DNA of 64,000 nt from Platerodrilus igneus (taxonomy: Eukaryota > Arthropoda > Insecta > Coleoptera > Lycidae): assembly GCA_036346225.1 (NCBI GenBank), contig JARFIW010001458.1, forward strand, positions 372,001 to 436,000. The letters run 5' to 3'. The position numbers and the translations under genes were made by a program. Each line of letters opens with the position of its first letter. Position 1 is the stretch's first letter. This document shows positions 1-64,000 of this stretch, piece after piece. The notes beneath the pieces are model-generated. The model was not told the DNA's origin and ran no database searches. It worked only from the letters and a program-made list of their open reading frames with translations.

Positions 1-543
1 GTTTATGAAGTTCATTTACTATATCCTCTTTCACTTTTGATTGAGCAACTATCATAATACTTTTTTCTAATCAGGATTTATTAAATACAATTAATAAATA
101 CTTCTATGTTTGGATGTCGAGAGCTCCACTTGCTTTGAAAGGAACTTTTAATATAAAATCAAGAAATAGTGTGGTATTGTTTATTCTAGCGCCTCTCTCA
201 CGAAAGCTGATTCCATGCATACGTTTAAGCAAAAATCTTTGTAACTGTGCAATTACATAACGTTTTCGTTTATAAGAATTTCAATGTCTTGTGGGTATCC
301 TTTAATATTCTCAATGACTGCTTCCTCATAATGAAATTCATAATTATGTTTAATGTTGAAAGTAAGGAATGTCTTGCAACTGTCGAGGAATGTACTAGAG
401 TAAGACGTTGCTACTACCGTGTAATGTAGCATATGTAACTTGTACTCAATCAAGGTTTCAAAACCTTCATCTTTTTTTCATATTCCTGTTCACTTATATT
501 TATTTTACGGTTATTTAAGTGCCTTCCAAATTTGTCAATTGTC
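1..543 (-). pseudogene. Unrecognised Polinton-linked ORF, frameshifted
   Basis: On the minus strand an ATG at 543 opens directly behind the DUF8207 gene (4 bp after its stop). It starts MTIDKFGRHLNNRKINISEQ and then jumps frame. The middle block (453-253) has protein-like composition, for example YKLHMLHYTVVATSYSSTFL and FNIKHNYEFHYEEAVIENIK. A further frame jump near 250 leads to a block with QRFLLKRMHGISFRERGARI, ending in hydrophobic FLDFILKVPFKA. I cannot name a domain. Position and strand place it in the same gene block as the DUF8207 protein and the packaging ATPase of the Polinton. At least two frameshifts make it non-functional as drawn. The gene may end before or beyond the window edge. 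Confidence 0.45.
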
Positions 544-546
544 ATA

Positions 547-1569
547 TTATCTAATCACTTTCGCCTCGTGCAATTCTTCAATGATCGAATTTATTTCGTT
601 GCCGTGACCTGTGTGTCCAGCAGTCTGAGATGAAACTAAAAGCCGTAATCTATCAACAAGTTCATTGAGATCATTCTAATATAAATAATCTATGGCGTTA
701 TTTGATACTTCCATTGTCATACCGTCTCCAAGACGCTTTCTATAGGGTAATGTTCTAGGTCTACGAGGTGTTTGGAAAAGTATGTTCAATTTGGATATTA
801 TATTTTTGTATTTATATGAATTATTACCCTGAATTTGTTCTGTTTCAGAATAATATCTTCTATTAGCATTTGTTCTTTTCACAATATCAAGGTATGACTT
901 TAGATCTTGCGGCCTGTACCCCACAGGATATTTTTTAAACAGTAGTTCGTATAATCCAAGAGTCCCTTTATATTTCAAATCATTTATTAGTACATTTTCA
1001 TCATCCAACGCGAAATTAGAATTGCCTATCATAAGACCATTTGAACCAGGGTTAAACCTAATACCATATTTATGATCAAATTCGTTCTTAACATCTTTAA
1101 ACATATTGTAAATATATTCTCGAGGTAGCGGATGTAGCTGTTCGAGATAATGTGTCATACCAGGTGAATCAACAAAGCTTTGTGTATATTCCTGGGCTTT
1201 TTGAGCATTTCAATTAACTTCTGTTTCGTATTCATCTATGACATCTATGGCATCATTTATACTCGGCATCATTTATATTCGGTATATGCTGAGCAATAAC
1301 CGGCAAATCAATATAGTCAACGTTCCTTTTTAACAATTTAGATTTAATTTATTTACACTGCTATGAGGTAGTTCTTCTTCTTTAAATTTTTCTTTCTTTA
1401 TTAAACTTTTCTCTTCCAGTTTATTAGCAATAGTTTCTAATCGCGATGTTATGGGTAAGACTGATTCCGCTTGGACGACTTCACTATCCTTTAATTGGCG
1501 TAGTTTGTTTTTTACAATGTTTCTTTTCTTAATTAAAATTCTTTTAAGTTTTATCGCCTCCCTGTTCAT
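547..1569 (-). pseudogene. Polinton/adintovirus DUF8207-type protein, broken
   Basis: The N-terminal block (1569-1330) is a lysine-rich, probably coiled-coil segment. After a frameshift the central block (1158-676) carries the family core, with PLPREYIYNMFKDVKNEFDH and KYKGTLGLYELLFKKYPVGY. A TAG stop after NAIDYLY interrupts the frame, which then continues with ELVDRLRLLVSSQTAGHTGH and a helical tail to the TAA at 547-549. DUF8207-like proteins are common in insect Polinton/adintovirus copies. Their role is not established. At least one frameshift (about 1330) and two in-frame stops show decay. Same strand as the ATPase upstream and the unknown ORF downstream. Confidence 0.75.
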
Positions 1570-1637
1570 AGCGTAAAAAGTTTATTGTAATAAAAAAAAT
1601 TCTTGGATACTAACGATACTTGCATCTTTCTCAAGGT

Positions 1638-2120
1638 TTAAATATGTATGAAGTGATCAAAACCTTTTCGGTACCTTCCTTGACCTGGATCACTATCTTT
1701 GTCTACAACTAAGAAACCGTATTTGTTTTTCCAACAAGCACCACATATTTCACGGAAAACAAACACATCAAAAACAAATATAGAATTATTTCGAGCATCA
1801 GATGGTGATATAATATTATCAGAACTGGAAAATGTATAATATTTGAACCCTTTTATTGGTCGCAGTAGACTTTTAAGGTATTGACACTTTGGTTGATAAA
1901 GTGATTTAGAATAAACATATACGTTTTCAAACTTTAAACCATTAGTATGTTCTATCAACCCAATCATAACGTTAATTTTACCGCAATTTGATGGACCAAC
2001 AACTAGACATCGAATAGATGAAGGCAGAAGAACGCTATGTTTTTTCTTTTTAGCTAGAGATTACACGCCAATGTCATTATTGTTTATGGTTAAAGGTGTT
2101 GATTGTTTCACAACACGCAT
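1638..2120 (-). pseudogene. Polinton packaging ATPase (FtsK/HerA-type), internally deleted
   Basis: Reading from an ATG at 2120 on the minus strand, the frame gives MRVVKQSTPLTINNNDIGV, one stop, then SSIRCLVVGPSNCGKINVMI. The Walker A motif is GPSNCGK. The Walker B region NNSIFVFD follows, and the frame then jumps straight to CWKNKYGFLVVDKDSDPGQG, the normal C-terminal end. Against the usual layout roughly 60 residues between Walker B and the C-terminus appear to be missing, so this copy is deleted as well as interrupted. These ATPases pump DNA into capsids of Polinton-type viruses. The gene diverges from the capsid block starting near 2300, so 2121-2300 should hold the bidirectional promoter. 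Confidence 0.8.
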
Positions 2121-2308
2121 GTTTGCAAGTACGAAATTCGATTGTAAAAAAAGTGGAATTATATATATAAGAAAGGCGAGTATATAAAGAATCATTAATT
2201 CACAATATTTTATTTATTTACTGCACAGCTTGAGAGGACAGTTGTCCGCTAATGATTACATATAATAATTGTAAAACTACTGTGAACGGACTGTGAAATA
2301 CTGTAATT

Positions 2309-3108
2309 AACAATTTACCATTTGAAGCGCATATTCCGGGTTACAAATTTTGCGGTCCGGGTACAAAACTAATTAAACGGTTAGCTCGGGGAGACAAGGA
2401 AATAAACAAGTAAGACGAGGCTTGTAAGGAACACGATATTGCATACTCCAAAGAAAAGGATCTATCTAAACGCCATCAAGCAGATTCGAAGTTAGCTCAG
2501 TTAGCTACAGAAAGACTAAATTCTGGTGACTCGTCTTTAGGTGAAAAAGTAGCAGCATTTGGAGTAGCTACCGCAATGAAAGCTAAAGTAAAACTTGGTA
2601 TGGGTATCTGTGCATCACTGAGAACAAAAATATCAATAAAATAAGAAAACTGATAAAGAAACGTAAAATAAGAAGTACGCTAGGTATTAAAAGTATTATC
2701 AAACAAGCACGTACAGCTTTAAAAAAGGCTAAAGGATCTAATATTATGGATGCAATTAACATAGCAATTAAGGCCGCCAATACAGCAAAACAAAAGAAGC
2801 ATATTAAATCAGCTCGAATTATATCAATTCCTAAAACAGGAGGCATTCTACCACTAATACCAATTTCTTCAAGCCTAAGCGCCCTTGGTACTCTTACTGG
2901 AGGTGCAGCTGCTGTTGCAAAAGCAGTTTCAGATACTAAAATAGCTAAGGAACAACTAGCGGAAAAACAACGTCATAACAAGGCAATGAAGGACATTGCA
3001 GTCGGAAACGGCATGTACATCAAACCTTATAAAAAAGGTTTTGATCTTTTTTTAGCCCCTGCAAAATCTCAAAGGAACGCAACTTTATTTTACCTAATCG
3101 AACACTAA
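2309..3108 (+). pseudogene. PLA2-like domain / minor capsid-type protein, broken
   Basis: The frame starting at 2309 (no ATG seen) carries a phospholipase A2-like calcium loop, YKFCGPGTKL, and the catalytic segment DEACKEHDIAY with the His-Asp pair. An in-frame TAA lies just before DEAC. A second block continues to a Gly/Ala-rich, basic region (2746-3060) with a plausible membrane-active stretch around LSALGTLTGGAAAVAKAV, ending GNGMYIKPYKKGFDLFL. This layout is common in insect Polinton/adintovirus minor virion proteins. PLA2-like domains act in membrane escape in parvoviruses, but the function here is inferred only from family. A frameshift lies near 2610. The protease-like domain begins right after the basic block, suggesting one original fusion or a close pair. 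Confidence 0.7.
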
Positions 3109-3449
3109 GCAATGTAGAATTAATAGAGTTTGTTAAGCAATTAGAAGTACCATATTTCCGTGGAGTGTTCATGAGAAACAATCTTCCCAAGAAAGTTAAT
3201 TTAAAAGAATGTGGTATAATTAATTTATATGGAATAGAAGGTTTAGGCACGCATTGGACCTCTTATAAAAAGTACGATAGTAGCGCTATTTACTATGACA
3301 GCTACGGAAACCTGCGACCGCCAACAGAGTTGATTAGTTATTTGAATAGCAAAAGTAAATGTAGAATTCTTTATAACATTAACCAAGAACAATCGTACGG
3401 TACTGTGTTTTGCGGTCATTTATGCTTACAATTTCTAAGTAGTACATAG
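3087..3449 (+). pseudogene. Adenain-like cysteine protease (virion maturation)
   Basis: The segment from about 3087 carries the signature order of adenovirus-type (C5-like) proteases. GTHWTSY holds the catalytic His, YYDSYGNLRPP the acidic residue, and FCGHLCLQFL the nucleophilic Cys in its CG-x-x-C context. In capsid-forming Polintons this enzyme cleaves capsid precursors. The reading frame is open from about 3087 to the TAG at 3447-3449, so this domain itself looks undamaged, but it has no convincing start codon of its own. It follows the PLA2-like protein in another frame, which suggests a fusion or overlap broken by a frameshift near 3080. Confidence 0.75.
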
Positions 3450-3468
3450 AACTGCGTACGAAGTTGTC

Positions 3469-4220
3469 ATGTCGTACACTTTTACTCTAACGGGAAACAC
3501 TTCAGTTTTAACAAGCAACTTTAATCCGCCTATAAACTTGGATAATGATTCGTAGTACGTATTAGGATTAACAAATTTTGAGTCTTATAACACAATTCCA
3601 AACATAGAAAAAGGAATAAATAATAAATTTTATTATGGATCTAACGGAGAATTCATAGAAATACCTGAAGGTGCTTATGAGATTAGAGAAATTAGTAAAT
3701 ATCTTAAAAAGCTTTAGGCGATAAAGAATGGCGTGGTCGTATGGAACAATCACGAAGCGCTGGAAAGACGCCAGTGTATATAGAAATTACAGCTGACAAT
3801 AATACACTTAAATGTAGTATTAAATGTAGTGAAGATGTGGATGTTACCAAAAAGGATTCAATTGGTTCTCTTCGCGGTTTCAATTCATGAAAATTGCTAG
3901 CATATGCCACGCATCAAGCAAACTACGCGATCAACATTTGTAAAGTGAATGCAGTTTTAATCGACGGTAATATTGCAAGTGGATCCGATTTAAATAGCAA
4001 ACCAACGCATGTAATACATGAATTTTTTCCTCAAGTACCTGCAGGTTTTAAAATTGTCGAGTGCCCACCTACGATTGTATATCTACCAATCAGGTCACGT
4101 ATAATAAATGAAATAATAGTTAAAGTGTAAGATCAAGATAGAAATTTAGTTAATTTCAGAGGAGAACTGCTAACTGTAAGGTTGCACTTAAAAAAAATTT
4201 GCAATAGCCATGGGTATTAA
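3469..4220 (+). pseudogene. Polinton penton (minor capsid) protein, broken
   Basis: An ATG at 3469 opens MSYTFTLTGNTSVLTSNFNP, typical of the N-terminus of this insect family. The frame hits a stop at NLDNDS*, shifts near 3710, and continues through VYIEITADNNTLKCSIKCSE to another stop at about 3889. A third block (3894-4130) carries HVIHEFFPQVPAGFKIVECP and PPTIVYLPIRSRIINEIIVK. After one more stop it ends with LVNFRGELLTVRLHLKK. These are hallmarks of the single-jelly-roll penton of adintoviruses and Polintons, which forms capsid vertices. At least three stops and a frameshift make it dead. Its 3' end overlaps the next small ORF by 11 bp. Confidence 0.75.
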
Positions 4221-4362
4221 GTATAATGCACGCAACATGTCAAGAATTTCTATAAATGCTGGAAATTTCAAAGCAATTGACAATCGATTGATTGCTTCAA
4301 GACCGTTAACAACACAAAACCGGCAGTTTCTACAATCGTTAGGACTGTATTTATTTAATTAA
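4210..4362 (+). CDS. Small 50-aa Polinton ORF, intact
   Basis: A short open frame from ATG 4210 to TAA 4360-4362. It starts MGIKYNARNMSRISINAGNF and ends TTQNRQFLQSLGLYLFN. It overlaps the 3' end of the penton gene and ends 8 bp before the major capsid ATG, so it sits in the capsid block. A short ORF with a similar TxxNxxFLxSLG ending is, to my recollection, common at this place in insect Polintons, which supports it being real. Function unknown. It is the only Polinton ORF in the window without a visible lesion, which at this length may be chance. Confidence 0.5.
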   Translation: MGIKYNARNMSRISINAGNFKAIDNRLIASRPLTTQNRQFLQSLGLYLFN

Positions 4363-4370
4363 AAAGTAGA

Positions 4371-5586
4371 ATGAATAGTGAAATACTGAACGTGCGTGAA
4401 AAAGTTTACTTCGACAATGCAATTGTTAATATTGAAAAACATACTCATCAGCTTTATGCTAGCACATCTTTAAACAACAATGATGAAATTCAAATCCCTA
4501 TACAACAACAAGATGTTTACACCTTACCATCGAAGAGTATGCTGTACATAGAAGGCAAATTAATTAAAACAGATGGAACGCCGTCTCAGACAGCAAAGTT
4601 TGTAAATAATAGGGTTTTGCTGCTTTTTGATGAAATTAGATATGAAATTGGTGGTGTCATTGTAGATCGTGTTTGGAATCCTGGATTAAGGTCTATAATG
4701 AAGGGATATGTTTCATATAATAGCAATCAAAGTAAACATTTACAAAACGCTGGGTGGTTTCCTATGGATGATTCGCAATTAGTTGATGCCAATGGGAATT
4801 TTAACGTTGCAATAAACCTTTCAATGGTTTTTCGAATTATGCGAAGATTTTAAAAAAATTATTTTAAACCTCCGCCATGAGTTAGTTTTACTACGTTCTA
4901 GTTTTGATACTAATTATATAATTAATCCTACACCTGATGAAGAAATAAAAGTTGTTTTAAACAAAGTTTTATGGAAAATGCCGCATGTAGTCGTTGATGA
5001 TGTTCAACGAATTAATTTAATAGAATGCGTTGCACAAAATCAGGATTTGCATATTCCGTTTAGAGAATGGGAGTTGTATGAATATCAACTTCTACAAGAA
5101 ACGCAACGTCATACATGAAATATTAAAACAACAACACAATTAGAAAGACCAAGATTTGTGATTGTTGGTTTCCAAACCAACCGAAAAAATTGATACATGA
5201 ACAACTACAGTTGTTTTGATCATTGCTATTTAACCAACATGAAACTCTATTTAAATTCAGAAATTTTCCCGTACGATAACTTAAATTTGAAGTTCGAGAA
5301 TAAACAGACTGCGTTGTTATATGAGATGTATGCCCAATTTCAGCAATCATACTTCGAAAAGGAAAATGAACCACTTTTTAACCCTGAAAGTTTACGAAGT
5401 ATTGCACCATTAGTAGTCATAGATTGTTCTAGACAAAACGAAGCGTTAAAATCTGGTACTGTCGATATTAGATTAGAATTTGAAACTAGCAGAAACATTT
5501 TGCCAAATACATCTTGTCATTTCCTTATACTTCATGATGAGATAGTCAAATACAATCCACTCTCAAACAGCATAAGAATATTATAA
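4371..5586 (+). pseudogene. Polinton major capsid protein (double jelly roll), broken
   Basis: An ATG at 4371 starts MNSEILNVREKVYFDNAIVN. The first block runs to 4853 and includes MLYIEGKLIKTDG and NNRVLLLFDEIRYEIGGVIV, typical first-jelly-roll strands. A frameshift near 4850 moves to a block with LNLRHELVLLRSSFDTNYII and VLNKVLWKMPHVVVDD. Two TGA stops follow (about 5118 and 5193). The final block (5197-5586) carries NYSCFDHCYLTNMKLYLNSE, the NPESLRSIAPLVVIDCSRQN segment and FETSRNILPNTSCHFLILHD, the usual C-terminal region. The family forms hexon-like trimers of the icosahedral shell. Length with breaks is about 405 codons, close to complete, so the decay is by point lesions rather than deletion. 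Confidence 0.8.
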
Positions 5587-6103
5587 TTACTTTATTACTG
5601 TACCTTTACAAATTATGAAAAAGAAAAAAACAATAAATCACTTATCAATCACAGTCTATTTATTATTTTACGTTTCTTTTACAATATCAATTATTTGATT
5701 GTTAATGGGTTATAATAATTTTTGCTTAAATATTTTTTACATGTTGGAATTATTAAGTGATTTACTAAACAATCATGAACATTGCCAAATTGTGTCAGTA
5801 GAACGCTAATATTTACAAGCAATTTAAATAAAAGTTTTGTTATACATTTCTCAAATAAACTAACTGGTACGTTATAAACAAACAACTGGATTTTTTTTAA
5901 CAGAACGGTTACTACTATTTTTCTCTACAATACATTTGTACTAATATTGTTCGACTCGAACAGATTAAAAGGTATCGTATTTTAGACACATCCAAAAAAA
6001 AAAGGTATAAGCATAACACTGAAGTTTTTATAACTAAAAAAATATTATATGTTAATCGGCATAAAATAAATTGCATTCTTTATTTGAGTCAGTGGTTAAA
6101 GCT
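5587..6103. other. Gap between convergent capsid and polymerase genes
   Basis: AT-rich, about 0.5 kb between the major capsid gene (plus) and the end of the polymerase gene (minus). A 64-codon frame on the minus strand (5885-5691) is open but resembles nothing I know. AATAAA-like motifs near 5632 and in the minus direction fit 3' ends of both genes. No supported gene. Confidence 0.4.
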
Positions 6104-6680
6104 TTACAAGTCATTTCTGAGTGTATAGTTATACCCCCAAGGTTTAATATCAGTGGTTGAGGTACTAAGAATTCTTTTATCATCACTTGGATTAAGAACA
6201 ATTTTGTTTAGTTTTATAGTAAACACATCATGTTTGACTGCTCTAATTAAACATTGCTGTTTCTGTACAGTCTGTTTATAAAACAAAGCATTCTTATAAT
6301 CATCAAAAGAAATTTGCTTAATACTTGCTGAGAAAGATCCTTTTGACTTTTTTATTACCCTATCCTGAACTCTGTAAGTGTACATTTTAGATCTAAGCCC
6401 TACAAACTCTAGCATAATATCACCATTGTTTTCATCTTTCATAAGACCAGGAACCTTTTTATTTGATAATGGATATGATATTTATTATTGGGGTCGTAAT
6501 CGGAAGTATCAAATCTATGATATAGGAGTAAATATCTGTGTACAGAAGCTTTGCTTTGTTAGGAAATTGCAATTTTATATAACTATAGTAAAATTCATAT
6601 AAATAGGTTTTCGAAATATCTAGAATAGAGAAACCTGCATAAATGGGTTTGTTTAAATAAACCTCTAATTTATTCATTTC
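6104..6680 (-). pseudogene. polB: Polinton DNA polymerase B, C-terminal part
   Basis: Minus-strand continuation of the polymerase cut by the LTR element. The block 6677-6459 carries [20 protein letters not shown] and a motif C region reading LLYTDIYS, where the family has YxDTDS: the second catalytic Asp is lost. A frameshift around 6450 leads to the block 6442-6104 with GLRSKMYTYRV, FDDYKNALFYK, KHDVFTIKLNKIVL and a final PWGYNYT, typical of the C-terminus of protein-primed PolB from Polintons. It copies the element DNA using a protein primer. The broken motif C and frameshift are independent of the LTR insertion, so decay is older or parallel. Confidence 0.8.
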
Positions 6681-6683
6681 TAT
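6680..6683. repeat. Target site duplication CTAT, left copy
   Basis: CTAT directly precedes the left LTR end TGCACCC. The same four bases at 16103-16106 follow the right LTR end TTACA. A 4-bp duplication is usual for gypsy-type integrases. Confidence 0.85.
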
Positions 6684-8353
6684 TGCACCCTACCCTTTTT
6701 CAGGTGTTATAAAAAGGATAGGCGCACGACAGAGCATAAAAAAATTACACTCTGGCACAGCTAGCATCGACCGTTGAGGTTGCGTAGACTGCAAGAGACT
6801 TAAAATCTCGAAGGGGAGAAAATTTGTGAATTAATAACTGTAAAATAAACAACTGTGAGAAACTATGACAAGTTATATAGTGTATTTATTAAATTTTATA
6901 GAAATAAAGTTTTGAACAAAAAAACATCATAAATGTTCTATGAAGTCATATAAAATAAAATAGATCAGTAAAGATTATGATACTTGTTTTTATGCAACTA
7001 GTAAATGTAGCTATATAAGTTTAAGAGAGTTTTTAAATATGTGAACGTAACATATAAAAAGTCGATAAAATATTTAACGTGAACTAAACGTTCAAAATAC
7101 AAAGAAAAGTATCTTGTGCTTTTAAATGCGTAACAAAATTAATAAATGTACTTGACTACCATAAGTTTCGTGAAACATGTGGCTTACATTTGGACAGTAT
7201 GCGTCCAGTAAGACTATGTATAATAAGAATTAATATTTGTGAATAGTAGATAAATTATCAGTAAGATTAATACATTTTACAAGTGTAAAATAAAGAAAAA
7301 TTTAATATTGCATAAATCAGTTCATTTAATTTTGAGTAGATAAATAATACTTAATTTGTCATACCTGACATGTGCATTGAAAACATATTTTGTTACCCTG
7401 AAATTCTTTGAACGGAACATCTGTAGAAATCCAAATCAAATGTGTAGAAACTGCAGGAGTCCCAGGTAACATCAAAAACAAGTGATGAGGTAGAATTCGC
7501 TAGCATTCAAACAAGTTGAAAAACATTCCGTGTTTAACTTCATAGATCCATATTAAACCAAATTTTAAGAGAATAATTAACAAAACTAAAATTGTATGTT
7601 GAGGTAGCGTAATTTAAAATATAACGTTATTGTCATCTTATTGAAAAACGACAGCAAAGCAAATCTGCATCATTAGGGAACTTTAGATAAATAGTAGGAA
7701 GACATGGGGGTAGAGAACGACCCTAAAATATAATACGTGAATTAGTTAACACGCAAAACCAAGTGAAAAGGAATTTAAAATACATCTATTAAATTCTTAC
7801 CATCGGAAAAGTAATCCGGTGGGATTCGTAGTTTATGAAGGAAAGGAAACGCTAGGCAAGATATCTGTAATAATATTTAAATGATTACACATCTTTTATT
7901 TAACAAAATAATACATACTTGATACGACCTCATGGTCAATTCTTATCACCTTGAATTCAAAATGACCTGTTGTGCACAGAACCAAGTCAAGAAATGAAGC
8001 TTTTGTCAGAACGTTTTGACAGGCAACCATCTGTTTCTATTATCAGAGCGGGGTATTTGGAATTGTCAAAAAAGAAAACTACAGAGCTCTTCTGCAAAGT
8101 AGAAGTGTGAAATTAAATACCAAGAATACTGGATTGTAGGCAACTTTACAAACAAGTATGAATATTAGAAAACAAACACGGTACTTTATGAAGTACTATA
8201 ACCTTTCCATATTCTGAGATTATAATACATCTATTAAAAGTAAAAGTGTATATTAAAGTTCAATGGACTTTTTAAAGTAAAATTTGAGGTTTAAAGGGAG
8301 AGATAAATCAAGCTGAAACGTGGCATTTACCATAGGTAAAATGACATGTTACA
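6684..8353 (-). repeat. 3' LTR of the gypsy element
   Basis: 1670-bp direct repeat of 14429-16102. On the plus strand it starts TGCACCCTACCC and ends CATGTTACA, so it obeys the TG...CA rule. It contains no long ORF. The many AT-rich stretches and AATAAA-like motifs give several candidate polyadenylation signals but none stands out. Confidence 0.9.
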
Positions 8354-8870
8354 CTGCCCTGGAACAAAAGAAAAAAAATATATGAACATATATTTTTTTA
8401 TAAAATCCAAAATTGGATTGAAGTGAAAGACTTATTAAAAGAAAATAAAAAAATGTTTTAAAAAAAAAAGTTTGAGAAAAAAAATTGTTTAAGAAAAAAA
8501 ATTGTTTGAAAAAAAAATGTTTAAGAAAAAAAATGTTTGAAAAAACAAGTTTGAGTGGTGGGATATCTAACGCGTATCACACGTCCCAAAGGGAAACAAA
8601 ATTGGTAAAGTCAATAATCAGTGAAGTCAAAATCAGTAAGGACTAAACCACTCAACACGGGTAAAAAGATTAGAAATAAACAAAAAGAATTTGTAGAAAA
8701 GGGGCAACGGTAGGGGGGGGGGTATAAGGAAGGCATAACTGTTGTACACCAGTTATGTATGTAAGTGTGGGGGCTAGATATGATATGTCTTCAAAAAAAA
8801 ATTACATCAAACACGTGTAATGTAACAAGAAAAAAAATTTTTAGTTAAGAAAAATTATGTTTAGTATTAT
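8354..8870 (-). other. 3' untranslated region of the gypsy element
   Basis: About 0.5 kb between the pol stop and the 3' LTR. It holds A-rich tandem units of about 20 bp (8458-8550, AAAAAAATGTTT-type) and a G-run at 8711-8720. The bases just before the 3' LTR in element direction read CCAGGGCAG, a weak polypurine tract candidate. No ORF. Confidence 0.55.
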
Positions 8871-11800
8871 TTAAGTTAAGGTAGGTATATTTACTAAATT
8901 TATTACATTTATATCAGTGCCTGTATACGGCTTTAAATCTTTTATGTGCCAGTTATTTGTCTTTGGCCCATCTGGGTTAGTAAGATTATAAATTAAATTA
9001 GATAGTTTTTTATTAACTGTGCATAAAATATATTTGGGTGCAAGTTTTGCAGTAAAGGCATCAGCGGCACTAGACAATACTTTGTTTGTTCTCCAAACTG
9101 TATCACCTACATTGAAAGTAAATGGTCTGCGTCGTAAATTATAACGACTAGACATTTTTTTATAGGCAAGATGTAATCTATTTTTTACATCTTTGAAGAG
9201 ATTAAAAAGACCTTGTTGGTCGGTAGAATATGCGGTCCTATCTTCAGGCATTATATCTACGTCATCAGAGGGTTTATAAGACGAACTATAAAATTTTCCT
9301 AAAATAGGTACATGTCTACCAAAAATTAAAAAATTTGGCGAAAAACCTGTCACCTCATGTTTTGCTGAATTTATAGCGTACTGAATTTTTGCTATATTTT
9401 CATCCCACATGTTGTGTGTTTCGACATATGATCTAATCGCTGTACCTACAGTTTTATTTATTCGTTCTACAAAATTACATTGTGGGGAATATACTGCAGT
9501 GTACCATATTTTTTCAACATTATAATTGGCAATTAGATTTTTAAAAATGTTTCCAGATAGTTGTGATCCATTATCACATATTATAAATTTAAGTACCCCG
9601 TAGGTTAGAAATACTTTATTTTCGATATGTTTTTCGATATTTGGTGCGGTAGCACTACGTAAAGGAAATAGTAAAGTGAATTTAGAAAACCAGTCACCTA
9701 CAACAAGTAACCACTTGTGTCCTTGTTTTGACCTAGGAAGGGGTCCTATGAGGTCTAAAGCAATTGTGTGAAACGGAAATGTAACATCTTTTTCTTTACC
9801 TGCTAAACCCAATGGTTTCATATTCGATGCTTTTTGTGCTCCACATATTAAACAATTTTTACAATACTTTATGACATCATATTTCATTTTAGGCCAGTAG
9901 TAATTTTCTTGAAGTCTAGCTAATGTTTTATAAAAACCAAAATATCCAGCAGTAGGTGGATCATGACATGTAGAAATTACTTCATTTCTTTGTTTAATAG
10001 GTACTAGGATTTTCCAATTATTTATATTTGCAGTTAACGGTAAATTTGAAGGTAGGAATTTGTATAACAAACTGTTTTCTATTTTCCATTGCGGATAGGT
10101 ATCTGGAGAATTTATAATTTTATTTTTTAAAGATACATAGTAATCATCTATGTTAGCTAAATCTATTTCTAAGACATTTAAATTTACTGTGTTATCTTGT
10201 GTCGATCGACTAAGGGAATCAGGTATTACATGTAACTTGCCTTTACGGTGAATTAAATCAAAGGTATGTTGTCTTAAACGAGTGGCCCATCTCGCCAGTT
10301 TCCCAGAAGGATTTTGGATATTATTGAGCCATAACAGACTGTGATGGTCTGTTATGACTGTGAATTTTGTTCCTTCTATCCATGGACGGAATCTTTCTAT
10401 AGAAAAAATAACAGAGAGACATTCGCGTTCTGTAACAGAATAATTGCGTTCAGAACGTGTAAGAGATCTGCTTGTGTAAGAGATAATGTGATCTTCACCA
10501 TTTAGATTTTGTAATAAGACACCCCCTAAACCAGTATTTGATGCATCAGCTTCTATTGTGAATGGTTGACTGAAATCATGTTGACATAAGATAGGCTCAG
10601 ATACTAGGATTTGTTTTATTTTTAGAAAAGCCGATTCAGCCTCGGAATTCCAAACTATTGGTTGTTTTTTCTTTTTGCCTTTTAAAAGATCATTAATAGG
10701 AGACATAAGGGTAGAAAATGATTTTACAAACCTTCTATACCAACTGACCATACCGACAAAACGTTTAATTTCTGTGGTTGTTTTAGGTCTTGGATAGTTA
10801 GTCATTGCTGAAATTTTTTCTGGATCTGTTCTTATAGAATTAGAACCAACAATGTACCCTAGGAATTTTAATGTTTTTTTAAAAAATTCACATTTTTTGA
10901 GATTTATAGTTAAGTTTGCTTCTTTTAAGCGGTCACGAACTGTTTCTAATAATTTGATGTGTTCAGAAAATGTTGAAGATACGACTATGATATCGTCGAG
11001 ATAACAGAAAATATGGGGTTCCAACTCCGGTCCAAAAATAGTATCAACGAGACGTTGTTGTGTTTGAGCAGAGTTTCTTAAACCGAAAGGAACTGTAACG
11101 AATCTAAATTGACCTCTAGAGATTACACTAAAGGCTGTTTTGTCCTTTGATTCTGTAGTTAAAGGTAGTTGCCAAAAGCTATGTCTTAAATCAAGACTAG
11201 AAATGTATGTAGCACCTCTTAGCAAATTCAAAATTCGGTCTACATTAGGCATGGGGTAGCTATCGTGGGTAGTTATTTCATTTAGAGCTCTTCCATCAAA
11301 ACAAACTCTATAGTCACCAGAAGATTTTTTAACTAGTAAGATAGGAGAACACCAAGGCGAGGTACATTTTTCAATCACACCCAGCTCTAACATTTCATCT
11401 AATTTTTCATTCAATATTTTTGACATATATGGAGACATTGGGTACGGACGCTTTCTGATAGGTTTGTGGTCACCAGTGTCAATATTCATATAAATTTTAT
11501 CAGTGCGACCTAAATTTGTATCAGTGCTTGCAATTAAATTAAAGGAATCTACTATTTGTTTTGCTTTAGGTAATTGTGTATGAAGTAAATCGTCTAACGC
11601 GCAAAGTTTATGTTTATTTAAATTTTTTAAAGGAACTTTTTCCACAGGTATAGGTATATTTGTAGATGTGTGAACATCCCAGGAATTATTTTTAAAATTA
11701 ATAGATAGTTCAAACTTTTTCGCAAAATCTGAACCAAAAATAAATGAGTGCGGTAGTGCAGGAACGACTAAGCAAGTAATGAAACGACATGTGTCACCAA

Positions 11801-12392
11801 CAAAGATAGGCAAGTCTAAAGTACCAGAAATATTTCGTGGAGTACCATCTGCGGTAAGTAATTTATGTGTAGTTAAAGGAAATATGTTTATATTTAAAGT
11901 TTCTATTATAGGTATGCCTAGAGATCCTATAACAGAAATGTTACTTCCAGAATCAAAGAGTGCTGTTATATAAATGTCTAATAATTTTACTTTAAGATAT
12001 GGTCTACTATCTAAATGTTTTGTAATTAAATTATAAGTCTCTATTGAATGTGTTTTTGATTTATAAAAATTTCTAACAGTAGTCAACCATTTTGACCAGT
12101 TATCACTCTTTTGAGAAGTTTTATGTAAGTTAAGGTAATTTTTCTTAGATAAATTTGTAATGTTATGATTTTTGTTTTTATAACATTGATTTATTTTTAA
12201 GGGTAAGGTAGGTTTTGTATAAGGTAAGGTAAGATTTGTATAAGGTAAGGTAGTCATTTGTTTTTTAGAAAAAATAGAGGTAGAGACAATTTTATTTGGT
12301 TTAAGATAATTTTGGGTAGCCATAGATATATCAGTACAGGGTTGGCTATATGTCCTGTACTTTTTTATTCGTTTTTTGAGCAAACAGGACAT
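8871..12392 (-). CDS. pol: Pol polyprotein (protease, RT, RNase H, integrase)
   Basis: An unbroken 1173-codon frame. An aspartic protease motif ALFDSGSNISVIG lies near residue 144, the RT core FCYLDDIIVVS near 463, and RNase H with TIEADASNTGLGGVL near 614. The integrase zinc region has CKNCLICG, and the catalytic triad is IALDLIG (about 878), ICDNGSQ (about 941) and FVERINK (about 976), a D,D,E spacing usual for Ty3/gypsy. The C-terminus has a GPY/F-like segment (KLAPKYILCTVNK) and no chromodomain that I can see. The frame begins upstream of any likely start and overlaps gag by 28 nt in the -1 frame, so expression is expected through frameshifting. All catalytic residues are present, so the enzyme set may be active. 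Confidence 0.93.
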   Translation of the reverse strand: MSCLLKKRIKKYRTYSQPCTDISMATQNYLKPNKIVSTSIFSKKQMTTLPYTNLTLPYTKPTLPLKINQCYKNKNHNITNLSKKNYLNLHKTSQKSDNWSKWLTTVRNFYKSKTHSIETYNLITKHLDSRPYLKVKLLDIYITALFDSGSNISVIGSLGIPIIETLNINIFPLTTHKLLTADGTPRNISGTLDLPIFVGDTCRFITCLVVPALPHSFIFGSDFAKKFELSINFKNNSWDVHTSTNIPIPVEKVPLKNLNKHKLCALDDLLHTQLPKAKQIVDSFNLIASTDTNLGRTDKIYMNIDTGDHKPIRKRPYPMSPYMSKILNEKLDEMLELGVIEKCTSPWCSPILLVKKSSGDYRVCFDGRALNEITTHDSYPMPNVDRILNLLRGATYISSLDLRHSFWQLPLTTESKDKTAFSVISRGQFRFVTVPFGLRNSAQTQQRLVDTIFGPELEPHIFCYLDDIIVVSSTFSEHIKLLETVRDRLKEANLTINLKKCEFFKKTLKFLGYIVGSNSIRTDPEKISAMTNYPRPKTTTEIKRFVGMVSWYRRFVKSFSTLMSPINDLLKGKKKKQPIVWNSEAESAFLKIKQILVSEPILCQHDFSQPFTIEADASNTGLGGVLLQNLNGEDHIISYTSRSLTRSERNYSVTERECLSVIFSIERFRPWIEGTKFTVITDHHSLLWLNNIQNPSGKLARWATRLRQHTFDLIHRKGKLHVIPDSLSRSTQDNTVNLNVLEIDLANIDDYYVSLKNKIINSPDTYPQWKIENSLLYKFLPSNLPLTANINNWKILVPIKQRNEVISTCHDPPTAGYFGFYKTLARLQENYYWPKMKYDVIKYCKNCLICGAQKASNMKPLGLAGKEKDVTFPFHTIALDLIGPLPRSKQGHKWLLVVGDWFSKFTLLFPLRSATAPNIEKHIENKVFLTYGVLKFIICDNGSQLSGNIFKNLIANYNVEKIWYTAVYSPQCNFVERINKTVGTAIRSYVETHNMWDENIAKIQYAINSAKHEVTGFSPNFLIFGRHVPILGKFYSSSYKPSDDVDIMPEDRTAYSTDQQGLFNLFKDVKNRLHLAYKKMSSRYNLRRRPFTFNVGDTVWRTNKVLSSAADAFTAKLAPKYILCTVNKKLSNLIYNLTNPDGPKTNNWHIKDLKPYTGTDINVINLVNIPTLT
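12317..12377 (-). promoter_or_regulatory. -1 frameshift signal: slippery site plus pseudoknot
   Basis: Reading on the minus strand, gag codons TCA AAA AAC contain the canonical heptamer A AAA AAC (12377-12371), 3 nt before the gag stop TAA (12367-12365). After a 9-nt spacer, AGTACAGG (12361-12354) pairs perfectly with CCTGTACT (12340-12333). The loop bases TAGCCA (12348-12343) pair with TGGCTA (12322-12317), giving an H-type pseudoknot with stems of 8 and 6 bp. The frame relation of gag to pol is -1, as required. Together these fit programmed frameshifting for pol expression. Confidence 0.85.
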
Positions 12393-13927
12393 GTGGATAT
12401 TTTTACATTAGGAATGCCACATCTGTAGCAGAAAATTTTTCTTTTAATATTACAATTCGGGTATGTGTGATCTGATTTTAAACAGTTCCAACATTTACTT
12501 GTGGTATGTTTATAGGTATTTGAGAAATAACGTGTATTTTGAGTTGAAGGAAAAGTAGATAAATTTGCATTTATATTTTTATTTATTGTGGAATGTGGTT
12601 GTGTTTGAATATTTGGAATCTTATTATATTGTATGGCATTTAATTGAGACGTAGAATTTTGTATTTTAGGTTTATTATCGTATGTCCAAGTTTTTGGTTT
12701 ACTTTCTTGAAATTTTTGTTTACAAACATTTTGTGGAAAAGAATTTTTGTTTTGTACCAAAACAGAGGTAGTTGGTTTAAAGGAGTTATTATTAGATATA
12801 AGTTGATTTTTTATACGAAAAGATTCTTCTAATCTTTTTGTAGCTGTAACGAGATCTGAGATAGTATTAATTGTAGGTAAAATTACAGAAAGTGGTGTAA
12901 TAAAGTCAGGTAATAAATTTTGTGAAATAATTTGTATTCTTGTAGATTCTAAAGGTAATTTTTGAAATCTGCGGAATAAATTCTGCATTTTCATTATATA
13001 GATAGTCACTGTTTCATTTGTCTTTTGTTTTCTAAGTCTTATTTCATCCCATAAAATAGTTTCTATGTTAGGAGGTAGAAAATCTTGTTTTAAACGAGTT
13101 ATTAAGGAATTCCAATCTGTTACAGAGTGTTTTATTTCCCTATACCAAACGATTGCATCTCCTTCAAACAATTCCATCGCAGACGAAAACAGATCCTGTA
13201 GTGAAACATTCCTGGTTTCAGCTAATTCAGATACTCTTTCTAAAAATTCAAAAACTGTGTCTGGTTTACCATTAAACTTTATTGACCAAGAAGAAATTGG
13301 AGTAGGATTAGATATATAAGTTACTGTTGGTGGATGAACATTTATTGTGGGGATAGTATTTGTTAAAGGAACATTAATTATACCGGCAGTAATTTCATAT
13401 TTTTCTATTTTTTCATGAAGTTCTGCATCTAACAAAAGTGCAGTTGAATAACGTTCATTTTTAAAAGTTGTTAAAACTTCATTATCATTATCAGGAATAG
13501 TTAATCGGTTTATTCTGCCACAAACATGTGCCAGACGAGACATTATTCTTTTATAAAGTGAATCTTTAACATCACCATCAAATTCTTCTATTAAATTCGT
13601 AATTGAATTTATAGTATTAGTTATTTGTTCACTATCTTGATCAAAAGTTATAGTATATTGAGATAGTTCTTTATGTGCTGGTGGTTTATTTAATTCAATT
13701 CGTAATTGACGAGCTAAAAGTTTTCTTTTATCTTCCATAGTTTTCTTTTTTGAACTAATGGACCTTATGTAAAGTTCATACTCAAGCTCCTCTATTAGTA
13801 AATAACCTGCTTTTAAGTGTGCTTCCATTTTTGTTTTATATTTTAAGATAAAATATTTATTTATATTTTTAAGAAAAAAATATTTATGTAAATTAGAATT
13901 CTTTATATATTTAAAGCAATTAAGCAA
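12365..13927 (-). CDS. gag: Gag polyprotein with zinc knuckle
   Basis: An open 520-codon frame starting MLNCFKYIKNSNLHKYFFLK at 13927. A second ATG at 13828 (MEAHLKAGYLLIEELEYELY) is the more gag-like start. The capsid-type region is around residues 220-340 (WSIKFNGKPDTVFEFLERVS; LKQDFLPPNIETILWDEIRL). It is followed by an Asn/Ser/Thr-rich linker and a C-terminal CCHC knuckle, CWNCLKSDHTYPNC (CX2CX4HX4C). A second knuckle, CYRCGIPNVKISTC, has Val where the His should be. The gag stop at 12365 follows a slippery heptamer. Gag packages element RNA and forms the particle. Intact and near-identical LTRs suggest recent activity. Confidence 0.9.
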   Translation of the reverse strand: MLNCFKYIKNSNLHKYFFLKNINKYFILKYKTKMEAHLKAGYLLIEELEYELYIRSISSKKKTMEDKRKLLARQLRIELNKPPAHKELSQYTITFDQDSEQITNTINSITNLIEEFDGDVKDSLYKRIMSRLAHVCGRINRLTIPDNDNEVLTTFKNERYSTALLLDAELHEKIEKYEITAGIINVPLTNTIPTINVHPPTVTYISNPTPISSWSIKFNGKPDTVFEFLERVSELAETRNVSLQDLFSSAMELFEGDAIVWYREIKHSVTDWNSLITRLKQDFLPPNIETILWDEIRLRKQKTNETVTIYIMKMQNLFRRFQKLPLESTRIQIISQNLLPDFITPLSVILPTINTISDLVTATKRLEESFRIKNQLISNNNSFKPTTSVLVQNKNSFPQNVCKQKFQESKPKTWTYDNKPKIQNSTSQLNAIQYNKIPNIQTQPHSTINKNINANLSTFPSTQNTRYFSNTYKHTTSKCWNCLKSDHTYPNCNIKRKIFCYRCGIPNVKISTCPVCSKNE

Positions 13928-14119
13928 GATTTTTAAGGTAAGTTATAAATATAACTAATTCAAGAAAAAGTAATATGAAAGAAAGATTAAGTGGTACATT
14001 TACATAAATGTAACATATTACCAAAAACTAATTCACTTTTATTGTGAAAAATGTGATATACAAACAAAGAAAAGTTTTTCAATAATATAATGCGGGGAGA
14101 GACATTTACAATTTTTAAT

Positions 14120-14428
14120 AAAGAAAAATTTGGTGTCACGTGTAAACGTGTGCAAGAGAAAAAATTAGGAAAGTAAGTTGAGCGTCACGTGTGTACGTAG
14201 GCAGATATAGAAAAAAGAATCGTTGGGCGGCAAAGTGGTGAACGTTAGTTAAGGTAGAAATATGTAAAAAAAATAAGCGTTGGTGCCACGTGCAAGCGTG
14301 CGCAAGAAAAAAGGAGAGATACGTTGAGCGACACGTGCAAGCATGCACAAGAAAAAAAAAATAGGTAGTTGGGCGCCACGTGGAAGCGTGGCCAGGTATA
14401 GAAAAAAAAAGGGATGTTGGGCGCCACG
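14120..14428 (-). repeat. Tandem array of degenerate PBS-like units
   Basis: In the leader of the gypsy element about seven units, spaced roughly 40-55 bp, each contain a version of CACGTG/GCGCC next to GTTGGGCG. On the plus strand examples are TTGGGCGCCACGTG (14417), TTGGGCGCCACGTGGAAGCG (about 14376), TTGAGCGACACGTGCAAGC (about 14323), TTGGTGCCACGTGCAAGCGTG (about 14279) and TTGGTGTCACGTGTAAACGTG (about 14130). Only the first, next to the LTR, is the expected primer binding site. A-runs separate the units. Confidence 0.7.
14411..14426 (-). promoter_or_regulatory. Primer binding site, tRNA-Lys type
   Basis: Two bases after the 5' LTR end the element reads TGGCGCCCAACATCCC. TGGCGCCCAAC matches the PBS class complementary to tRNA-Lys 3' ends used by several gypsy-type elements. 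Confidence 0.75.
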
Positions 14429-16102
14429 TGCACCCTACCCTTTTTCAGGTGTTATAAAAAGGATAGGCGCACGACAGAGCATAAAAAAATTACACTCTGG
14501 CGCAGCTAGCATCGACCGTTGAGGTTGCGTAGGCTGCAAAAGACTTAAAATCTCGAAGGGGAGAAAATTTGTGAATTAATAACTGTAAAATAAACAACTG
14601 TGAGAAACTATGACAAGTTATATAGTGTATTTATTAAATTTTATAGAAATAAAGTTTTGAACAAAAAAACATCATAAATGTTCTGTGAAGTCATATAAAA
14701 TAAAATAGATCAGTAAAGATTATGATACTTGTTTTTATGCAACTAGTAAATGTAGCTATATAAGTTTAAGAGAGTTTTTTAAATATGTGAACGTAACATA
14801 TAAAAAGTCGATAAAATATTTAACGTGAACTAAACGTTCAAAAATACAAAGAAAAGTATCTTGTGCTTTTAAATGCGTAACAAAATTAATAAATGTACTT
14901 GACTACCATAAGTTTCGTGAAACATGTGGCTTACATTTGGACAGTATGCGTCCAGTAAGACTATGTATAATAAGAATTAATATTTGTGAATAGTAGATAA
15001 ATTATCAGTAAGATTAATACATTTTACAAGTGTAAAATAAAGAGAAAATTTAATATTGCATAAATCAGTTCATTTAATTTTGAGTAGATAAATAATACTT
15101 AATTTGTCATACCTGACATGTGCATTGAAAAACATATTTTGTTACCCTGAAATTCTTTGAACGGAACATCTGTAGAAATCCAAATCAAATGTGTAGAAAC
15201 TGCAGGAGTCCCAGGTAACATCAAAAACAAGTGATTAGGTAGAATTCGCTAGCATTCAAACAAGTTGAAAAACATTCCGTGTTTAACTTCATAGATCCAT
15301 ATTAAACCAAATTTTAAGAGAATAATTAACAAAACTAAAATTGTATGTTGAGGTAGCGTAATTTAAAATATAACGTTATTGTCATCTTGTTGAAAAACGA
15401 CAGCAAAGCAAATCTGCATCATTAGGGAACTTTAGATAAATAGTAGGAAGACATGGGGGTAGAGAACGACCCTAAAATATAATACGTGAATTAGTTAACA
15501 CGCAAAACCAAGTGAAAAGGAATTTAAAATACATCTATTAAATTCTTACCATCGGAAAAGTAATCCGGTGGGATTCGTAGTTTATGAAGGAAAGGAAACG
15601 CTAGGCAAGATATCTGTAATAATATTTAAATGATTACACATCTTTTATTTAACAAAATAATACATACTTGATACGACCTCATGGTCAATTCTTATCACCT
15701 TGAATTCAAAATGACCTGTTGTGCACAGAACCAAGTCAAGAAATGAAGCTTTTGTCAGAACGTTTTGACAGGCAACCATCTGTTTCTATTATCAGAGCGG
15801 GGTATTTGGAATTGTCAAAAAAGAAAACTACAGAGCTCTTCTGCAAAGTAGAAGTGTGAAATTAAATACCAAGAATACTGGATTGTAGGCAACTTTACAA
15901 ACAAGTATGAATATTAGAAAACAAACACGGTACTTTATGAAGTACTATAACCTTTCCATATTCTGAGATTATAATACATCTATTAAAAGTAAAAGTGTAT
16001 ATTAAAGTTCAATGGACTTTTTAAAGTAAAATTTGAGGTTTAAAGGGAGAGATAAATCAAGCTGAAACGTGGCATTTACCATAGGTAAAATGACATGTTA
16101 CA
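14429..16102 (-). repeat. 5' LTR of the gypsy element
   Basis: 1674-bp copy. Reading in element direction it starts TGTAACATGTCATTTTACC. It should hold the promoter, but I cannot point to a convincing TATA/Inr pair. It ends next to the primer binding site at 14426-14411. Confidence 0.9.
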
Positions 16103-16106
16103 CTAT
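16103..16106. repeat. Target site duplication CTAT, right copy
   Basis: Matches 6680-6683 and lies within the polymerase reading frame, which marks the exact insertion point of the LTR element. Confidence 0.85.
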
Positions 16107-16961
16107 TAAGACCAGATCTTTGTTTAACACAGTGCAACTGTGAAAATTAGGTTTTGCTATGTAACTACGAGCTCCAAACCGTCTTTCCCATTTGGTAACT
16201 AATTTCACCTCTTTCCATTTCCGTACGTTTTCCATCATCTTTCCATATACCGAATTTATCATATTTTTATAAAAGCATATATCGAAACTATTTTTTGACT
16301 GTTGTCTTAATTTCGTATTCAAATCAATGTATTTTTTTAACCAAGGAGCTTGTTTAAACCGAAGAACCTTATGAATCTTTTTCAGTTCTAAACCGTAGCT
16401 TAAATACATTTTTAAATTCTTGTAGTGAATAATATAGTTGAGTTTTGGATATAAAGTTGTAAGTAATTTCTTTAGGTTTGACTTATTAGAAGGTACTGGT
16501 GGTATCATATGTTCAGGCGCCAACGGTAGGTCACTGTGAATTTCATGTAAAGATACTGGGTAGTGTAAATCGCATTCAAAAATATATCCTACATCAGAAT
16601 CATCGGGAATATTAAGTATGTCTAAACGTACTATATCTGGACTGGTACCATCTAAAAATTCAAATTCTCCATATGGAAGATATTCAGACATTGCAGCCCC
16701 ATATAAATTATTAACATCAAAATACATTAAATATTTAGAATCGAAATTCGGATCATAATCTGCATTCATATATTTGATATTTACTTTGGCATATCTATTC
16801 GAACATTGAGATACGCCACCACGAATTCCCCGTTCTAAAAACATTATTTTTTCAATATCAGTAAGCAACTCGAGTTTAACGTTCGTCGTTTTCAATATTG
16901 CGTCTAAAGCTAAACCAGGAGCCGTAAAGTAGTGAAGTGAATCTAACTTATACGCGAACAT
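16107..16961 (-). pseudogene. polB: Polinton DNA polymerase B, central part
   Basis: The block from 16961 leftwards carries motif A in the form [13 protein letters not shown] and motif B as [14 protein letters not shown], diagnostic of protein-primed family B polymerases of Polintons. It begins [20 protein letters not shown], which corresponds to the middle of the family, so the exonuclease domain and terminal-protein region are missing. Upstream of the ATG the frame meets TGA within four codons, and I find no N-terminal half in 16962-18180. At 16103-16106 the gene meets the LTR element and resumes at 6680 on its far side. Flanks are joined by the 4-bp duplication CTAT. Confidence 0.8.
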
Positions 16962-17250
16962 TTTAGGCTTTCATATAATCACTTTACTACAAATTTAAAT
17001 ACGTTAGAATGATTTTACCTCAATTATTATTTATTCTGCTCTATGTTTATACAAATATTATGTTGCATTATCCTTGGCTAAATTACATTAATCCTACATT
17101 ACTATACACTACTTAAGCTAAAAAATAATAATTTGTTAAAAATATTCCAACTCCCTAATTAAATAATTTTTTTTTCTTTAGCTGTTAGTTAACCTATGAG
17201 TTTACTTGTGCCCATATATATCCCAATGACCCCCTAATTACACAATACTG
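16962..17250. other. AT-rich sequence, nothing recognised
   Basis: The N-terminal half of the Polinton polymerase would be expected here on the minus strand but is absent. The sequence is AT-rich with no open frame of note. Confidence 0.4.
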
Positions 17251-17382
17251 TATATCTGACATAAGTAAAAAACTCGACAATTTCAGATATGATTAAGAAT
17301 AATGCTAAACGTAATTGAAAGTTAGGTTTATGTATGGTTCTGTTTACAATTTGGATTTGTAAACTTCCCGATTATAGTCATC

Positions 17383-17456
17383 GGTTTTGGTGGCGTAATT
17401 GGTAAACGCACAGTCCCGGCAAGACTGAGATGCAGGTTCAAATCCTGTCCAAGACC
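17383..17456 (+). other. tRNA-like sequence (pseudo-tRNA or SINE head), GGC anticodon position
   Basis: 74 nt with acceptor strands GGTTTTG/CAAGACC (one G-T pair), a D-stem GCGT/ACGC, an anticodon stem CAGTC/GACTG with a 7-base loop CCGGCAA, and a T-arm with the B-box GGTTCAAATCC. The loop places GGC at the anticodon (Ala), but position 33 is C rather than the near-invariant T, and CCA is absent as expected for eukaryotes. The repeat context argues for a SINE-type head rather than a working tRNA gene. Confidence 0.55.
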
Positions 17457-17549
17457 TTATATTTTCCTTCTATCAATTGCTAGGTCGATTTGAATTGATC
17501 ATTTGGGCTTTGCATATAAGTCTATGTTATTAATTCATCTTATTAATTG

Positions 17550-17551
<2 letters not shown>

Positions 17552-17594
<43 letters not shown>
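17552..17594. repeat. (TA)n microsatellite
   Basis: About 43 bp of alternating TA at the centre of the inverted repeat. It forms the loop of the palindrome. Confidence 0.9.
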
Positions 17595-17598
<4 letters not shown>

Positions 17599-17740
17599 TT
17601 ATAAGTAGTTTTTTACACAAGGTAAGTTGATAAATACTAACGTATTGTAATTAATAAGATGAAATAATAACTTAGACTTTTTAAGTAAAGCCCAAATGAT
17701 CATTTCAAATCGAACTAGTAATTGAAAGAAAGAAAATATA

Positions 17741-17818
17741 AGGCCTTGGACAGGATTTGAACCTGCATCTTAGTTTTGCCGGAACTGTGCGTTTACCAAT
17801 TACGCTACCGATGCCGAT
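17741..17818 (-). other. tRNA-like sequence, inverted copy
   Basis: Inverted relative of 17383-17456. It keeps the B-box GGTTCAAATCC and the A-box-like GTAGCGTAATTGG, but the acceptor ends (CGGCATCG against CCAAGGCC) no longer pair well and the anticodon stem is mismatched. Decayed. Confidence 0.55.
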
Positions 17819-18000
17819 GGCTATAATTGGGAAATTTACAAATCTAAATCGTGCACAGTACCATATATAAACCTAACTTTCAATTACGTTTAGCATGTTT
17901 GTCAATCATATTTGAAATTGTCAAGTTTTGACTTATGTCAGATATAGACAGGAAGCAACGCTCAAAATCACGGCTATAAGCCAAGTATAAATATATAAAT

Positions 18001-18180
18001 ATAAGTAGTTTTTTACACAAGGTAAGTTGATAAATACTAACGTATTGTAATTAATAAGATGAAATAATAACTTAGACTTTTATGCAAAGCCCAAATGATC
18101 ATTTCAAATCGAGCTAGTAATTGAAAGAAGGAAAATATAAGGCCTTGAACAGGATTTGAACCTGCATCTCAGTTTTGCCG
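18001..18180 (-). repeat. Truncated third copy of the tRNA-like repeat
   Basis: Direct repeat of about 17603-17785, ending abruptly at TTTGCCGG in the middle of the tRNA-like part, where BEL/Pao coding sequence begins. This marks a junction between two insertions or a deletion. Confidence 0.75.
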
Positions 18181-18638
18181 GAGCTACCTTACACCACTCT
18201 ACAGCCAGAGAAATTTGAAAATGATTTCTTTAAAATTACAGCAGCTGTCGAAAAATTTATTTTTGTTAAAAGCCCTACTGTTGATGCTATTTCTACAACA
18301 GGCAATATTTACAATGATTATATAGTGGTTAAAATTCCACGAACTTTCGTTTACAGAAATTAATTCTACCAGCTTTTGACGGGCCTTTTGATCAATGGTT
18401 ATTTTCTAGAGACAGGTTTGTGTCAATCATTCACTCAAATACTAGCACTTCTAACGTCATCAAATTTCATTATTTGCACCTGCAATTGGTCAGAATTGCC
18501 GCAGATACAATTAAATCTTTAGAAGTATCTACTTCCAATTATTTAATTGCTCGGAAATTAATTCAAGAACGATTTGAAAACAAACAGTTGTTAGTCATTA
18601 ATCACATCAAAGCAATTTTTAATTTACCATCCGTCACG
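18181..18638 (+). pseudogene. gag: BEL/Pao Gag (DUF1759-type), N-terminal block
   Basis: Reading frames include FENDFFKITAAVEKFIFVKS, then, after a stop near 18360, LPAFDGPFDQWLFSRDRFVS and a block with IKSLEVSTSNYLIARKLIQE and NHIKAIFNLPSVT. This is the DUF1759 capsid-type signature of BEL/Pao Gag (FxGxxxxWxxFxxxF...LxxRFxN). At least one stop and one frameshift. The frame stops at the TIR of the inserted element and the homologous sequence resumes at 26906. Confidence 0.8.
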
Positions 18639-19869
18639 AGTAGGGGATAATTGAAAATCCTGGCACAACATTTCTACCAGCATCCACATTTCCACACCCA
18701 TCTCGACCAAATAGTTTTTCTTCAACTAGCCATTTCATCTTTCGCAATAAATGTACCATGTTTGGTATCAATTAATATTAGATTTTTCTCAGCTACCCGA
18801 ATTTCTAGGAATTTTTTAGATAGCATCATCACCCAGGGAACTACCCTCATTTTAAGATTTTTTGCTGGTAGCGATTTTTGATAATGCTTATAAATTTTTT
18901 AACTATGCGATACATCAAATTAGTCTAGAATTTTACGCAGAATCCGAATCTGTAAATAGATTTACAATAGGACCACCCCTTACCGTTTTACACATATACC
19001 ATCTGCGAGATAAATCTTTCTCCACATTTCCACCCACGAGATTAATGTACCTTGTTTAGTATCAATTAATATTAGATTTTTTACAGCTACCCGAATTTCT
19101 ATGAATTTTTCAGATAGCATCATCGCCCAGGGAGCTACCCTCATTTTTTTTGCTGGTAGCGATTTTTGGCAGTCCGCATAAATTTTTTAACCATGCGATA
19201 CATCAAATTAGTCTAGAATTTTACGCAGAATCCAAATATGCAAACAGATTTTTAATATAACCGCTCCTTACAAAGTTACACTTTAAAGCTCATAAATCTC
19301 TAAATTTTTGCTCATGTATGACAAATGCTTTAACCAACCATTCTTGAAAATCTAAAACCGTGGGAATTTTAGAAATGAACCTTTTATAAGCCATAAGTGT
19401 TTAATATTTAGAACCATTTTCAAATAGTAATGTTCTGTTTTTAGAATAATGTAAAACATTCCAATGTAATGTCTTTTTAATATATAAATGGGAAGGTTGA
19501 GTTTAACGTCATCATCGACCGAATTACATGTGAAATTGGTATATAATTTCTTTCTAGTATTCATCATTGACTACGTATTTAGGGAAATACAAATACTGTA
19601 GTTAAAGCACTAGCAGTCACCGACACTTTCTATTAATTATTTTATTGACTACATGTTTTGAGAAGTACAAAAAATATGCGTCTAATTTGTTTTAAATACA
19701 TGACGAGATCAGTTTTGTAAATTATTTGGAAGTGAAACTCGAATATTCCTACGAGACGATTAATTGTATTTACCAGAATTAAAACTTATCGTCGGCATTA
19801 CTGCTCATTTTGAAAAAATTCCCATTCAACTTTCCATACTATTAACCACATATTTGGTGACGCTGAAAG
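18639..19869. repeat. Outer inverted arm B of the TIR element
   Basis: Inverted match to 26341-26905, but longer. It contains a tandem duplication of about 335 bp (units starting at about 18686 and 19021, each beginning CCACATTTCCAC) and a 0.37-kb piece (about 19270-19640) that the right arm lacks. Confidence 0.8.
18660..19567 (-). pseudogene. Unrecognised ORF in outer arm, decayed
   Basis: On the minus strand an ATG at 19567 opens MMNTRKKLYTNFTCNSVDDD for 71 codons. Beyond its stop, coding-like pieces follow in changing frames: WLVKAFVIHEQKFRDL at about 19300, and AEKNLILIDTKHGTFIAKDE near 18790-18730, close to the end of the element. The last piece has a counterpart in the right arm (26770-26830), where the frame continues to a Gly-rich tail NVDAGGNVVPGFPGIP at the TIR. 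The 335-bp tandem duplication lies inside the gene. No known family recognised. It may be one gene of roughly 190 codons reading towards the element end. Confidence 0.4.
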
Positions 19870-20035
19870 GAATAAAGTTATCGGTTGCACCACTTTAAAC
19901 CTAAGAATAAAAAAAACAAGATAGTTTAATACGTCTATTAATAATTTTTGCTAATGTTGGCGATACAAATATGTAAAACAAACTTTATCAAGAAATATTA
20001 TGTTTTAATAAAATATATACATGTATTGATAACAT

Positions 20036-20341
20036 CTATAAACCGCTGTGGTAACCAGAGTCTGGCGAATCTAAAACAGCCAAATCTCTAAACATTTGCG
20101 CAAGCAATTGCCTCGCAGTCGCATCTTCTAAGTATTGGATGGGGTAACATTTAATAATTTTCAACACTGCCAAGTAATTTAAATTGCTGCAATCATTAGA
20201 CAGAGAAATACTGACACGGTTCTCTTTCTCTAATAACGTTTGAACCCCTTCTTCGTCTGTCGTATTTGCACATACATTTTTTATATCACCTACAAATTTT
20301 TCGTAAAATTCTGGAAAGTTTCTACATCTCAACTCAGCCAT
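20036..20341 (-). CDS. 101-aa protein with C-terminal DSGYHS motif
   Basis: Intact frame from ATG 20341, starting MAELRCRNFPEFYEKFVGDI. It is mostly helical in composition, with NYLAVLKIIKCYPIQYLEDA and ARQLLAQMFRDLAVL. The C-terminus LDSPDSGYHSGL contains DSGYHS, which fits the DSG-phi-x-S phosphodegron recognised by beta-TrCP ubiquitin ligases (compare DSGIHS in beta-catenin). No homologous family recognised. It starts 16 bp after the stop of the preceding minus-strand gene, so the two are packed as in compact viral genomes. An intact frame in an otherwise decaying element suggests that it is recent or was kept. Function unknown. The motif may be chance. Confidence 0.55.
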   Translation of the reverse strand: MAELRCRNFPEFYEKFVGDIKNVCANTTDEEGVQTLLEKENRVSISLSNDCSNLNYLAVLKIIKCYPIQYLEDATARQLLAQMFRDLAVLDSPDSGYHSGL

Positions 20342-20356
20342 TTTAGAACAGATTAA

Positions 20357-20860
20357 TTATCGCAAATTTAATAGCTTGATGCACTCGTACACAGGTAGCA
20401 CAATAACATTCCAATCTTTCGTAATTTCCATATTATATAAATTCTCTTTTTCAAAATTATTCAACAGCCAATTACTTTTATTAAAGGCTGTGCTCAGCTG
20501 CAATTTGAAATCTTGATCCAATTGTATGTTAAAAACGTCGTCTCCAGTAGTCAAACCATTTAATCTGACTTGTTTTGAGTCTTGAGCAAATTGGTGAATT
20601 TTAAATTTCACTTGAAAAGTACACAATTTCTTCTAATCGAAGTATGAGAATGTTATCGTAGAATCTGCACACATACCACTACAGCAAATAACTTGGATGA
20701 CAGGTTGAAGACCACCATATAAATCAAAACCAACTTATATTATATGGTGGTGAGAATTTGGTAAAAATTCGCCTAACCTATAGGTTGTCTTACCAACTAG
20801 TCGATTGATATTTAATTGTGGTACTCGCACATCACTTGTAACGTCAACACAAGAAAAATT
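20357..20860 (-). pseudogene. Unrecognised protein of about 167 codons, two in-frame stops
   Basis: On the minus strand an ATG at about 20860 starts MNFSCVDVTSDVRVPQLNIN. The frame runs without shift to the TAA at 20357 but meets two stops, after NSHHHII and after TITFSYFD. Segments such as LGEFLPNSHHHII, VGFDLYGGLQPVIQVICCSG and WNVIVLPVYECIKLLNLR have an alternating, beta-rich look. No family recognised. The downstream 101-aa gene follows after 16 bp on the same strand, and a plus-strand gene starts 61 bp upstream, so 20861-20921 is a short divergent control region. The consistent frame across both stops argues that this is a real, recently inactivated gene. Confidence 0.5.
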
Positions 20861-20921
20861 CATCTTTAACTTGTAATTTTGATCGAACTCGACGATACTT
20901 TGACGACGAATGCACTAGAAC

Positions 20922-21299
20922 ATGGCTTCTTCACCTTTTATGCCGATGGTCGAGTGTGCGCAGCTCCTTATTATGTTAATTGGCGTTATATGCAGTCTTG
21001 ACTGGAAAAGTGACGCTTATAATTGTTTTATAGTGGGTTTTATCTGTATGTATTTAACCACCAACACCATTTTTAGAATTTTTATAAAAAATATTCTTAG
21101 CAGTATTTTTAATATAACTCCGTCGTGTAAGAAATCAATTATTATTGTGTTTTTCTTCAGGTTCTTAAATACTTCGGAATTTTTTTCAAATCTAACGACC
21201 CCCTACTTATTTACAGATCAAAGAATTTTCTTGGGGAATCGAAATCAATTATCACGTCTTTCAAAATTAGCTCCAACAAATACCCGCATAGTGTTTTAA
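20922..21299 (+). CDS. 125-aa putative membrane protein
   Basis: Open frame from ATG 20922, MASSPFMPMVECAQLLIMLI. Two or three hydrophobic stretches are visible: residues about 12-29 (AQLLIMLIGVICSLDW), about 34-54 (CFIVGFICMYLTTNTIF) and about 70-82 (KSIIIVFFFRFL). The last 45 residues are polar. No family recognised. It is transcribed divergently from the minus-strand gene pair. The start lies only 61 bp from that gene's ATG. Its coding status rests on length, composition and position. A polyprotein or splice variant cannot be excluded. Confidence 0.45.
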   Translation: MASSPFMPMVECAQLLIMLIGVICSLDWKSDAYNCFIVGFICMYLTTNTIFRIFIKNILSSIFNITPSCKKSIIIVFFFRFLNTSEFFSNLTTPYLFTDQRIFLGNRNQLSRLSKLAPTNTRIVF

Positions 21300-22015
21300 T
21301 ATTCAAAAACCTAGCAGCAAAACACCTCTGCATTTTTATTTAGATTCAACTCAATAATAGAGTAAAACTCAAAAATATTTATTAATATCTAGGATTGTTA
21401 AAATTTTCAATTAGTGCATCCACATTCAAATAATTAAACCAAAAGGTATAATATATATTAATTCTACACGGCGGGCTAGAAAGTGATTCGATAATCTATT
21501 TTAAATGTAGTTCAAAATAAGACGTATTTTTTAAATAAATTTAGTGAAATGTATGATCATCAGTCTTGCATTGTTTTGTCAATGACGTCTGACTATTAAT
21601 TGAATAAAAGTACCTTTCACAATTCTAGTTAATATACGGGAATACGCATTCTATAATTTGATTTAAATTGAGTTAATGTAAGGACAAATTATACTTATAC
21701 TTTCTCTGTGCACATAAATACGGGGGAAATGATACCAAAAGTTTATTTTAAGTTTATTTTTGTAAAACGTAAAGTCGTTCAAAGTGTAAGTAATAGTGTT
21801 TAAGAATTTTCCGTCTTTGAAGATTTTGTGTGAGGACTATCGACAAAGAGTAAGTCTTAGTTTGAATTTTGCAAACGTAGAAGAAATTAATATTTACATG
21901 TATAATTCAAAAACTGTTAATCATTAATTTTTACTAGAATGAACATCTTAAGTATTGCATGCAGTGTGTGTGAAAGCGTTTTTACTGGATGTGACGCCAT
22001 AAAAAATATAACGAG
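21300..22015 (+). promoter_or_regulatory. Upstream region with possible promoter and 88-nt intron
   Basis: No ORF of note. A TATA-like ACATAAATA at about 21712 precedes the 253-aa gene. A good 5' splice site (AGA|GTAAGT, intron start 21850) and 3' splice site (TTTTTACTAG|A, intron end 21937) would define an 88-nt intron in the 5' leader. After it a 37-codon upstream ORF (ATG 21939) overlaps the main start in another frame. All predicted by eye. Confidence 0.35.
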
Positions 22016-22777
22016 ATGCACATCAAGATGGTTTATTTCCAAAAGGAACTAAAAATTACAGACAATGAGTGGGAACAAATTAAGGATTTGGAGAAACAGT
22101 CGACCGCAGCGCATAAAGAATGTATAAACGCAGCAGTTCAGTTAGAGCGACCCAAGTTGCTATTTGAAAAACCATACGCCATAGTAAAATCTTCTTCCAA
22201 AATCATAATTGTAAGCCTGAACCCGTTCGACGGTTATAAAATAATTTTCAGATTTGTTGACATCATTTCGCAGACCATACTTGATGTATCCCTCACCGTA
22301 TTTAGGAAGTTTATATCAAATCTTCCATACATTATACGCACTATGGAAGATGGCATGCGAAATCAGATATGCAAATTCGACGACTTGCGTTTTTATTTAA
22401 ATAAGAATTGTTTAGTGAAGATGGTGACATTTGATGAGACTTATATGTTATTTACCAAAAAAACTTTAGAGCACTTTTTAGGGGTATCTCAGATCGTTCT
22501 CAACCATGCTAATAATTTAAAAGAACTAACGGAAAACGGTATTTCTAATATAGATCCGTTTCTGTTAGATGTAGCAATGGAAAGATATAATAGGAATGAT
22601 GTCTTACATGATGTAATTAAAGGCAAATACAGTAATAGTGATATTGGGGTTATATTATACGAATTTGTAAGAACTTACCCAAGATTGTTTAAAACAGTAT
22701 TTGTAGACAAGTTGAGTACATGGAAAAGTACAACAGGTTTCCATTCCACGCATTTCCAAGCGATGTTTAAATTTTAA
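22016..22777 (+). CDS. 253-aa unrecognised protein, intact
   Basis: Open frame from ATG 22016 (MHIKMVYFQKELKITDNEWE). A second in-frame Met at residue 5 is possible. The N-terminal 50 residues are charged and probably helical. The middle contains IVSLNPFDGYKIIFRFVDII and FRKFISNLPYIIRTMEDGMR, and the C-terminal third is helical (FLLDVAMERYNRNDVLHDVI; LYEFVRTYPRLFKTVFVDKL). No signal peptide or membrane segment. It is the longest intact ORF of the TIR element and lies in its single-copy part, just left of inner arm A. I recognise no domain. Composition and lack of lesions over 253 codons in AT-rich DNA make it very unlikely to be random. Confidence 0.7.
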   Translation: MHIKMVYFQKELKITDNEWEQIKDLEKQSTAAHKECINAAVQLERPKLLFEKPYAIVKSSSKIIIVSLNPFDGYKIIFRFVDIISQTILDVSLTVFRKFISNLPYIIRTMEDGMRNQICKFDDLRFYLNKNCLVKMVTFDETYMLFTKKTLEHFLGVSQIVLNHANNLKELTENGISNIDPFLLDVAMERYNRNDVLHDVIKGKYSNSDIGVILYEFVRTYPRLFKTVFVDKLSTWKSTTGFHSTHFQAMFKF

Positions 22778-23216
22778 GCCATAAATTTTACAGAAAATTC
22801 TGTAGCACTATAAATTACACTTTGTTCTCTTATACGTTTCTAAATTGTTGTATTTCAACTACAGATATTAATAACTGTAAATAAAATTATGTTATAGTTT
22901 TAAATAAAACGATTCTGATTAATAATTGTGTAAAACGTTTATAACACTTTTTTAAAAAATACATATCTTTGTTATGATTCTTTTCATAAGAACTTAGAAA
23001 ACCATTTCAGTTATGTGAACATTTGAAAAATTAAACAATGCCAATGTATACTTTATATTTTATAACATAAACAAGCTAATATATACAAAAAAAAATTCTA
23101 AATTCACATCATTCATTTCTTATAATAGTAGTTGAGGTGGTTAAATTTTTACTTTAAAACTTACAATTTAGTATATATTCCATCTGAATATCTGCCAACA
23201 GTTTTATAAACCCAAT

Positions 23217-23414
23217 CTACTCGATTATTTTTATAAAATCATCCAAATGCTCGGGCATTACTGACACAGCAGTACAGTGCTGTATTGCTTCCTCGTATGA
23301 CTGACACAAAAGACATTTTTCTCCTTCTATCGAAAAGCGCTGCCCACATTCTGCTTTTTTTATTCATAGAGCATTGCGAACACTTTGATGAACCTCCCCA
23401 AAGTTTTTATACAT
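23217..23414 (-). pseudogene. 65-codon Cys-containing ORF, left arm copy (one stop)
   Basis: Starts MYKNFGEVHQSVRNAL, meets a TGA, and continues in frame with KKAECGQRFSIEGEKCLLCQ to a TAG at 23217. CLLC plus a later HC could be a small metal site. No family recognised. Confidence 0.5.
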
Positions 23415-23916
23415 ATTTGATTAATAGTCTCTTTAAACTGTACAATCAACAAATAATAACTTCTATGCGAACAGTCCTTTTATATGAGCTACTCTTATTC
23501 GGATATGTACCGATTGTACCGATTTGTGTGCACGCACGAAACAATAGGTAGGGAATGTAACCTATAAACTAATTCATTACATTCCTTAGGAAAATGCCAA
23601 AGGACTTTAAAAATAATTATGACTTTTTAGACCTCTAGTGTCCGGATAAACGCTATTATTTAAGATTGTGTCACTGTTTTCTGGATCAATTTCCTACACA
23701 GTTTTTCCCAAACTTTGCGTATTAGATTGGTGATTATACTTTACTCTATAAACCGACTTGTATATATTTTCGTCTTTATTTTTTAAATTTTAATACCGAA
23801 TAGAATAATCCTGTATGCAGATAAAACTTCGGAAGAAGAAGCTTTAGACAATTTTTACTAATTACAGTTTAAATTTTGTAAACCACATTTCTAAATACAT
23901 ATACACCGTTTTATTC

Positions 23917-24069
23917 TTAAGACTCCAATATTTGCTTATGAGCTTCTTTGAATTCTTGTTGAGAAGTAGTATATCATTTTTTGTGTTCCACAAACTTCTT
24001 TCGTATGACATCCTGCATAAGATGAAGCTTACGTTTATTTGCAATAAAATATTTAATGTCCGTTATCAT
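23917..24069 (-). pseudogene. 50-codon helical ORF, left arm copy (one stop)
   Basis: Starts MITDIKYFIANKRKLHLMQD. The frame is kept to the TAA at 23917, but a TGA replaces the GGA codon of the right copy after VEHKK. Helical, basic, no family recognised. Confidence 0.55.
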
Positions 24070-24360
24070 AAAACTTCGGATAGGGGCTAACCATTGAACG
24101 TCTTTTTGGGCATGGGTAGGGGTGCGCACGTGCAGGGGTACGCATGGGCGGGGTGCGCACGCGCAGGGGTGCGCATGTGCAGGGGCGTGCCTAGGCGTAC
24201 ACCAGGATGCGTGAAGAACTGCGTTGGATCGTTAATAATCAAATTTTAAAGACGCATTCGATAAAAATAATACAATCACGTTTTACAAAACAACTAATTT
24301 CTAGGGCGGGTAAATTTGTCTAAATATTAAGATGAGAAGATTAAAGCGTTGACAGCATCG

Positions 24361-24883
24361 GCCTTTAGATACCAACATCCTTTTGCTAGACCATGTTTGC
24401 CATGTTGGACCCAGAATCGCCATCTGAATCTTCTTTAGCATCCTCTGTCCTAATAACGTCTTTACAATTACTAAACTCGCACCCACAATTTTTACTCTTA
24501 ACCAAGAACTCCTCACATCGGTTTATAATTATTCATATTTATTTCTAAATAGAACACTTTTTCCAAAGAGCAACCGGACCCACGTGATTCAAATTCCTCT
24601 GATTTTGTTCTCATAGTTTCGCTTAGAACGCGTAGATATTTTCCAGATTACTAGAAGATGTCAACAAAAGAAAATCCAAAAACCATCCTTAAAGCTTTCT
24701 ATTACAGACAATTTTTACTAATACAGTATAAATTTTCTAAACTACATTTCTAAATACTTCTTTCGTACGGTATCCTGCATAAGATGAAGCTTGCGTTTAT
24801 TTGCAATAAAATCTTTAACGCTCGTCATCATGAGGGAAAAATTGATAGGTTAGGTCAGCGCCGCGACGCTGACTTAACCTATC
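24361..24883. other. Spacer of the palindrome with a hairpin
   Basis: Spacer between A and A'. It holds a truncated repeat copy (24690-24835) and, at 24847-24886, a near-perfect hairpin: GATAGGTTAGGTCAGCG, a short CCGCGA loop, and CGCTGACTTAACCTATC (one mismatch). 24361-24689 shows nothing recognised. Confidence 0.6.
24690..24835 (-). pseudogene. Third, truncated copy of the helical ORF in the spacer
   Basis: In the spacer between A and A', the minus strand reads MMTSVKDFIANKRKLHLMQD and then jumps to a downstream part of the repeat (internal deletion after RKKY). It has the same orientation as the left-arm copy. Confidence 0.6.
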
Positions 24884-25176
24884 GATGCTGTCGACGCTTT
24901 AATTTTCTCATCTTAATATCTAAACAAATTGACCCGCTCTGGAAAGTAGTTGTTTTGTAGAACGTGATTGTATTATTTTTATCGAATGCGTCTTTAAAAT
25001 TTGATTAATAACGATCCAACGCAATTCCTCACGCATCCCGATGTACGCTTAGGCACACCCCTACCCATGCGTACCTCTGCGCGTGCGCATTCTGCCCATG
25101 CGCACCCCTGCACGTGCACACCCTTACCCATGCACAAAAAGACCTTCAATCGTTAGCCCCTATCCGAAGTTTCATA

Positions 25177-25326
25177 ATGACGGACATTAAAGATTTTATT
25201 GCAAATAAACGTAAGCTTCATCTTATGCAGGATGTCATACGAAAGAAGTTTGTGGAATACAAAAAAGGATATACTACTTCTCAACAAGAATTCAAAGAAG
25301 CTCATAAACAAATATTGGAGTCTTAA
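25177..25326 (+). CDS. 49-aa helical ORF, right arm copy (intact)
   Basis: Open frame from ATG 25177, MTDIKDFIANKRKLHLMQDV, ending FKEAHKQILES. It is rich in Lys/Glu/Gln and predicted helical by composition. The same ORF is present in the left arm with a single stop and in the central spacer as a truncated third copy. The reading frame is better kept than the surrounding sequence, which supports coding. Function unknown. Confidence 0.55.
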   Translation: MTDIKDFIANKRKLHLMQDVIRKKFVEYKKGYTTSQQEFKEAHKQILES

Positions 25327-25828
25327 GCATAAAACTGTGTATATGTATTTAGAAATGTGGTTTACAAAATTTAAACTGTAATTAGTAAAAATTGTCTGAG
25401 ACTTCTTCTTCCGAAGTTTTATTTGCATACAGGATCATTCTATTCGGTATTAAAATTTAAAAATAAAGACGAAAATATATACAAGTCGGTTTATAGAGTA
25501 AAGTATAATCACCAATCTAATACGCAAAGTTTGGGAAAAACTGTGTAGGAAATTGATCCAGAAAACAGTGACACAATATTAAATAATAGCGTTTATCCGG
25601 ACACTAGAGGTCTAAAAAGTTATAATTATTTTTAAAGTCCTTTGGCATTTTCCTAAGGAATGTAATGAATTAGTTTATAGGTTACATTCCCTACCTGTTG
25701 TTTCGTGCGTGCACACAAATCGGGTACAATCGGTACATATCCGAATAAGAGTAGCTCATATAAAAGGACTGTTCGCATAGAAGTTATTATTTGTTGATTG
25801 TACAGTTTAAAGAGACTATTAATCAAAT

Positions 25829-26027
25829 ATGTATAAAAACTTTGGGGAGGTTCATCAAAGTGTTCGCAATGCTCTACGAATAAAAAAAAGCAGAATGTGG
25901 GCAGCGCTTTTCGATAGAAGGAGAAAAATGTCTTTTGTGTCAGTCATACGAGGAAGCAATACAGCACTGTACTGCTGTGTCAGTAATGCCCGAGCATTTG
26001 GATGATTTTATAAAAATAATCGAGTAG
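25829..26027 (+). pseudogene. 65-codon Cys-containing ORF, right arm copy (frameshift)
   Basis: Counterpart of 23414-23217. Here the stop codon of the left copy reads CGA, but one extra A in the following A-run shifts the frame. The two copies carry different lesions, so the common ancestor was probably open. C-terminus SVMPEHLDDFIKIIE is the same in both. Confidence 0.5.
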
Positions 26028-26340
26028 ATTGGGTTTATAAAACTGTTGGCAGATATTCAGATGGAATATATACTAAATTGTAAGTTTTAAAGTAAAAATT
26101 TAACCACCTCAACTACTATCATAAGAAATGAATGATGTGAATTTAGAATTTTTTTTTGTATATATTAGCTTGTTTATGTTATAAAATATAAAGCATACAT
26201 TGGCATTGTTTAATTTTTCAAATGTTCACATAACTGAAATGGTTATCTTAGTTCTTATGAAAAGAATCATAACAAAGATATGTATTTTTTAAAAAAGTGT
26301 TATAAACGTTTTACACAATTATTAATCAGAATCTGCATTT

Positions 26341-26905
26341 CTTTTAGCGTCACCAAATATGTGGTTAATAGTATGGAAAGTTGAATGAGAATTTTTTCAA
26401 AATGAGCAGTAATGCCGACGACAACTTTTAATTCTGGTAAGTACAATTAATCGTCTCGTAGGAATATTCGAGTTTCACTTCCAAATAATTTACAAAACTG
26501 ACTCGTCATGAATTTAAAACAAATTAGACACATATTTCTTGTATTTCTCAAAACATGTAGTCAATAAAAGCGGCCCTATTTAAAATCTGTTTACAGATTC
26601 GGATTCTGCGTAAAATTCTAGACTAATTTGATGTATCGCATGGTTAAAAAATTTATAAGCATTGTTAAAAATCGCTACCAGCGAAAAATCTTAAAATGAG
26701 GGTAGCTTCTTGGGAGATGATGCTATCTAAAAACTCCTAGTAATTCAGGTAGCTGAGAAAAATTTAATATTAATTGATACCAAACAAGGTACATTTATCG
26801 CTAAAGATGAAATGGCTAGTCGAAGAAAACTATTTTGTCTAGATGTGTGTGGAAATGTGGATGCTGGTGGAAATGTGGTTCCAGGATTCCCAGGTATCCC
26901 CTACT
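26341..26905. repeat. Outer inverted arm B'
   Basis: Inverted match to parts of 18639-19869. It lacks one unit of the left tandem duplication and the 0.37-kb segment around 19270-19640. It ends CCCCTACT at the BEL junction. Confidence 0.8.
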
Positions 26906-27998
26906 GTCACAAAAGTCTCATGAAGGCTTGCGACTACTTTTGGGCGGCACACAAAATCACCTATGCGTTTTAAGTGTTTTCTAACGTCTCACTAAACATT
27001 GAAATCATTTGATTATATACTTAATTACTAGCAAATTTGATAACGCTTCGTGCCGCGCTTGGGAAGCGGAAAACAAAACCGATGACTTACCTGAGTTACA
27101 AAACTTAACCGATTTCTTAAGGAAAGATGTCGATGTCTCGAATCTTTACACGTCAACAGCCGATTGCATCACAACGTATAAACAAGACTTCTAAGTCCTT
27201 TGTTACAGCTTCTACAGAAATATGCTTCTTATGTAGTAACAATCACGCAATTTACTATTGCACATAATTTACAAAACTCGATGGCTTGAACAAATTAAAT
27301 ACGCGTACACGCTTACAGCTATGCATCAACTCTTTAAGCGCTGGTCATTTAACAAAAAATTGCAAATCTACAGGGTGTCGTAAATGTGGAAAATTCCGCC
27401 ACACCCTTTTATGTTTTAAAAGTAATTTTACAAATAAGCAGTCTACTTCTGCACAAAATACTTCACAGAACAACGCTACTACTGCTGATAATCAGCAACC
27501 TGTTCCTACAACATCAGCTGCACCTTTTAGGGGACTGTTCATACTTCTGCGAAGTTACAAGTTTTACTTTCCACTGCAGTTGTCATAGTTGTTGACGTTT
27601 TTGGCAAACCACACGACTGCAGTGTTCTTTTAGACAACGCAAGCCAATCGAACTTTATATCTCAACGTCTTTGTGACATCTTACAATTGCCAAAACACAA
27701 ACACTTCCATTTTTGGAATTAATTAATTGAATCATAATGTTAGTCACATTGTCACAGTCACAATTAAATCCAATGCAAACAATTTTGCAACAACACTTAG
27801 TTGTTTAGTTTTGCCAAACATAACTAGTCACTTGCCAAATACATACATTTGCCATACGTCATTAGATATACCCAAATATATTAAACTTGCTGATTCAAAT
27901 TTTGGTCACCCAGCTCCGGTAGATTTGCTGATTGGTGCAGACACTTTTTGGGATTTATTAGGTATTGGACAAATTAAACTTGGCAAAAATGGCCCCTG
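26906..27998 (+). pseudogene. BEL/Pao Gag C-terminal zinc region and protease
   Basis: After the insertion the homology resumes with SHEGLRLLLGGTQNHLCVLS, then LIIYLITSKFDNASCRAWEA (about 27009-27194). A zinc region with FLCSNNHAIYYC and CINSLSAGHLTKNCKSTGC follows at 27220-27420. The protease part carries DCSVLLDNASQSNFIS, with the catalytic Asp kept but the usual LLDSGSQ altered. The 27727-28002 frame ends APVDLLIGADTFWDLLGIGQ, the C-terminal protease segment (DUF1758-like). Several stops and frameshifts. It joins the gypsy fragment in the same region at about 27998. Confidence 0.75.
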
Positions 27999-28002
27999 CT
28001 AA

Positions 28003-30127
28003 ACCGTTAACAAAATTAACCGAAAATGGACAAGAATATGACTGAAATGACGACTGCCACAGTGCATTTGAACAACTAAAACGGCTACTAGTTACAGCAC
28101 CAATTTTGAGTTATCCACGGATGGAGTGCAAATTTGTGTTGGATACCGTTGTCAGTAACACAGCTATAGGAAGCTTTCTTTCTCAAGTGCAGGACGGACA
28201 AGAAAAAGTTACTGGATATTTCAGCAAGGTCGTCAAATCCGTAGAGCACTTTTATAAGTACTTATACAGCCGTAAATTCCTGTTGAGAATAGACCATGCT
28301 ACACTAAAATGGTTACTGCAGTTTCGAAATCCTGAAGGGCAAGTTGCAAGGTGGATAGAGTGGCTGCAGGAATACGACTTTAACACAGAACATCGTGTAG
28401 GAACTAGCCATCGGAATGCAGGCGCTCTATCAAAGAGACCTTGTTCAGTAGACTGCAATCATTGCTCCAAGATGGAAGAGAAAATGAGTGTCATCCATAG
28501 AATGACCGTAATCGATAATACTTGGCAACCCAAAAGAATACGAGAAGACCAGGAGAATGACGCCGAATTGGGACGTATTATTGAGTGGAAAAATAGAGGA
28601 CAACGGCCAGCTTGGGAAGAAATTAGTATTTCAAGTAAGAGCCTGAAGACATACTGGGCACAGTGGGACTGCTTGGTAATTGACAATAGAATCTTGAAAC
28701 GACGCCTGGAATGTGAAGATGGCACTGAGGGACTCCAAGTGATAGTGCCGGAAGTGTTGCAGCACTTGCACGATAGAATTTCCGGAGGGCATTTTGGCGT
28801 GAAAAGAACTCTCGAAAGAGTGCGGGAAAGATTCAATTGGGTGAACTGCAAAGAAGATGTGAAGGAGTGGTGCCGGAAATGTAAGTTGTGTGCTCCTGCA
28901 AATGACCCGGTCACAAAACGGAAAGCCCCAATGAGACAGTATAACGTGGGGAATCCTTTTGAGAAGGTAGCCATTGATATAGCTGGTCCGTTTCCTGAAT
29001 CAGAGAAAGGAAATAAATACATCTTGGTTGCAATGGATTATTTTACCAAATGGCCGGAGGCATATGCTACCTAACCAAGAAGCCGAGACGGTTTCAGATG
29101 TACTGGTGAGGGAGTTGTTTTGTCGCTTTGGAGTTCCGTTGGAATTACACTCCGATCAAGGTCGGAACTTCAAATCAGCGTTGTTTCAAGACGTCTGCAA
29201 GCATCTTGGAATCAGTAAAACTAAAACCACGCCACTTCATCCTTACATGTGATTTTCCAATGCTCCACCCGGAGGTACTACATTGGCCAGGAGGCGAGTT
29301 TTTTGTTGCCCGGAAATTTAGAATTTTGCCGAACCCTTGCCGTTCCAGGCAAGGTAGGGATCTTTAACGTGCGTGACAACACTCATACACGGGACCTCCA
29401 TTTTACCTCTCATCCGAACGAGGGCGTAATTTTTGTGAAAAATGCTCACCTGCCATTTTTCAAGCAGTCGGCCGTGTCGGGATTTGAACCCAGGACCTTC
29501 GGATCCATAGTTTTACGCTTACTACATTGATCCACGGCGACGCCCGCCACTTCATCCCAATCGGATGGAATGGTTGAAAGAATGAACATGACGTTAGGAA
29601 AGTACCTGGCCAAAGTTGTCTCTGAACATCAACGAGACTGGGACCAATATTTACATTTGTTCCTAATGGCGTACCGATTTTCGGTTCATGACAGCACAGG
29701 ATTCTCCCCGCTTGCGTGATGTTAGAACGCAAATTGCGGCTATCATGTGATCTTCAGTTTGGATTTAAACCTGGAGAAGAGATCACAGGTGAAGATTACG
29801 TTAGTAAGCTTCGTGAAAGATCAAATAGCATTTACGAAAACGTCCGACAGAATATCTAGGCAGCAAGCCATCGAATGAAATCACAATATGACACGAGAGT
29901 ACAAGAAGGGGTTACCAACCTGGAAATTTAGTGTGGTTGTACAATCCACAAAGAAAACGTGGATTGTCGCCAAAACTACAAAGACAATGGGAAGGCCCGT
30001 ACAAAGTGTTAAAAAGAATTAATGATGTAGTGTAGCGGATCAGAAGATCTCTCCGTGGTTAACCGAAAGTGATACACTTTCTCCGATTAATATTTTATGC
30101 TGGCAACAACCAGAGGGACTCGAGTAA
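28003..30127 (+). pseudogene. pol: 412/mdg1-like Pol: RNase H and integrase, broken
   Basis: Blocks in order: CHSAFEQLKRLLVTAPILSY (RT/RNase H junction); RNase H with FLLRIDHATLKWLL, but a piece before it deleted (STOP-free jump after SVEHFYKYLY); VARWIEWLQEYDFNTEHRVG; the zinc-binding HHCC region ending WCRKCKLCAPAN; and the integrase core with VAIDIAGPFPES and LHSDQGRNFKS. The SINE follows, then SDGMVERMNMTLGKYLAKVV with the catalytic Glu, and a C-terminal part reaching about 30127. A frameshift lies at about 29025, with further stops after 29850. It cannot make a working protein. Confidence 0.85.
29243..29544 (-). mobile_element. tRNA-headed SINE in integrase, 13-bp TSD
   Basis: 302-bp SINE in minus orientation, flanked by CGCCACTTCATCC at 29230-29242 and 29545-29557. 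The tRNA-like head (minus strand, B-box GGGTTCAAATCCCG) is followed by a body shared with 38456-38761 and a 3' end TTGGAAAATCACATGTAA. It splits the integrase between its second catalytic Asp and the Glu. Confidence 0.9.
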
Positions 30128-30163
30128 TGAGAAAGGTGTGCGAAGAGTTATTAATCGTTAGCC

Positions 30164-30680
30164 AAAAGCAAATTTTGAGCGTTTCATGACGGCGTATGGT
30201 GGTTCCGCTAAGGCGAGATTTGGCATTGTTGTTGAAAACAGCAAAATCTGTTTAGAGCACCAGAAGAGTATTCCCTTGCACATTGCGTAGCTCGAGATTT
30301 GGAAATGGCAAGGGGAATAGCTGTTGTTTTCAAGAAAAAGTTTGGATATGTGGATGAATAGTACAACAGCAGCCAACTGTAGGAAAAGCTTTGGTTTTTC
30401 AGGATAAAAATCGTTATGTTTACTATCTGGTCACTAAAAATTCTTCATAGCAGAGACCTAGTTATGGACATCTATGGGAGGCTTTGCTAAATCTTAAGGC
30501 TCAGATGATGGAAAATGGAGTAACGAGACTAGCGGTGCCCAAGCTAGGCTGTGGACTGGATCGCTTAGAGGATAGTCCGAAATATGCTAAAAGTAGTTTT
30601 TCAAGGAACCAACGTCCAGGTCCTTGTTTGTTGTTATTAACTGGTTGCCTACCAAGAACAAGAAAAGAGTGTTGACTGTT
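30164..30680 (+). pseudogene. Macro domain (OARD1-like) in the gypsy element, broken
   Basis: Downstream of integrase, frames spell LAHCVARDLEMARGIAVVFK with KKKFGYVDE, then KNRYVYYLVTKNSS, then WEALLNLKAQMMENGVTRLA and VPKLGCGLDRLE. This order (HCVxxDxxMxxGIAxxFK ... YYLVTK ... P-x-GCGLD-x-L) is the signature of the OARD1/C6orf130 macro-domain family, which binds ADP-ribose and removes it from proteins. At least two stops and a frameshift. It lies between integrase and the 3' LTR, so it appears to be cargo of the retrotransposon, not a host gene (no introns, no own promoter seen). Whether it was fused to Pol or separate is unclear. Confidence 0.75.
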
Positions 30681-31075
30681 ATTTCCAACGACGCGGTGGA
30701 TGCACCAGAGGAGATAGCTGCCGACACCGTCATCAGTCATCGAATTGGCGTCAAAATGTATTTACGGTTACGAGACGTAACGGTTTTAAAGAGGGGGCAG
30801 TGTTGCGAGCTAATTAGGCAACCCGTCAAACACACAAGCGCCGCAAGCACTGTATATTCTCCACGGACCTAAAATCTTCGAGCTATTACTGGAGGATAAG
30901 TCATCCTTTTTAATGCGAATTGAACAACCAAGTGCAATCATAATAGGAATTCAACGTGAATAAAATCAAGCAATATTACAATGAAGTAAACCTCTCAAAG
31001 CAAAACTAAACTCAGAATATATCATTTACGTAAATTATTCAGAATTATGATGAGCAGAATTTATTTCTGTTACAC

Positions 31076-33180
31076 TATTGTAAAATAAATAAATCCCTCG
31101 TGAATATCAGATGACAAATTGGACCTCCATATACCATAAACGCCTTACCTTACCTGATATCAATAGGTCGAGAATTTCTTGTTAATGAGAGAAGCCCAAG
31201 GTAAAGTTAGATGGGAAACGGCTTCAGGAAAAGAAAAGCTCATTAAAGATAAACGGCTAGTAGAGTGTTAGCTCTGAGTGGATCATGAACTTGGGTCATG
31301 GGTTGACAAACGACCAAAAATATAGATAAAGAGCGCCACCGTATTTTTCAATACAACAACATACGAAGATACGTGTAATTGTATTAGGGGAATGCGGAAC
31401 CTAAAGTCTACACCACTTATGTAGCCACAAAACCTAAATATCGACCTTGCAAAGCACTTACCAGATGTATTACAGATGTCTCGGCATATCCTGTGAACAA
31501 ACAAATGCACAACAGAGACACCGTTTGTGTCCTTAAAAATATTCGCCAATAAATAACATATTTGCATTTAAGTTCCAAAAATATATACACCCAGGGTACT
31601 TGTTAACATTAGACAGAGTTAATCTTTTGCTTATTAAGAACCAAGAAATTTCCTTTGAATTTTTAATAATAAAAGAATTAAGCAAAATTAAAGAGATTCT
31701 ATTTACTTAAATTTGGTTAGTTTGTTTCAATAGAAGTATTTACAGTTATATAAAAATTTACTTGAAAGAAAACTAACGGTGTTCTTTCTAGGATAATATA
31801 AATTTCATTAAATTTTCAATATCACAACATGTCGTCAGTCTAAGGTATTCGTTTTTTTAATAATATTACACTTTGAAATTAAGATAGCCTTGAGTAGTAC
31901 TACAATAGACTTTACAATTAACGATCAAAAATATTTCATTTAAGTGTTACTAAATTGTACCATTCAGACAAAGAATAAACTTTAACATTTTGTCCTTTAA
32001 GAGTTTATCATTTCTTAAGGTTAAAGTACATGTCCTCAATAATAAGAAAAAATATTTTAATGTAATTTAAAATAATATGTGGTAATAGTATCTAAAAATT
32101 GTAGGTATTTTGACATGTGGATTCAATAACACTTTTTAGTGAAGCTAATAATTGTTTCCTTAAAGATTACATACACAAGGCAACAATACTGCCATCTCTA
32201 AAAATTTTTGTTAAGTTACTAACACAAATATAGGGTGTTTAAGCAAAACCCACTTCAAGATAACATTAAAACAAAATATAAATTTTTCATCTAACTTGGA
32301 ACTTTAAAATAAATTCAATATACTGTAATGTCAAGATCACTCACGTGCACGAAGTACAGTTGAAACAAAAAAAAACTTGAACGTTCTTACCAGAACAAAA
32401 CAACGCCATATGTCGACCAAACTAAACCATCTGCAATCCACACAAAAAGATGTTCATATTTAACGTTGAATTTAAATTGGAACCCACAAAAACCTTTTTA
32501 ATAAAATATTATTAAATTAAATAAAATCTTCACTTGATATTTCTAACAGTTTTTATTATTCCAAAATTTATGTAAAACTTTTACCTCTCCATTATTGCAT
32601 GCATTAATGATGTACGCCAGAATTTTTCATCGAGTCTGCAGGAATCAAACTGCTTCACCAATAGTGGAACATTAAATCAATCCACACTAAAAGCTATCAG
32701 GAACCAGACTATGACATAATGGTATTAATTGTTTAATCTTTTTTTCGAACACAATGCCAAGCAAATTCGCTTGGCCCCATCTTGACTCTTCTTATCACCA
32801 GTCGAGCTGCTTTCTCGTTCAAGCTCTAGACGAAAAGTGATTGCGAAAATGACAGATAAGTATCTAGCCTAGTAACTTAGATATCTAAGGGGACGGAACC
32901 CATTATACAATATACACATACTAAGCTATCTTTTGTCACCAGACAATTACAAATTGTTTTGATTTTGTTAAGGCATAATATTAAATTTATAGAGAATACG
33001 TAACTAAATAAAAAAATACGTTACACTATATTAAATTGCTTCGCACATTAGGGTACACAAAAAATGTTTCTTTTCTTGTATTTTTTCTTCGTAAGCAGTT
33101 GACAGTATAGTTTTTGCCCGTCTCATTAATTTGCTCAATTTTAGCAATAAAAAAAATATGTCACGCTTATTAGCAAAAAA
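31076..33180. other. Non-coding, AT-rich
   Basis: 2.1 kb without a supported gene. No repeat shared with other parts of the window seen by eye. A 94-codon frame at 31567-31283 looks like chance. Confidence 0.45.
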
Positions 33181-33189
33181 CTTTACTAT

Positions 33190-34650
33190 CGCAAAGTCTC
33201 AAAGGCCAAAAAATTCCTGGGGATTGGTCCTCCACAATTTCTTCCTCCTGCTTTGGAGATTTTTTCATCCACAAAGGTATTAATAAAATCTCCAACAGAA
33301 ACACTCATGCTAGTTACCATGCATATCCTTTTGTTTCATTTCGGGAAGCTTTCTTCTACTGTTCTTAATTGTCTTACACGGGAAACAATTGTGTTACTCC
33401 CTGCTTGCTGAAGATCATTTTCATTTTCACCATTTACTGTTATTTTTAAATGAGTTGTTCTTTTAGCGTTTAGTTTGGATTAATAGGGACTATCCCAGAT
33501 GCCTTAACGCCTGCTTTTGTGTTTTCCCAACTTCCTAAACCGACTTCATCAACAGGGGTGTTTAAAAGTCTTGAAAAAATGGTTTTTGCAAGACTTCCCT
33601 ATTTTTAAGTTTCCAATTTTCTAAGGTCTTTTTCCATGCACATTTGAGAGAGCAGAAGTAGGCAACATCCAGAGACTGCAGTAAGTCGGTTGACTTAGGA
33701 GGAAGCAGAACAAAGTTAATGTTGCTATTTTTGCAGATTTCTACAACACTGAATATTAAATGGCTGCAGAGATTATCACCTAACATAACTCTGTTCCCAC
33801 CAGTGAGTTTAATATATGGCATGACAATGAACATATACCAGTCCTTAAACATTTCGGCACAAACCAACCGCTTAGCATTTTATTATACTGGGCATTTGGG
33901 AAGCCGCCCTTCACCCAGCCTTGATACATGGGTTTTGGTTTTGTATATAGTATAATTTTACATTTCCTACTATAACGAACATTACGCTCGTGCTTGATTT
34001 AGGGGTATCAATCACCCTATGGGCATGTTTTTTTGCCTTTTTTGACAACCGCCAAAGCTTAACCTTAGTCATCAAAAAAAGTTTGTCTCATTGTAGTTTA
34101 TAATATTAGCTGGAGGAACGTCATCGTTGGTAGTGGCTAATTCAGTTAAATACTTTTGAACTACCTCATACGTTACAGTTGCTCTGAACCTCTATGTGTT
34201 TTCAGGTAACTTTATGGTCAAATTCTTGTCTACCCATAAATGATTTGAACCAGTCGAGTCCTGGAAAGTTGTCTTCAAAGCGTTTATCGGTTCTTTCAGC
34301 TTTAGTTAAGTATTGTTGTACCATATACATCATATCGTAGCTTTTGAAGGAAAATGCACAATTGTCACACAGAAGAAGAACGTCAGCTAGTTGGCAATCT
34401 TCAACAGCAGATAAAGCTGGTTGCAATCCAATTTTTATTCTGCAGGCGCGTGAACATTATCACACACTGTGCTGTATGGTACTCTAAAGTTTTTCGCCGC
34501 CCTTTTTATAGCCATCCCTCGTTTGACCAGGTCAACCGCCCTATTAAATAGACTGGGTTTTACACTTGTTTTCTTGTAGGCTCCATCTTTTGTAAACTTT
34601 CGAAGTATTTATAATCTAAAACAAAAATAGAAAATACATAACATATCAGT
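33190..34650 (-). pseudogene. pogo/Tigger-type transposase (DDE), decayed
   Basis: Minus strand, from right to left: a psq-type helix-turn-helix start (LFNRAVDLVKRGMAIKRAAK with FRVPYSTV), a CENPB-like part (LTKAERTDKRFEDNFPGLDW), then the DDE core with MPYIKLTGGNRVMLGDNLCS and FVLLPPKSTDLLQSLDVAYF (family form PPNSTHxxQPLDV). After a frameshift it ends near DEVGLGSWENTKAGVKASGI. These features define the pogo branch of Tc1/mariner DDE_1 transposases. Multiple stops and frameshifts. Terminal repeats not identified. Confidence 0.8.
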
Positions 34651-35380
34651 TATACCCTCTGTTATACCAGAAGGGGAAAAACTGGGAGGAAGTGGGGGGT
34701 TAACGTAAAGGACTTACAAAAAGTACTTAGATTTTCCTACAAAAAATTTTAATGAAAAAGAGAGCTTTAATTAGACTAATTAGTTAGTGATAGATTTCAT
34801 TTCATTTCCCCACTTTTAGTAAAAATGTACATAAAACTGATAAAAAACTAAAAAACTTTTGCTACTAGGGGCAAGATAATAGTTAAATTAAAATTTTCTT
34901 ACCACATTCTCTGAGCTCTTTTCTGTGACTGTACAACTAAACGTTTCTACAAATTTCCAAAAACTACTATACTTATACCTCTAAAACAACATATGTATCT
35001 CGACGCTTATTTACGCCTCTAAAACAACCTACGTATCTCGACGGACCGACAAAAATAAACCTTCTTCATGCATGCTCTTGTAAAGACAAATTTCCTCGAG
35101 TAACTTGTGGGCTTTTGCCATGCGTTGACTACTCTGTACTATCCAGTACTAAAAACATTAGCCAAAATATAACACGATACTTGATTTCACCCCTGCTGAT
35201 CGGTTTCACCCTGTTTAACTGTAGTAACTAATAAGATACTCCTTTATTTTCTTATACTACTTAAACTGTTAAATATTGTATAATTTGTTCATTTAATCAT
35301 TACCAATTTATTATTCATTATTCTTAATTATTATTTTATAGCAACCTTTTTATTTATTGTGTATTATTTTGTTTTGTATT
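34651..35380. other. Non-coding, AT-rich
   Basis: No supported gene. A short direct repeat TTACGCCTCTAAAACAACCTA/ATACCTCTAAAACAACATA occurs at about 34974 and 35010. Confidence 0.4.
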
Positions 35381-35389
35381 GCATGTGTG

Positions 35390-36257
35390 ACTGGTTTTTG
35401 TGTTATGACGGATGTTAGTATTTTCTATTTTGTTGGGTGGTATTTTGTTGGATTTTCTATCTGTTGCATTTGTTTGGTTTGAGGTATGTTATTCCTTTAC
35501 TGTATGTGGATGTGTGATATACTTTTTAAATAATACTGCTAGATGCGAGTGTTGTGTATTTTTTTCCAGCAGAAGTTTACTATTTTGTCGTTTCCAGGTG
35601 TTTTCCAGTTTGTTTTATTGATGGTTTGGACGATTTTTTCATGTGTGATCCTTATATCTTGCATTTCTTCTTTGGTTTGGTATTTATTTGTTTAAGTTTA
35701 GATCAATTGTGCATACTGGTTGTGTTGTACTAGGTTTGACTATTAGTTGCTTTAAAAGAGTTCAGTGTTATACTTGGTGGATTGTTTATTGCGATTTGAG
35801 TACTGCTTAATTTGTGATAGAATTTCTTTTGATTTTGGTTGAATATTTGGTTTTGTTCTTGCAGTTGTTGCTCTTTTTGTGCTGTTTTAAGTTTTCTGGA
35901 GAGCATTGGTAGTTTTTATTTTTTTACATCTAGTTGTTGAACTGCCTTTTCTTTTGGAATTTCTCCTATTAGCTTTTGTTAGATGAGATTTGTTCTTTTA
36001 CATATTGTGTTTTTTGTGTGTGCTCTTACTGTTGTGAGTGTTCCTGCATAGGTTAATAGTTGTAGTTCTGCCACAGTTATGTTGTTTTGCATTTTGCTCC
36101 TTATGAATCTTTATGCATGATATTGATGTATTTATATTTGTATCATCTGATACCTTGTGCAAATATGGTTTGTATCATTACTGGTATTTTCATATTCAAT
36201 GATGTTATTTTAAACTTTTTTATGCCATCCAGTTCTAATGGAAATATTCTATTGCTT
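35390..36257 (-). pseudogene. Probable LINE remnant (ORF2 linker region)
   Basis: The minus strand is A-rich and, in broken frames, reads MQNNITVAELQLLTYAGTLT and later KTAQKEQQLQEQNQIFNQNQ with KKFYHKL. A Gln/Lys-rich segment ending in a NQKxFY motif precedes the RT domain in several insect LINEs. No RT core is present. Weak call. The right end stops exactly where the leader remnant of the errantivirus-like element begins. Confidence 0.35.
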
Positions 36258-36328
36258 CTGATTCCAGACCACCAGTTCCTCGATATTTGGATTCGTTAGT
36301 GCCCTTTTGACATCCTACCGACTGCGCC
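36258..36328 (-). repeat. Leader remnant left of the 3' LTR (tandem scar)
   Basis: 71 bp matching 52563-52632, the PBS-proximal leader of the same element family, including the PBS. It lies outside the 3' LTR, so this LTR is flanked on both sides by internal sequence, as left by LTR-LTR recombination or a tandem insertion. Confidence 0.8.
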
Positions 36329-36918
36329 AGTTAAGGTTCGTGGCTGCGAGCGATCCTTTTTTAAAAAACATCTTCAACTTCTTAACACATTTATTTATTG
36401 TTTTACAGAAATTAATTGGAATTTTGACAATCTTGAATGAATTAATCTAAGTCCGAAATTAATTAACTAATTGTACAAAGTGAGTTATCTACGAACTGCA
36501 ATGTTAAAGCTGAACGATGGATTAACTGTCGTCAACTGGGGCTCCCGGGCCTTTTATAATATCCCTACCCCCTCACATATCTGTGGGAACTTGCAGACCT
36601 AATGTCTACTTACACTTGACTCTATTCATAATACAATGTTGCAATCTTAATGCTATTCATAATTACTTTGTTGCAAGCTTACGTCTCCGTAATCTCGGTA
36701 CGTGACTGTCTGTGACCGCCTGTGACCTGACATCTGCAGTATCACTTATCTCTGTGCTACAAAGTAGCGTTTCCGTTCCCATGAACGTTAATAAACTGAA
36801 ATGAATTGTACTTCATTTACATTGTTGCACATCACTTAACGCATTTTCTAATATTTCTAAAAATTTCCTAATTATTAGTTTCTTTACATATATATAACAA
36901 TTAAAGGATTACATAACT
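36329..36918 (-). repeat. 3' LTR of E1
   Basis: 590-bp direct repeat of 52633-53209. Internal sequence before it in element direction reads GTCGGGAGG, a short polypurine tract. Confidence 0.88.
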
Positions 36919-36967
36919 CCTCCCGACGTACATTAAAAATTAAGGGTTTTTACCTTTCTTGATTTTT

Positions 36968-39038
36968 AATTAAAATTCATTTAATCTCATTTCTTAAAAT
37001 TCATACTTTCTAAGGGTACATTTGTTTCTTTGGTTGCCTTAAATCTAAAACTGTTTCCTTTATTTTTATATCTAGTATACATTTTGTAAGTTACATAAAT
37101 GATCAATAAAATCGTCAAAATAATTAATTTAATTGTCCATACACTAATATTATCGTAGTGCACTTTGGGCGTTTTGAGTTCGTAGTTCGTAGTCTTCCAT
37201 GAGTTTCATGGCGTAGTTGAGGTTGTCTAATTCCAGGTGTTCCAGTTGTAGGGGTTTTTGAAGTATTTCTTCGTCTTCTTGAGTAATCTTGATTTGTAAT
37301 TCGGGTAGATTTGCTAATTTCTTGCTCTGTACAGGATCTTGGTAAACTCTAATTATTTCATTTTTCAATTTCAAATAAAAATTTCCTTAAGGGTGATTAA
37401 TTTGCTTCCGGTTAATGCTAAGTTACTTTCATCTTGATTGCAGTATATTGTTGCAATTACTTCGGTGGGGGAAATGGCTATCCATTTATTTTCCGTTACT
37501 TTCTGAATTTTCATATTGGTGATTTGTACAGGTTTGGCTTCACAATTTTCGTAATGATTGGTAAATTTTAGTAGTTGTACTTCGCAAGGGCTGTCTTCTT
37601 GAATTGTTGTCGTTGTCAATGATTGGCATAAATATTGATTTGGTGTGACTTCATCACATTTTCGTTCGTATAACCATATCTTAGTCCATTTAAGGATAGG
37701 AATTTGGTTTTTGGAATAATAACTTGGTATGTGCTAGTCATTTTCATTGGAAAAGCAAATAAGTGATAATAATTGTAATTGTTAATCTCTACTATTGGTA
37801 TTTCTATTAAAAATGTTATATCGTTATTTTTTACATAGCCTTTAACTATAGCTATTTTTTCAAATATTAAAATGTTTGATTCTATTACATCGAAAGGTAA
37901 TTTACTGTTGGTTATAAAGGATCTTATTCTCAATAATTCTTTTAGTAAATCAATTGGTTCTATGATACTTGAATGTAGGGTATTTAATTTTGCAAAGGTT
38001 ACTGCGTTTTCTAACGTTGCTAAAATTTGTTGAATTAAGGTAAGGGTTGATATTATCTGGTTGTGTATCGTTTTAAATCTAATTAAATCTCGCATGCCTA
38101 ACATGGTAGTTTGCATGTTATTTTCTAGGGTTTGTATTCGATTGGCTATACTATCTTGGTTTCTAACTAATTTTCTTAAGGTTTCATTAAATTTGATGAT
38201 CGTTGATTGGGTTAATGATATTTGGCTACTAATTATGGTTTGATGTCGTTTTGGTTTTCTATTAATTGTTGTATTGCATTGTCATAAAGTTCAGCGTCTT
38301 GATTTTCTAAATTGCCGGTAATTGCTTTTATTATGTTTCCTAATCCGTTGATTAGTCCTCTTTTTCGTCTTGCCGTTTGTTCTGTGGGTATTAGTCGATT
38401 AAATTTGTTTTCTATATTTCTCAAAATAATTTCTGTTATGCTGTCATAGAGTTCAGGCGGCTCCGTGGCGTAGTGGTATGTGTGTGACTACTACGCCCTA
38501 GGTCCCGGGTTCGAATCCCGACACGGTCCGCTTGAAAAATGTTAGGCGAGAATTTTTCGCAAAAATACACCCTCGTTCGGATGAGAGGTAAAATGGAGGT
38601 CCCGTGTGTGAGTGTTGTCACGCACGTTAAAGATCCCTACCTTGCTTGGAAGAGCAAGGGTTCGGCAAAATTCCAAATTTTCCAGGTAAAAAAAAAAAAA
38701 CTCGCTTCCTGGCCAATGTAGTACCTTCAGGTGGAGCATTGGAAAAAAAAATCACATGTAATGTCATAGAGTTCATCATTTCTATTGCGTATTCTTTTCC
38801 GAATTTTGTTGTGTCCATCGATTGTTTTAGTCGGTAATAATTATTTTTGATTATATGAAATTCTTGTTTCAGTTCGGTTAAATCAAATTTTTGTGCAAAG
38901 GTCCAATAGTCTATAGTGTTCTGCATACTGCCTAGTTTTATTGGTAGTATACCGGGGTTATTCTTTATGTCTTCAATTATGATTTCGGTGTCCGTTCTAC
39001 CTGGGTGGAGGTTGACGATAAGGCTGATGATTGTCCAT
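36968..39038 (-). pseudogene. env: Env of E1 (baculovirus F-like), broken, SINE inside
   Basis: Blocks on the minus strand: IIIEDIKNNPGILPIKLG (about 38960) and DYWTFAQKFDLTELKQEF up to the SINE at 38761. Beyond it comes a furin-type site TARRKRGLINGLGNIIKAI (about 38350) whose RRKR is followed by a hydrophobic Gly-rich fusion-peptide-like segment. A long helical ectodomain (38116-37616) is followed by a C-terminal hydrophobic anchor WTIKLIILTILLIIYVTYKM (about 37130) and short tail. This is the layout of errantivirus Env (F-like fusion protein). Stops and frameshifts near 38230, 38116, 37616, 37374 and 37150. A good splice acceptor, CTTTCAG (39045-39039), marks the expected env exon start. 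Confidence 0.8.
38456..38761 (+). mobile_element. tRNA-headed SINE in env, 14-bp TSD
   Basis: 306-bp SINE flanked by TGTCATAGAGTTCA at 38442-38455 and 38762-38775. The head GGCGGCTCCGTGGCGTAGTG has an A-box, and GGGTTCGAATCCCGAC a B-box. The body matches 29243-29544 in inverse orientation and it ends AATCACATGTA. Long A-runs occur inside. It is inserted opposite to env. Confidence 0.92.
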
Positions 39039-39458
39039 CTGAAAGTACAGGGTGTCTTAAATTTTTGAGGTGAATATATTTTGTTATCTTGCCGTTGTCT
39101 ACTACGGCTACGTTTTTGTCGGAACTTCGTTTAATTTTAAAGGGGCCTAAATTTCTCGGTGCCGTTTTGTGTCTTTTGCTTTGGTAATTTTTCTCGTATA
39201 CGGTTTGTCCTATGGAAAATTTATTTATGTCTGTGTTTTTATTACGGGTCGCGGTAATGCGTTCTTTGTCGTTATCTAACTTATCCTTTACTTTGTCATA
39301 AGTATTTTTAGTTTCTCTTTGTGATTTTTGGCATATTGCTGATAGATTTCCTTGTTATAATGTATATCATAAGGGTTGCATAAAACTGAGTGTCCTAGGG
39401 TTAATTCTAATGGTGTAAAATTGGTTGATAAATGAATTGTGTTATTATAGGCGATTAA
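38977..39458 (-). pseudogene. pol: Pol of E1, integrase C-terminal part beyond E2
   Basis: Minus strand after E2 reads IALIAYNNTIHLSTNFTPLE, then a GPF-like part (FSIGQTVYEKNYQSKRHKTA and NLGPFKIKRS) and HLKNLRHPVLSDGQSSALS, ending at the TAA 38979-38977. A frameshift lies near 39340. It continues the integrase cut at 46518. Confidence 0.8.
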
Positions 39459-39462
39459 TGCG

Positions 39463-39983
39463 ATTTAAGGTTCGGGCTTTTGGAGCTGTGTTTTTAAAAA
39501 ACAACTTAAACACTTAACAAAATTTAATAACTTAAACAGAAATTACAATGAAATTTAGAATAGCTGGTTCATAATAACTTTAATAAAAATAATTAATTGT
39601 ACTGGTGAGTAGCTTGAACAACGAAGTATGGAGTTCGAAGACTGACTGCCGGGCCTTGAGCTCCCGGGCTTTTTATAATAACCTGCCCCTCACACGGCTG
39701 TGGGAACTTGCAGATCTCATGTCTGCTTTACACTTTGTTACAATGTATCAATCTTAATTCTAGGTAATTGCGGTATGTTGACCGCCTGTGACCTGCCACC
39801 TGCAGTATCACTGCCCTCACGGATGCAAAGTTGCATGTCCGTTCTCATGAACTGTCGATAACCTCTCTGGGTTATCCTTGTATTACAATGTTGCAATGAA
39901 CTTATACTTTATTTAACAATTTCTAATAATTCCTATTAGATTCAATATTTCAATATATATAGGTAATTGGGGGATACATAACT
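39463..39983 (-). repeat. 3' LTR of E2
   Basis: 521 bp, nearly identical to 45995-46514 (a few single-base differences seen, e.g. AATTTCTAATAATT against AATTACTAATAATT), so E2 is young relative to E1. Confidence 0.9.
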
Positions 39984-40462
39984 CCTCGCACCGTAAATGA
40001 AAAATTAAGGTTTTACTTAATTTTTAAATACATAAAATTCATTATTCAATTTCATTTAAAATTCATTGTTTCTAAGGGTATACTTATTGTTTCTTTTTTT
40101 TCTCTTTGATTCCTTAAATCTAGAAATGTTTCCTTCATTCTTATATCTAAGGTACATTTTGTAGAATACATATATAATTACAGAAATTATTAAAATGATC
40201 AATACAATTGTTCAAACACTTATATTATTACAATGTAACTTTGGCGTTTTGAGTTCACTTAATTGTTCTTTGTAACTTTCCACTAGTTTCACGGCGTGGT
40301 TGAGGTCGTCTACGTCTAGATGCTCTAGCTTCATAGGTTTTTAACTATTTCTTCGTCTTCTTGTTCTATCTTGAACTGTAGTTCCGGTAGGTTTGCAAGT
40401 TTCTTTGTTGCTATGGGATCTTGATAAACTCTGATTACTTCGTCTTTCAATTTCACATAACA
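39984..40462 (-). pseudogene. env: Env C-terminal remnant of E2
   Basis: Minus strand reads VIRVYQDPIATKKLANLPEL and a hydrophobic anchor (VLIILIISVIIYVFYKMYLR), then a short basic tail, matching the env end of E1. The rest of env is deleted. A short GTGCGAGG tract precedes the LTR. Confidence 0.75.
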
Positions 40463-42722
40463 GTCTTCGTTTTGTGTCGAATGTATCGTGTCGATCTCGT
40501 CTGGATCTTCCCTTATTTCTGCTTCGTCTACGTTTCCTATAATGGATTCCGTTTCTAATGCATTGAGTTGGATTCTACTTAAAGCGTCTGCGTTGTTGTT
40601 ATAAATTCCTTCTTATATATAATTTCGTAATCGTACTCTTCGAGTCTGATTCTCCATCGTTGTAATTTTGAATTCGGTTCTTTCAGTTTGCATAGCCATA
40701 CTAGTGGTCTATGATCGGTGTATATGTAAAATTTTCTTCCGTATAAATAAGGTCTAAAATATTTTGTTGCCCAAATTATGGCTAATAATTCTTTTTCTAT
40801 GGTACTATATTTTTGTTCGGTTTCATTTAGGGTTCTGGATGCATAGCTGATGGGTTTATCGCTACCTACTTTTCCTTGGCTTAATACTGCGCCTAATGCT
40901 ACATTCGATGCGTCTGTCGTCAGTATAAATGGTTTTGAAAAGTCTGGGTATTCTAATACAGGGTGATTCGTTAATATGTTTTTAATTTTGTCTACGGCTT
41001 TAATAAATTCCGGGTGTGTTCAATTTTGTTTCCCTTTTTTAAACAATTTGTCAGGGGTTTGGTTATCTGAGCGTAACCTTTAATGAATTTGCGGTAGTAA
41101 CCACTAAGTCCTAGAAATCCTTTAATTTCTTTGGTTGTCTTTGGTAATGGGTAATTTAGAACTGCATTTGTTTTGTCTGGATTTGGCATTACTCCTTGGG
41201 GTGTTATTACATGTCCTAAAATGATACTTCTTTTGTAAAATTCACTTTTGTCTAATTGTACTTTGAAATGTGCTTGTCTAAGTCTTTCGAATACTTCTTT
41301 CAATCTTTCTATGTGTTCTACCAATGATGTGGAGTAAACTATGATGTCGTCAAGGTATACAAGGCATTTTTCATTGTGTATTCCTCGTAGTATATTGTCC
41401 ATGACTCTCTGGAAAGTAGCGGGTGCGTTCTTTAATCCAAATGGCATTCGTTTGTACTCGTAATGTCCTCTAGGTGTGCTGAAGGCTGTTTTTGATATGT
41501 CTTTTTTCTTCCATCTCTACCTGATGGTATCCTGATGCTAGGTCTAATGTTGAAAAATATTGGCATTTGCCTAATTTGTCTAAAATTTCGGTTATATTTG
41601 GTAGTGGATATTTGTCATCTACCGTTTTTTCATTTAACTTTCTATAATCTATTACCATTCTGTACTTTCTCTTTCCGGTTGCGTCTAATTTCTTAGGTAC
41701 TATTAACACGGGGCTGCTCCATGGTGAGTTGGAGTGCTGGATTATGTCTTGGTCTAATAAGTCTGCTACTTGTCTGTCAGCTTCTTCTTGGATTGCATGA
41801 GGTAGTCTATATGCTTTTGTAAAAATTGGCTTGTCGTCTGTTAACTCGATATTATGTTTTACTGTGTTGGTGAATGTTAATGGTATTCCTTCGCAGTGGA
41901 ATATGTCGCGGTATTCAAAACATAAGTTTTTAATTGCTCTTTCTTCTTCTTGATTGATGTCGGTATTGAAGCGGATGTTAGTTAAATTTTCTCTTAACAT
42001 TTTGTCATGTTCTATTGGGTTGTATTCGTTTTCTAAATTTCCGTCTATTTCCATTTCGTTAAAATTTAGTTCTTCTACGTTAATTGGGTCTGTCAATGAT
42101 AATTCTACAAGATAGTCGTTTGAATTTAATATTGTTGTGGTTGCATAATTATCTTTTATTTGTACTAAAGCGGTTGGGGATTCTACTCCTTGTTGAAATG
42201 TCATATGATTTATTATTCCTAAATTTTTGTTAGATTTTACTGGGATTTTTATTTTTCTTTCCGTTCGGGGTTCTATTGTGTATTTTTGTTCAATTTGTGT
42301 GTTTTGAAATTTAATTGGGATTTTTCCGTATTTCGTCCTTAATAAGCGACTTTTAATGTCAATGTTGGCTCCTAATTTTCTTAGAAGATCCATTCCGATT
42401 AATCCGTCATATTTGTCGTTAAATTCGAATACACAAAATTTATGTTTCATTTTAACATTAAATGTTCTTGGTAAGGGTATATTAGCTATAAATTGGTGTA
42501 TTGTCGTTTGTGGGCTGTTTTAATTTTGAATGGTTCTCTTTCTATATAATCTAAATAATGTTTTTGTACGGATCTGGGGCATAATAATGTTTTTGAGGAT
42601 CCGGTGTCGATTAATAGTTTGAATTTGGCGTGGGGTATTTCTATGTATGGTAATACTAAGGGATTTATGTTATTTAAGTTTATTAAGTTTGGTTGTCTAT
42701 GAATGGGTCCAATTGAAAATTT
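40463..42722 (-). pseudogene. pol: Pol of E2: protease, RT, RNase H only
   Basis: Protease KFKLLIDTGSSKTLLCP (about 42610). RT with NSPWSSPVLIVPKKLDA and, after a frameshift near 41500, [20 protein letters not shown] and [15 protein letters not shown]. The RNase H region follows to about 40480 with further frame changes (near 41230 and 40990). The tail RIQLNALETESIIGNV and DEIDTIHSTQN is joined directly to env C-terminal coding at about 40463, so the integrase is absent. RT active-site YLDD is kept. Confidence 0.85.
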
Positions 42723-43870
42723 GAATTCGAGTTTTCGTCGTCGTACTCCTCGTAAGTTTCGTATTGTTCGTCACGTTCGTAAGTTTCTGCATGGTTTGAT
42801 TCATTGTTCGTACCTGTCTCAATGTAATTATTCTGGTCAGTGTCAAATTTTTCTATTTCTTGATGGAATAGCTCTTCCGATGTAAAATTGCGTTTCTGAT
42901 GAGGGTTTGGTCGGATATGTGTTATTTTGGTATTTTGTCTGGTGTTACCAGATGAGGTATCCATTGGTGTTGGTTTGTAATAATTATTAGGGTTGTTATT
43001 ATTATTATTCATTGGTGTATTTCTATTGGCGTTTGCGTTGAATGCTGGTCTTTCTTGGTTTAGGTTTTGATTAAATCTTGGTTGGAATGCTGGTTTCGTA
43101 AAAGTTGGGTTAAACGTTGGTTTTGGAAAATGTTTATATTGATTATTAAAATTTGTATTATTGAAACTTGGGTTATTAATTCGCGGTTGTTTTGTTTGTG
43201 CGTTAAAGAGTTTGAATTTTTGTTGAGGGATTGTTTGTCTTGTGGCTTGTATGGTTTTTATTGGTGAATAGCTTTTATTCGCGTTGGGGTTGTATAGTCT
43301 GTTGCGGTAATACATTACATTTTCTTCTTCTATTACTAGGTTCATCGCTTCCTCTAGATTTTGGGGTCGTTGGAATCTGATTTTATCCGATAGTCCTTCT
43401 GGTAAAGCGTTTATATATGTGTCCAGTGCCATTTCGTCATACATTTTTGTTTTTAAATGTCTAACGTTTTGATCGGGTTCTTCGATTTTTAATTTTGTTA
43501 GTATTAAACTTCTCACGTCTTGGCATTTCATTCCGAATTGGTAAGGGGATTGGTTGTGTTCCATTCTAAGGTTTATTAGGTCTCGTACCAGGCATTTTAT
43601 GTTACGTTGGTCTCCAAAATATGCAATTAGTAGCTGTTTAAACTCCTGCCATTCTTGTAAATCGTCCCTACTGGCGATTAAGGTTAGTGCCCTTTCGGTC
43701 AGTTTACTAATTATCAAGCGTATAAGCAATGAATTCCTTTCGTTATCTCCGGGTTTGTAGAAGGGTTTTAGGAACATTTCGGCTGCTCCAATAAAATTTG
43801 AAAGATGTGCTTCCGTGCCATCAAATATCTGGATTGTCTCCAAATAGAGTCGCATGTCTGTGCTACTCAT
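42683..43870 (-). CDS. gag: Gag of E2, intact
   Basis: Open 395-codon frame from MSSTDMRLYLETIQIFDGTE. A capsid-type region follows (residues about 20-190, with WQEFKQLLIAYFGDQRNIKC and VRDLINLRMEHNQSPYQFGM), then a short MYYRNRL segment, a Pro/Asn/Phe-rich linker and an acidic, Tyr-rich tail (YERDEQYETYEEYDDE). No CCHC knuckle, as usual for 17.6/297-type Gag. A slippery heptamer lies 36 nt before the stop. It may still make particles that could carry this deleted element if Pol is supplied by a relative. Confidence 0.88.
   Translation of the reverse strand: MSSTDMRLYLETIQIFDGTEAHLSNFIGAAEMFLKPFYKPGDNERNSLLIRLIISKLTERALTLIASRDDLQEWQEFKQLLIAYFGDQRNIKCLVRDLINLRMEHNQSPYQFGMKCQDVRSLILTKLKIEEPDQNVRHLKTKMYDEMALDTYINALPEGLSDKIRFQRPQNLEEAMNLVIEEENVMYYRNRLYNPNANKSYSPIKTIQATRQTIPQQKFKLFNAQTKQPRINNPSFNNTNFNNQYKHFPKPTFNPTFTKPAFQPRFNQNLNQERPAFNANANRNTPMNNNNNNPNNYYKPTPMDTSSGNTRQNTKITHIRPNPHQKRNFTSEELFHQEIEKFDTDQNNYIETGTNNESNHAETYERDEQYETYEEYDDENSNSNFQLDPFIDNQT
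42716..42722 (-). promoter_or_regulatory. -1 slippery site A AAT TTT at gag-pol junction of E2
   Basis: Gag reads TCA AAT TTT CAA. Slipping back one base enters the pol frame SIGPIHRQPN. Same position as in E1. Confidence 0.65.
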
Positions 43871-45977
43871 GTTGGTTAAGGGTTGTTTCCAATTTTGGGT
43901 AATTTCAAAAAAAAATTTTTTTTTTGAATTGAGGTTTATTTCGCTATTTGTATCGTTATGTTTGCTTCGGATTTATTAATTTTCCGTTTGGGTTGTGAAA
44001 TTTCAAATTTTGTAAAAATTGGGGTTGGTTTTGCTATTTGTAGCGTTAATTTTGGTTTGGTTTTTTAAATTTTCCTTTTAGATTGGATTATTTCGAATTT
44101 TGTAAAAATTGGGGTTGGTTTTGCTATTTGTGATGTTAATTTTGCTTTGGTTTTATTAATTTTCCTTTTAGATTGGATAATTTTGAATTTTGTAAAAATT
44201 GGGGTTGGTTTTGCTTTTTGTGATGTTAATTTTGCTTTAGTTTTATTAATTTTTCGTTTGGATTGGGTAATTTCGAATTTTGTAAAAATTGGTGTTGATT
44301 TTCTATTTGTGATGTTAATTATGATTTGGATGTATTAATTTTCCGTTTGGATTGGATAATTTCAAATCTTGCAAAAATTGGGGTTGATTTAGCTATTTGA
44401 AACGTTAATTTTGGTTTGGGTTTATTAATTTTTCATTTAGGTTAGGTAAATTCAAATTTTGTAAAGATTGAGATGTATTTTGCTATTTGCAGTATTAATT
44501 TTGGTTTTGATTTGTTAATTTTACGTTTAGACTGCGTCTGGTTATTTTTAGAATCGTAGTTGCTGTTATTTGTATTTAGTTAAACAGTGCGGTGATGTAC
44601 TTGTGAGATTTATACTCGATAATGTTGATTTAATTACCGTAGTCTTGAATTTGCCTGTTTCTATCTTTCTGAAGAATAGTTTCTCTCGGTATTTACTCTG
44701 TTTTGCGTTAGTTCAGTTCTGTTAATTTGTAATTAATACTCTTTCTGTGGGTTGAGTTGCATAAACGTACAGTTCGTCTGTCTTGAATTCTAATTATGAC
44801 TTGCAGGTCAATTACTTCTGCACTTTATTGTTGCAATTAAATACTAAAAGATGTAGTCTTTGTTACTTTGTAATAATTGCGTACATATGACTATACTTGA
44901 TGAGGTAATTAACACTTACAGGTGTTAATAGGAATCAAACACTTCACTTTGGTACTCGCTGAATGCTTGCATAAATGATACGTCTAGTTATTTTTAGATA
45001 TCTCGGTGATGCACGGCTTGTAATTGAATCTCCGTAATGTGCGTTTTAATTAAAGCTTCTTATGATGACCGTTTAACTTCACTCAGATAATGCACTTTAT
45101 AAATGATGAGTAATTTTTAATTGAAAAAGTTTAGCTTTTTATTCCGTGTTTGTTGCAATTTTACGCGCTTTTATGGATTAATTACTTGTGGGTATTAAAT
45201 GCAAAACTGCATTACTTTAGTACTGTACAAAGATTCTGAAAGTTATGGCAATTCTCTGAGGTTTTAAGTGTATAATAAAGGAAGCTTCTTTCGCGAGCTT
45301 TGCTTTCTTAGGTGGTTTTAGGTTACCGTAGCAGAGTGTTTTGCTATAATTTATAAGGTCAATGGTTTAAATAATTGTTCCGTAACTGCTTGTTCGAATT
45401 AGCTTTGAAATTAATTTGCTTTTTGTCTTTTAGTTTACTGGATTAAAACGTGCGTTTGAATCGCGCTAGTTAATGTTTCTTATTTGGTGTTAGTGAATGT
45501 GCGCCCGTTATTTTGGTTTACTTTGAGTTTGTTTTAATAATTGTGGTAAGAATCTCTTAAATATCAAGTCTCTTTTTGCTTTTTAAAGAAATCTCTTTTA
45601 AATAATCAAGTCTCTTTAAACATTCGTCTCATAAAATGTTATACAGTCTCGTTTTTTGAAAATAATTCACTTTGTAACTATTTTCAAGAAAATATTCATA
45701 AAATAATATTCATAACATAATAATAAAATAATAATACTAGCATATATCAATTACAGTTTCTGGTTTAAATTGGTATAAAATGGAAATGAACTTACATTAA
45801 TTTCATCTGTTTCTTTGGTGGGCTCGATCGATGCTGCATCTTGTCCACCTTGGTTTGTTTGTTGGATTTAGACTATTTTTGTTCTTCCTCCAACTTGGTT
45901 TGGGTTCTGTCAAAATTGCGAATTAAAATTCTTGGTCACCAATCTTCTGATTTTTGGTTCTTTGTGCCCTTTTGACA
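43871..45977 (-). other. Long leader of E2
   Basis: 2.1 kb between PBS and gag. No ORF supported. It holds the tandem array at about 43920-44530 and small repeats near 45850-45930 shared with E1. Confidence 0.55.
43920..44530. repeat. Tandem array, unit about 88 bp, about 7 copies
   Basis: Units share TTTGTAAAAATTGGGGTTGG, TTTGCTATTTGT, GTTAATTTTG and TTAATTTTCCTTTTAGATTGG on the plus strand and diverge towards the right. Located in the leader directly upstream of E2 gag. Confidence 0.8.
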
Positions 45978-45994
45978 TCCGTTACGACTGCGCC

Positions 45995-46514
45995 AGTTAA
46001 GGTTCGGGCCTTTGGAGCTGTGTTTTTAAAAACAACTTAAACACTTAACAAAATTTAATAACTTAAACAGAAATTACAATGAAATTTAGAATAGCTGGTT
46101 CATAATAACTTTAATAAAAATAATTAATTGTACTGGTGAGTAGCTTGAACAACGAAGTATGGAGTTCGAAGACTGACTGCCGGGCCTTGAGCTCTCGGGC
46201 TTTTTATAATAACCTGCCCCTCACACGGCTGTGGGAACTTGCAGATCTCATGTCTGCTTTACACTTTGTTACAATGTATCAATCTTAATTCTAAGTAATT
46301 GCGGTATGTTGACCGCCTGTGACCTGCCACCTGCAGTATCACTGCCCTCACGGATGCAAAGTTGCATGTCCGTTCTCATGAACTGTCGATAACCTCTCTG
46401 GGTTATCCTTGTATTACAATGTTGCAATGAACTTATACTTTATTTAACAATTACTAATAATTCCTATTAGATTCAATATTTCAATATATATAGGTAATTG
46501 GGGGATACATAACT
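45995..46514 (-). repeat. 5' LTR of E2
   Basis: 520 bp. In element direction starts AGTTATGTATCCCC and ends CCTTAACT. PBS follows at 45995-45978 (TGGCGCAGTCGTAACGGAT), a variant of the tRNA-Ser-type PBS of E1. Confidence 0.9.
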
Positions 46515-46518
46515 TGCG

Positions 46519-49500
46519 TATGACATTAAATTAGTTATATGTTCTTTCTTGTAATTGATTCTTAATAATCTGATCTGTTCTAATAGGGTTGAATGTAGTC
46601 TCTCAATTAGTCCGTTGGATTCAGGGTGGTTTTCAGTTATGAAATGAATTTTTATCTTGTGTAATTCCAATGTTTTGTAGTGTTTCGTTTTTGAATTCGC
46701 TTCCGTTATTTAAGGTTATTGTTTCGGGCGTTCCATAAAATGTAAAATAATGTAAAAATCCTTGAGTTACGTCTATACTATTTTTAGAAGTGATTGGTAT
46801 TGCTTGGCCTATTTTTGTAAATGCGTCCACGATTGTTAAGTAACTTTGTGCTTCTACTACTGGAGTATCGGCATGTAATTTCTGAAAAGGTTTATCTGGT
46901 GTTTTAGTTAACATTAAAGGTATCTTTGGCGGTTTCCTGTCATATTTTGCTTTATCACATAGTTCACACTGATTGATAAAGTCTGTAGTTAATTCTTTCA
47001 TGTCCTTGAAGTAATAACGTCTCATGATTTGCTTTAGGGTCTCATTTATTACACGATGGTTGGTTTTTCCTTCGTGTTGGTTTCTGATCACATCGTTTAT
47101 TTCGTCAGGGTCGTCTAATGCTATTAATTTTATTGTGCATCTTATAAGTTCAGGGCCAGAATTGTTGAATAGTTTAACATATATTTCTGAAAATCGTATA
47201 TACAAGTTTTCCGTGTTAAAGTAAAGTAAAATCGTTTTTTCTCGGGGGTGTATTCTTTTAGAATTTTAATTATTTGTGATTCATTGTCGTCTTTGGTAAT
47301 CTGAATTTGGTATATGTTTTTGTTATCTACTTTTGTATATTTTACAGGTTGGGGTTGTTTAAAACTTCTGTGATTATAAACTGATTGGGTTTCATGTCTA
47401 TGGCTTCATTTAAAATTTTAATTGCGGTGTTTGGCTCGTCGTTTTGTGTCGAATGTATGGTTTCCATTTCGTCTGGGTCTTCTCTAATTTCTGTCTCGTC
47501 TACGTTTCCTATTACTGACTCTGTTTCTACTGCGTTAAGTTGTATTCTGCTTAAACCGTCTGCGTTGTTATTGTAAATTCCCTTTTTGTATATGATCTCG
47601 TAGTCATATTCTTCTAATCGGATTCTCCATCGTTGTAATTTTGAATTGGGTTCCTTGAGTTTGCATAGCCATACTAATGGTATATGATCGGTGTATATAT
47701 AAAATTTCCGTCCGTATAGGTATGGTCTAAAATACTTTGTTGCCCAAATTATGGCTAACAATTCTTTCTCTATTGTACTGTATTGTTGCTGTTTCGTTGA
47801 GGGTTCTGGATGCGTAACTGATGGGTTCATCATTGCCTACTGTTCCTTGGCTTAATACTGCGCCTAATGCTACATTTGATGCGTCTGTTGTTAATATGAA
47901 TGGTTCCGAAAAATCGGGGTATTCTAATACGGGGTGATTTGTTAATATGCTTTTGATTTTGTCTACAGCTTTAATAAATTCTGGGGTATGTACAATTTTG
48001 TTTCACTTCTTTAAACAATTGGTTAGGGGCTTGGTTATCTGAGCATATTCTTTAATAAATTTACGGTAATAACCACTAAGGCCTAAAAATCCTTTTATTT
48101 CTTTATTCGTTTTGGGTATGGGGTAATTTAATGCAGCGTTTGTTTTGTCGGGGTTCGGCATCACTCCTTGGGGTGTTATTATGTGTCCTAAAAATGCTAC
48201 TTCTTTTTGTAGAAATTCGCTCTTATCTAATTGTACTTTAAATTGTGCTATTCTTAATCTTTCGAACACTTCTCGTAGTCTTTCTATATGCTCCACTGAT
48301 GATGTTGAATACACTATTATATCATCTAGGTACACAAGGCATTTTTCGTTGTGTATCCCTCGTAGTATGTTATCCATTACTCGTTGAAAAGTTGCGGGTG
48401 CGTTCTTTAGTCCAAATGGCATCCTCTTATATTCGTAGTGTCCTCTAGGTGTGTTAAAGGCTGTTTTTGTGTATCTCTTTCTTCAATTTCCACTTGATGG
48501 TATCCTGATGCTAAATCTATAGTCGAAAAATATTGGCACTTGCCTAACTTGTCTAAAATTTCAGTTATATTTGGTAACGGGTATTTATCGTCTACCGTTT
48601 TTTCGTTTAATTTGCGGTAATCTATTACCATTCTATATTTTTGTCTTCCTGATGCGTCCAGTTTTTTGGGTACTATTAATACGGGGCTGCTCCATGGTGA
48701 ATTGGAGTGTTGCATGATGTCTTGATCTAATAGATCGGCTACTTGTCTGTCAGCTTCTTCCTGACTTGCCTGGGGTAATTTGTATGCTTTGATGAATATC
48801 AATTTGTTGTCTGTTAGCTCAATGTTGTGCTTAACTGTTTTGTAAAGGTTAGGGGTATTCCTTCGCAATGAAATATGTCGCGGTATTCGAAACATAATTT
48901 TTGTATTGCTCTTTGTTCCTCTTGATTTATGTCGCGGTTAAATCGGATATTACTTAAATTTTCTCTCAACATCTCGTCGTTTTCTACGGGGTTACAATTT
49001 TCGTTTAAGTTTTCGTCTATTTCCATCTCGTTAAAATTTAATTCTTCCACCTTAATCGGGTTTGTTAAAGATAGTTCTACTGGATAGTCGTTTGAATTTA
49101 ATATTGTCGTTGTGGCATAATTATCCTTGATTTGTACTAATGCGGTTGGGGTTTCTACTCCTTGTTGAAAAGTTATGTGATTTATTATTCCTAATTTATT
49201 ATTAGAAGTTACAGGGATTTTTATCTTTTTTTTCTGTTCAGGGTTCTATTGTATATTTTTCGTCAACTTGGGTGTTTTGAAATTTAATGGGGATTCGTCC
49301 ATATTTGGTTCTTAGTAAACGGTTTTTTATGTCGATGTTGGCTCCTAATTTTCTTAGAAGGTCCATTCCTAATAGTCCGTCATATTTGTCATTGAATTCA
49401 AATATGCAAAATCTATGCTTCATTTTTACGTTAAATGTTTTGAGTAAAGGTATGTTTGCTACGAATTGGTGTAGGGTTGTTTGATGGGCGGTTTTAATTT

Positions 49501-49696
49501 TAAACGGTTCTCTTTCTACATAGTTTAAATAATGTTTCTTTACTGTTCGCGGGCTTATTAATGTTTTTGAAGATCCGGTATCAATTAGTAGTTTAAATTC
49601 AGCGCGGAGTATTTCTATATAGGGTAGTACAAGGTGATTCATATTATTTAGGTTTATTACGTTTGGTCGGTTATAAATCGGTCTATCTGAAAATTT
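46519..49696 (-). pseudogene. pol: Pol of E1, protease to integrase core, broken
   Basis: Protease FKLLIDTGSSKTLISP (49590); RT with NSPWSSPVLIVPKK and [15 protein letters not shown]; RNase H ending [20 protein letters not shown]; integrase zinc region HRVINETLKQIMRRYYFKDM with CELCDKAK; core with HADTPVVEAQSYLTIVDAFT; TLNNGSEF, where the family has TLDNGSEF (catalytic Asp changed to Asn); and HPESNGLIERLH with the Glu. Frameshifts near 49230, 48830, 48440 and 47990. The gene is cut at 46518 by E2 and continues at 39458. Confidence 0.85.
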
Positions 49697-50836
49697 GAGC
49701 ACGCGTTTTCTTCGTCGTCCTCTTCATAAGTTTCGTATGATTCTTCGCGCTCGTAATGGTTTGATTGGTTTTGTTCGTTGTTTGTACACGGTCGATTGCA
49801 ATTATTCTGGTCATCTTCATATTCCTCAACTTCTTGATGAAATAACTCTTCTGAGGTAAAAGTGCGTTTTTGATTAGGGTTTGGTCCTATGTGTGTTATT
49901 TTTGTGTTGGGTCTGGTGTTATCAGATGAGGTATCTATTGGTGTGGGTTTATAATAGTTATTGGGATTATTATTATTTGTCATTGGTGAGTTTCTAATAG
50001 GATTCGCGTTGAATGCTGGTCTTTGCAGATTTACATTTTGATTGAATCTCGGTTGAAATGCGGTTTTTGAAAAGTTCGAGTAAAATGTTGGTTTTGGAAA
50101 TTATCTATATTGATTGGTAAAGTTTGAATTGTTAAACTGTGGATTATTGGTTCGCGTTTGGTTTGTTTCTGCATTGAACAGGGTGAATTTTTGTTGTGGA
50201 TTTGTTTGTCTCGCGGGTTGTATGGTTTTTATTAGTGTGTAGCTTTTATTCGCGTTGGAGTTATGTAGTCTGTTTCTGTAGTACATTACGTTTTTTTCTT
50301 CGATTATCATGTTCATTGCTTCTTCTAAATCTTGGGGATGTTGAAATCTAATTTGTCTGAAAGTCGTTCGGGTAGTGCATTTAGATAGGTGTCTAATGCC
50401 ATCTCGTCGTACATTTTTGTTTTTAAAGTCTGACATTTGGGTCGATTTCTTCAATTTTGAGTTTTGTCAAGATTAAGCTTCTTACATCTTGGCATTTCAT
50501 TCCAAATTGATATGGGGATTGGTTGTGTTCCATTCTAAAATTTATCAAATCTCTTACTAGACATTTTAAGTTCCTTTGATCTCCAAAATATGCTATTAAT
50601 ACGCGTTTGAATTCGTCCCATTCGTCTGAGTCATCTCGACTCGCGATTAACGTTAGTGTTCTTCCGGTCAGTTTACTTATTATAAGGCGGATAAACAAAA
50701 TGTTGCATTCGTTATCACCGGGCTTATAGAATGTTTTTAGGAATATTTCGCAGGCTGAAATGAAATTGATTAACAAGCATTGATCACCGTTAAATTAGGG
50801 AATCACCTCCATATAGAGCTTCATTTCACTACTCAT
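49657..50836 (-). pseudogene. gag: Gag of E1, broken
   Basis: ATG at 50836 (MSSEMKLYMEVIP) meets a stop after 13 codons. The frame then gives FISACEIFLKTFYKPGDNEC and CLVRDLINFRMEHNQSPYQF. Frameshifts near 50440, 50350, 50100 and 49990 separate later blocks with EEAMNMIIEEKNVMYYRNRL and an Asn-rich linker, ending in an acidic tail (YEREESYETYEEDDEE). No zinc knuckle, as in 17.6-type Gag. The gene aligns along its length with the intact Gag of E2. Confidence 0.8.
49690..49696 (-). promoter_or_regulatory. -1 slippery site A AAT TTT at gag-pol junction of E1
   Basis: Gag codons TCA AAT TTT contain A AAT TTT. A -1 shift enters the pol frame (SDRPIYNRPN). Same heptamer at the same place in E2. 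No stimulatory structure analysed. Confidence 0.65.
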
Positions 50837-52615
50837 TTTGGCTGGGGGAATGTTGTGGTAATTAAAAAAAAATTTTTTTTACTGATTATTTTCCGATTTT
50901 TGAAAAATTTTGATTTATTTCGCAGTTTGTGGTGTTATTCCTTGCTTGGATTTATTACTTTTCCGTTTAGATTGCGTCGGGTTACTTGCTATTTTTAGCT
51001 TGGGTCGTTTCGGGTTATTTAAAGAATCGATTTGCTTATTTTATTTTTAATTGCACGGTTTTGTAATTATTTAGTAAGTTTTACGCTTGGTATTGGTTTG
51101 GTTACGTTTATTTTTGACTTGCAGATGTTAGTTTTAATTTCTGAAGTTTCACTAAGACGGAGTGATTTTTGTGGTAATTTATCTTACTTGAATGCTTCGC
51201 GTCAGTTAAAGCTTTTCTATTTTAATTCTGCTGTTTTTAATTATGTGTGTAATAATTATCTCTTCCCGTGGGTTTATGTAATTTGTAAGGTGTCTGCAAT
51301 GCTTAAAATGTTGTAATCTGCTGCAGGATGTTGTCAGTTAATTTGTTGCGTTAGTCTCTCTGTTGCCGGTTATTTTTAAATATACTGTAGGTGTTATTCA
51401 GTGATTACTGCGGTTTTAATACAATTTGCACTTTATTTGATCTTTATTGAAAGCTTTTGTTTGAATAGGTTGCGTCTTTCTATAATTAACTACCTTGGTA
51501 ATGAAATACTCAATTATACAATGTCATGTTTAGGATAGTGAAATTTTTGCGTCGTTAATTTACTGAAATATTATAATTGTCAAGTCCGAATGAAGTTGCA
51601 ATATGCGTTTTTCAGTAGTAATTATTAATAGTTTTCCTGAGTTGGTTTTATAATTAAACGTAATTTAAATTGATACTTTGTAAAAGTTTCCGGTCGTACT
51701 TTTATTCTGAAAGGTTTTCGCGATGTTCTGAATAGCTTTTATTCAGTAATTATAATTAGATATTTGTTGCGTTCAAGGTGATGATTTTATTCACTTTTAA
51801 AGATGAGATGATTGTTGGTTTCGCGTTTGAAATCGCGCTTTATTATTTCTCGTAATGAAGATGTGGTTTAATAATAGATTTGCAGGTTGTCTATTTACGG
51901 AATACGATGAGTTTTGCGTCCGGATAATTGCGTTATTATAAGATTTCGGTGTTAATTCGTAATTTTAATTTTCGCCTTTATTCTCGGAGTATTGCGTTAG
52001 CTAATGCCGGGTTGTTAAATTAGAAATTTGATTTTGTTTCTAAAAAATTTCTTGCGACAGTTAATATGGTAATATAGTCTCAAGTGCGCTTAAAATTTGC
52101 GATTTCTTTTTAATTGTCTCTAGTTTTTTCGTCTCAAAAATAATTTTTCTCAAGTTCTTATAAATCTTTTTCATATACAAAATAAATTAGTAGTAAAATT
52201 TCAAAAACAGCTTGAAGATAATCTCTAGCAATTGCTAAGTAGATTATTTTCAAAAAATTGCATAAAATAATCGTAACAATAGTCAATATACATATATAAA
52301 TCATAAACTAGCAAATATCAAATATGTTTGGTAAAATAAAAATAAAATTCAATTGGTTTAAGGGAAAATGAACTCACTAGTTGTTTTGTTGATTTCATGG
52401 ATTTCTTTCTTTGGTTTTTGAATTTAATCTATTCTTGTATCGCCTCCAAATTTTCTTTTGTTGAATTTGAACGATTTTTGTTTCGCCTTCAACTTCTTTT
52501 GTTTGCTGGGATTGAACGATTCTTGTTTCGCCTCCAACTTCTGTTTCTGTTCTGCCAAATTCGAAATTCCAGACCACCAGTTCCTCGATTTTGGATTCGC
52601 TAGTGCCCTTTTGAC
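50837..52615 (-). other. Long leader of E1
   Basis: 1.8 kb between PBS and gag with no supported ORF. 52430-52560 holds about three diverged units of about 50 bp with ATTCTTGTTTCGCCTCCAA on the plus strand, matching a similar patch in the leader of E2 (45850-45930). Leaders this long are unusual. Confidence 0.55.
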
Positions 52616-52633
52616 ATCCTACCGACTGCGCCA
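52616..52633 (-). promoter_or_regulatory. Primer binding site of E1, tRNA-Ser type
   Basis: TGGCGCAGTCGGTAGGAT in element direction, the PBS form known from 17.6/297-type elements. Confidence 0.8.
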
Positions 52634-53209
52634 GTTAAGGTTCGCGGCTGCGAGCGGTCCTTTTTTAAAAAACATCTCCAACTTCTTAACACATTTATTT
52701 ATTGTTTTACAGAAATTAATTGGAATTTTGACAATCTTGAATGAATTAATCTAAGTCCGAAATTAATTAACTAATTGTACAAAGTGAGTTATCTACGAAC
52801 TGCAATGTTAAAGCTGAACGATGGGTTAACTGTCGTCAACTGGGGCTCCCGGACCTTTTATAATATCCCTACCCCCTTACATATCTGTGGGAACTTGCAG
52901 ACCTAATGTCTGCTTACACTTGACTCTATTCACAATACAATGTTGCGATCTTAATGCTATTCATAATTACTTTGTTGCGAGCTTACTTCTCCGTAATCTC
53001 GGTACGTGACTGTCTGTGACCTGACATCTGCAGTGTCACTTATCTCTGTGCTTCAAAGTAGCGTTTCCGTTCCCATGAACTTTAATAAACTGAAATGAAT
53101 TGTCCATTTACATTGTTGCACATCACTTAACGCATTTTCTAATATTTCTAATAATTTCCTAATTATTAGTTTCTTTACATATATATAACAATTGGGGGAT
53201 TACATAACT
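52633..53209 (-). repeat. 5' LTR of E1
   Basis: 577-bp LTR. Compared with the other copy it lacks a few bases (for instance the GACCGCCTGT segment before GTGACCTGACATCTGCAG). Confidence 0.88.
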
Positions 53210-53704
53210 TCTGTAGCTTGTTAAGCCTGTTTTGCAGTCTGTTACTTGGCAGGAACAGAGAATGAGGTATCTATTCACCTCACCTGACCATCTTATTCTG
53301 TTTTTAAGCTCCTCTTAGTGGAATTGCAGACAGCATGTACTGCAAAACACCTTTATTTGGTTTTGTTGTATCATCTCGTTTTTGCTCAGATTGTAACAGT
53401 TTTTATTGTTAAGAAAACGCTCTTTGAGATCTTGTCCGAAGGAAGGAGATTAACAATTCGGGCCTAACAATACAAGTGTAACTGTAGCAGTTTTTTAAAA
53501 AATTTGAACTTTTAAAGTTGAAACGGTTGTGACGGTTCTAAATTTTTAATGAAGCCTTTACAATAATAGTGCACGTGAGACGCAGTTATTCAGAACTTCG
53601 AAAGGACTTAAAATTTTTACGTGTACAAGATGGAATGATAAAAAATATTGTGCCAACGGCTAACCTGGCCATTACCCCAAAGGAGAGTATGACACGGACA
53701 AGGT
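53210..53704. other. Flank of E1, nothing recognised
   Basis: AT-rich sequence without a supported gene. No target duplication can be tested here because the left LTR is flanked by leader sequence. Confidence 0.4.
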
Positions 53705-55262
53705 TGAAATATTCTTTGTTAAACTAAAAACAAAATGAAATGAAGTTGGACACACTGTATCTAGTAAGTATTAAAAAAATATAATTTTTAGGGTAAATAC
53801 AGAAACCTTATCAGAATAGTTTTAAAACTTTTTAATTTATCCTTTTTTAGAAATGGAACATACTAAAATCGGAAAGTTTCTATTCTATAATAAATAATTT
53901 GTATTCAATGCTAATTATAAAAAGGAAACAAAATAATTTCATATGATTTAGTCATATAAGAAACTATTAATTAAACAAAATTTCGTTACTTAGCTGTTAG
54001 GATTTCTGAGCCATCTCTGTCTATTTATAAATGCAACTTGTTTAAAAGCTAAATAATTCCAAGTGCATGAACTGTCTTACTAGTGCTCTCCGATTATTGG
54101 ATTAGTCTGTTAGAGGGATGCAATGCTTGGATAAGCAACGAACTTTCAGTTGAGTAGTAATAGTAGTATTGTTGATTATCATGCGAGTGTCGCATGAGAT
54201 TTGTCTCAAGTACTCGAGGGTAGTTATAATGCTTCCAAGAGCATTGCGATATTCTATACTAAAATGTCTTGTAATTGTAAATAATGTTATTAACTACTCT
54301 AACTAATAAGGAGATGTGCATATGTAAATGAATACGTGCGTTTTATTACTTTATATTACATGCCCAATCGAAGATAAAGAACGCCTATCTAGAAATAGGT
54401 TTCAATTTATTAATTGTGCTAATACAATAAAGAAAAGGTGCAGCTCATAATACTTGTAGGTTGTATAAATAAACCTTCTCGTACATTAGCATTTAGATAA
54501 GCATCAGATCTGATAATCACGTACAACTTCAATCAAAAACTGTAATTCAAAGCAATCTTAAAATAATTATTACTGCGAATTTCAAATATAACAAAGCTGG
54601 AGCAAAAACTACTTTCAAGAAAATATATATTCTAAGTGAAAAATATTAAATAATCAACGAAAAAATATTCTACCGGCTCAGTTGGGTGACAGGTCCTACA
54701 GACTAGAATGATGGAGTTTTCTGTGGCTTTAAACTTAGCCATTTGTGCGAAAGAAGGTTGCGAAATAAAAAATCCATTTGGGATTAAGCAAAAATAACTC
54801 ATCCTTAACCTATGGTCGCTGGCTGCTATCCTTAGATTAGTTGGGCTCAGGTTGCTTGCAGTGACAAAGCGTAACCATCGACTCCCCATCCGGCTTGACT
54901 CAAATATGATATGGAAGTGAGTGGATTCAGAAAATGACTTACAAAGACAGTTCAACCAGGGGAAATCTTATAAGAACAGAACTTAAATGCCCACGCGCCG
55001 TGTGTATGAAACAAGTTGAAAATCTTGAGGTATATTATGAACATTAAGGTTTTTACACAGACTTTTGAAAGATATTGCTATTTACTACTTTAAAAACCTG
55101 GTTTCAAAACAGCTGAATTGTTTTCTACATTACTGCGGGTACAAAATGTTGAAGTTAGCCTTATAATTTAACCAAACTAGATAATGTTGTTTTCCATAAG
55201 GCACCAAGGACTTATTAAAAATTCGAAAATCTATCTAAATTTGCAAATAAATATTCTTGGCG
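53705..55262. repeat. Unknown repeat, copy 1 (with solo LTR)
   Basis: About 1.06 kb once the solo LTR is removed. Shares AAATATTCTTTGTTAAACT, TAATTTTTAGGGTA.ATACAGAAACC, GACTCCCCATC.GGCTTGACTC and TATATTNTGAACA.TAAGGT with copy 2. No clear ORF. A 107-codon frame (54955-54632) is not conserved in copy 2 and is probably chance. Confidence 0.7.
53995..54485. mobile_element. Solo LTR, 491 bp, TSD TTAGC
   Basis: Starts TGTTAGGATTTCTGAGCC and ends CTTCTCGTACA, with TTAGC at 53990-53994 and 54486-54490. AATAAACC near the end is a polyadenylation signal candidate. Copy 2 keeps the empty site (ACTTAGCATTTAGA at about 55606). A 5-bp TSD fits copia or BEL families. Confidence 0.85.
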
Positions 55263-55317
55263 AGTTTTTTTTTTTACTTAATACCTCTATGTTGTTTCGA
55301 AAAGCAATTTCTTTATA

Positions 55318-56720
55318 TACAAAATATTCTTTGTTAAACTGAAAACAAAATAAAGTAAAGTTGAAACCCACTGTATCTAGCAAGAATTTAAAAAAATATA
55401 TAATTTTTAGGGTAGATACAGAAACCCTATCGGAGTAGATAGTTTTAAAATTCTTTAATTTATCCTTTTTAGAAAATGGCACTTACTAAAATCATAAGGT
55501 ATCTACTCTATAATAAATAATTTGTATCCCATAATAAATATAAAAAAGAAAAAAATTATTGCGCATGTTCTAGTCATATAGAAAATATTAGTTAAAATTT
55601 CGTTACTTAGCATTTAGATGAGCATCAGATTTGATAATCACATACAAATTTAATCAAAAACTGCAATTCAAGCAATCTTAAAATAGTTATTAGTGAGAAT
55701 TTCAAATATAACACAGAGCAAATATGATTTTCAAAAAAATACACATTCTAAGTAAAAAATATTAAATAATCAACAAAAAAAATATATCAATTCAGTTGGA
55801 TGCTGGGTCTTATAAACTAGAACAATAGAGTTTTTCATGGCTTTAAACTCAGCTCATTGTGAGAAAGGGGGTTGTGAAATTAAAAATCCATATCGGAATT
55901 AGGTAAAATTCAGCCTTAACCACTGGCTTCTGGCTGCTACCCTTTCATTAGGTGCAGGTTCCAGCTGGTTGCTTGCAGTGATAAAGACAATAGCCCCAGA
56001 CTGATGTCGTAGTACATAACGGGTGAGCTCAAGGATGATAGTAATCTCAAAGATGCTTGGACATTAACGATATTAGTTGGATTGATGGTATATCTAAGCT
56101 AGGAGATATGTGTTGGTTCGGTAGTATTTATTGGCCTTAGCAAATTTTGTTGACTAGAGAGAATTTGTAGACTCTAAAGAATTTGTTTGGCTATACAGGA
56201 TTTTTGACCCTACAGGATTTGTGCTGAAATAAAAATAGATATAAGGCACTTAAATTTTTCACCACTAAATCTCACCGACTCCCCATCTGGCTTGACTCGA
56301 AAATGATGTGGATGTGAGCAGATTCAGAAAATGACTCACAAGACAGCTCAATCGAGAGAAATCTTATCAGAACAAATGTTTGATGCCCATGCACCATGTG
56401 TATGAAACATGTTGAAAACCTTGAGGTATATTGTGAACAATAAGGTGTTTACACAGACCTTTGAAAGAGTATATTGCTATTTACGACTTTATAAACCAAG
56501 TTTCAAAACAGCTGAATAGTTTTCTACATAATTGTGGATACAAAATGTTGAACTTAGCCTTATACTTTAATCAAACTAGCAAATCACATGATGTATTCCA
56601 TATGAAACCAAAGACATAATAATTCCAAAATCTATCTAAATTTGCAAATAAATACTTGGCAATTTTTTTTCTCTTGCTTTAATACCTCTATGTTATTTCG
56701 AGAACCAATTTTTTTATATA
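55318..56720. repeat. Unknown repeat, copy 2 (with 0.28-kb insertion)
   Basis: Diverged direct copy of 53705-55262. About 285 bp (55988-56272) between GTGATAAAG and CACCGACTCCCC has no counterpart in copy 1. This stretch has GAATTTGTAGACTCTAAAGAA-type short repeats. Confidence 0.7.
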
Positions 56721-59700
56721 GCAAAAAAAATTGTTACTAGGTGCAATATTCCCGTTACACCCCTAAACATAATCTTAGCTGATTCTTGTTCCAATTTTTG
56801 TTTTTTATTGCTTTCCCACAAGTACAGCAATAGTGACAGTCTGTCTGAGCAGAACTGTTGCCTGTTGCCCTACAGGTGTCCACTTGTGATACTGCACTGA
56901 CCTCCAGAGCCATTCAGCCCTTACCACTGATTGCTTTATAGAATGGCTAGATATTACTAGGGACCATGTGTTTCTTAGGCATGTAAGGAGAATGACCTTT
57001 CCTTTGTGGAGGGAATATGCATATGTGTGAGCACATGCATGTGTTTATGGGCATGCACGTGCATTGTTGTGCATGTGTGGATGTGTGAAAGAAAGTATAG
57101 AGTGACCTTTGCCGCTTCCTAATACAAACAAGTCGTAACTTGGGGATATTCTATGTTCACACCCACACATGGTTATTATTATTATTACTATTGTTAGTTT
57201 AGATTTTTGTATTATTAACAGAATTAATTTCAAGATTCAACATTTGGAAGATTGAAAATAACAAAAGAAATTGAATGATGTATGAATTTAGTTAGTAGAG
57301 CTGTATTTTTAAAATGAATTATTAACTTGTGGCAAACTGCTAACCTTGGAATGTTGACAAAAACGTTTCCTTAGTTTTGTTTAAAAATGCCATCGAAGTT
57401 TTAATAGGAGATTTTTTCCTCTGAAATCTGTCCATGGATCAAGGAGATAGAAGAAATGGATATTTCAAATGTGAAAAACTTTGAAAGAGAAAATAGCTAT
57501 CCCGTGTTAATATTGCTGGGATATGAGCGTGAAGGTAAGGATAAAAATGGGCAATCAACAAGAATGGTTTGGACGTCACTTAAATAGAGTAAGATATGAA
57601 GAAAGGAGTTAGAACCCCTTCAAATAATAGATAAAATTAAATTTTTATATAAAATACTTAAGTTTTTGCTTAACTCTCAATGCACATTAATTTATCCATT
57701 TTTAACTGTATATAACCTAGAATAAGTATACTTACTCCTGCAAAATCTTAAACACATGCAAAGTAAAACTCCTTGGAGCAATTCAACCAATGGAACCCTC
57801 GATAACTCGTAAATTTCATACTATATCGAACATCAAATAAACTAATAATAGATTTAGTCACAATCTTAAAATTTAAATATTTCCTTACCTTCATAATCGT
57901 CCTTGTTAAATCTATCAATCTTGAAGGCAGTAGATAGACTTATTATAGAACAAATGCTTATTACGTCGATGTTCTAGTACCTTCGAGGATCTGGGATCAT
58001 TATCAATACATTTGATATGGAATATGCTTTTGAATGCATTTTACTATTTGATATCGCTCAATTTAATGGTTTAAGTTTTTCTATACTTAAAATTGTTAAA
58101 TTAATGTTTGTGATAGGTGAAATAGGCATTAAAACCCAGTAACAATAAAAGGCTGCTTCGCTAACTCAAGTGGTGCAGAAGTGGATTTCTATAGATAAAT
58201 GAGAAAAGAAAATAAATACAAAATTAATAATTAACAAGGTTTAACTTCAAAAATTCTACATTACATTAACACATACACTGAAAAATATTGTGTCTGTAAA
58301 ATTCGATAGCGTCATATAGTCTGTCTCCACAAGAATTGTGATGTCCTCTCTATGTAGAAGACTTCCTTACTTTGGTATTCTAAAGTTGGTCCTAATTAAA
58401 TTTCTCAAAATAAAAAGGCTCTTCTAATATGACTATTACTGGAATACCTGAGCATCCTTTACAAATCACTGACCACCTATTTCCTAAATAATTAAAATAA
58501 AAATCCACTTAAACATAACCTCTATTAACATAAAAATATAAGTTCACTACACATACACATATCCTTTTCTAAAAATAAATCTTACCCTGTAATGTCCATA
58601 TGTTGCTGAACTATATCCTAAAGAAAATTTTACAGAAAAACTTAAAGCTAAATCATCAACAAAACTATCCGAACATCCACATTTTCATGCTTTCTTATTT
58701 AATGATTCCCAAATTATTGGTAATGTCGTTCATTAAACGAGAAAAGTTTAATGCCAACTTTCTACAACACATTGCCCTTTCCAAAATACTTAACACCTAC
58801 ATATGTTTTAATATTTTACTACTAATAACCTTATCCTTAAACTTAATAACCAATCGTTCCGTCGATAAGTACCTAATAAAAAAATTACTACGATGTACAA
58901 TTAATGTCCTATGTTGAAAAATGACAAAACATATTTGTCCTAGCTCACATATAAATTATACTGAATTATAAACAAGTCTATACTATTACTTACAGTTTTA
59001 TTCATCTAATTTAGATAACGTCCAGACCACACTAGCTTTCCATTTTTCCTAACATCACTACATTTTTTCACTAATAATCCCTTAACTTTTCAGTTTCCAA
59101 ATTTAACTTGTCCAGGATCTCACACAGGACAGCCCCTCTCGCCATCTGCTATTCCACTTCTCGTATTCCTAAATCATCGATATGTTCAGATCAATAAGTC
59201 CTACACATCGCACTTCTATCTATTCCAAGCCCTTTCCCCTTCTGTTCTATTCGCACACGTATCTCTACATTTTTGACGTTTACAGGTGACCGATTTCTAT
59301 CAGTGTGTTTAATTCTCCTTGCGTTGCATTCAACAAAACTCATTTTCTTCCCTGTAAATCATGTTTTATTACGGTCAGCATCTAGGTAATACAATGTATA
59401 GAGTTTACATTATGCTTTTTCACTATTCTCACACCTTGTCTTTTATAATGAGATGACTACCTCACATATATAACCCGATCTTCTGTAATTATGCTTTCTC
59501 AATGTCTAGTTGATACATTGTAATAAAGGTATTAGTCGTTTACTTTATGATAGTTGCGATAATGTCTATTAAAACTATGTCGTATTACATGGAAGTTATT
59601 AAACAAGCTTCCTAAAGCTCACATTTGGGGCATATTAATGAATTCACTATTTTCATAACAAGCTTCTTATGTCAGACTTTTACTTTAAAATTTGGTAGTT

Positions 59701-59960
59701 ATAATTGATTCGTTAACATCCTGGTGGTTTAAAATAATTTGCAACCCGTTATTCAAGTTCCCCTATGTATTTTACAGAAATAACATGAATTTCTTTGTGG
59801 CTTTCAGTTTAATTTGAATAAAAATACGAATTTAATTGCAAGTCTTGGTTTTTAAACATTATTTTGCATGAACATTAAGAATATACAGAGTGCTTCAATA
59901 ACCCATTAGTTCAATCAAGATTATATATTTATTTCATATCTAATTTAACGTTAATGTAAG
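56721..59960. other. Non-coding, nothing recognised
   Basis: 3.2 kb AT-rich. A GT-rich patch (57005-57080, GCATGTGTG-type) and short open frames (e.g. 58600-58917) without recognisable motif. No supported gene. Confidence 0.45.
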
Positions 59961-59963
59961 GCA

Positions 59964-60900
59964 TTGCGTTACATGTTTTCGCTTAGAAACGTTACCCAAA
60001 TATTAATATATAATATTAACAACACCTTTGAATTTGCAGATTTTATTAATAATTTTCAATTCACAGAAAATTACATACTAATAATCTTAGGCATTATTTC
60101 CTTATTTATGAATATACCAAAAGAACTAGCTTTACAAAATATTAATAGTATTTGGACTAAAGTTAAATTAAATACTAAAATTGGCAAAAACATGTTCCTA
60201 GAAATATTGAATTTATATTTGAGTCTAGCTATTTTTCATTCAACAACAAATATCTTAAAAAAAATATTTGGCTGTCCAATGGGCTCAAACATAAGTTCAA
60301 TAATTGTTGATATAACGAATACATTACTTGATCAAGACATACCCAAAGTATCCTTTCAACTGCCTTTTATTAAAAAATTTGTGGATGATATAATTACAGC
60401 TATATCTTTTACAAAAAGTTAATAAGAATTTATACATTTTTAACAATTACAATCCATATATACAATTTACAACTGAACTAGAAATAAATAACTGATTACC
60501 ATTGCTAGATACTTGATTAATTAGAACAACGGCAAATAAAAACACCCTAGATTGGTATCATCAAACAATAAATTTTAATAGATATATCAACTTTTATTCG
60601 TAATAACCATTTAGTATAAAAATTAATTTTGTGTTAGGAATGAGACACCGTATAGAAAAAATTACTCATCCTTCTTTACACAAAAAGAATTAAAATCTTT
60701 TTTCTAAAATATTAAAATGAAATAGTTATCCATCAATTTAAAAAAAAAAACTTTACAGACTAAATAAATAAATAAATATTCGAAACAAAATAAAAATAAC
60801 AACCAAAATAGCATTTATAAATCGCAGAACACATAGAACACTTAACACCCAAATTATTTAAAGTATTTAAAAAAGAAAACAAAAATTAAAAAAGTAATAC
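59964..60900 (+). pseudogene. Penelope-like element reverse transcriptase, decayed
   Basis: Open frame 59964-60422 with SLFMNIPKELALQNINSIWT, KIFGCPMGSNISSIIVDITN and FVDDIITAISF. The FVDD form of the YxDD motif and the GCPMGSxISSIIVD segment are typical of Penelope-like RTs. In broken frames after 60422: YNPYIQFTTELEINN, DWYHQTINFNRYINFYS and GMRHRIEKITHPS, continuing the fingers/thumb part. A GIY-YIG endonuclease is not recognised. 5' part missing. Confidence 0.75.
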
Positions 60901-62560
60901 CATCGGTCTGTAAACCAAAAACGCCAACTGCAGCCGTTGTATCACCCTTTTCACAACTAGGCAACTCTTGGTTGTTGCTAACTTCGTGATCTACATCAAC
61001 AATCTTCACAACACATACACGGAAGTCTTTCCGCAGTAATTTTTCTTCAACATCCACGTGTAAATGGCATTCTGTAGACAGTGATTAAAAAAGCTTATTT
61101 TGCGTACAAATTAAAATTCAATTTTCAATATAAGGCAGCAGTGATACAGTAGCACATAACTAATATTCAAAATTCCAAGAAGCATGCTATATACAAGCAT
61201 TACACATTATGTCATATGTGGGCAGTCTAATACAGTGCCCTACAACTTCTGCATAAATAATTTAGGTCACGGTTTACATTACGTGACCTCAGCTAGGGAC
61301 TTCTACCTTGCGGTAAATACTTTCAAATACGTCTAAAATAAAAAATCAACATAAAAAAATCACGTTTTTTGCGATTTATGCGTAAAAAACGAGATTTTTG
61401 TATCCAATTTTGAGGTTATGTAACCCGATTAGGTGTTATTTTAATTTTGCTTTAATTATGTTTAGGGCATTCATTGTGATATAATAAAAGGACGAAACAC
61501 ATTTGGAGAGTTATTTCTGATAATCTATTTTGAATACAACTAACACAAGGTTTGAATATATTGCCAAAAAATTTTTGCTTAACCTTTTCAAAGAATGTGT
61601 TAGGAATATAACTTAGTTGTTTTGATTGTTTCTTTTATCACAAATACACACCACTAAACTATTAAATACTTACGTTTTCGGTTACTATTATTGCTCATTA
61701 CCATTTTTACTATAAGAATTAAATTCTATTTTTATTTTGTGAAGAATTAAAGTATGTTGCATAATTAGTATCCCATTCTGAGATGTTAGTGCGTAAGATA
61801 ACAAGGATGTGCAATGAATGATTAGGCAAAACGTTGTTTAATATTACCTCACTAATATTATTTGTTGCTGAGAGTATCATTAAGGTTATTGATATAGTAG
61901 TTGTATAGTAGAATTTATTTAAGAAGAGTCTGTACGTCATCATGCGCACACGGCTAAAACGGTGTCAACTTAGTTCATGGTTTATAAATAGGCGTGTTCG
62001 TTCAGCATATCAGTGAGGTAGATAATTTGCTGTTAAATGTCAATTGATAATAATAATATGATATAAATAAAAAAATACAAGTACAAGTACAATGAAAGTG
62101 TACATTTACGTAGGTATATCTGATTACAACAATAAGCAAGCAGCGCTAGAGACCCAAATAGTGCAATTAACACACACGAATGTATATTTGTACCTTTATG
62201 TACTTGAAGTAATAGCATAAGAAATTACCGCACCTAAGAACTTAGTGTTCTTGTATGTGCAGCAAGATTTTCATGTTAATTTAATGCTGTAATAGGTTAC
62301 ATTGTTGAAATGTAATTTAGTGTATTATTATACGACAATTATTTATAACATTAATTTACTAACTTCAGTTGAGTTATGAATCATATGATTGAATAAACTG
62401 TTTATGTTGTTGCAAATCTATGTTGAAATCTAATTTAGTTTGTTGTTATTATTCATGCACCAAGTTTATTATTAAAACCAAGTTAAACATTCTGATTAAC
62501 ATTTAATTCAGGTGTATAAACTAAGGAATCAATCAATAAGTTTAGAAGAGTGTTAATGTA
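60901..62560. other. Non-coding, nothing recognised
   Basis: AT-rich, no supported gene. A short frame at 61057-60854 may be chance. Confidence 0.45.
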
Positions 62561-62569
62561 GCTCAAAAA

Positions 62570-64000
62570 AAATATATATGAAAAGAAAAGAAAAATATGA
62601 AACAGTAATGATGTATAAAATGAAGAATAGTTTATTATTTGTCCCTCCTGTAGAGGAATCAATGTTAGCTAGATAGTTTACCAATATATATGCTACAATT
62701 TTTTTAGAGAATAATCTTGCATTATTAATGTTTTAGTTCTGTTGGTAGAATATTATATAAAGTAATGCCATAATATGTTAGTGATTGTTGCTTTTTTGCA
62801 ATATTTATACAAAGCAATGTGTATTTATATGTGGCCAAGCCTCGCGTATTCATTTCATGTTTTAGGATGTGCCGGTATGAAGAGTTATTATAAATGAAAT
62901 TGTATACTGATTTTATATATTTCTGTTTAACACTGAGCATTTTAGTTTCTGTATATAGACTGACTGTATAATATAATTTGCTTTTGTTGTACATAATTTA
63001 TGAGTTAAATTTATGTACAATTTCTAAGGGTTTTATAACATTGTCATATCCATACCCCCAACAGCAGATTGCGTATGTGATTATTGAGTCTACTAATGCA
63101 TAGTATATCCTCCGTAGTAAAGATATGTTTATAAAATTACGAGCTCTAAAAAGAATAGGAGTTATATTACGTAATTTTTTAATCAAAGGTTCTATTTGTT
63201 TATTCCATTTAAGGCCTTCATCTATTATAATGCCAAGATATTTTATAGATGTTACTTTATGTATTTGATCTTTACAATTGCAGAGTTGTATGTTGTCACA
63301 TATGGGCTTGTGAATTAAAATATTGGGCATTTGGGGTTGAAAAGTGTTTTGTAATGTAAATGTCATAAATTTCGTTTTGTTCATATTCATGCTGTCGATT
63401 ACAGTCTAGGTAGTTTTTATTATTGTTATGCTTTTATTTAATTTAGTAATAACTACATCTTCCCATGTTTGGCCGTTGAACAATATAACGGTGTTATCAG
63501 CATATGATATAGTTTTACAGTCAAGCTTCAAATCATGCATGTCGTTTATGTAAATTAAAAATAGTATGGGACCTAAAACTGTTCCTTGTGGCACTCCGCA
63601 GGTAATAAGTTGTGGCCGACTGAGGACGTTGTTTATTCGTACAGTTTGAAATCGCAATGAAAGATAATCCTTTAGTAATTCTAGTGGTATTCCTCTAATT
63701 CCACATTGTTGTAATTTATTTACTAGCGTTGTATGATGGACTGTGTCGAAGACTTTGGATAGGTTTAGAAAAATAGCCAAACTACGCATGTTGAGAACCA
63801 GGATGTCAATAATATCTATAGTTAATGTGGATATAGCATTTTCTGTTGATAGATTAATATGGAATCCAAATTGAAAGGGACATAATATTTTATATTTTTC
63901 AATAAATGAACAGAGTCTAGTTTTTACCATCTTCTCAAAGATTTTTGCAATATCACTTATTAGTGAAATAGGCCAATAATTATATCATATATGTCACCCG
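62570..64000 (-). mobile_element. LINE (Jockey/CR1-like) 3' part, decayed
   Basis: Minus strand. The RT block 63930-63406 carries FQFGFHINLSTENAISTLT, FLNLSKVFDTVHHTTLVNKL, GVPQGTVLGPILFLIYINDM and SYADNTVILF, where the catalytic YADD reads YADN. After a frameshift, VTSIKYLGIIIDEGLKWNKQ and IITYAICCWGYGY (63390-62998), then a C-terminal block (62994-62725). The element runs off the right edge. Its 3' end, near an A-rich stretch around 62570-62600, lies at left. Inactive by the motif change and frameshifts. Confidence 0.85.

What the first reader, a model, noticed from the sequence alone, without database searches (positions are those of the whole stretch)
18639..26905. Undescribed 8.27-kb TIR element with compact unknown genes
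Seen: terminal inverted repeats starting AGTAGGGGAT, flanks GTCACG/GTCACA, exact placement within a BEL gag reading frame, and at least six ORFs on both strands that I cannot place (253, 125, 101, about 167, 65 and 49 codons). Gene packing (16-bp and 61-bp gaps) looks viral rather than like a cut-and-paste transposon. Known: 6-bp duplications are typical of Maverick/Polintons. Inferred: either a degenerate or satellite Polinton-like element, or an integrated DNA virus of another lineage. No polymerase, integrase or capsid gene is recognised in it.
Basis: partly seen in the sequence, partly recalled or inferred. Interest (0 to 1): 0.85.

Follow-up and report, generated by a model that had tools for sequence, protein, structure and literature searches.

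The report
Core-less Polinton-like element with orphan genes
An 8.3-kb piece of mobile DNA sits inside an old retrotransposon gene, has the ends and target duplication of a virus-like Polinton/Maverick transposon but none of its recognisable enzymes, and carries a few unknown genes plus a large internal mirror repeat, so it was most likely moved by a relative's machinery.

Summary
The element is real and its limits are right. 18639-26905 interrupts a BEL-type gag (DUF1759) that reads on across the join. It has imperfect ~570-bp terminal inverted repeats (91% outer, 94% inner) and a 6-bp flank repeat, GTCACG/GTCACA (5 of 6). Ends AGTAGG...CCTACT, TIR size and 6-bp duplication fit Maverick/Polinton elements. 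A degenerate adintovirus/Polinton (double jelly-roll capsid, PolB) lies in the same window. Pfam scans of the 31 open segments of 55 or more residues recognise no polymerase, integrase, protease, ATPase, capsid or transposase. The 253-aa ORF is longer than any in 200 simulated sequences; neither it nor the 101-aa ORF has a relative in the collections searched. Corrections: the '167-codon' gene is broken by two in-frame stops, the 125-aa ORF looks non-coding, and a 1.45-kb internal inverted repeat abutting the right TIR was missed. Best reading: a non-autonomous (deletion/snap-back or satellite) Polinton derivative, replicated and integrated in trans. The decisive test, other copies and an autonomous partner with the same TIR, could not be run: the genome search was unanswered in 20 of 20 attempts.

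The parts
18633..18638 (.). left target-site duplication GTCACG
26906..26911 (.). right target-site duplication GTCACA (5 of 6)
18639..18974 (+). left TIR, outer part; 304 of 334 aligned columns identical to 26905-26572
18975..19639 (+). stretch present only in the left TIR; includes most of a diverged tandem copy (19041-19271) of 18747-18983, 205 of 231 columns identical
19640..19873 (+). left TIR, inner part (226 of 240 columns identical in the slightly extended alignment 19640-19880 against 26569-26330)
26337..26905 (-). right TIR, about 569 bp
20036..20341 (-). 101-aa ORF, coding-like composition, predicted helical at low confidence (mean pLDDT 51.6), no relatives found
20357..20914 (-). 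remnant of the '167-codon' gene: three same-frame pieces separated by two stops
20922..21299 (+). 125-aa ORF, hydrophobic; composition not coding-like, length reached in 2 of 200 simulated sequences
22016..22777 (+). 253-aa orphan ORF, coding-like composition, no relatives found
22911..24360 (+). arm A of the internal inverted repeat
24361..24882 (.). spacer between the arms, with a third, partial copy of the 49-codon ORF (24742-24831, minus)
24841..24886 (+). perfect 20-bp hairpin at the inner edge of arm A'
24883..26333 (-). arm A' of the internal inverted repeat, ending within a few bases of the right TIR
25177..25326 (+). 49-codon ORF; truncated copy in arm A (ends at 23974, minus) and partial copy in the spacer
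18420..18638 (+). gag (DUF1759) of the interrupted BEL-type element, left part; continues from 26912 with frameshifts

Best explanation
A non-autonomous Polinton/Maverick-type element. It keeps the cis-acting ends and has lost, or never had, the core genes. Most likely mechanism: a related Polinton/adintovirus in the same host supplies a protein-primed PolB, which recognises the AGTAGG ends and copies the linear DNA, and an RVE integrase, which inserts it with a 6-bp stagger; packaging into Polinton capsids is possible. The interior holds orphan genes of the accessory type and a large inverted repeat, plausibly made by template switching (snap-back) during linear replication followed by loss of one copy of the unique segment, and later partly evened out by gene conversion. 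Shown here: the ends, the 6-bp duplication (5 of 6), insertion into gag, no recognisable enzyme in the segments scanned, the inverted repeat and its identity gradient. Inferred: help in trans, template switching, conversion, any packaging.
For: 6-bp duplication with gag reading on across the join. Published vertebrate Maverick features match: 6-bp TSDs, TIRs of 46-1,447 bp (mean 402) and the common end motif (AGT)2//(ACT)2, here AGTAGG, 5 of 6 at both ends (passages of PMC8097293); 6 bp is given as Polinton's characteristic TSD length (passages of PMC10045372). A Polinton/adintovirus with double jelly-roll capsid (E 7e-43) and PolB (E 4e-12) lies at 1-16961 of the window, so helper-type elements existed in this genome. 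Most vertebrate Mavericks carry accessory ORFs flanking the core modules, so ends plus accessory genes is what core deletion would leave. Arm A' ends within a few bases of the right TIR, as one rearrangement would leave it; the arms differ at 12 of 900 distal columns but 42 of 552 near the centre (Fisher p 1.6e-9), as partial conversion would.
Against: No second copy and no autonomous element with the same TIR was seen; the genome could not be searched. No similarity above chance between the element's open segments and the rest of the window, Polinton included (128 segments of 30 or more residues, best E 0.017 for a single query). The TSD has one mismatch and the end motif is 5 of 6. Size 8.3 kb lies below the 12.7-24.6 kb of intact vertebrate Mavericks. 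The end-motif comparison is with vertebrate elements, while the host here is unknown (an invertebrate is my guess). The TIR difference (about 6-9%) and the distal arm difference (about 1%) do not fit one common age without conversion or a later duplication.
Confidence: 0.6

Rival explanations
1. An integrated DNA virus, or one segment of a segmented DNA virus with inverted terminal repeats, of another lineage (for example bidna-like), with its own unknown replication genes.
For: Orphan ORFs; the segmented bidna-like Vesanto virus has further segments of 3.3-5.8 kb with inverted terminal repeats (passages of PMC8363768).
Against: No polymerase, helicase or structural gene recognised in the segments scanned; no relatives of four queries from the element in IMG/VR; a 6-bp duplication at exact TIR ends points to a DDE integrase (inference).
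Confidence: 0.15
2. A non-autonomous cut-and-paste transposon with long, internally repeated TIRs (Foldback/Galileo type, P superfamily, or hAT).
For: Tandem duplication inside the left TIR and large inverted repeats resemble Galileo, which has long internally repetitive TIRs (start of the abstract of PMC3573991).
Against: Galileo copies are flanked by 7-bp sequences (passages of PMC3573991); here 6 bp, and boundary shifts of 1-3 bases destroy the match. hAT's 8-bp duplication and end sequences (recalled) do not fit. No transposase match in the segments scanned.
Confidence: 0.12
3. A Polinton that captured host genes as cargo in place of its core genes; the orphan ORFs are lineage-specific host genes.
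For: The ORFs lack viral relatives in the collections searched.
Against: Nothing resembles a family in Pfam; no direct evidence against, because the host genome could not be searched.
Confidence: 0.1

Closest known systems
Maverick/Polinton (adintovirus) elements
   Same: 6-bp target duplication, TIRs of several hundred bp, AGT...ACT ends; a degenerate one is in the same window
   Different: No PolB, integrase, ATPase, protease or capsid recognised; 8.3 kb instead of 12.7-24.6 kb; large internal inverted repeat
Tlr elements of Tetrahymena
   Same: Once suggested to be a non-autonomous derivative of Polintons (passage of PMC4028283)
   Different: That paper reports capsid proteins in Tlr (start of abstract) and places the Tlr capsid as an outgroup to Polintons; no capsid is recognised here
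Galileo/Foldback (P superfamily)
   Same: Long, internally repeated TIRs and frequent rearrangement
   Different: 7-bp flanks; no transposase match here
Vesanto virus / bidnaviruses
   Same: Short linear segments with inverted terminal repeats and few genes
   Different: No PolB-like gene recognised here; inserted with a 6-bp duplication

Membership tests
Maverick/Polinton | 6-bp target-site duplication | tested here: met
   GTCACG/GTCACA, one mismatch, in a gag frame that continues across the site
Maverick/Polinton | TIRs of 46-1,447 bp | tested here: met
   about 570 bp, 91% and 94% identical (range)
Maverick/Polinton | terminal motif (AGT)2//(ACT)2 or (AG)3//(CT)3 | tested here: inconclusive
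   AGTAGG...CCTACT, 5 of 6 to the first motif at both ends
Maverick/Polinton | protein-primed PolB and RVE integrase | tested here: not met
   Pfam scans of the 31 stop-to-stop segments of 55 or more residues (three of them from their ATG on): no match above a curated cut-off. Shorter segments were mostly not scanned
Maverick/Polinton | double jelly-roll capsid, packaging ATPase, protease | tested here: not met
   same scans; the method does detect the capsid and PolB of the neighbouring Polinton
Maverick/Polinton | size of intact elements, 12.7-24.6 kb in vertebrates | tested here: not met
   8,267 bp
Maverick/Polinton (non-autonomous derivative) | TIR shared with an autonomous Polinton of the same genome | not testable with these tools
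   The genome search unanswered in 20 of 20 attempts; no end of the neighbouring Polinton was recognised in the window
Galileo/P superfamily | 7-bp target duplication and P-type transposase | tested here: not met
   Pfam scans as above
Bidnavirus-like | PolB gene | tested here: not met
   Pfam scans as above

The most novel reading that the evidence does not exclude
A true satellite of animal Polintons/adintoviruses: a compact element with its own gene set (253-aa, 101-aa and others) that parasitises Polinton polymerase, integrase and perhaps capsid through mimicked ends, as virophages and phage satellites exploit their helpers.
Probability: 0.15. Interest if true: 0.75.

Novelty: new variant of a known kind. 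Interest (0 to 1): 0.4.

Why it matters
The titles and abstract starts listed by ten searches of the held paper library (several lists were cut, most papers were not opened) name no core-less Polinton, and the phrases 'non-autonomous Polinton' and 'non-autonomous Maverick' occur in 0 held papers; subscription papers and repeat databases were not searched. If copies with the same ends exist, the element would show that Polinton machinery acts in trans, give a minimal cis-acting set (TIRs), and open a test of satellite parasitism of virus-like transposons in animals.

Tried and rejected
PC4-like fold for the 253-aa protein, suspected by eye: Pfam gave no PC4 match with max_evalue 10, and hhalign against one human PC4 domain gave probability 1.1% outside the suspected part: dropped.

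Weak PDB hits of the 253-aa ORF to botulinum neurotoxin A chains (E 0.02-0.1, query residues 70-185): residues 39-121 searched alone give no hit at E up to 10 (this covers only part of 70-185), and Pfam has none; treated as chance. phrog_21262 match of the 89-aa piece (E 3e-4, unknown function, 36 residues): no relative of the 91-residue piece followed in the large protein set, whose search needs shared 5-residue words, or in IMG/VR; treated as chance, not disproved. DUF3220 match of 23977-24231 minus (E 0.009, 16.7 bits, below the cut-off of 25): not credited.

The one IMG/VR hit to the end pattern (L001) has no further similarity to the element (best E 0.22): chance. A 22-base TIR core has 0 exact matches in the prokaryote genomes and in IMG/VR. 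The Polinton PolB and capsid pieces found no relatives in IMG/VR. Structure predictions from single sequences were too poor to search (253 aa: mean pLDDT 35.3; 101 aa: 51.6), so no fold search was run. A DSGxxS-like motif (recalled as a beta-TrCP degron) near the end of the 101-aa protein was seen by eye only.

Neutral-decay simulation (rates from the TIRs, the inner-TIR counts entered by hand): the 253-aa ORF stays open in 5.5% of 4,000 runs at the TIR-derived rate and 22% at half of it, the 101-aa ORF in 31% and 55%. Suggestive of constraint or of an overestimated age, not proof; the ORFs were picked because they are open.

Rfam has no match in 18600-26950.
Full report
Observation. Both TIR ends, AGTAGGGGAT, lie exactly at 18639 and 26905. 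The right TIR is about 569 bp (26337-26905). The left one matches it in two parts, 18639-18974 (304 of 334 aligned columns) and 19640-19873 (226 of 240 columns in a slightly extended alignment), parted by a 665-bp stretch found only on the left, part of which is a tandem copy of the TIR itself (205 of 231 columns). Flanks GTCACG and GTCACA agree at 5 of 6 positions; displaced boundaries agree at 2 of 6 or fewer.

Insertion site. The left flank matches DUF1759 (a gag-region family of BEL/Pao elements; that label is recalled) up to profile position 88, ending at base 18638 (48.1 bits). With the flanks joined and X at frame breaks, one alignment runs to position 145 (55.4 bits). The element therefore interrupts a gag gene that was once continuous; the right part of the gag has frameshifts.

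Interior. From left to right: TIR; a ~3-kb unique part with a 101-aa ORF (minus), a broken ORF in three same-frame pieces (minus), a 125-aa ORF (plus) and a 253-aa ORF (plus); then an inverted repeat, arm A 22911-24360, a 522-bp spacer, arm A' 24883-26333, and the right TIR within a few bases. The 253-aa ORF is longer than the longest ORF in 200 of 200 simulated sequences (maximum 140); 125 aa or more occurs in 2 of 200. Composition by codon position supports coding for the 253-aa, 101-aa and 89-aa ORFs (first position richer in G+C than second, as in the neighbouring PolB and capsid) and not for the 125-aa one. A 49-codon ORF occurs in three versions, one full and two shortened. A perfect 20-bp hairpin lies at the inner edge of arm A' (z -6.55, 0 of 200 shuffles fold as well).

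The inverted repeat. The arms agree at 1398 of 1449 ungapped columns. Counting gap columns as differences, the distal 900 columns differ at 12 and the proximal 552 at 42 (p 1.6e-9; without CpG contexts 11 and 34). The TIRs differ by about 6-9%. One age for all repeats does not fit; partial gene conversion between the arms, or arms younger than the TIRs, would explain it. The closeness of A' to the TIR suggests one rearrangement joining the TIR's inner edge to an inverted copy of A. This is inference.

Relatives. No match above a curated cut-off in Pfam for the 31 stop-to-stop segments of 55 or more residues listed; shorter segments were mostly not scanned. None in NCBIfam for the four given; none credited in PHROGs for six or in the PDB for three queries. 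No homologue of the 253-aa, 101-aa and 91-aa queries in the large protein set. No relative of the 253-aa, 101-aa, 91-aa and 125-aa queries in IMG/VR, nor of the 253-aa query in prokaryote genomes. These collections are, as far as their descriptions tell, poor in animal genomes, so the absence says little about the host's own repeats.

Context. Window 1-16961 holds a degenerate Polinton/adintovirus: double jelly-roll capsid pieces (E 2e-14 and 7e-43), PolB (E 4e-12), and a presumed PolB end at 6104-6442 that has no Pfam match (judged by eye). A gypsy-type LTR element (type judged by eye) with 99.4% identical LTRs sits between its parts. Helpers of the required kind therefore existed in this genome, but no end of that Polinton was recognised in the window, so its TIR cannot be compared.

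Comparison. Passages of PMC8097293 give, for vertebrate Mavericks, 6-bp TSDs, TIRs of 46-1,447 bp, the common end motif (AGT)2//(ACT)2 tied to jumping-back in protein-primed replication, and accessory ORFs flanking the core in most elements. The element meets the first two (the TSD with one mismatch), nearly meets the third, and its genes could be of the fourth kind. It fails the core-gene and size criteria, so it is not an autonomous Polinton; 'works like a non-autonomous Polinton' stands. Galileo copies have 7-bp flanks and do not fit.

Verdict. A real mobile element, most likely a core-less Polinton derivative with orphan genes and a snap-back-like interior (0.6). Whether it is a decayed one-off or a satellite family depends on copies in the host genome, which could not be searched (20 of 20 attempts unanswered).

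Noticed in passing
window 1-6660 and 16098-16961: Degenerate Polinton/adintovirus with double jelly-roll capsid and PolB fragments, and by eye only a PLA2-like minor capsid gene and an ATPase.
   Followed up: partly
window 6684-16104: Young LTR element, gypsy-type by eye (LTRs 6684-8355 and 14429-16104, 99.4% identical over 1676 columns; ORFs of 520 and 1173 aa open), inserted within the Polinton's PolB region; by eye TG...CA ends and a 4-bp CTAT duplication.
   Followed up: partly
window 17383-17457 (+) and 17741-17815 (-): Inverted pair of tRNA-Ala-like sequences (ARAGORN) around a TA microsatellite, probably a tRNA-derived repeat; by eye a third partial copy near 18150.
   Followed up: no
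window 37616-38116 (-): Baculovirus F-like envelope fragment (Pfam Baculo_F, E 5e-14), probably from an env-bearing retroelement.
   Followed up: no
window 24110-24185 and 25056-25133: GC-rich tandem repeats (16-bp units, on the left also read as 31-bp units) inside both arms of the inverted repeat, in an element of 32% GC.
   Followed up: no
window 25890-26024 (+): 45-aa piece with a CxxC motif, a possible remnant of a small zinc-ribbon protein (Pfam zinc_ribbon_6, E 0.05, not significant); by eye the upstream frame is broken in both arms.
   Followed up: partly
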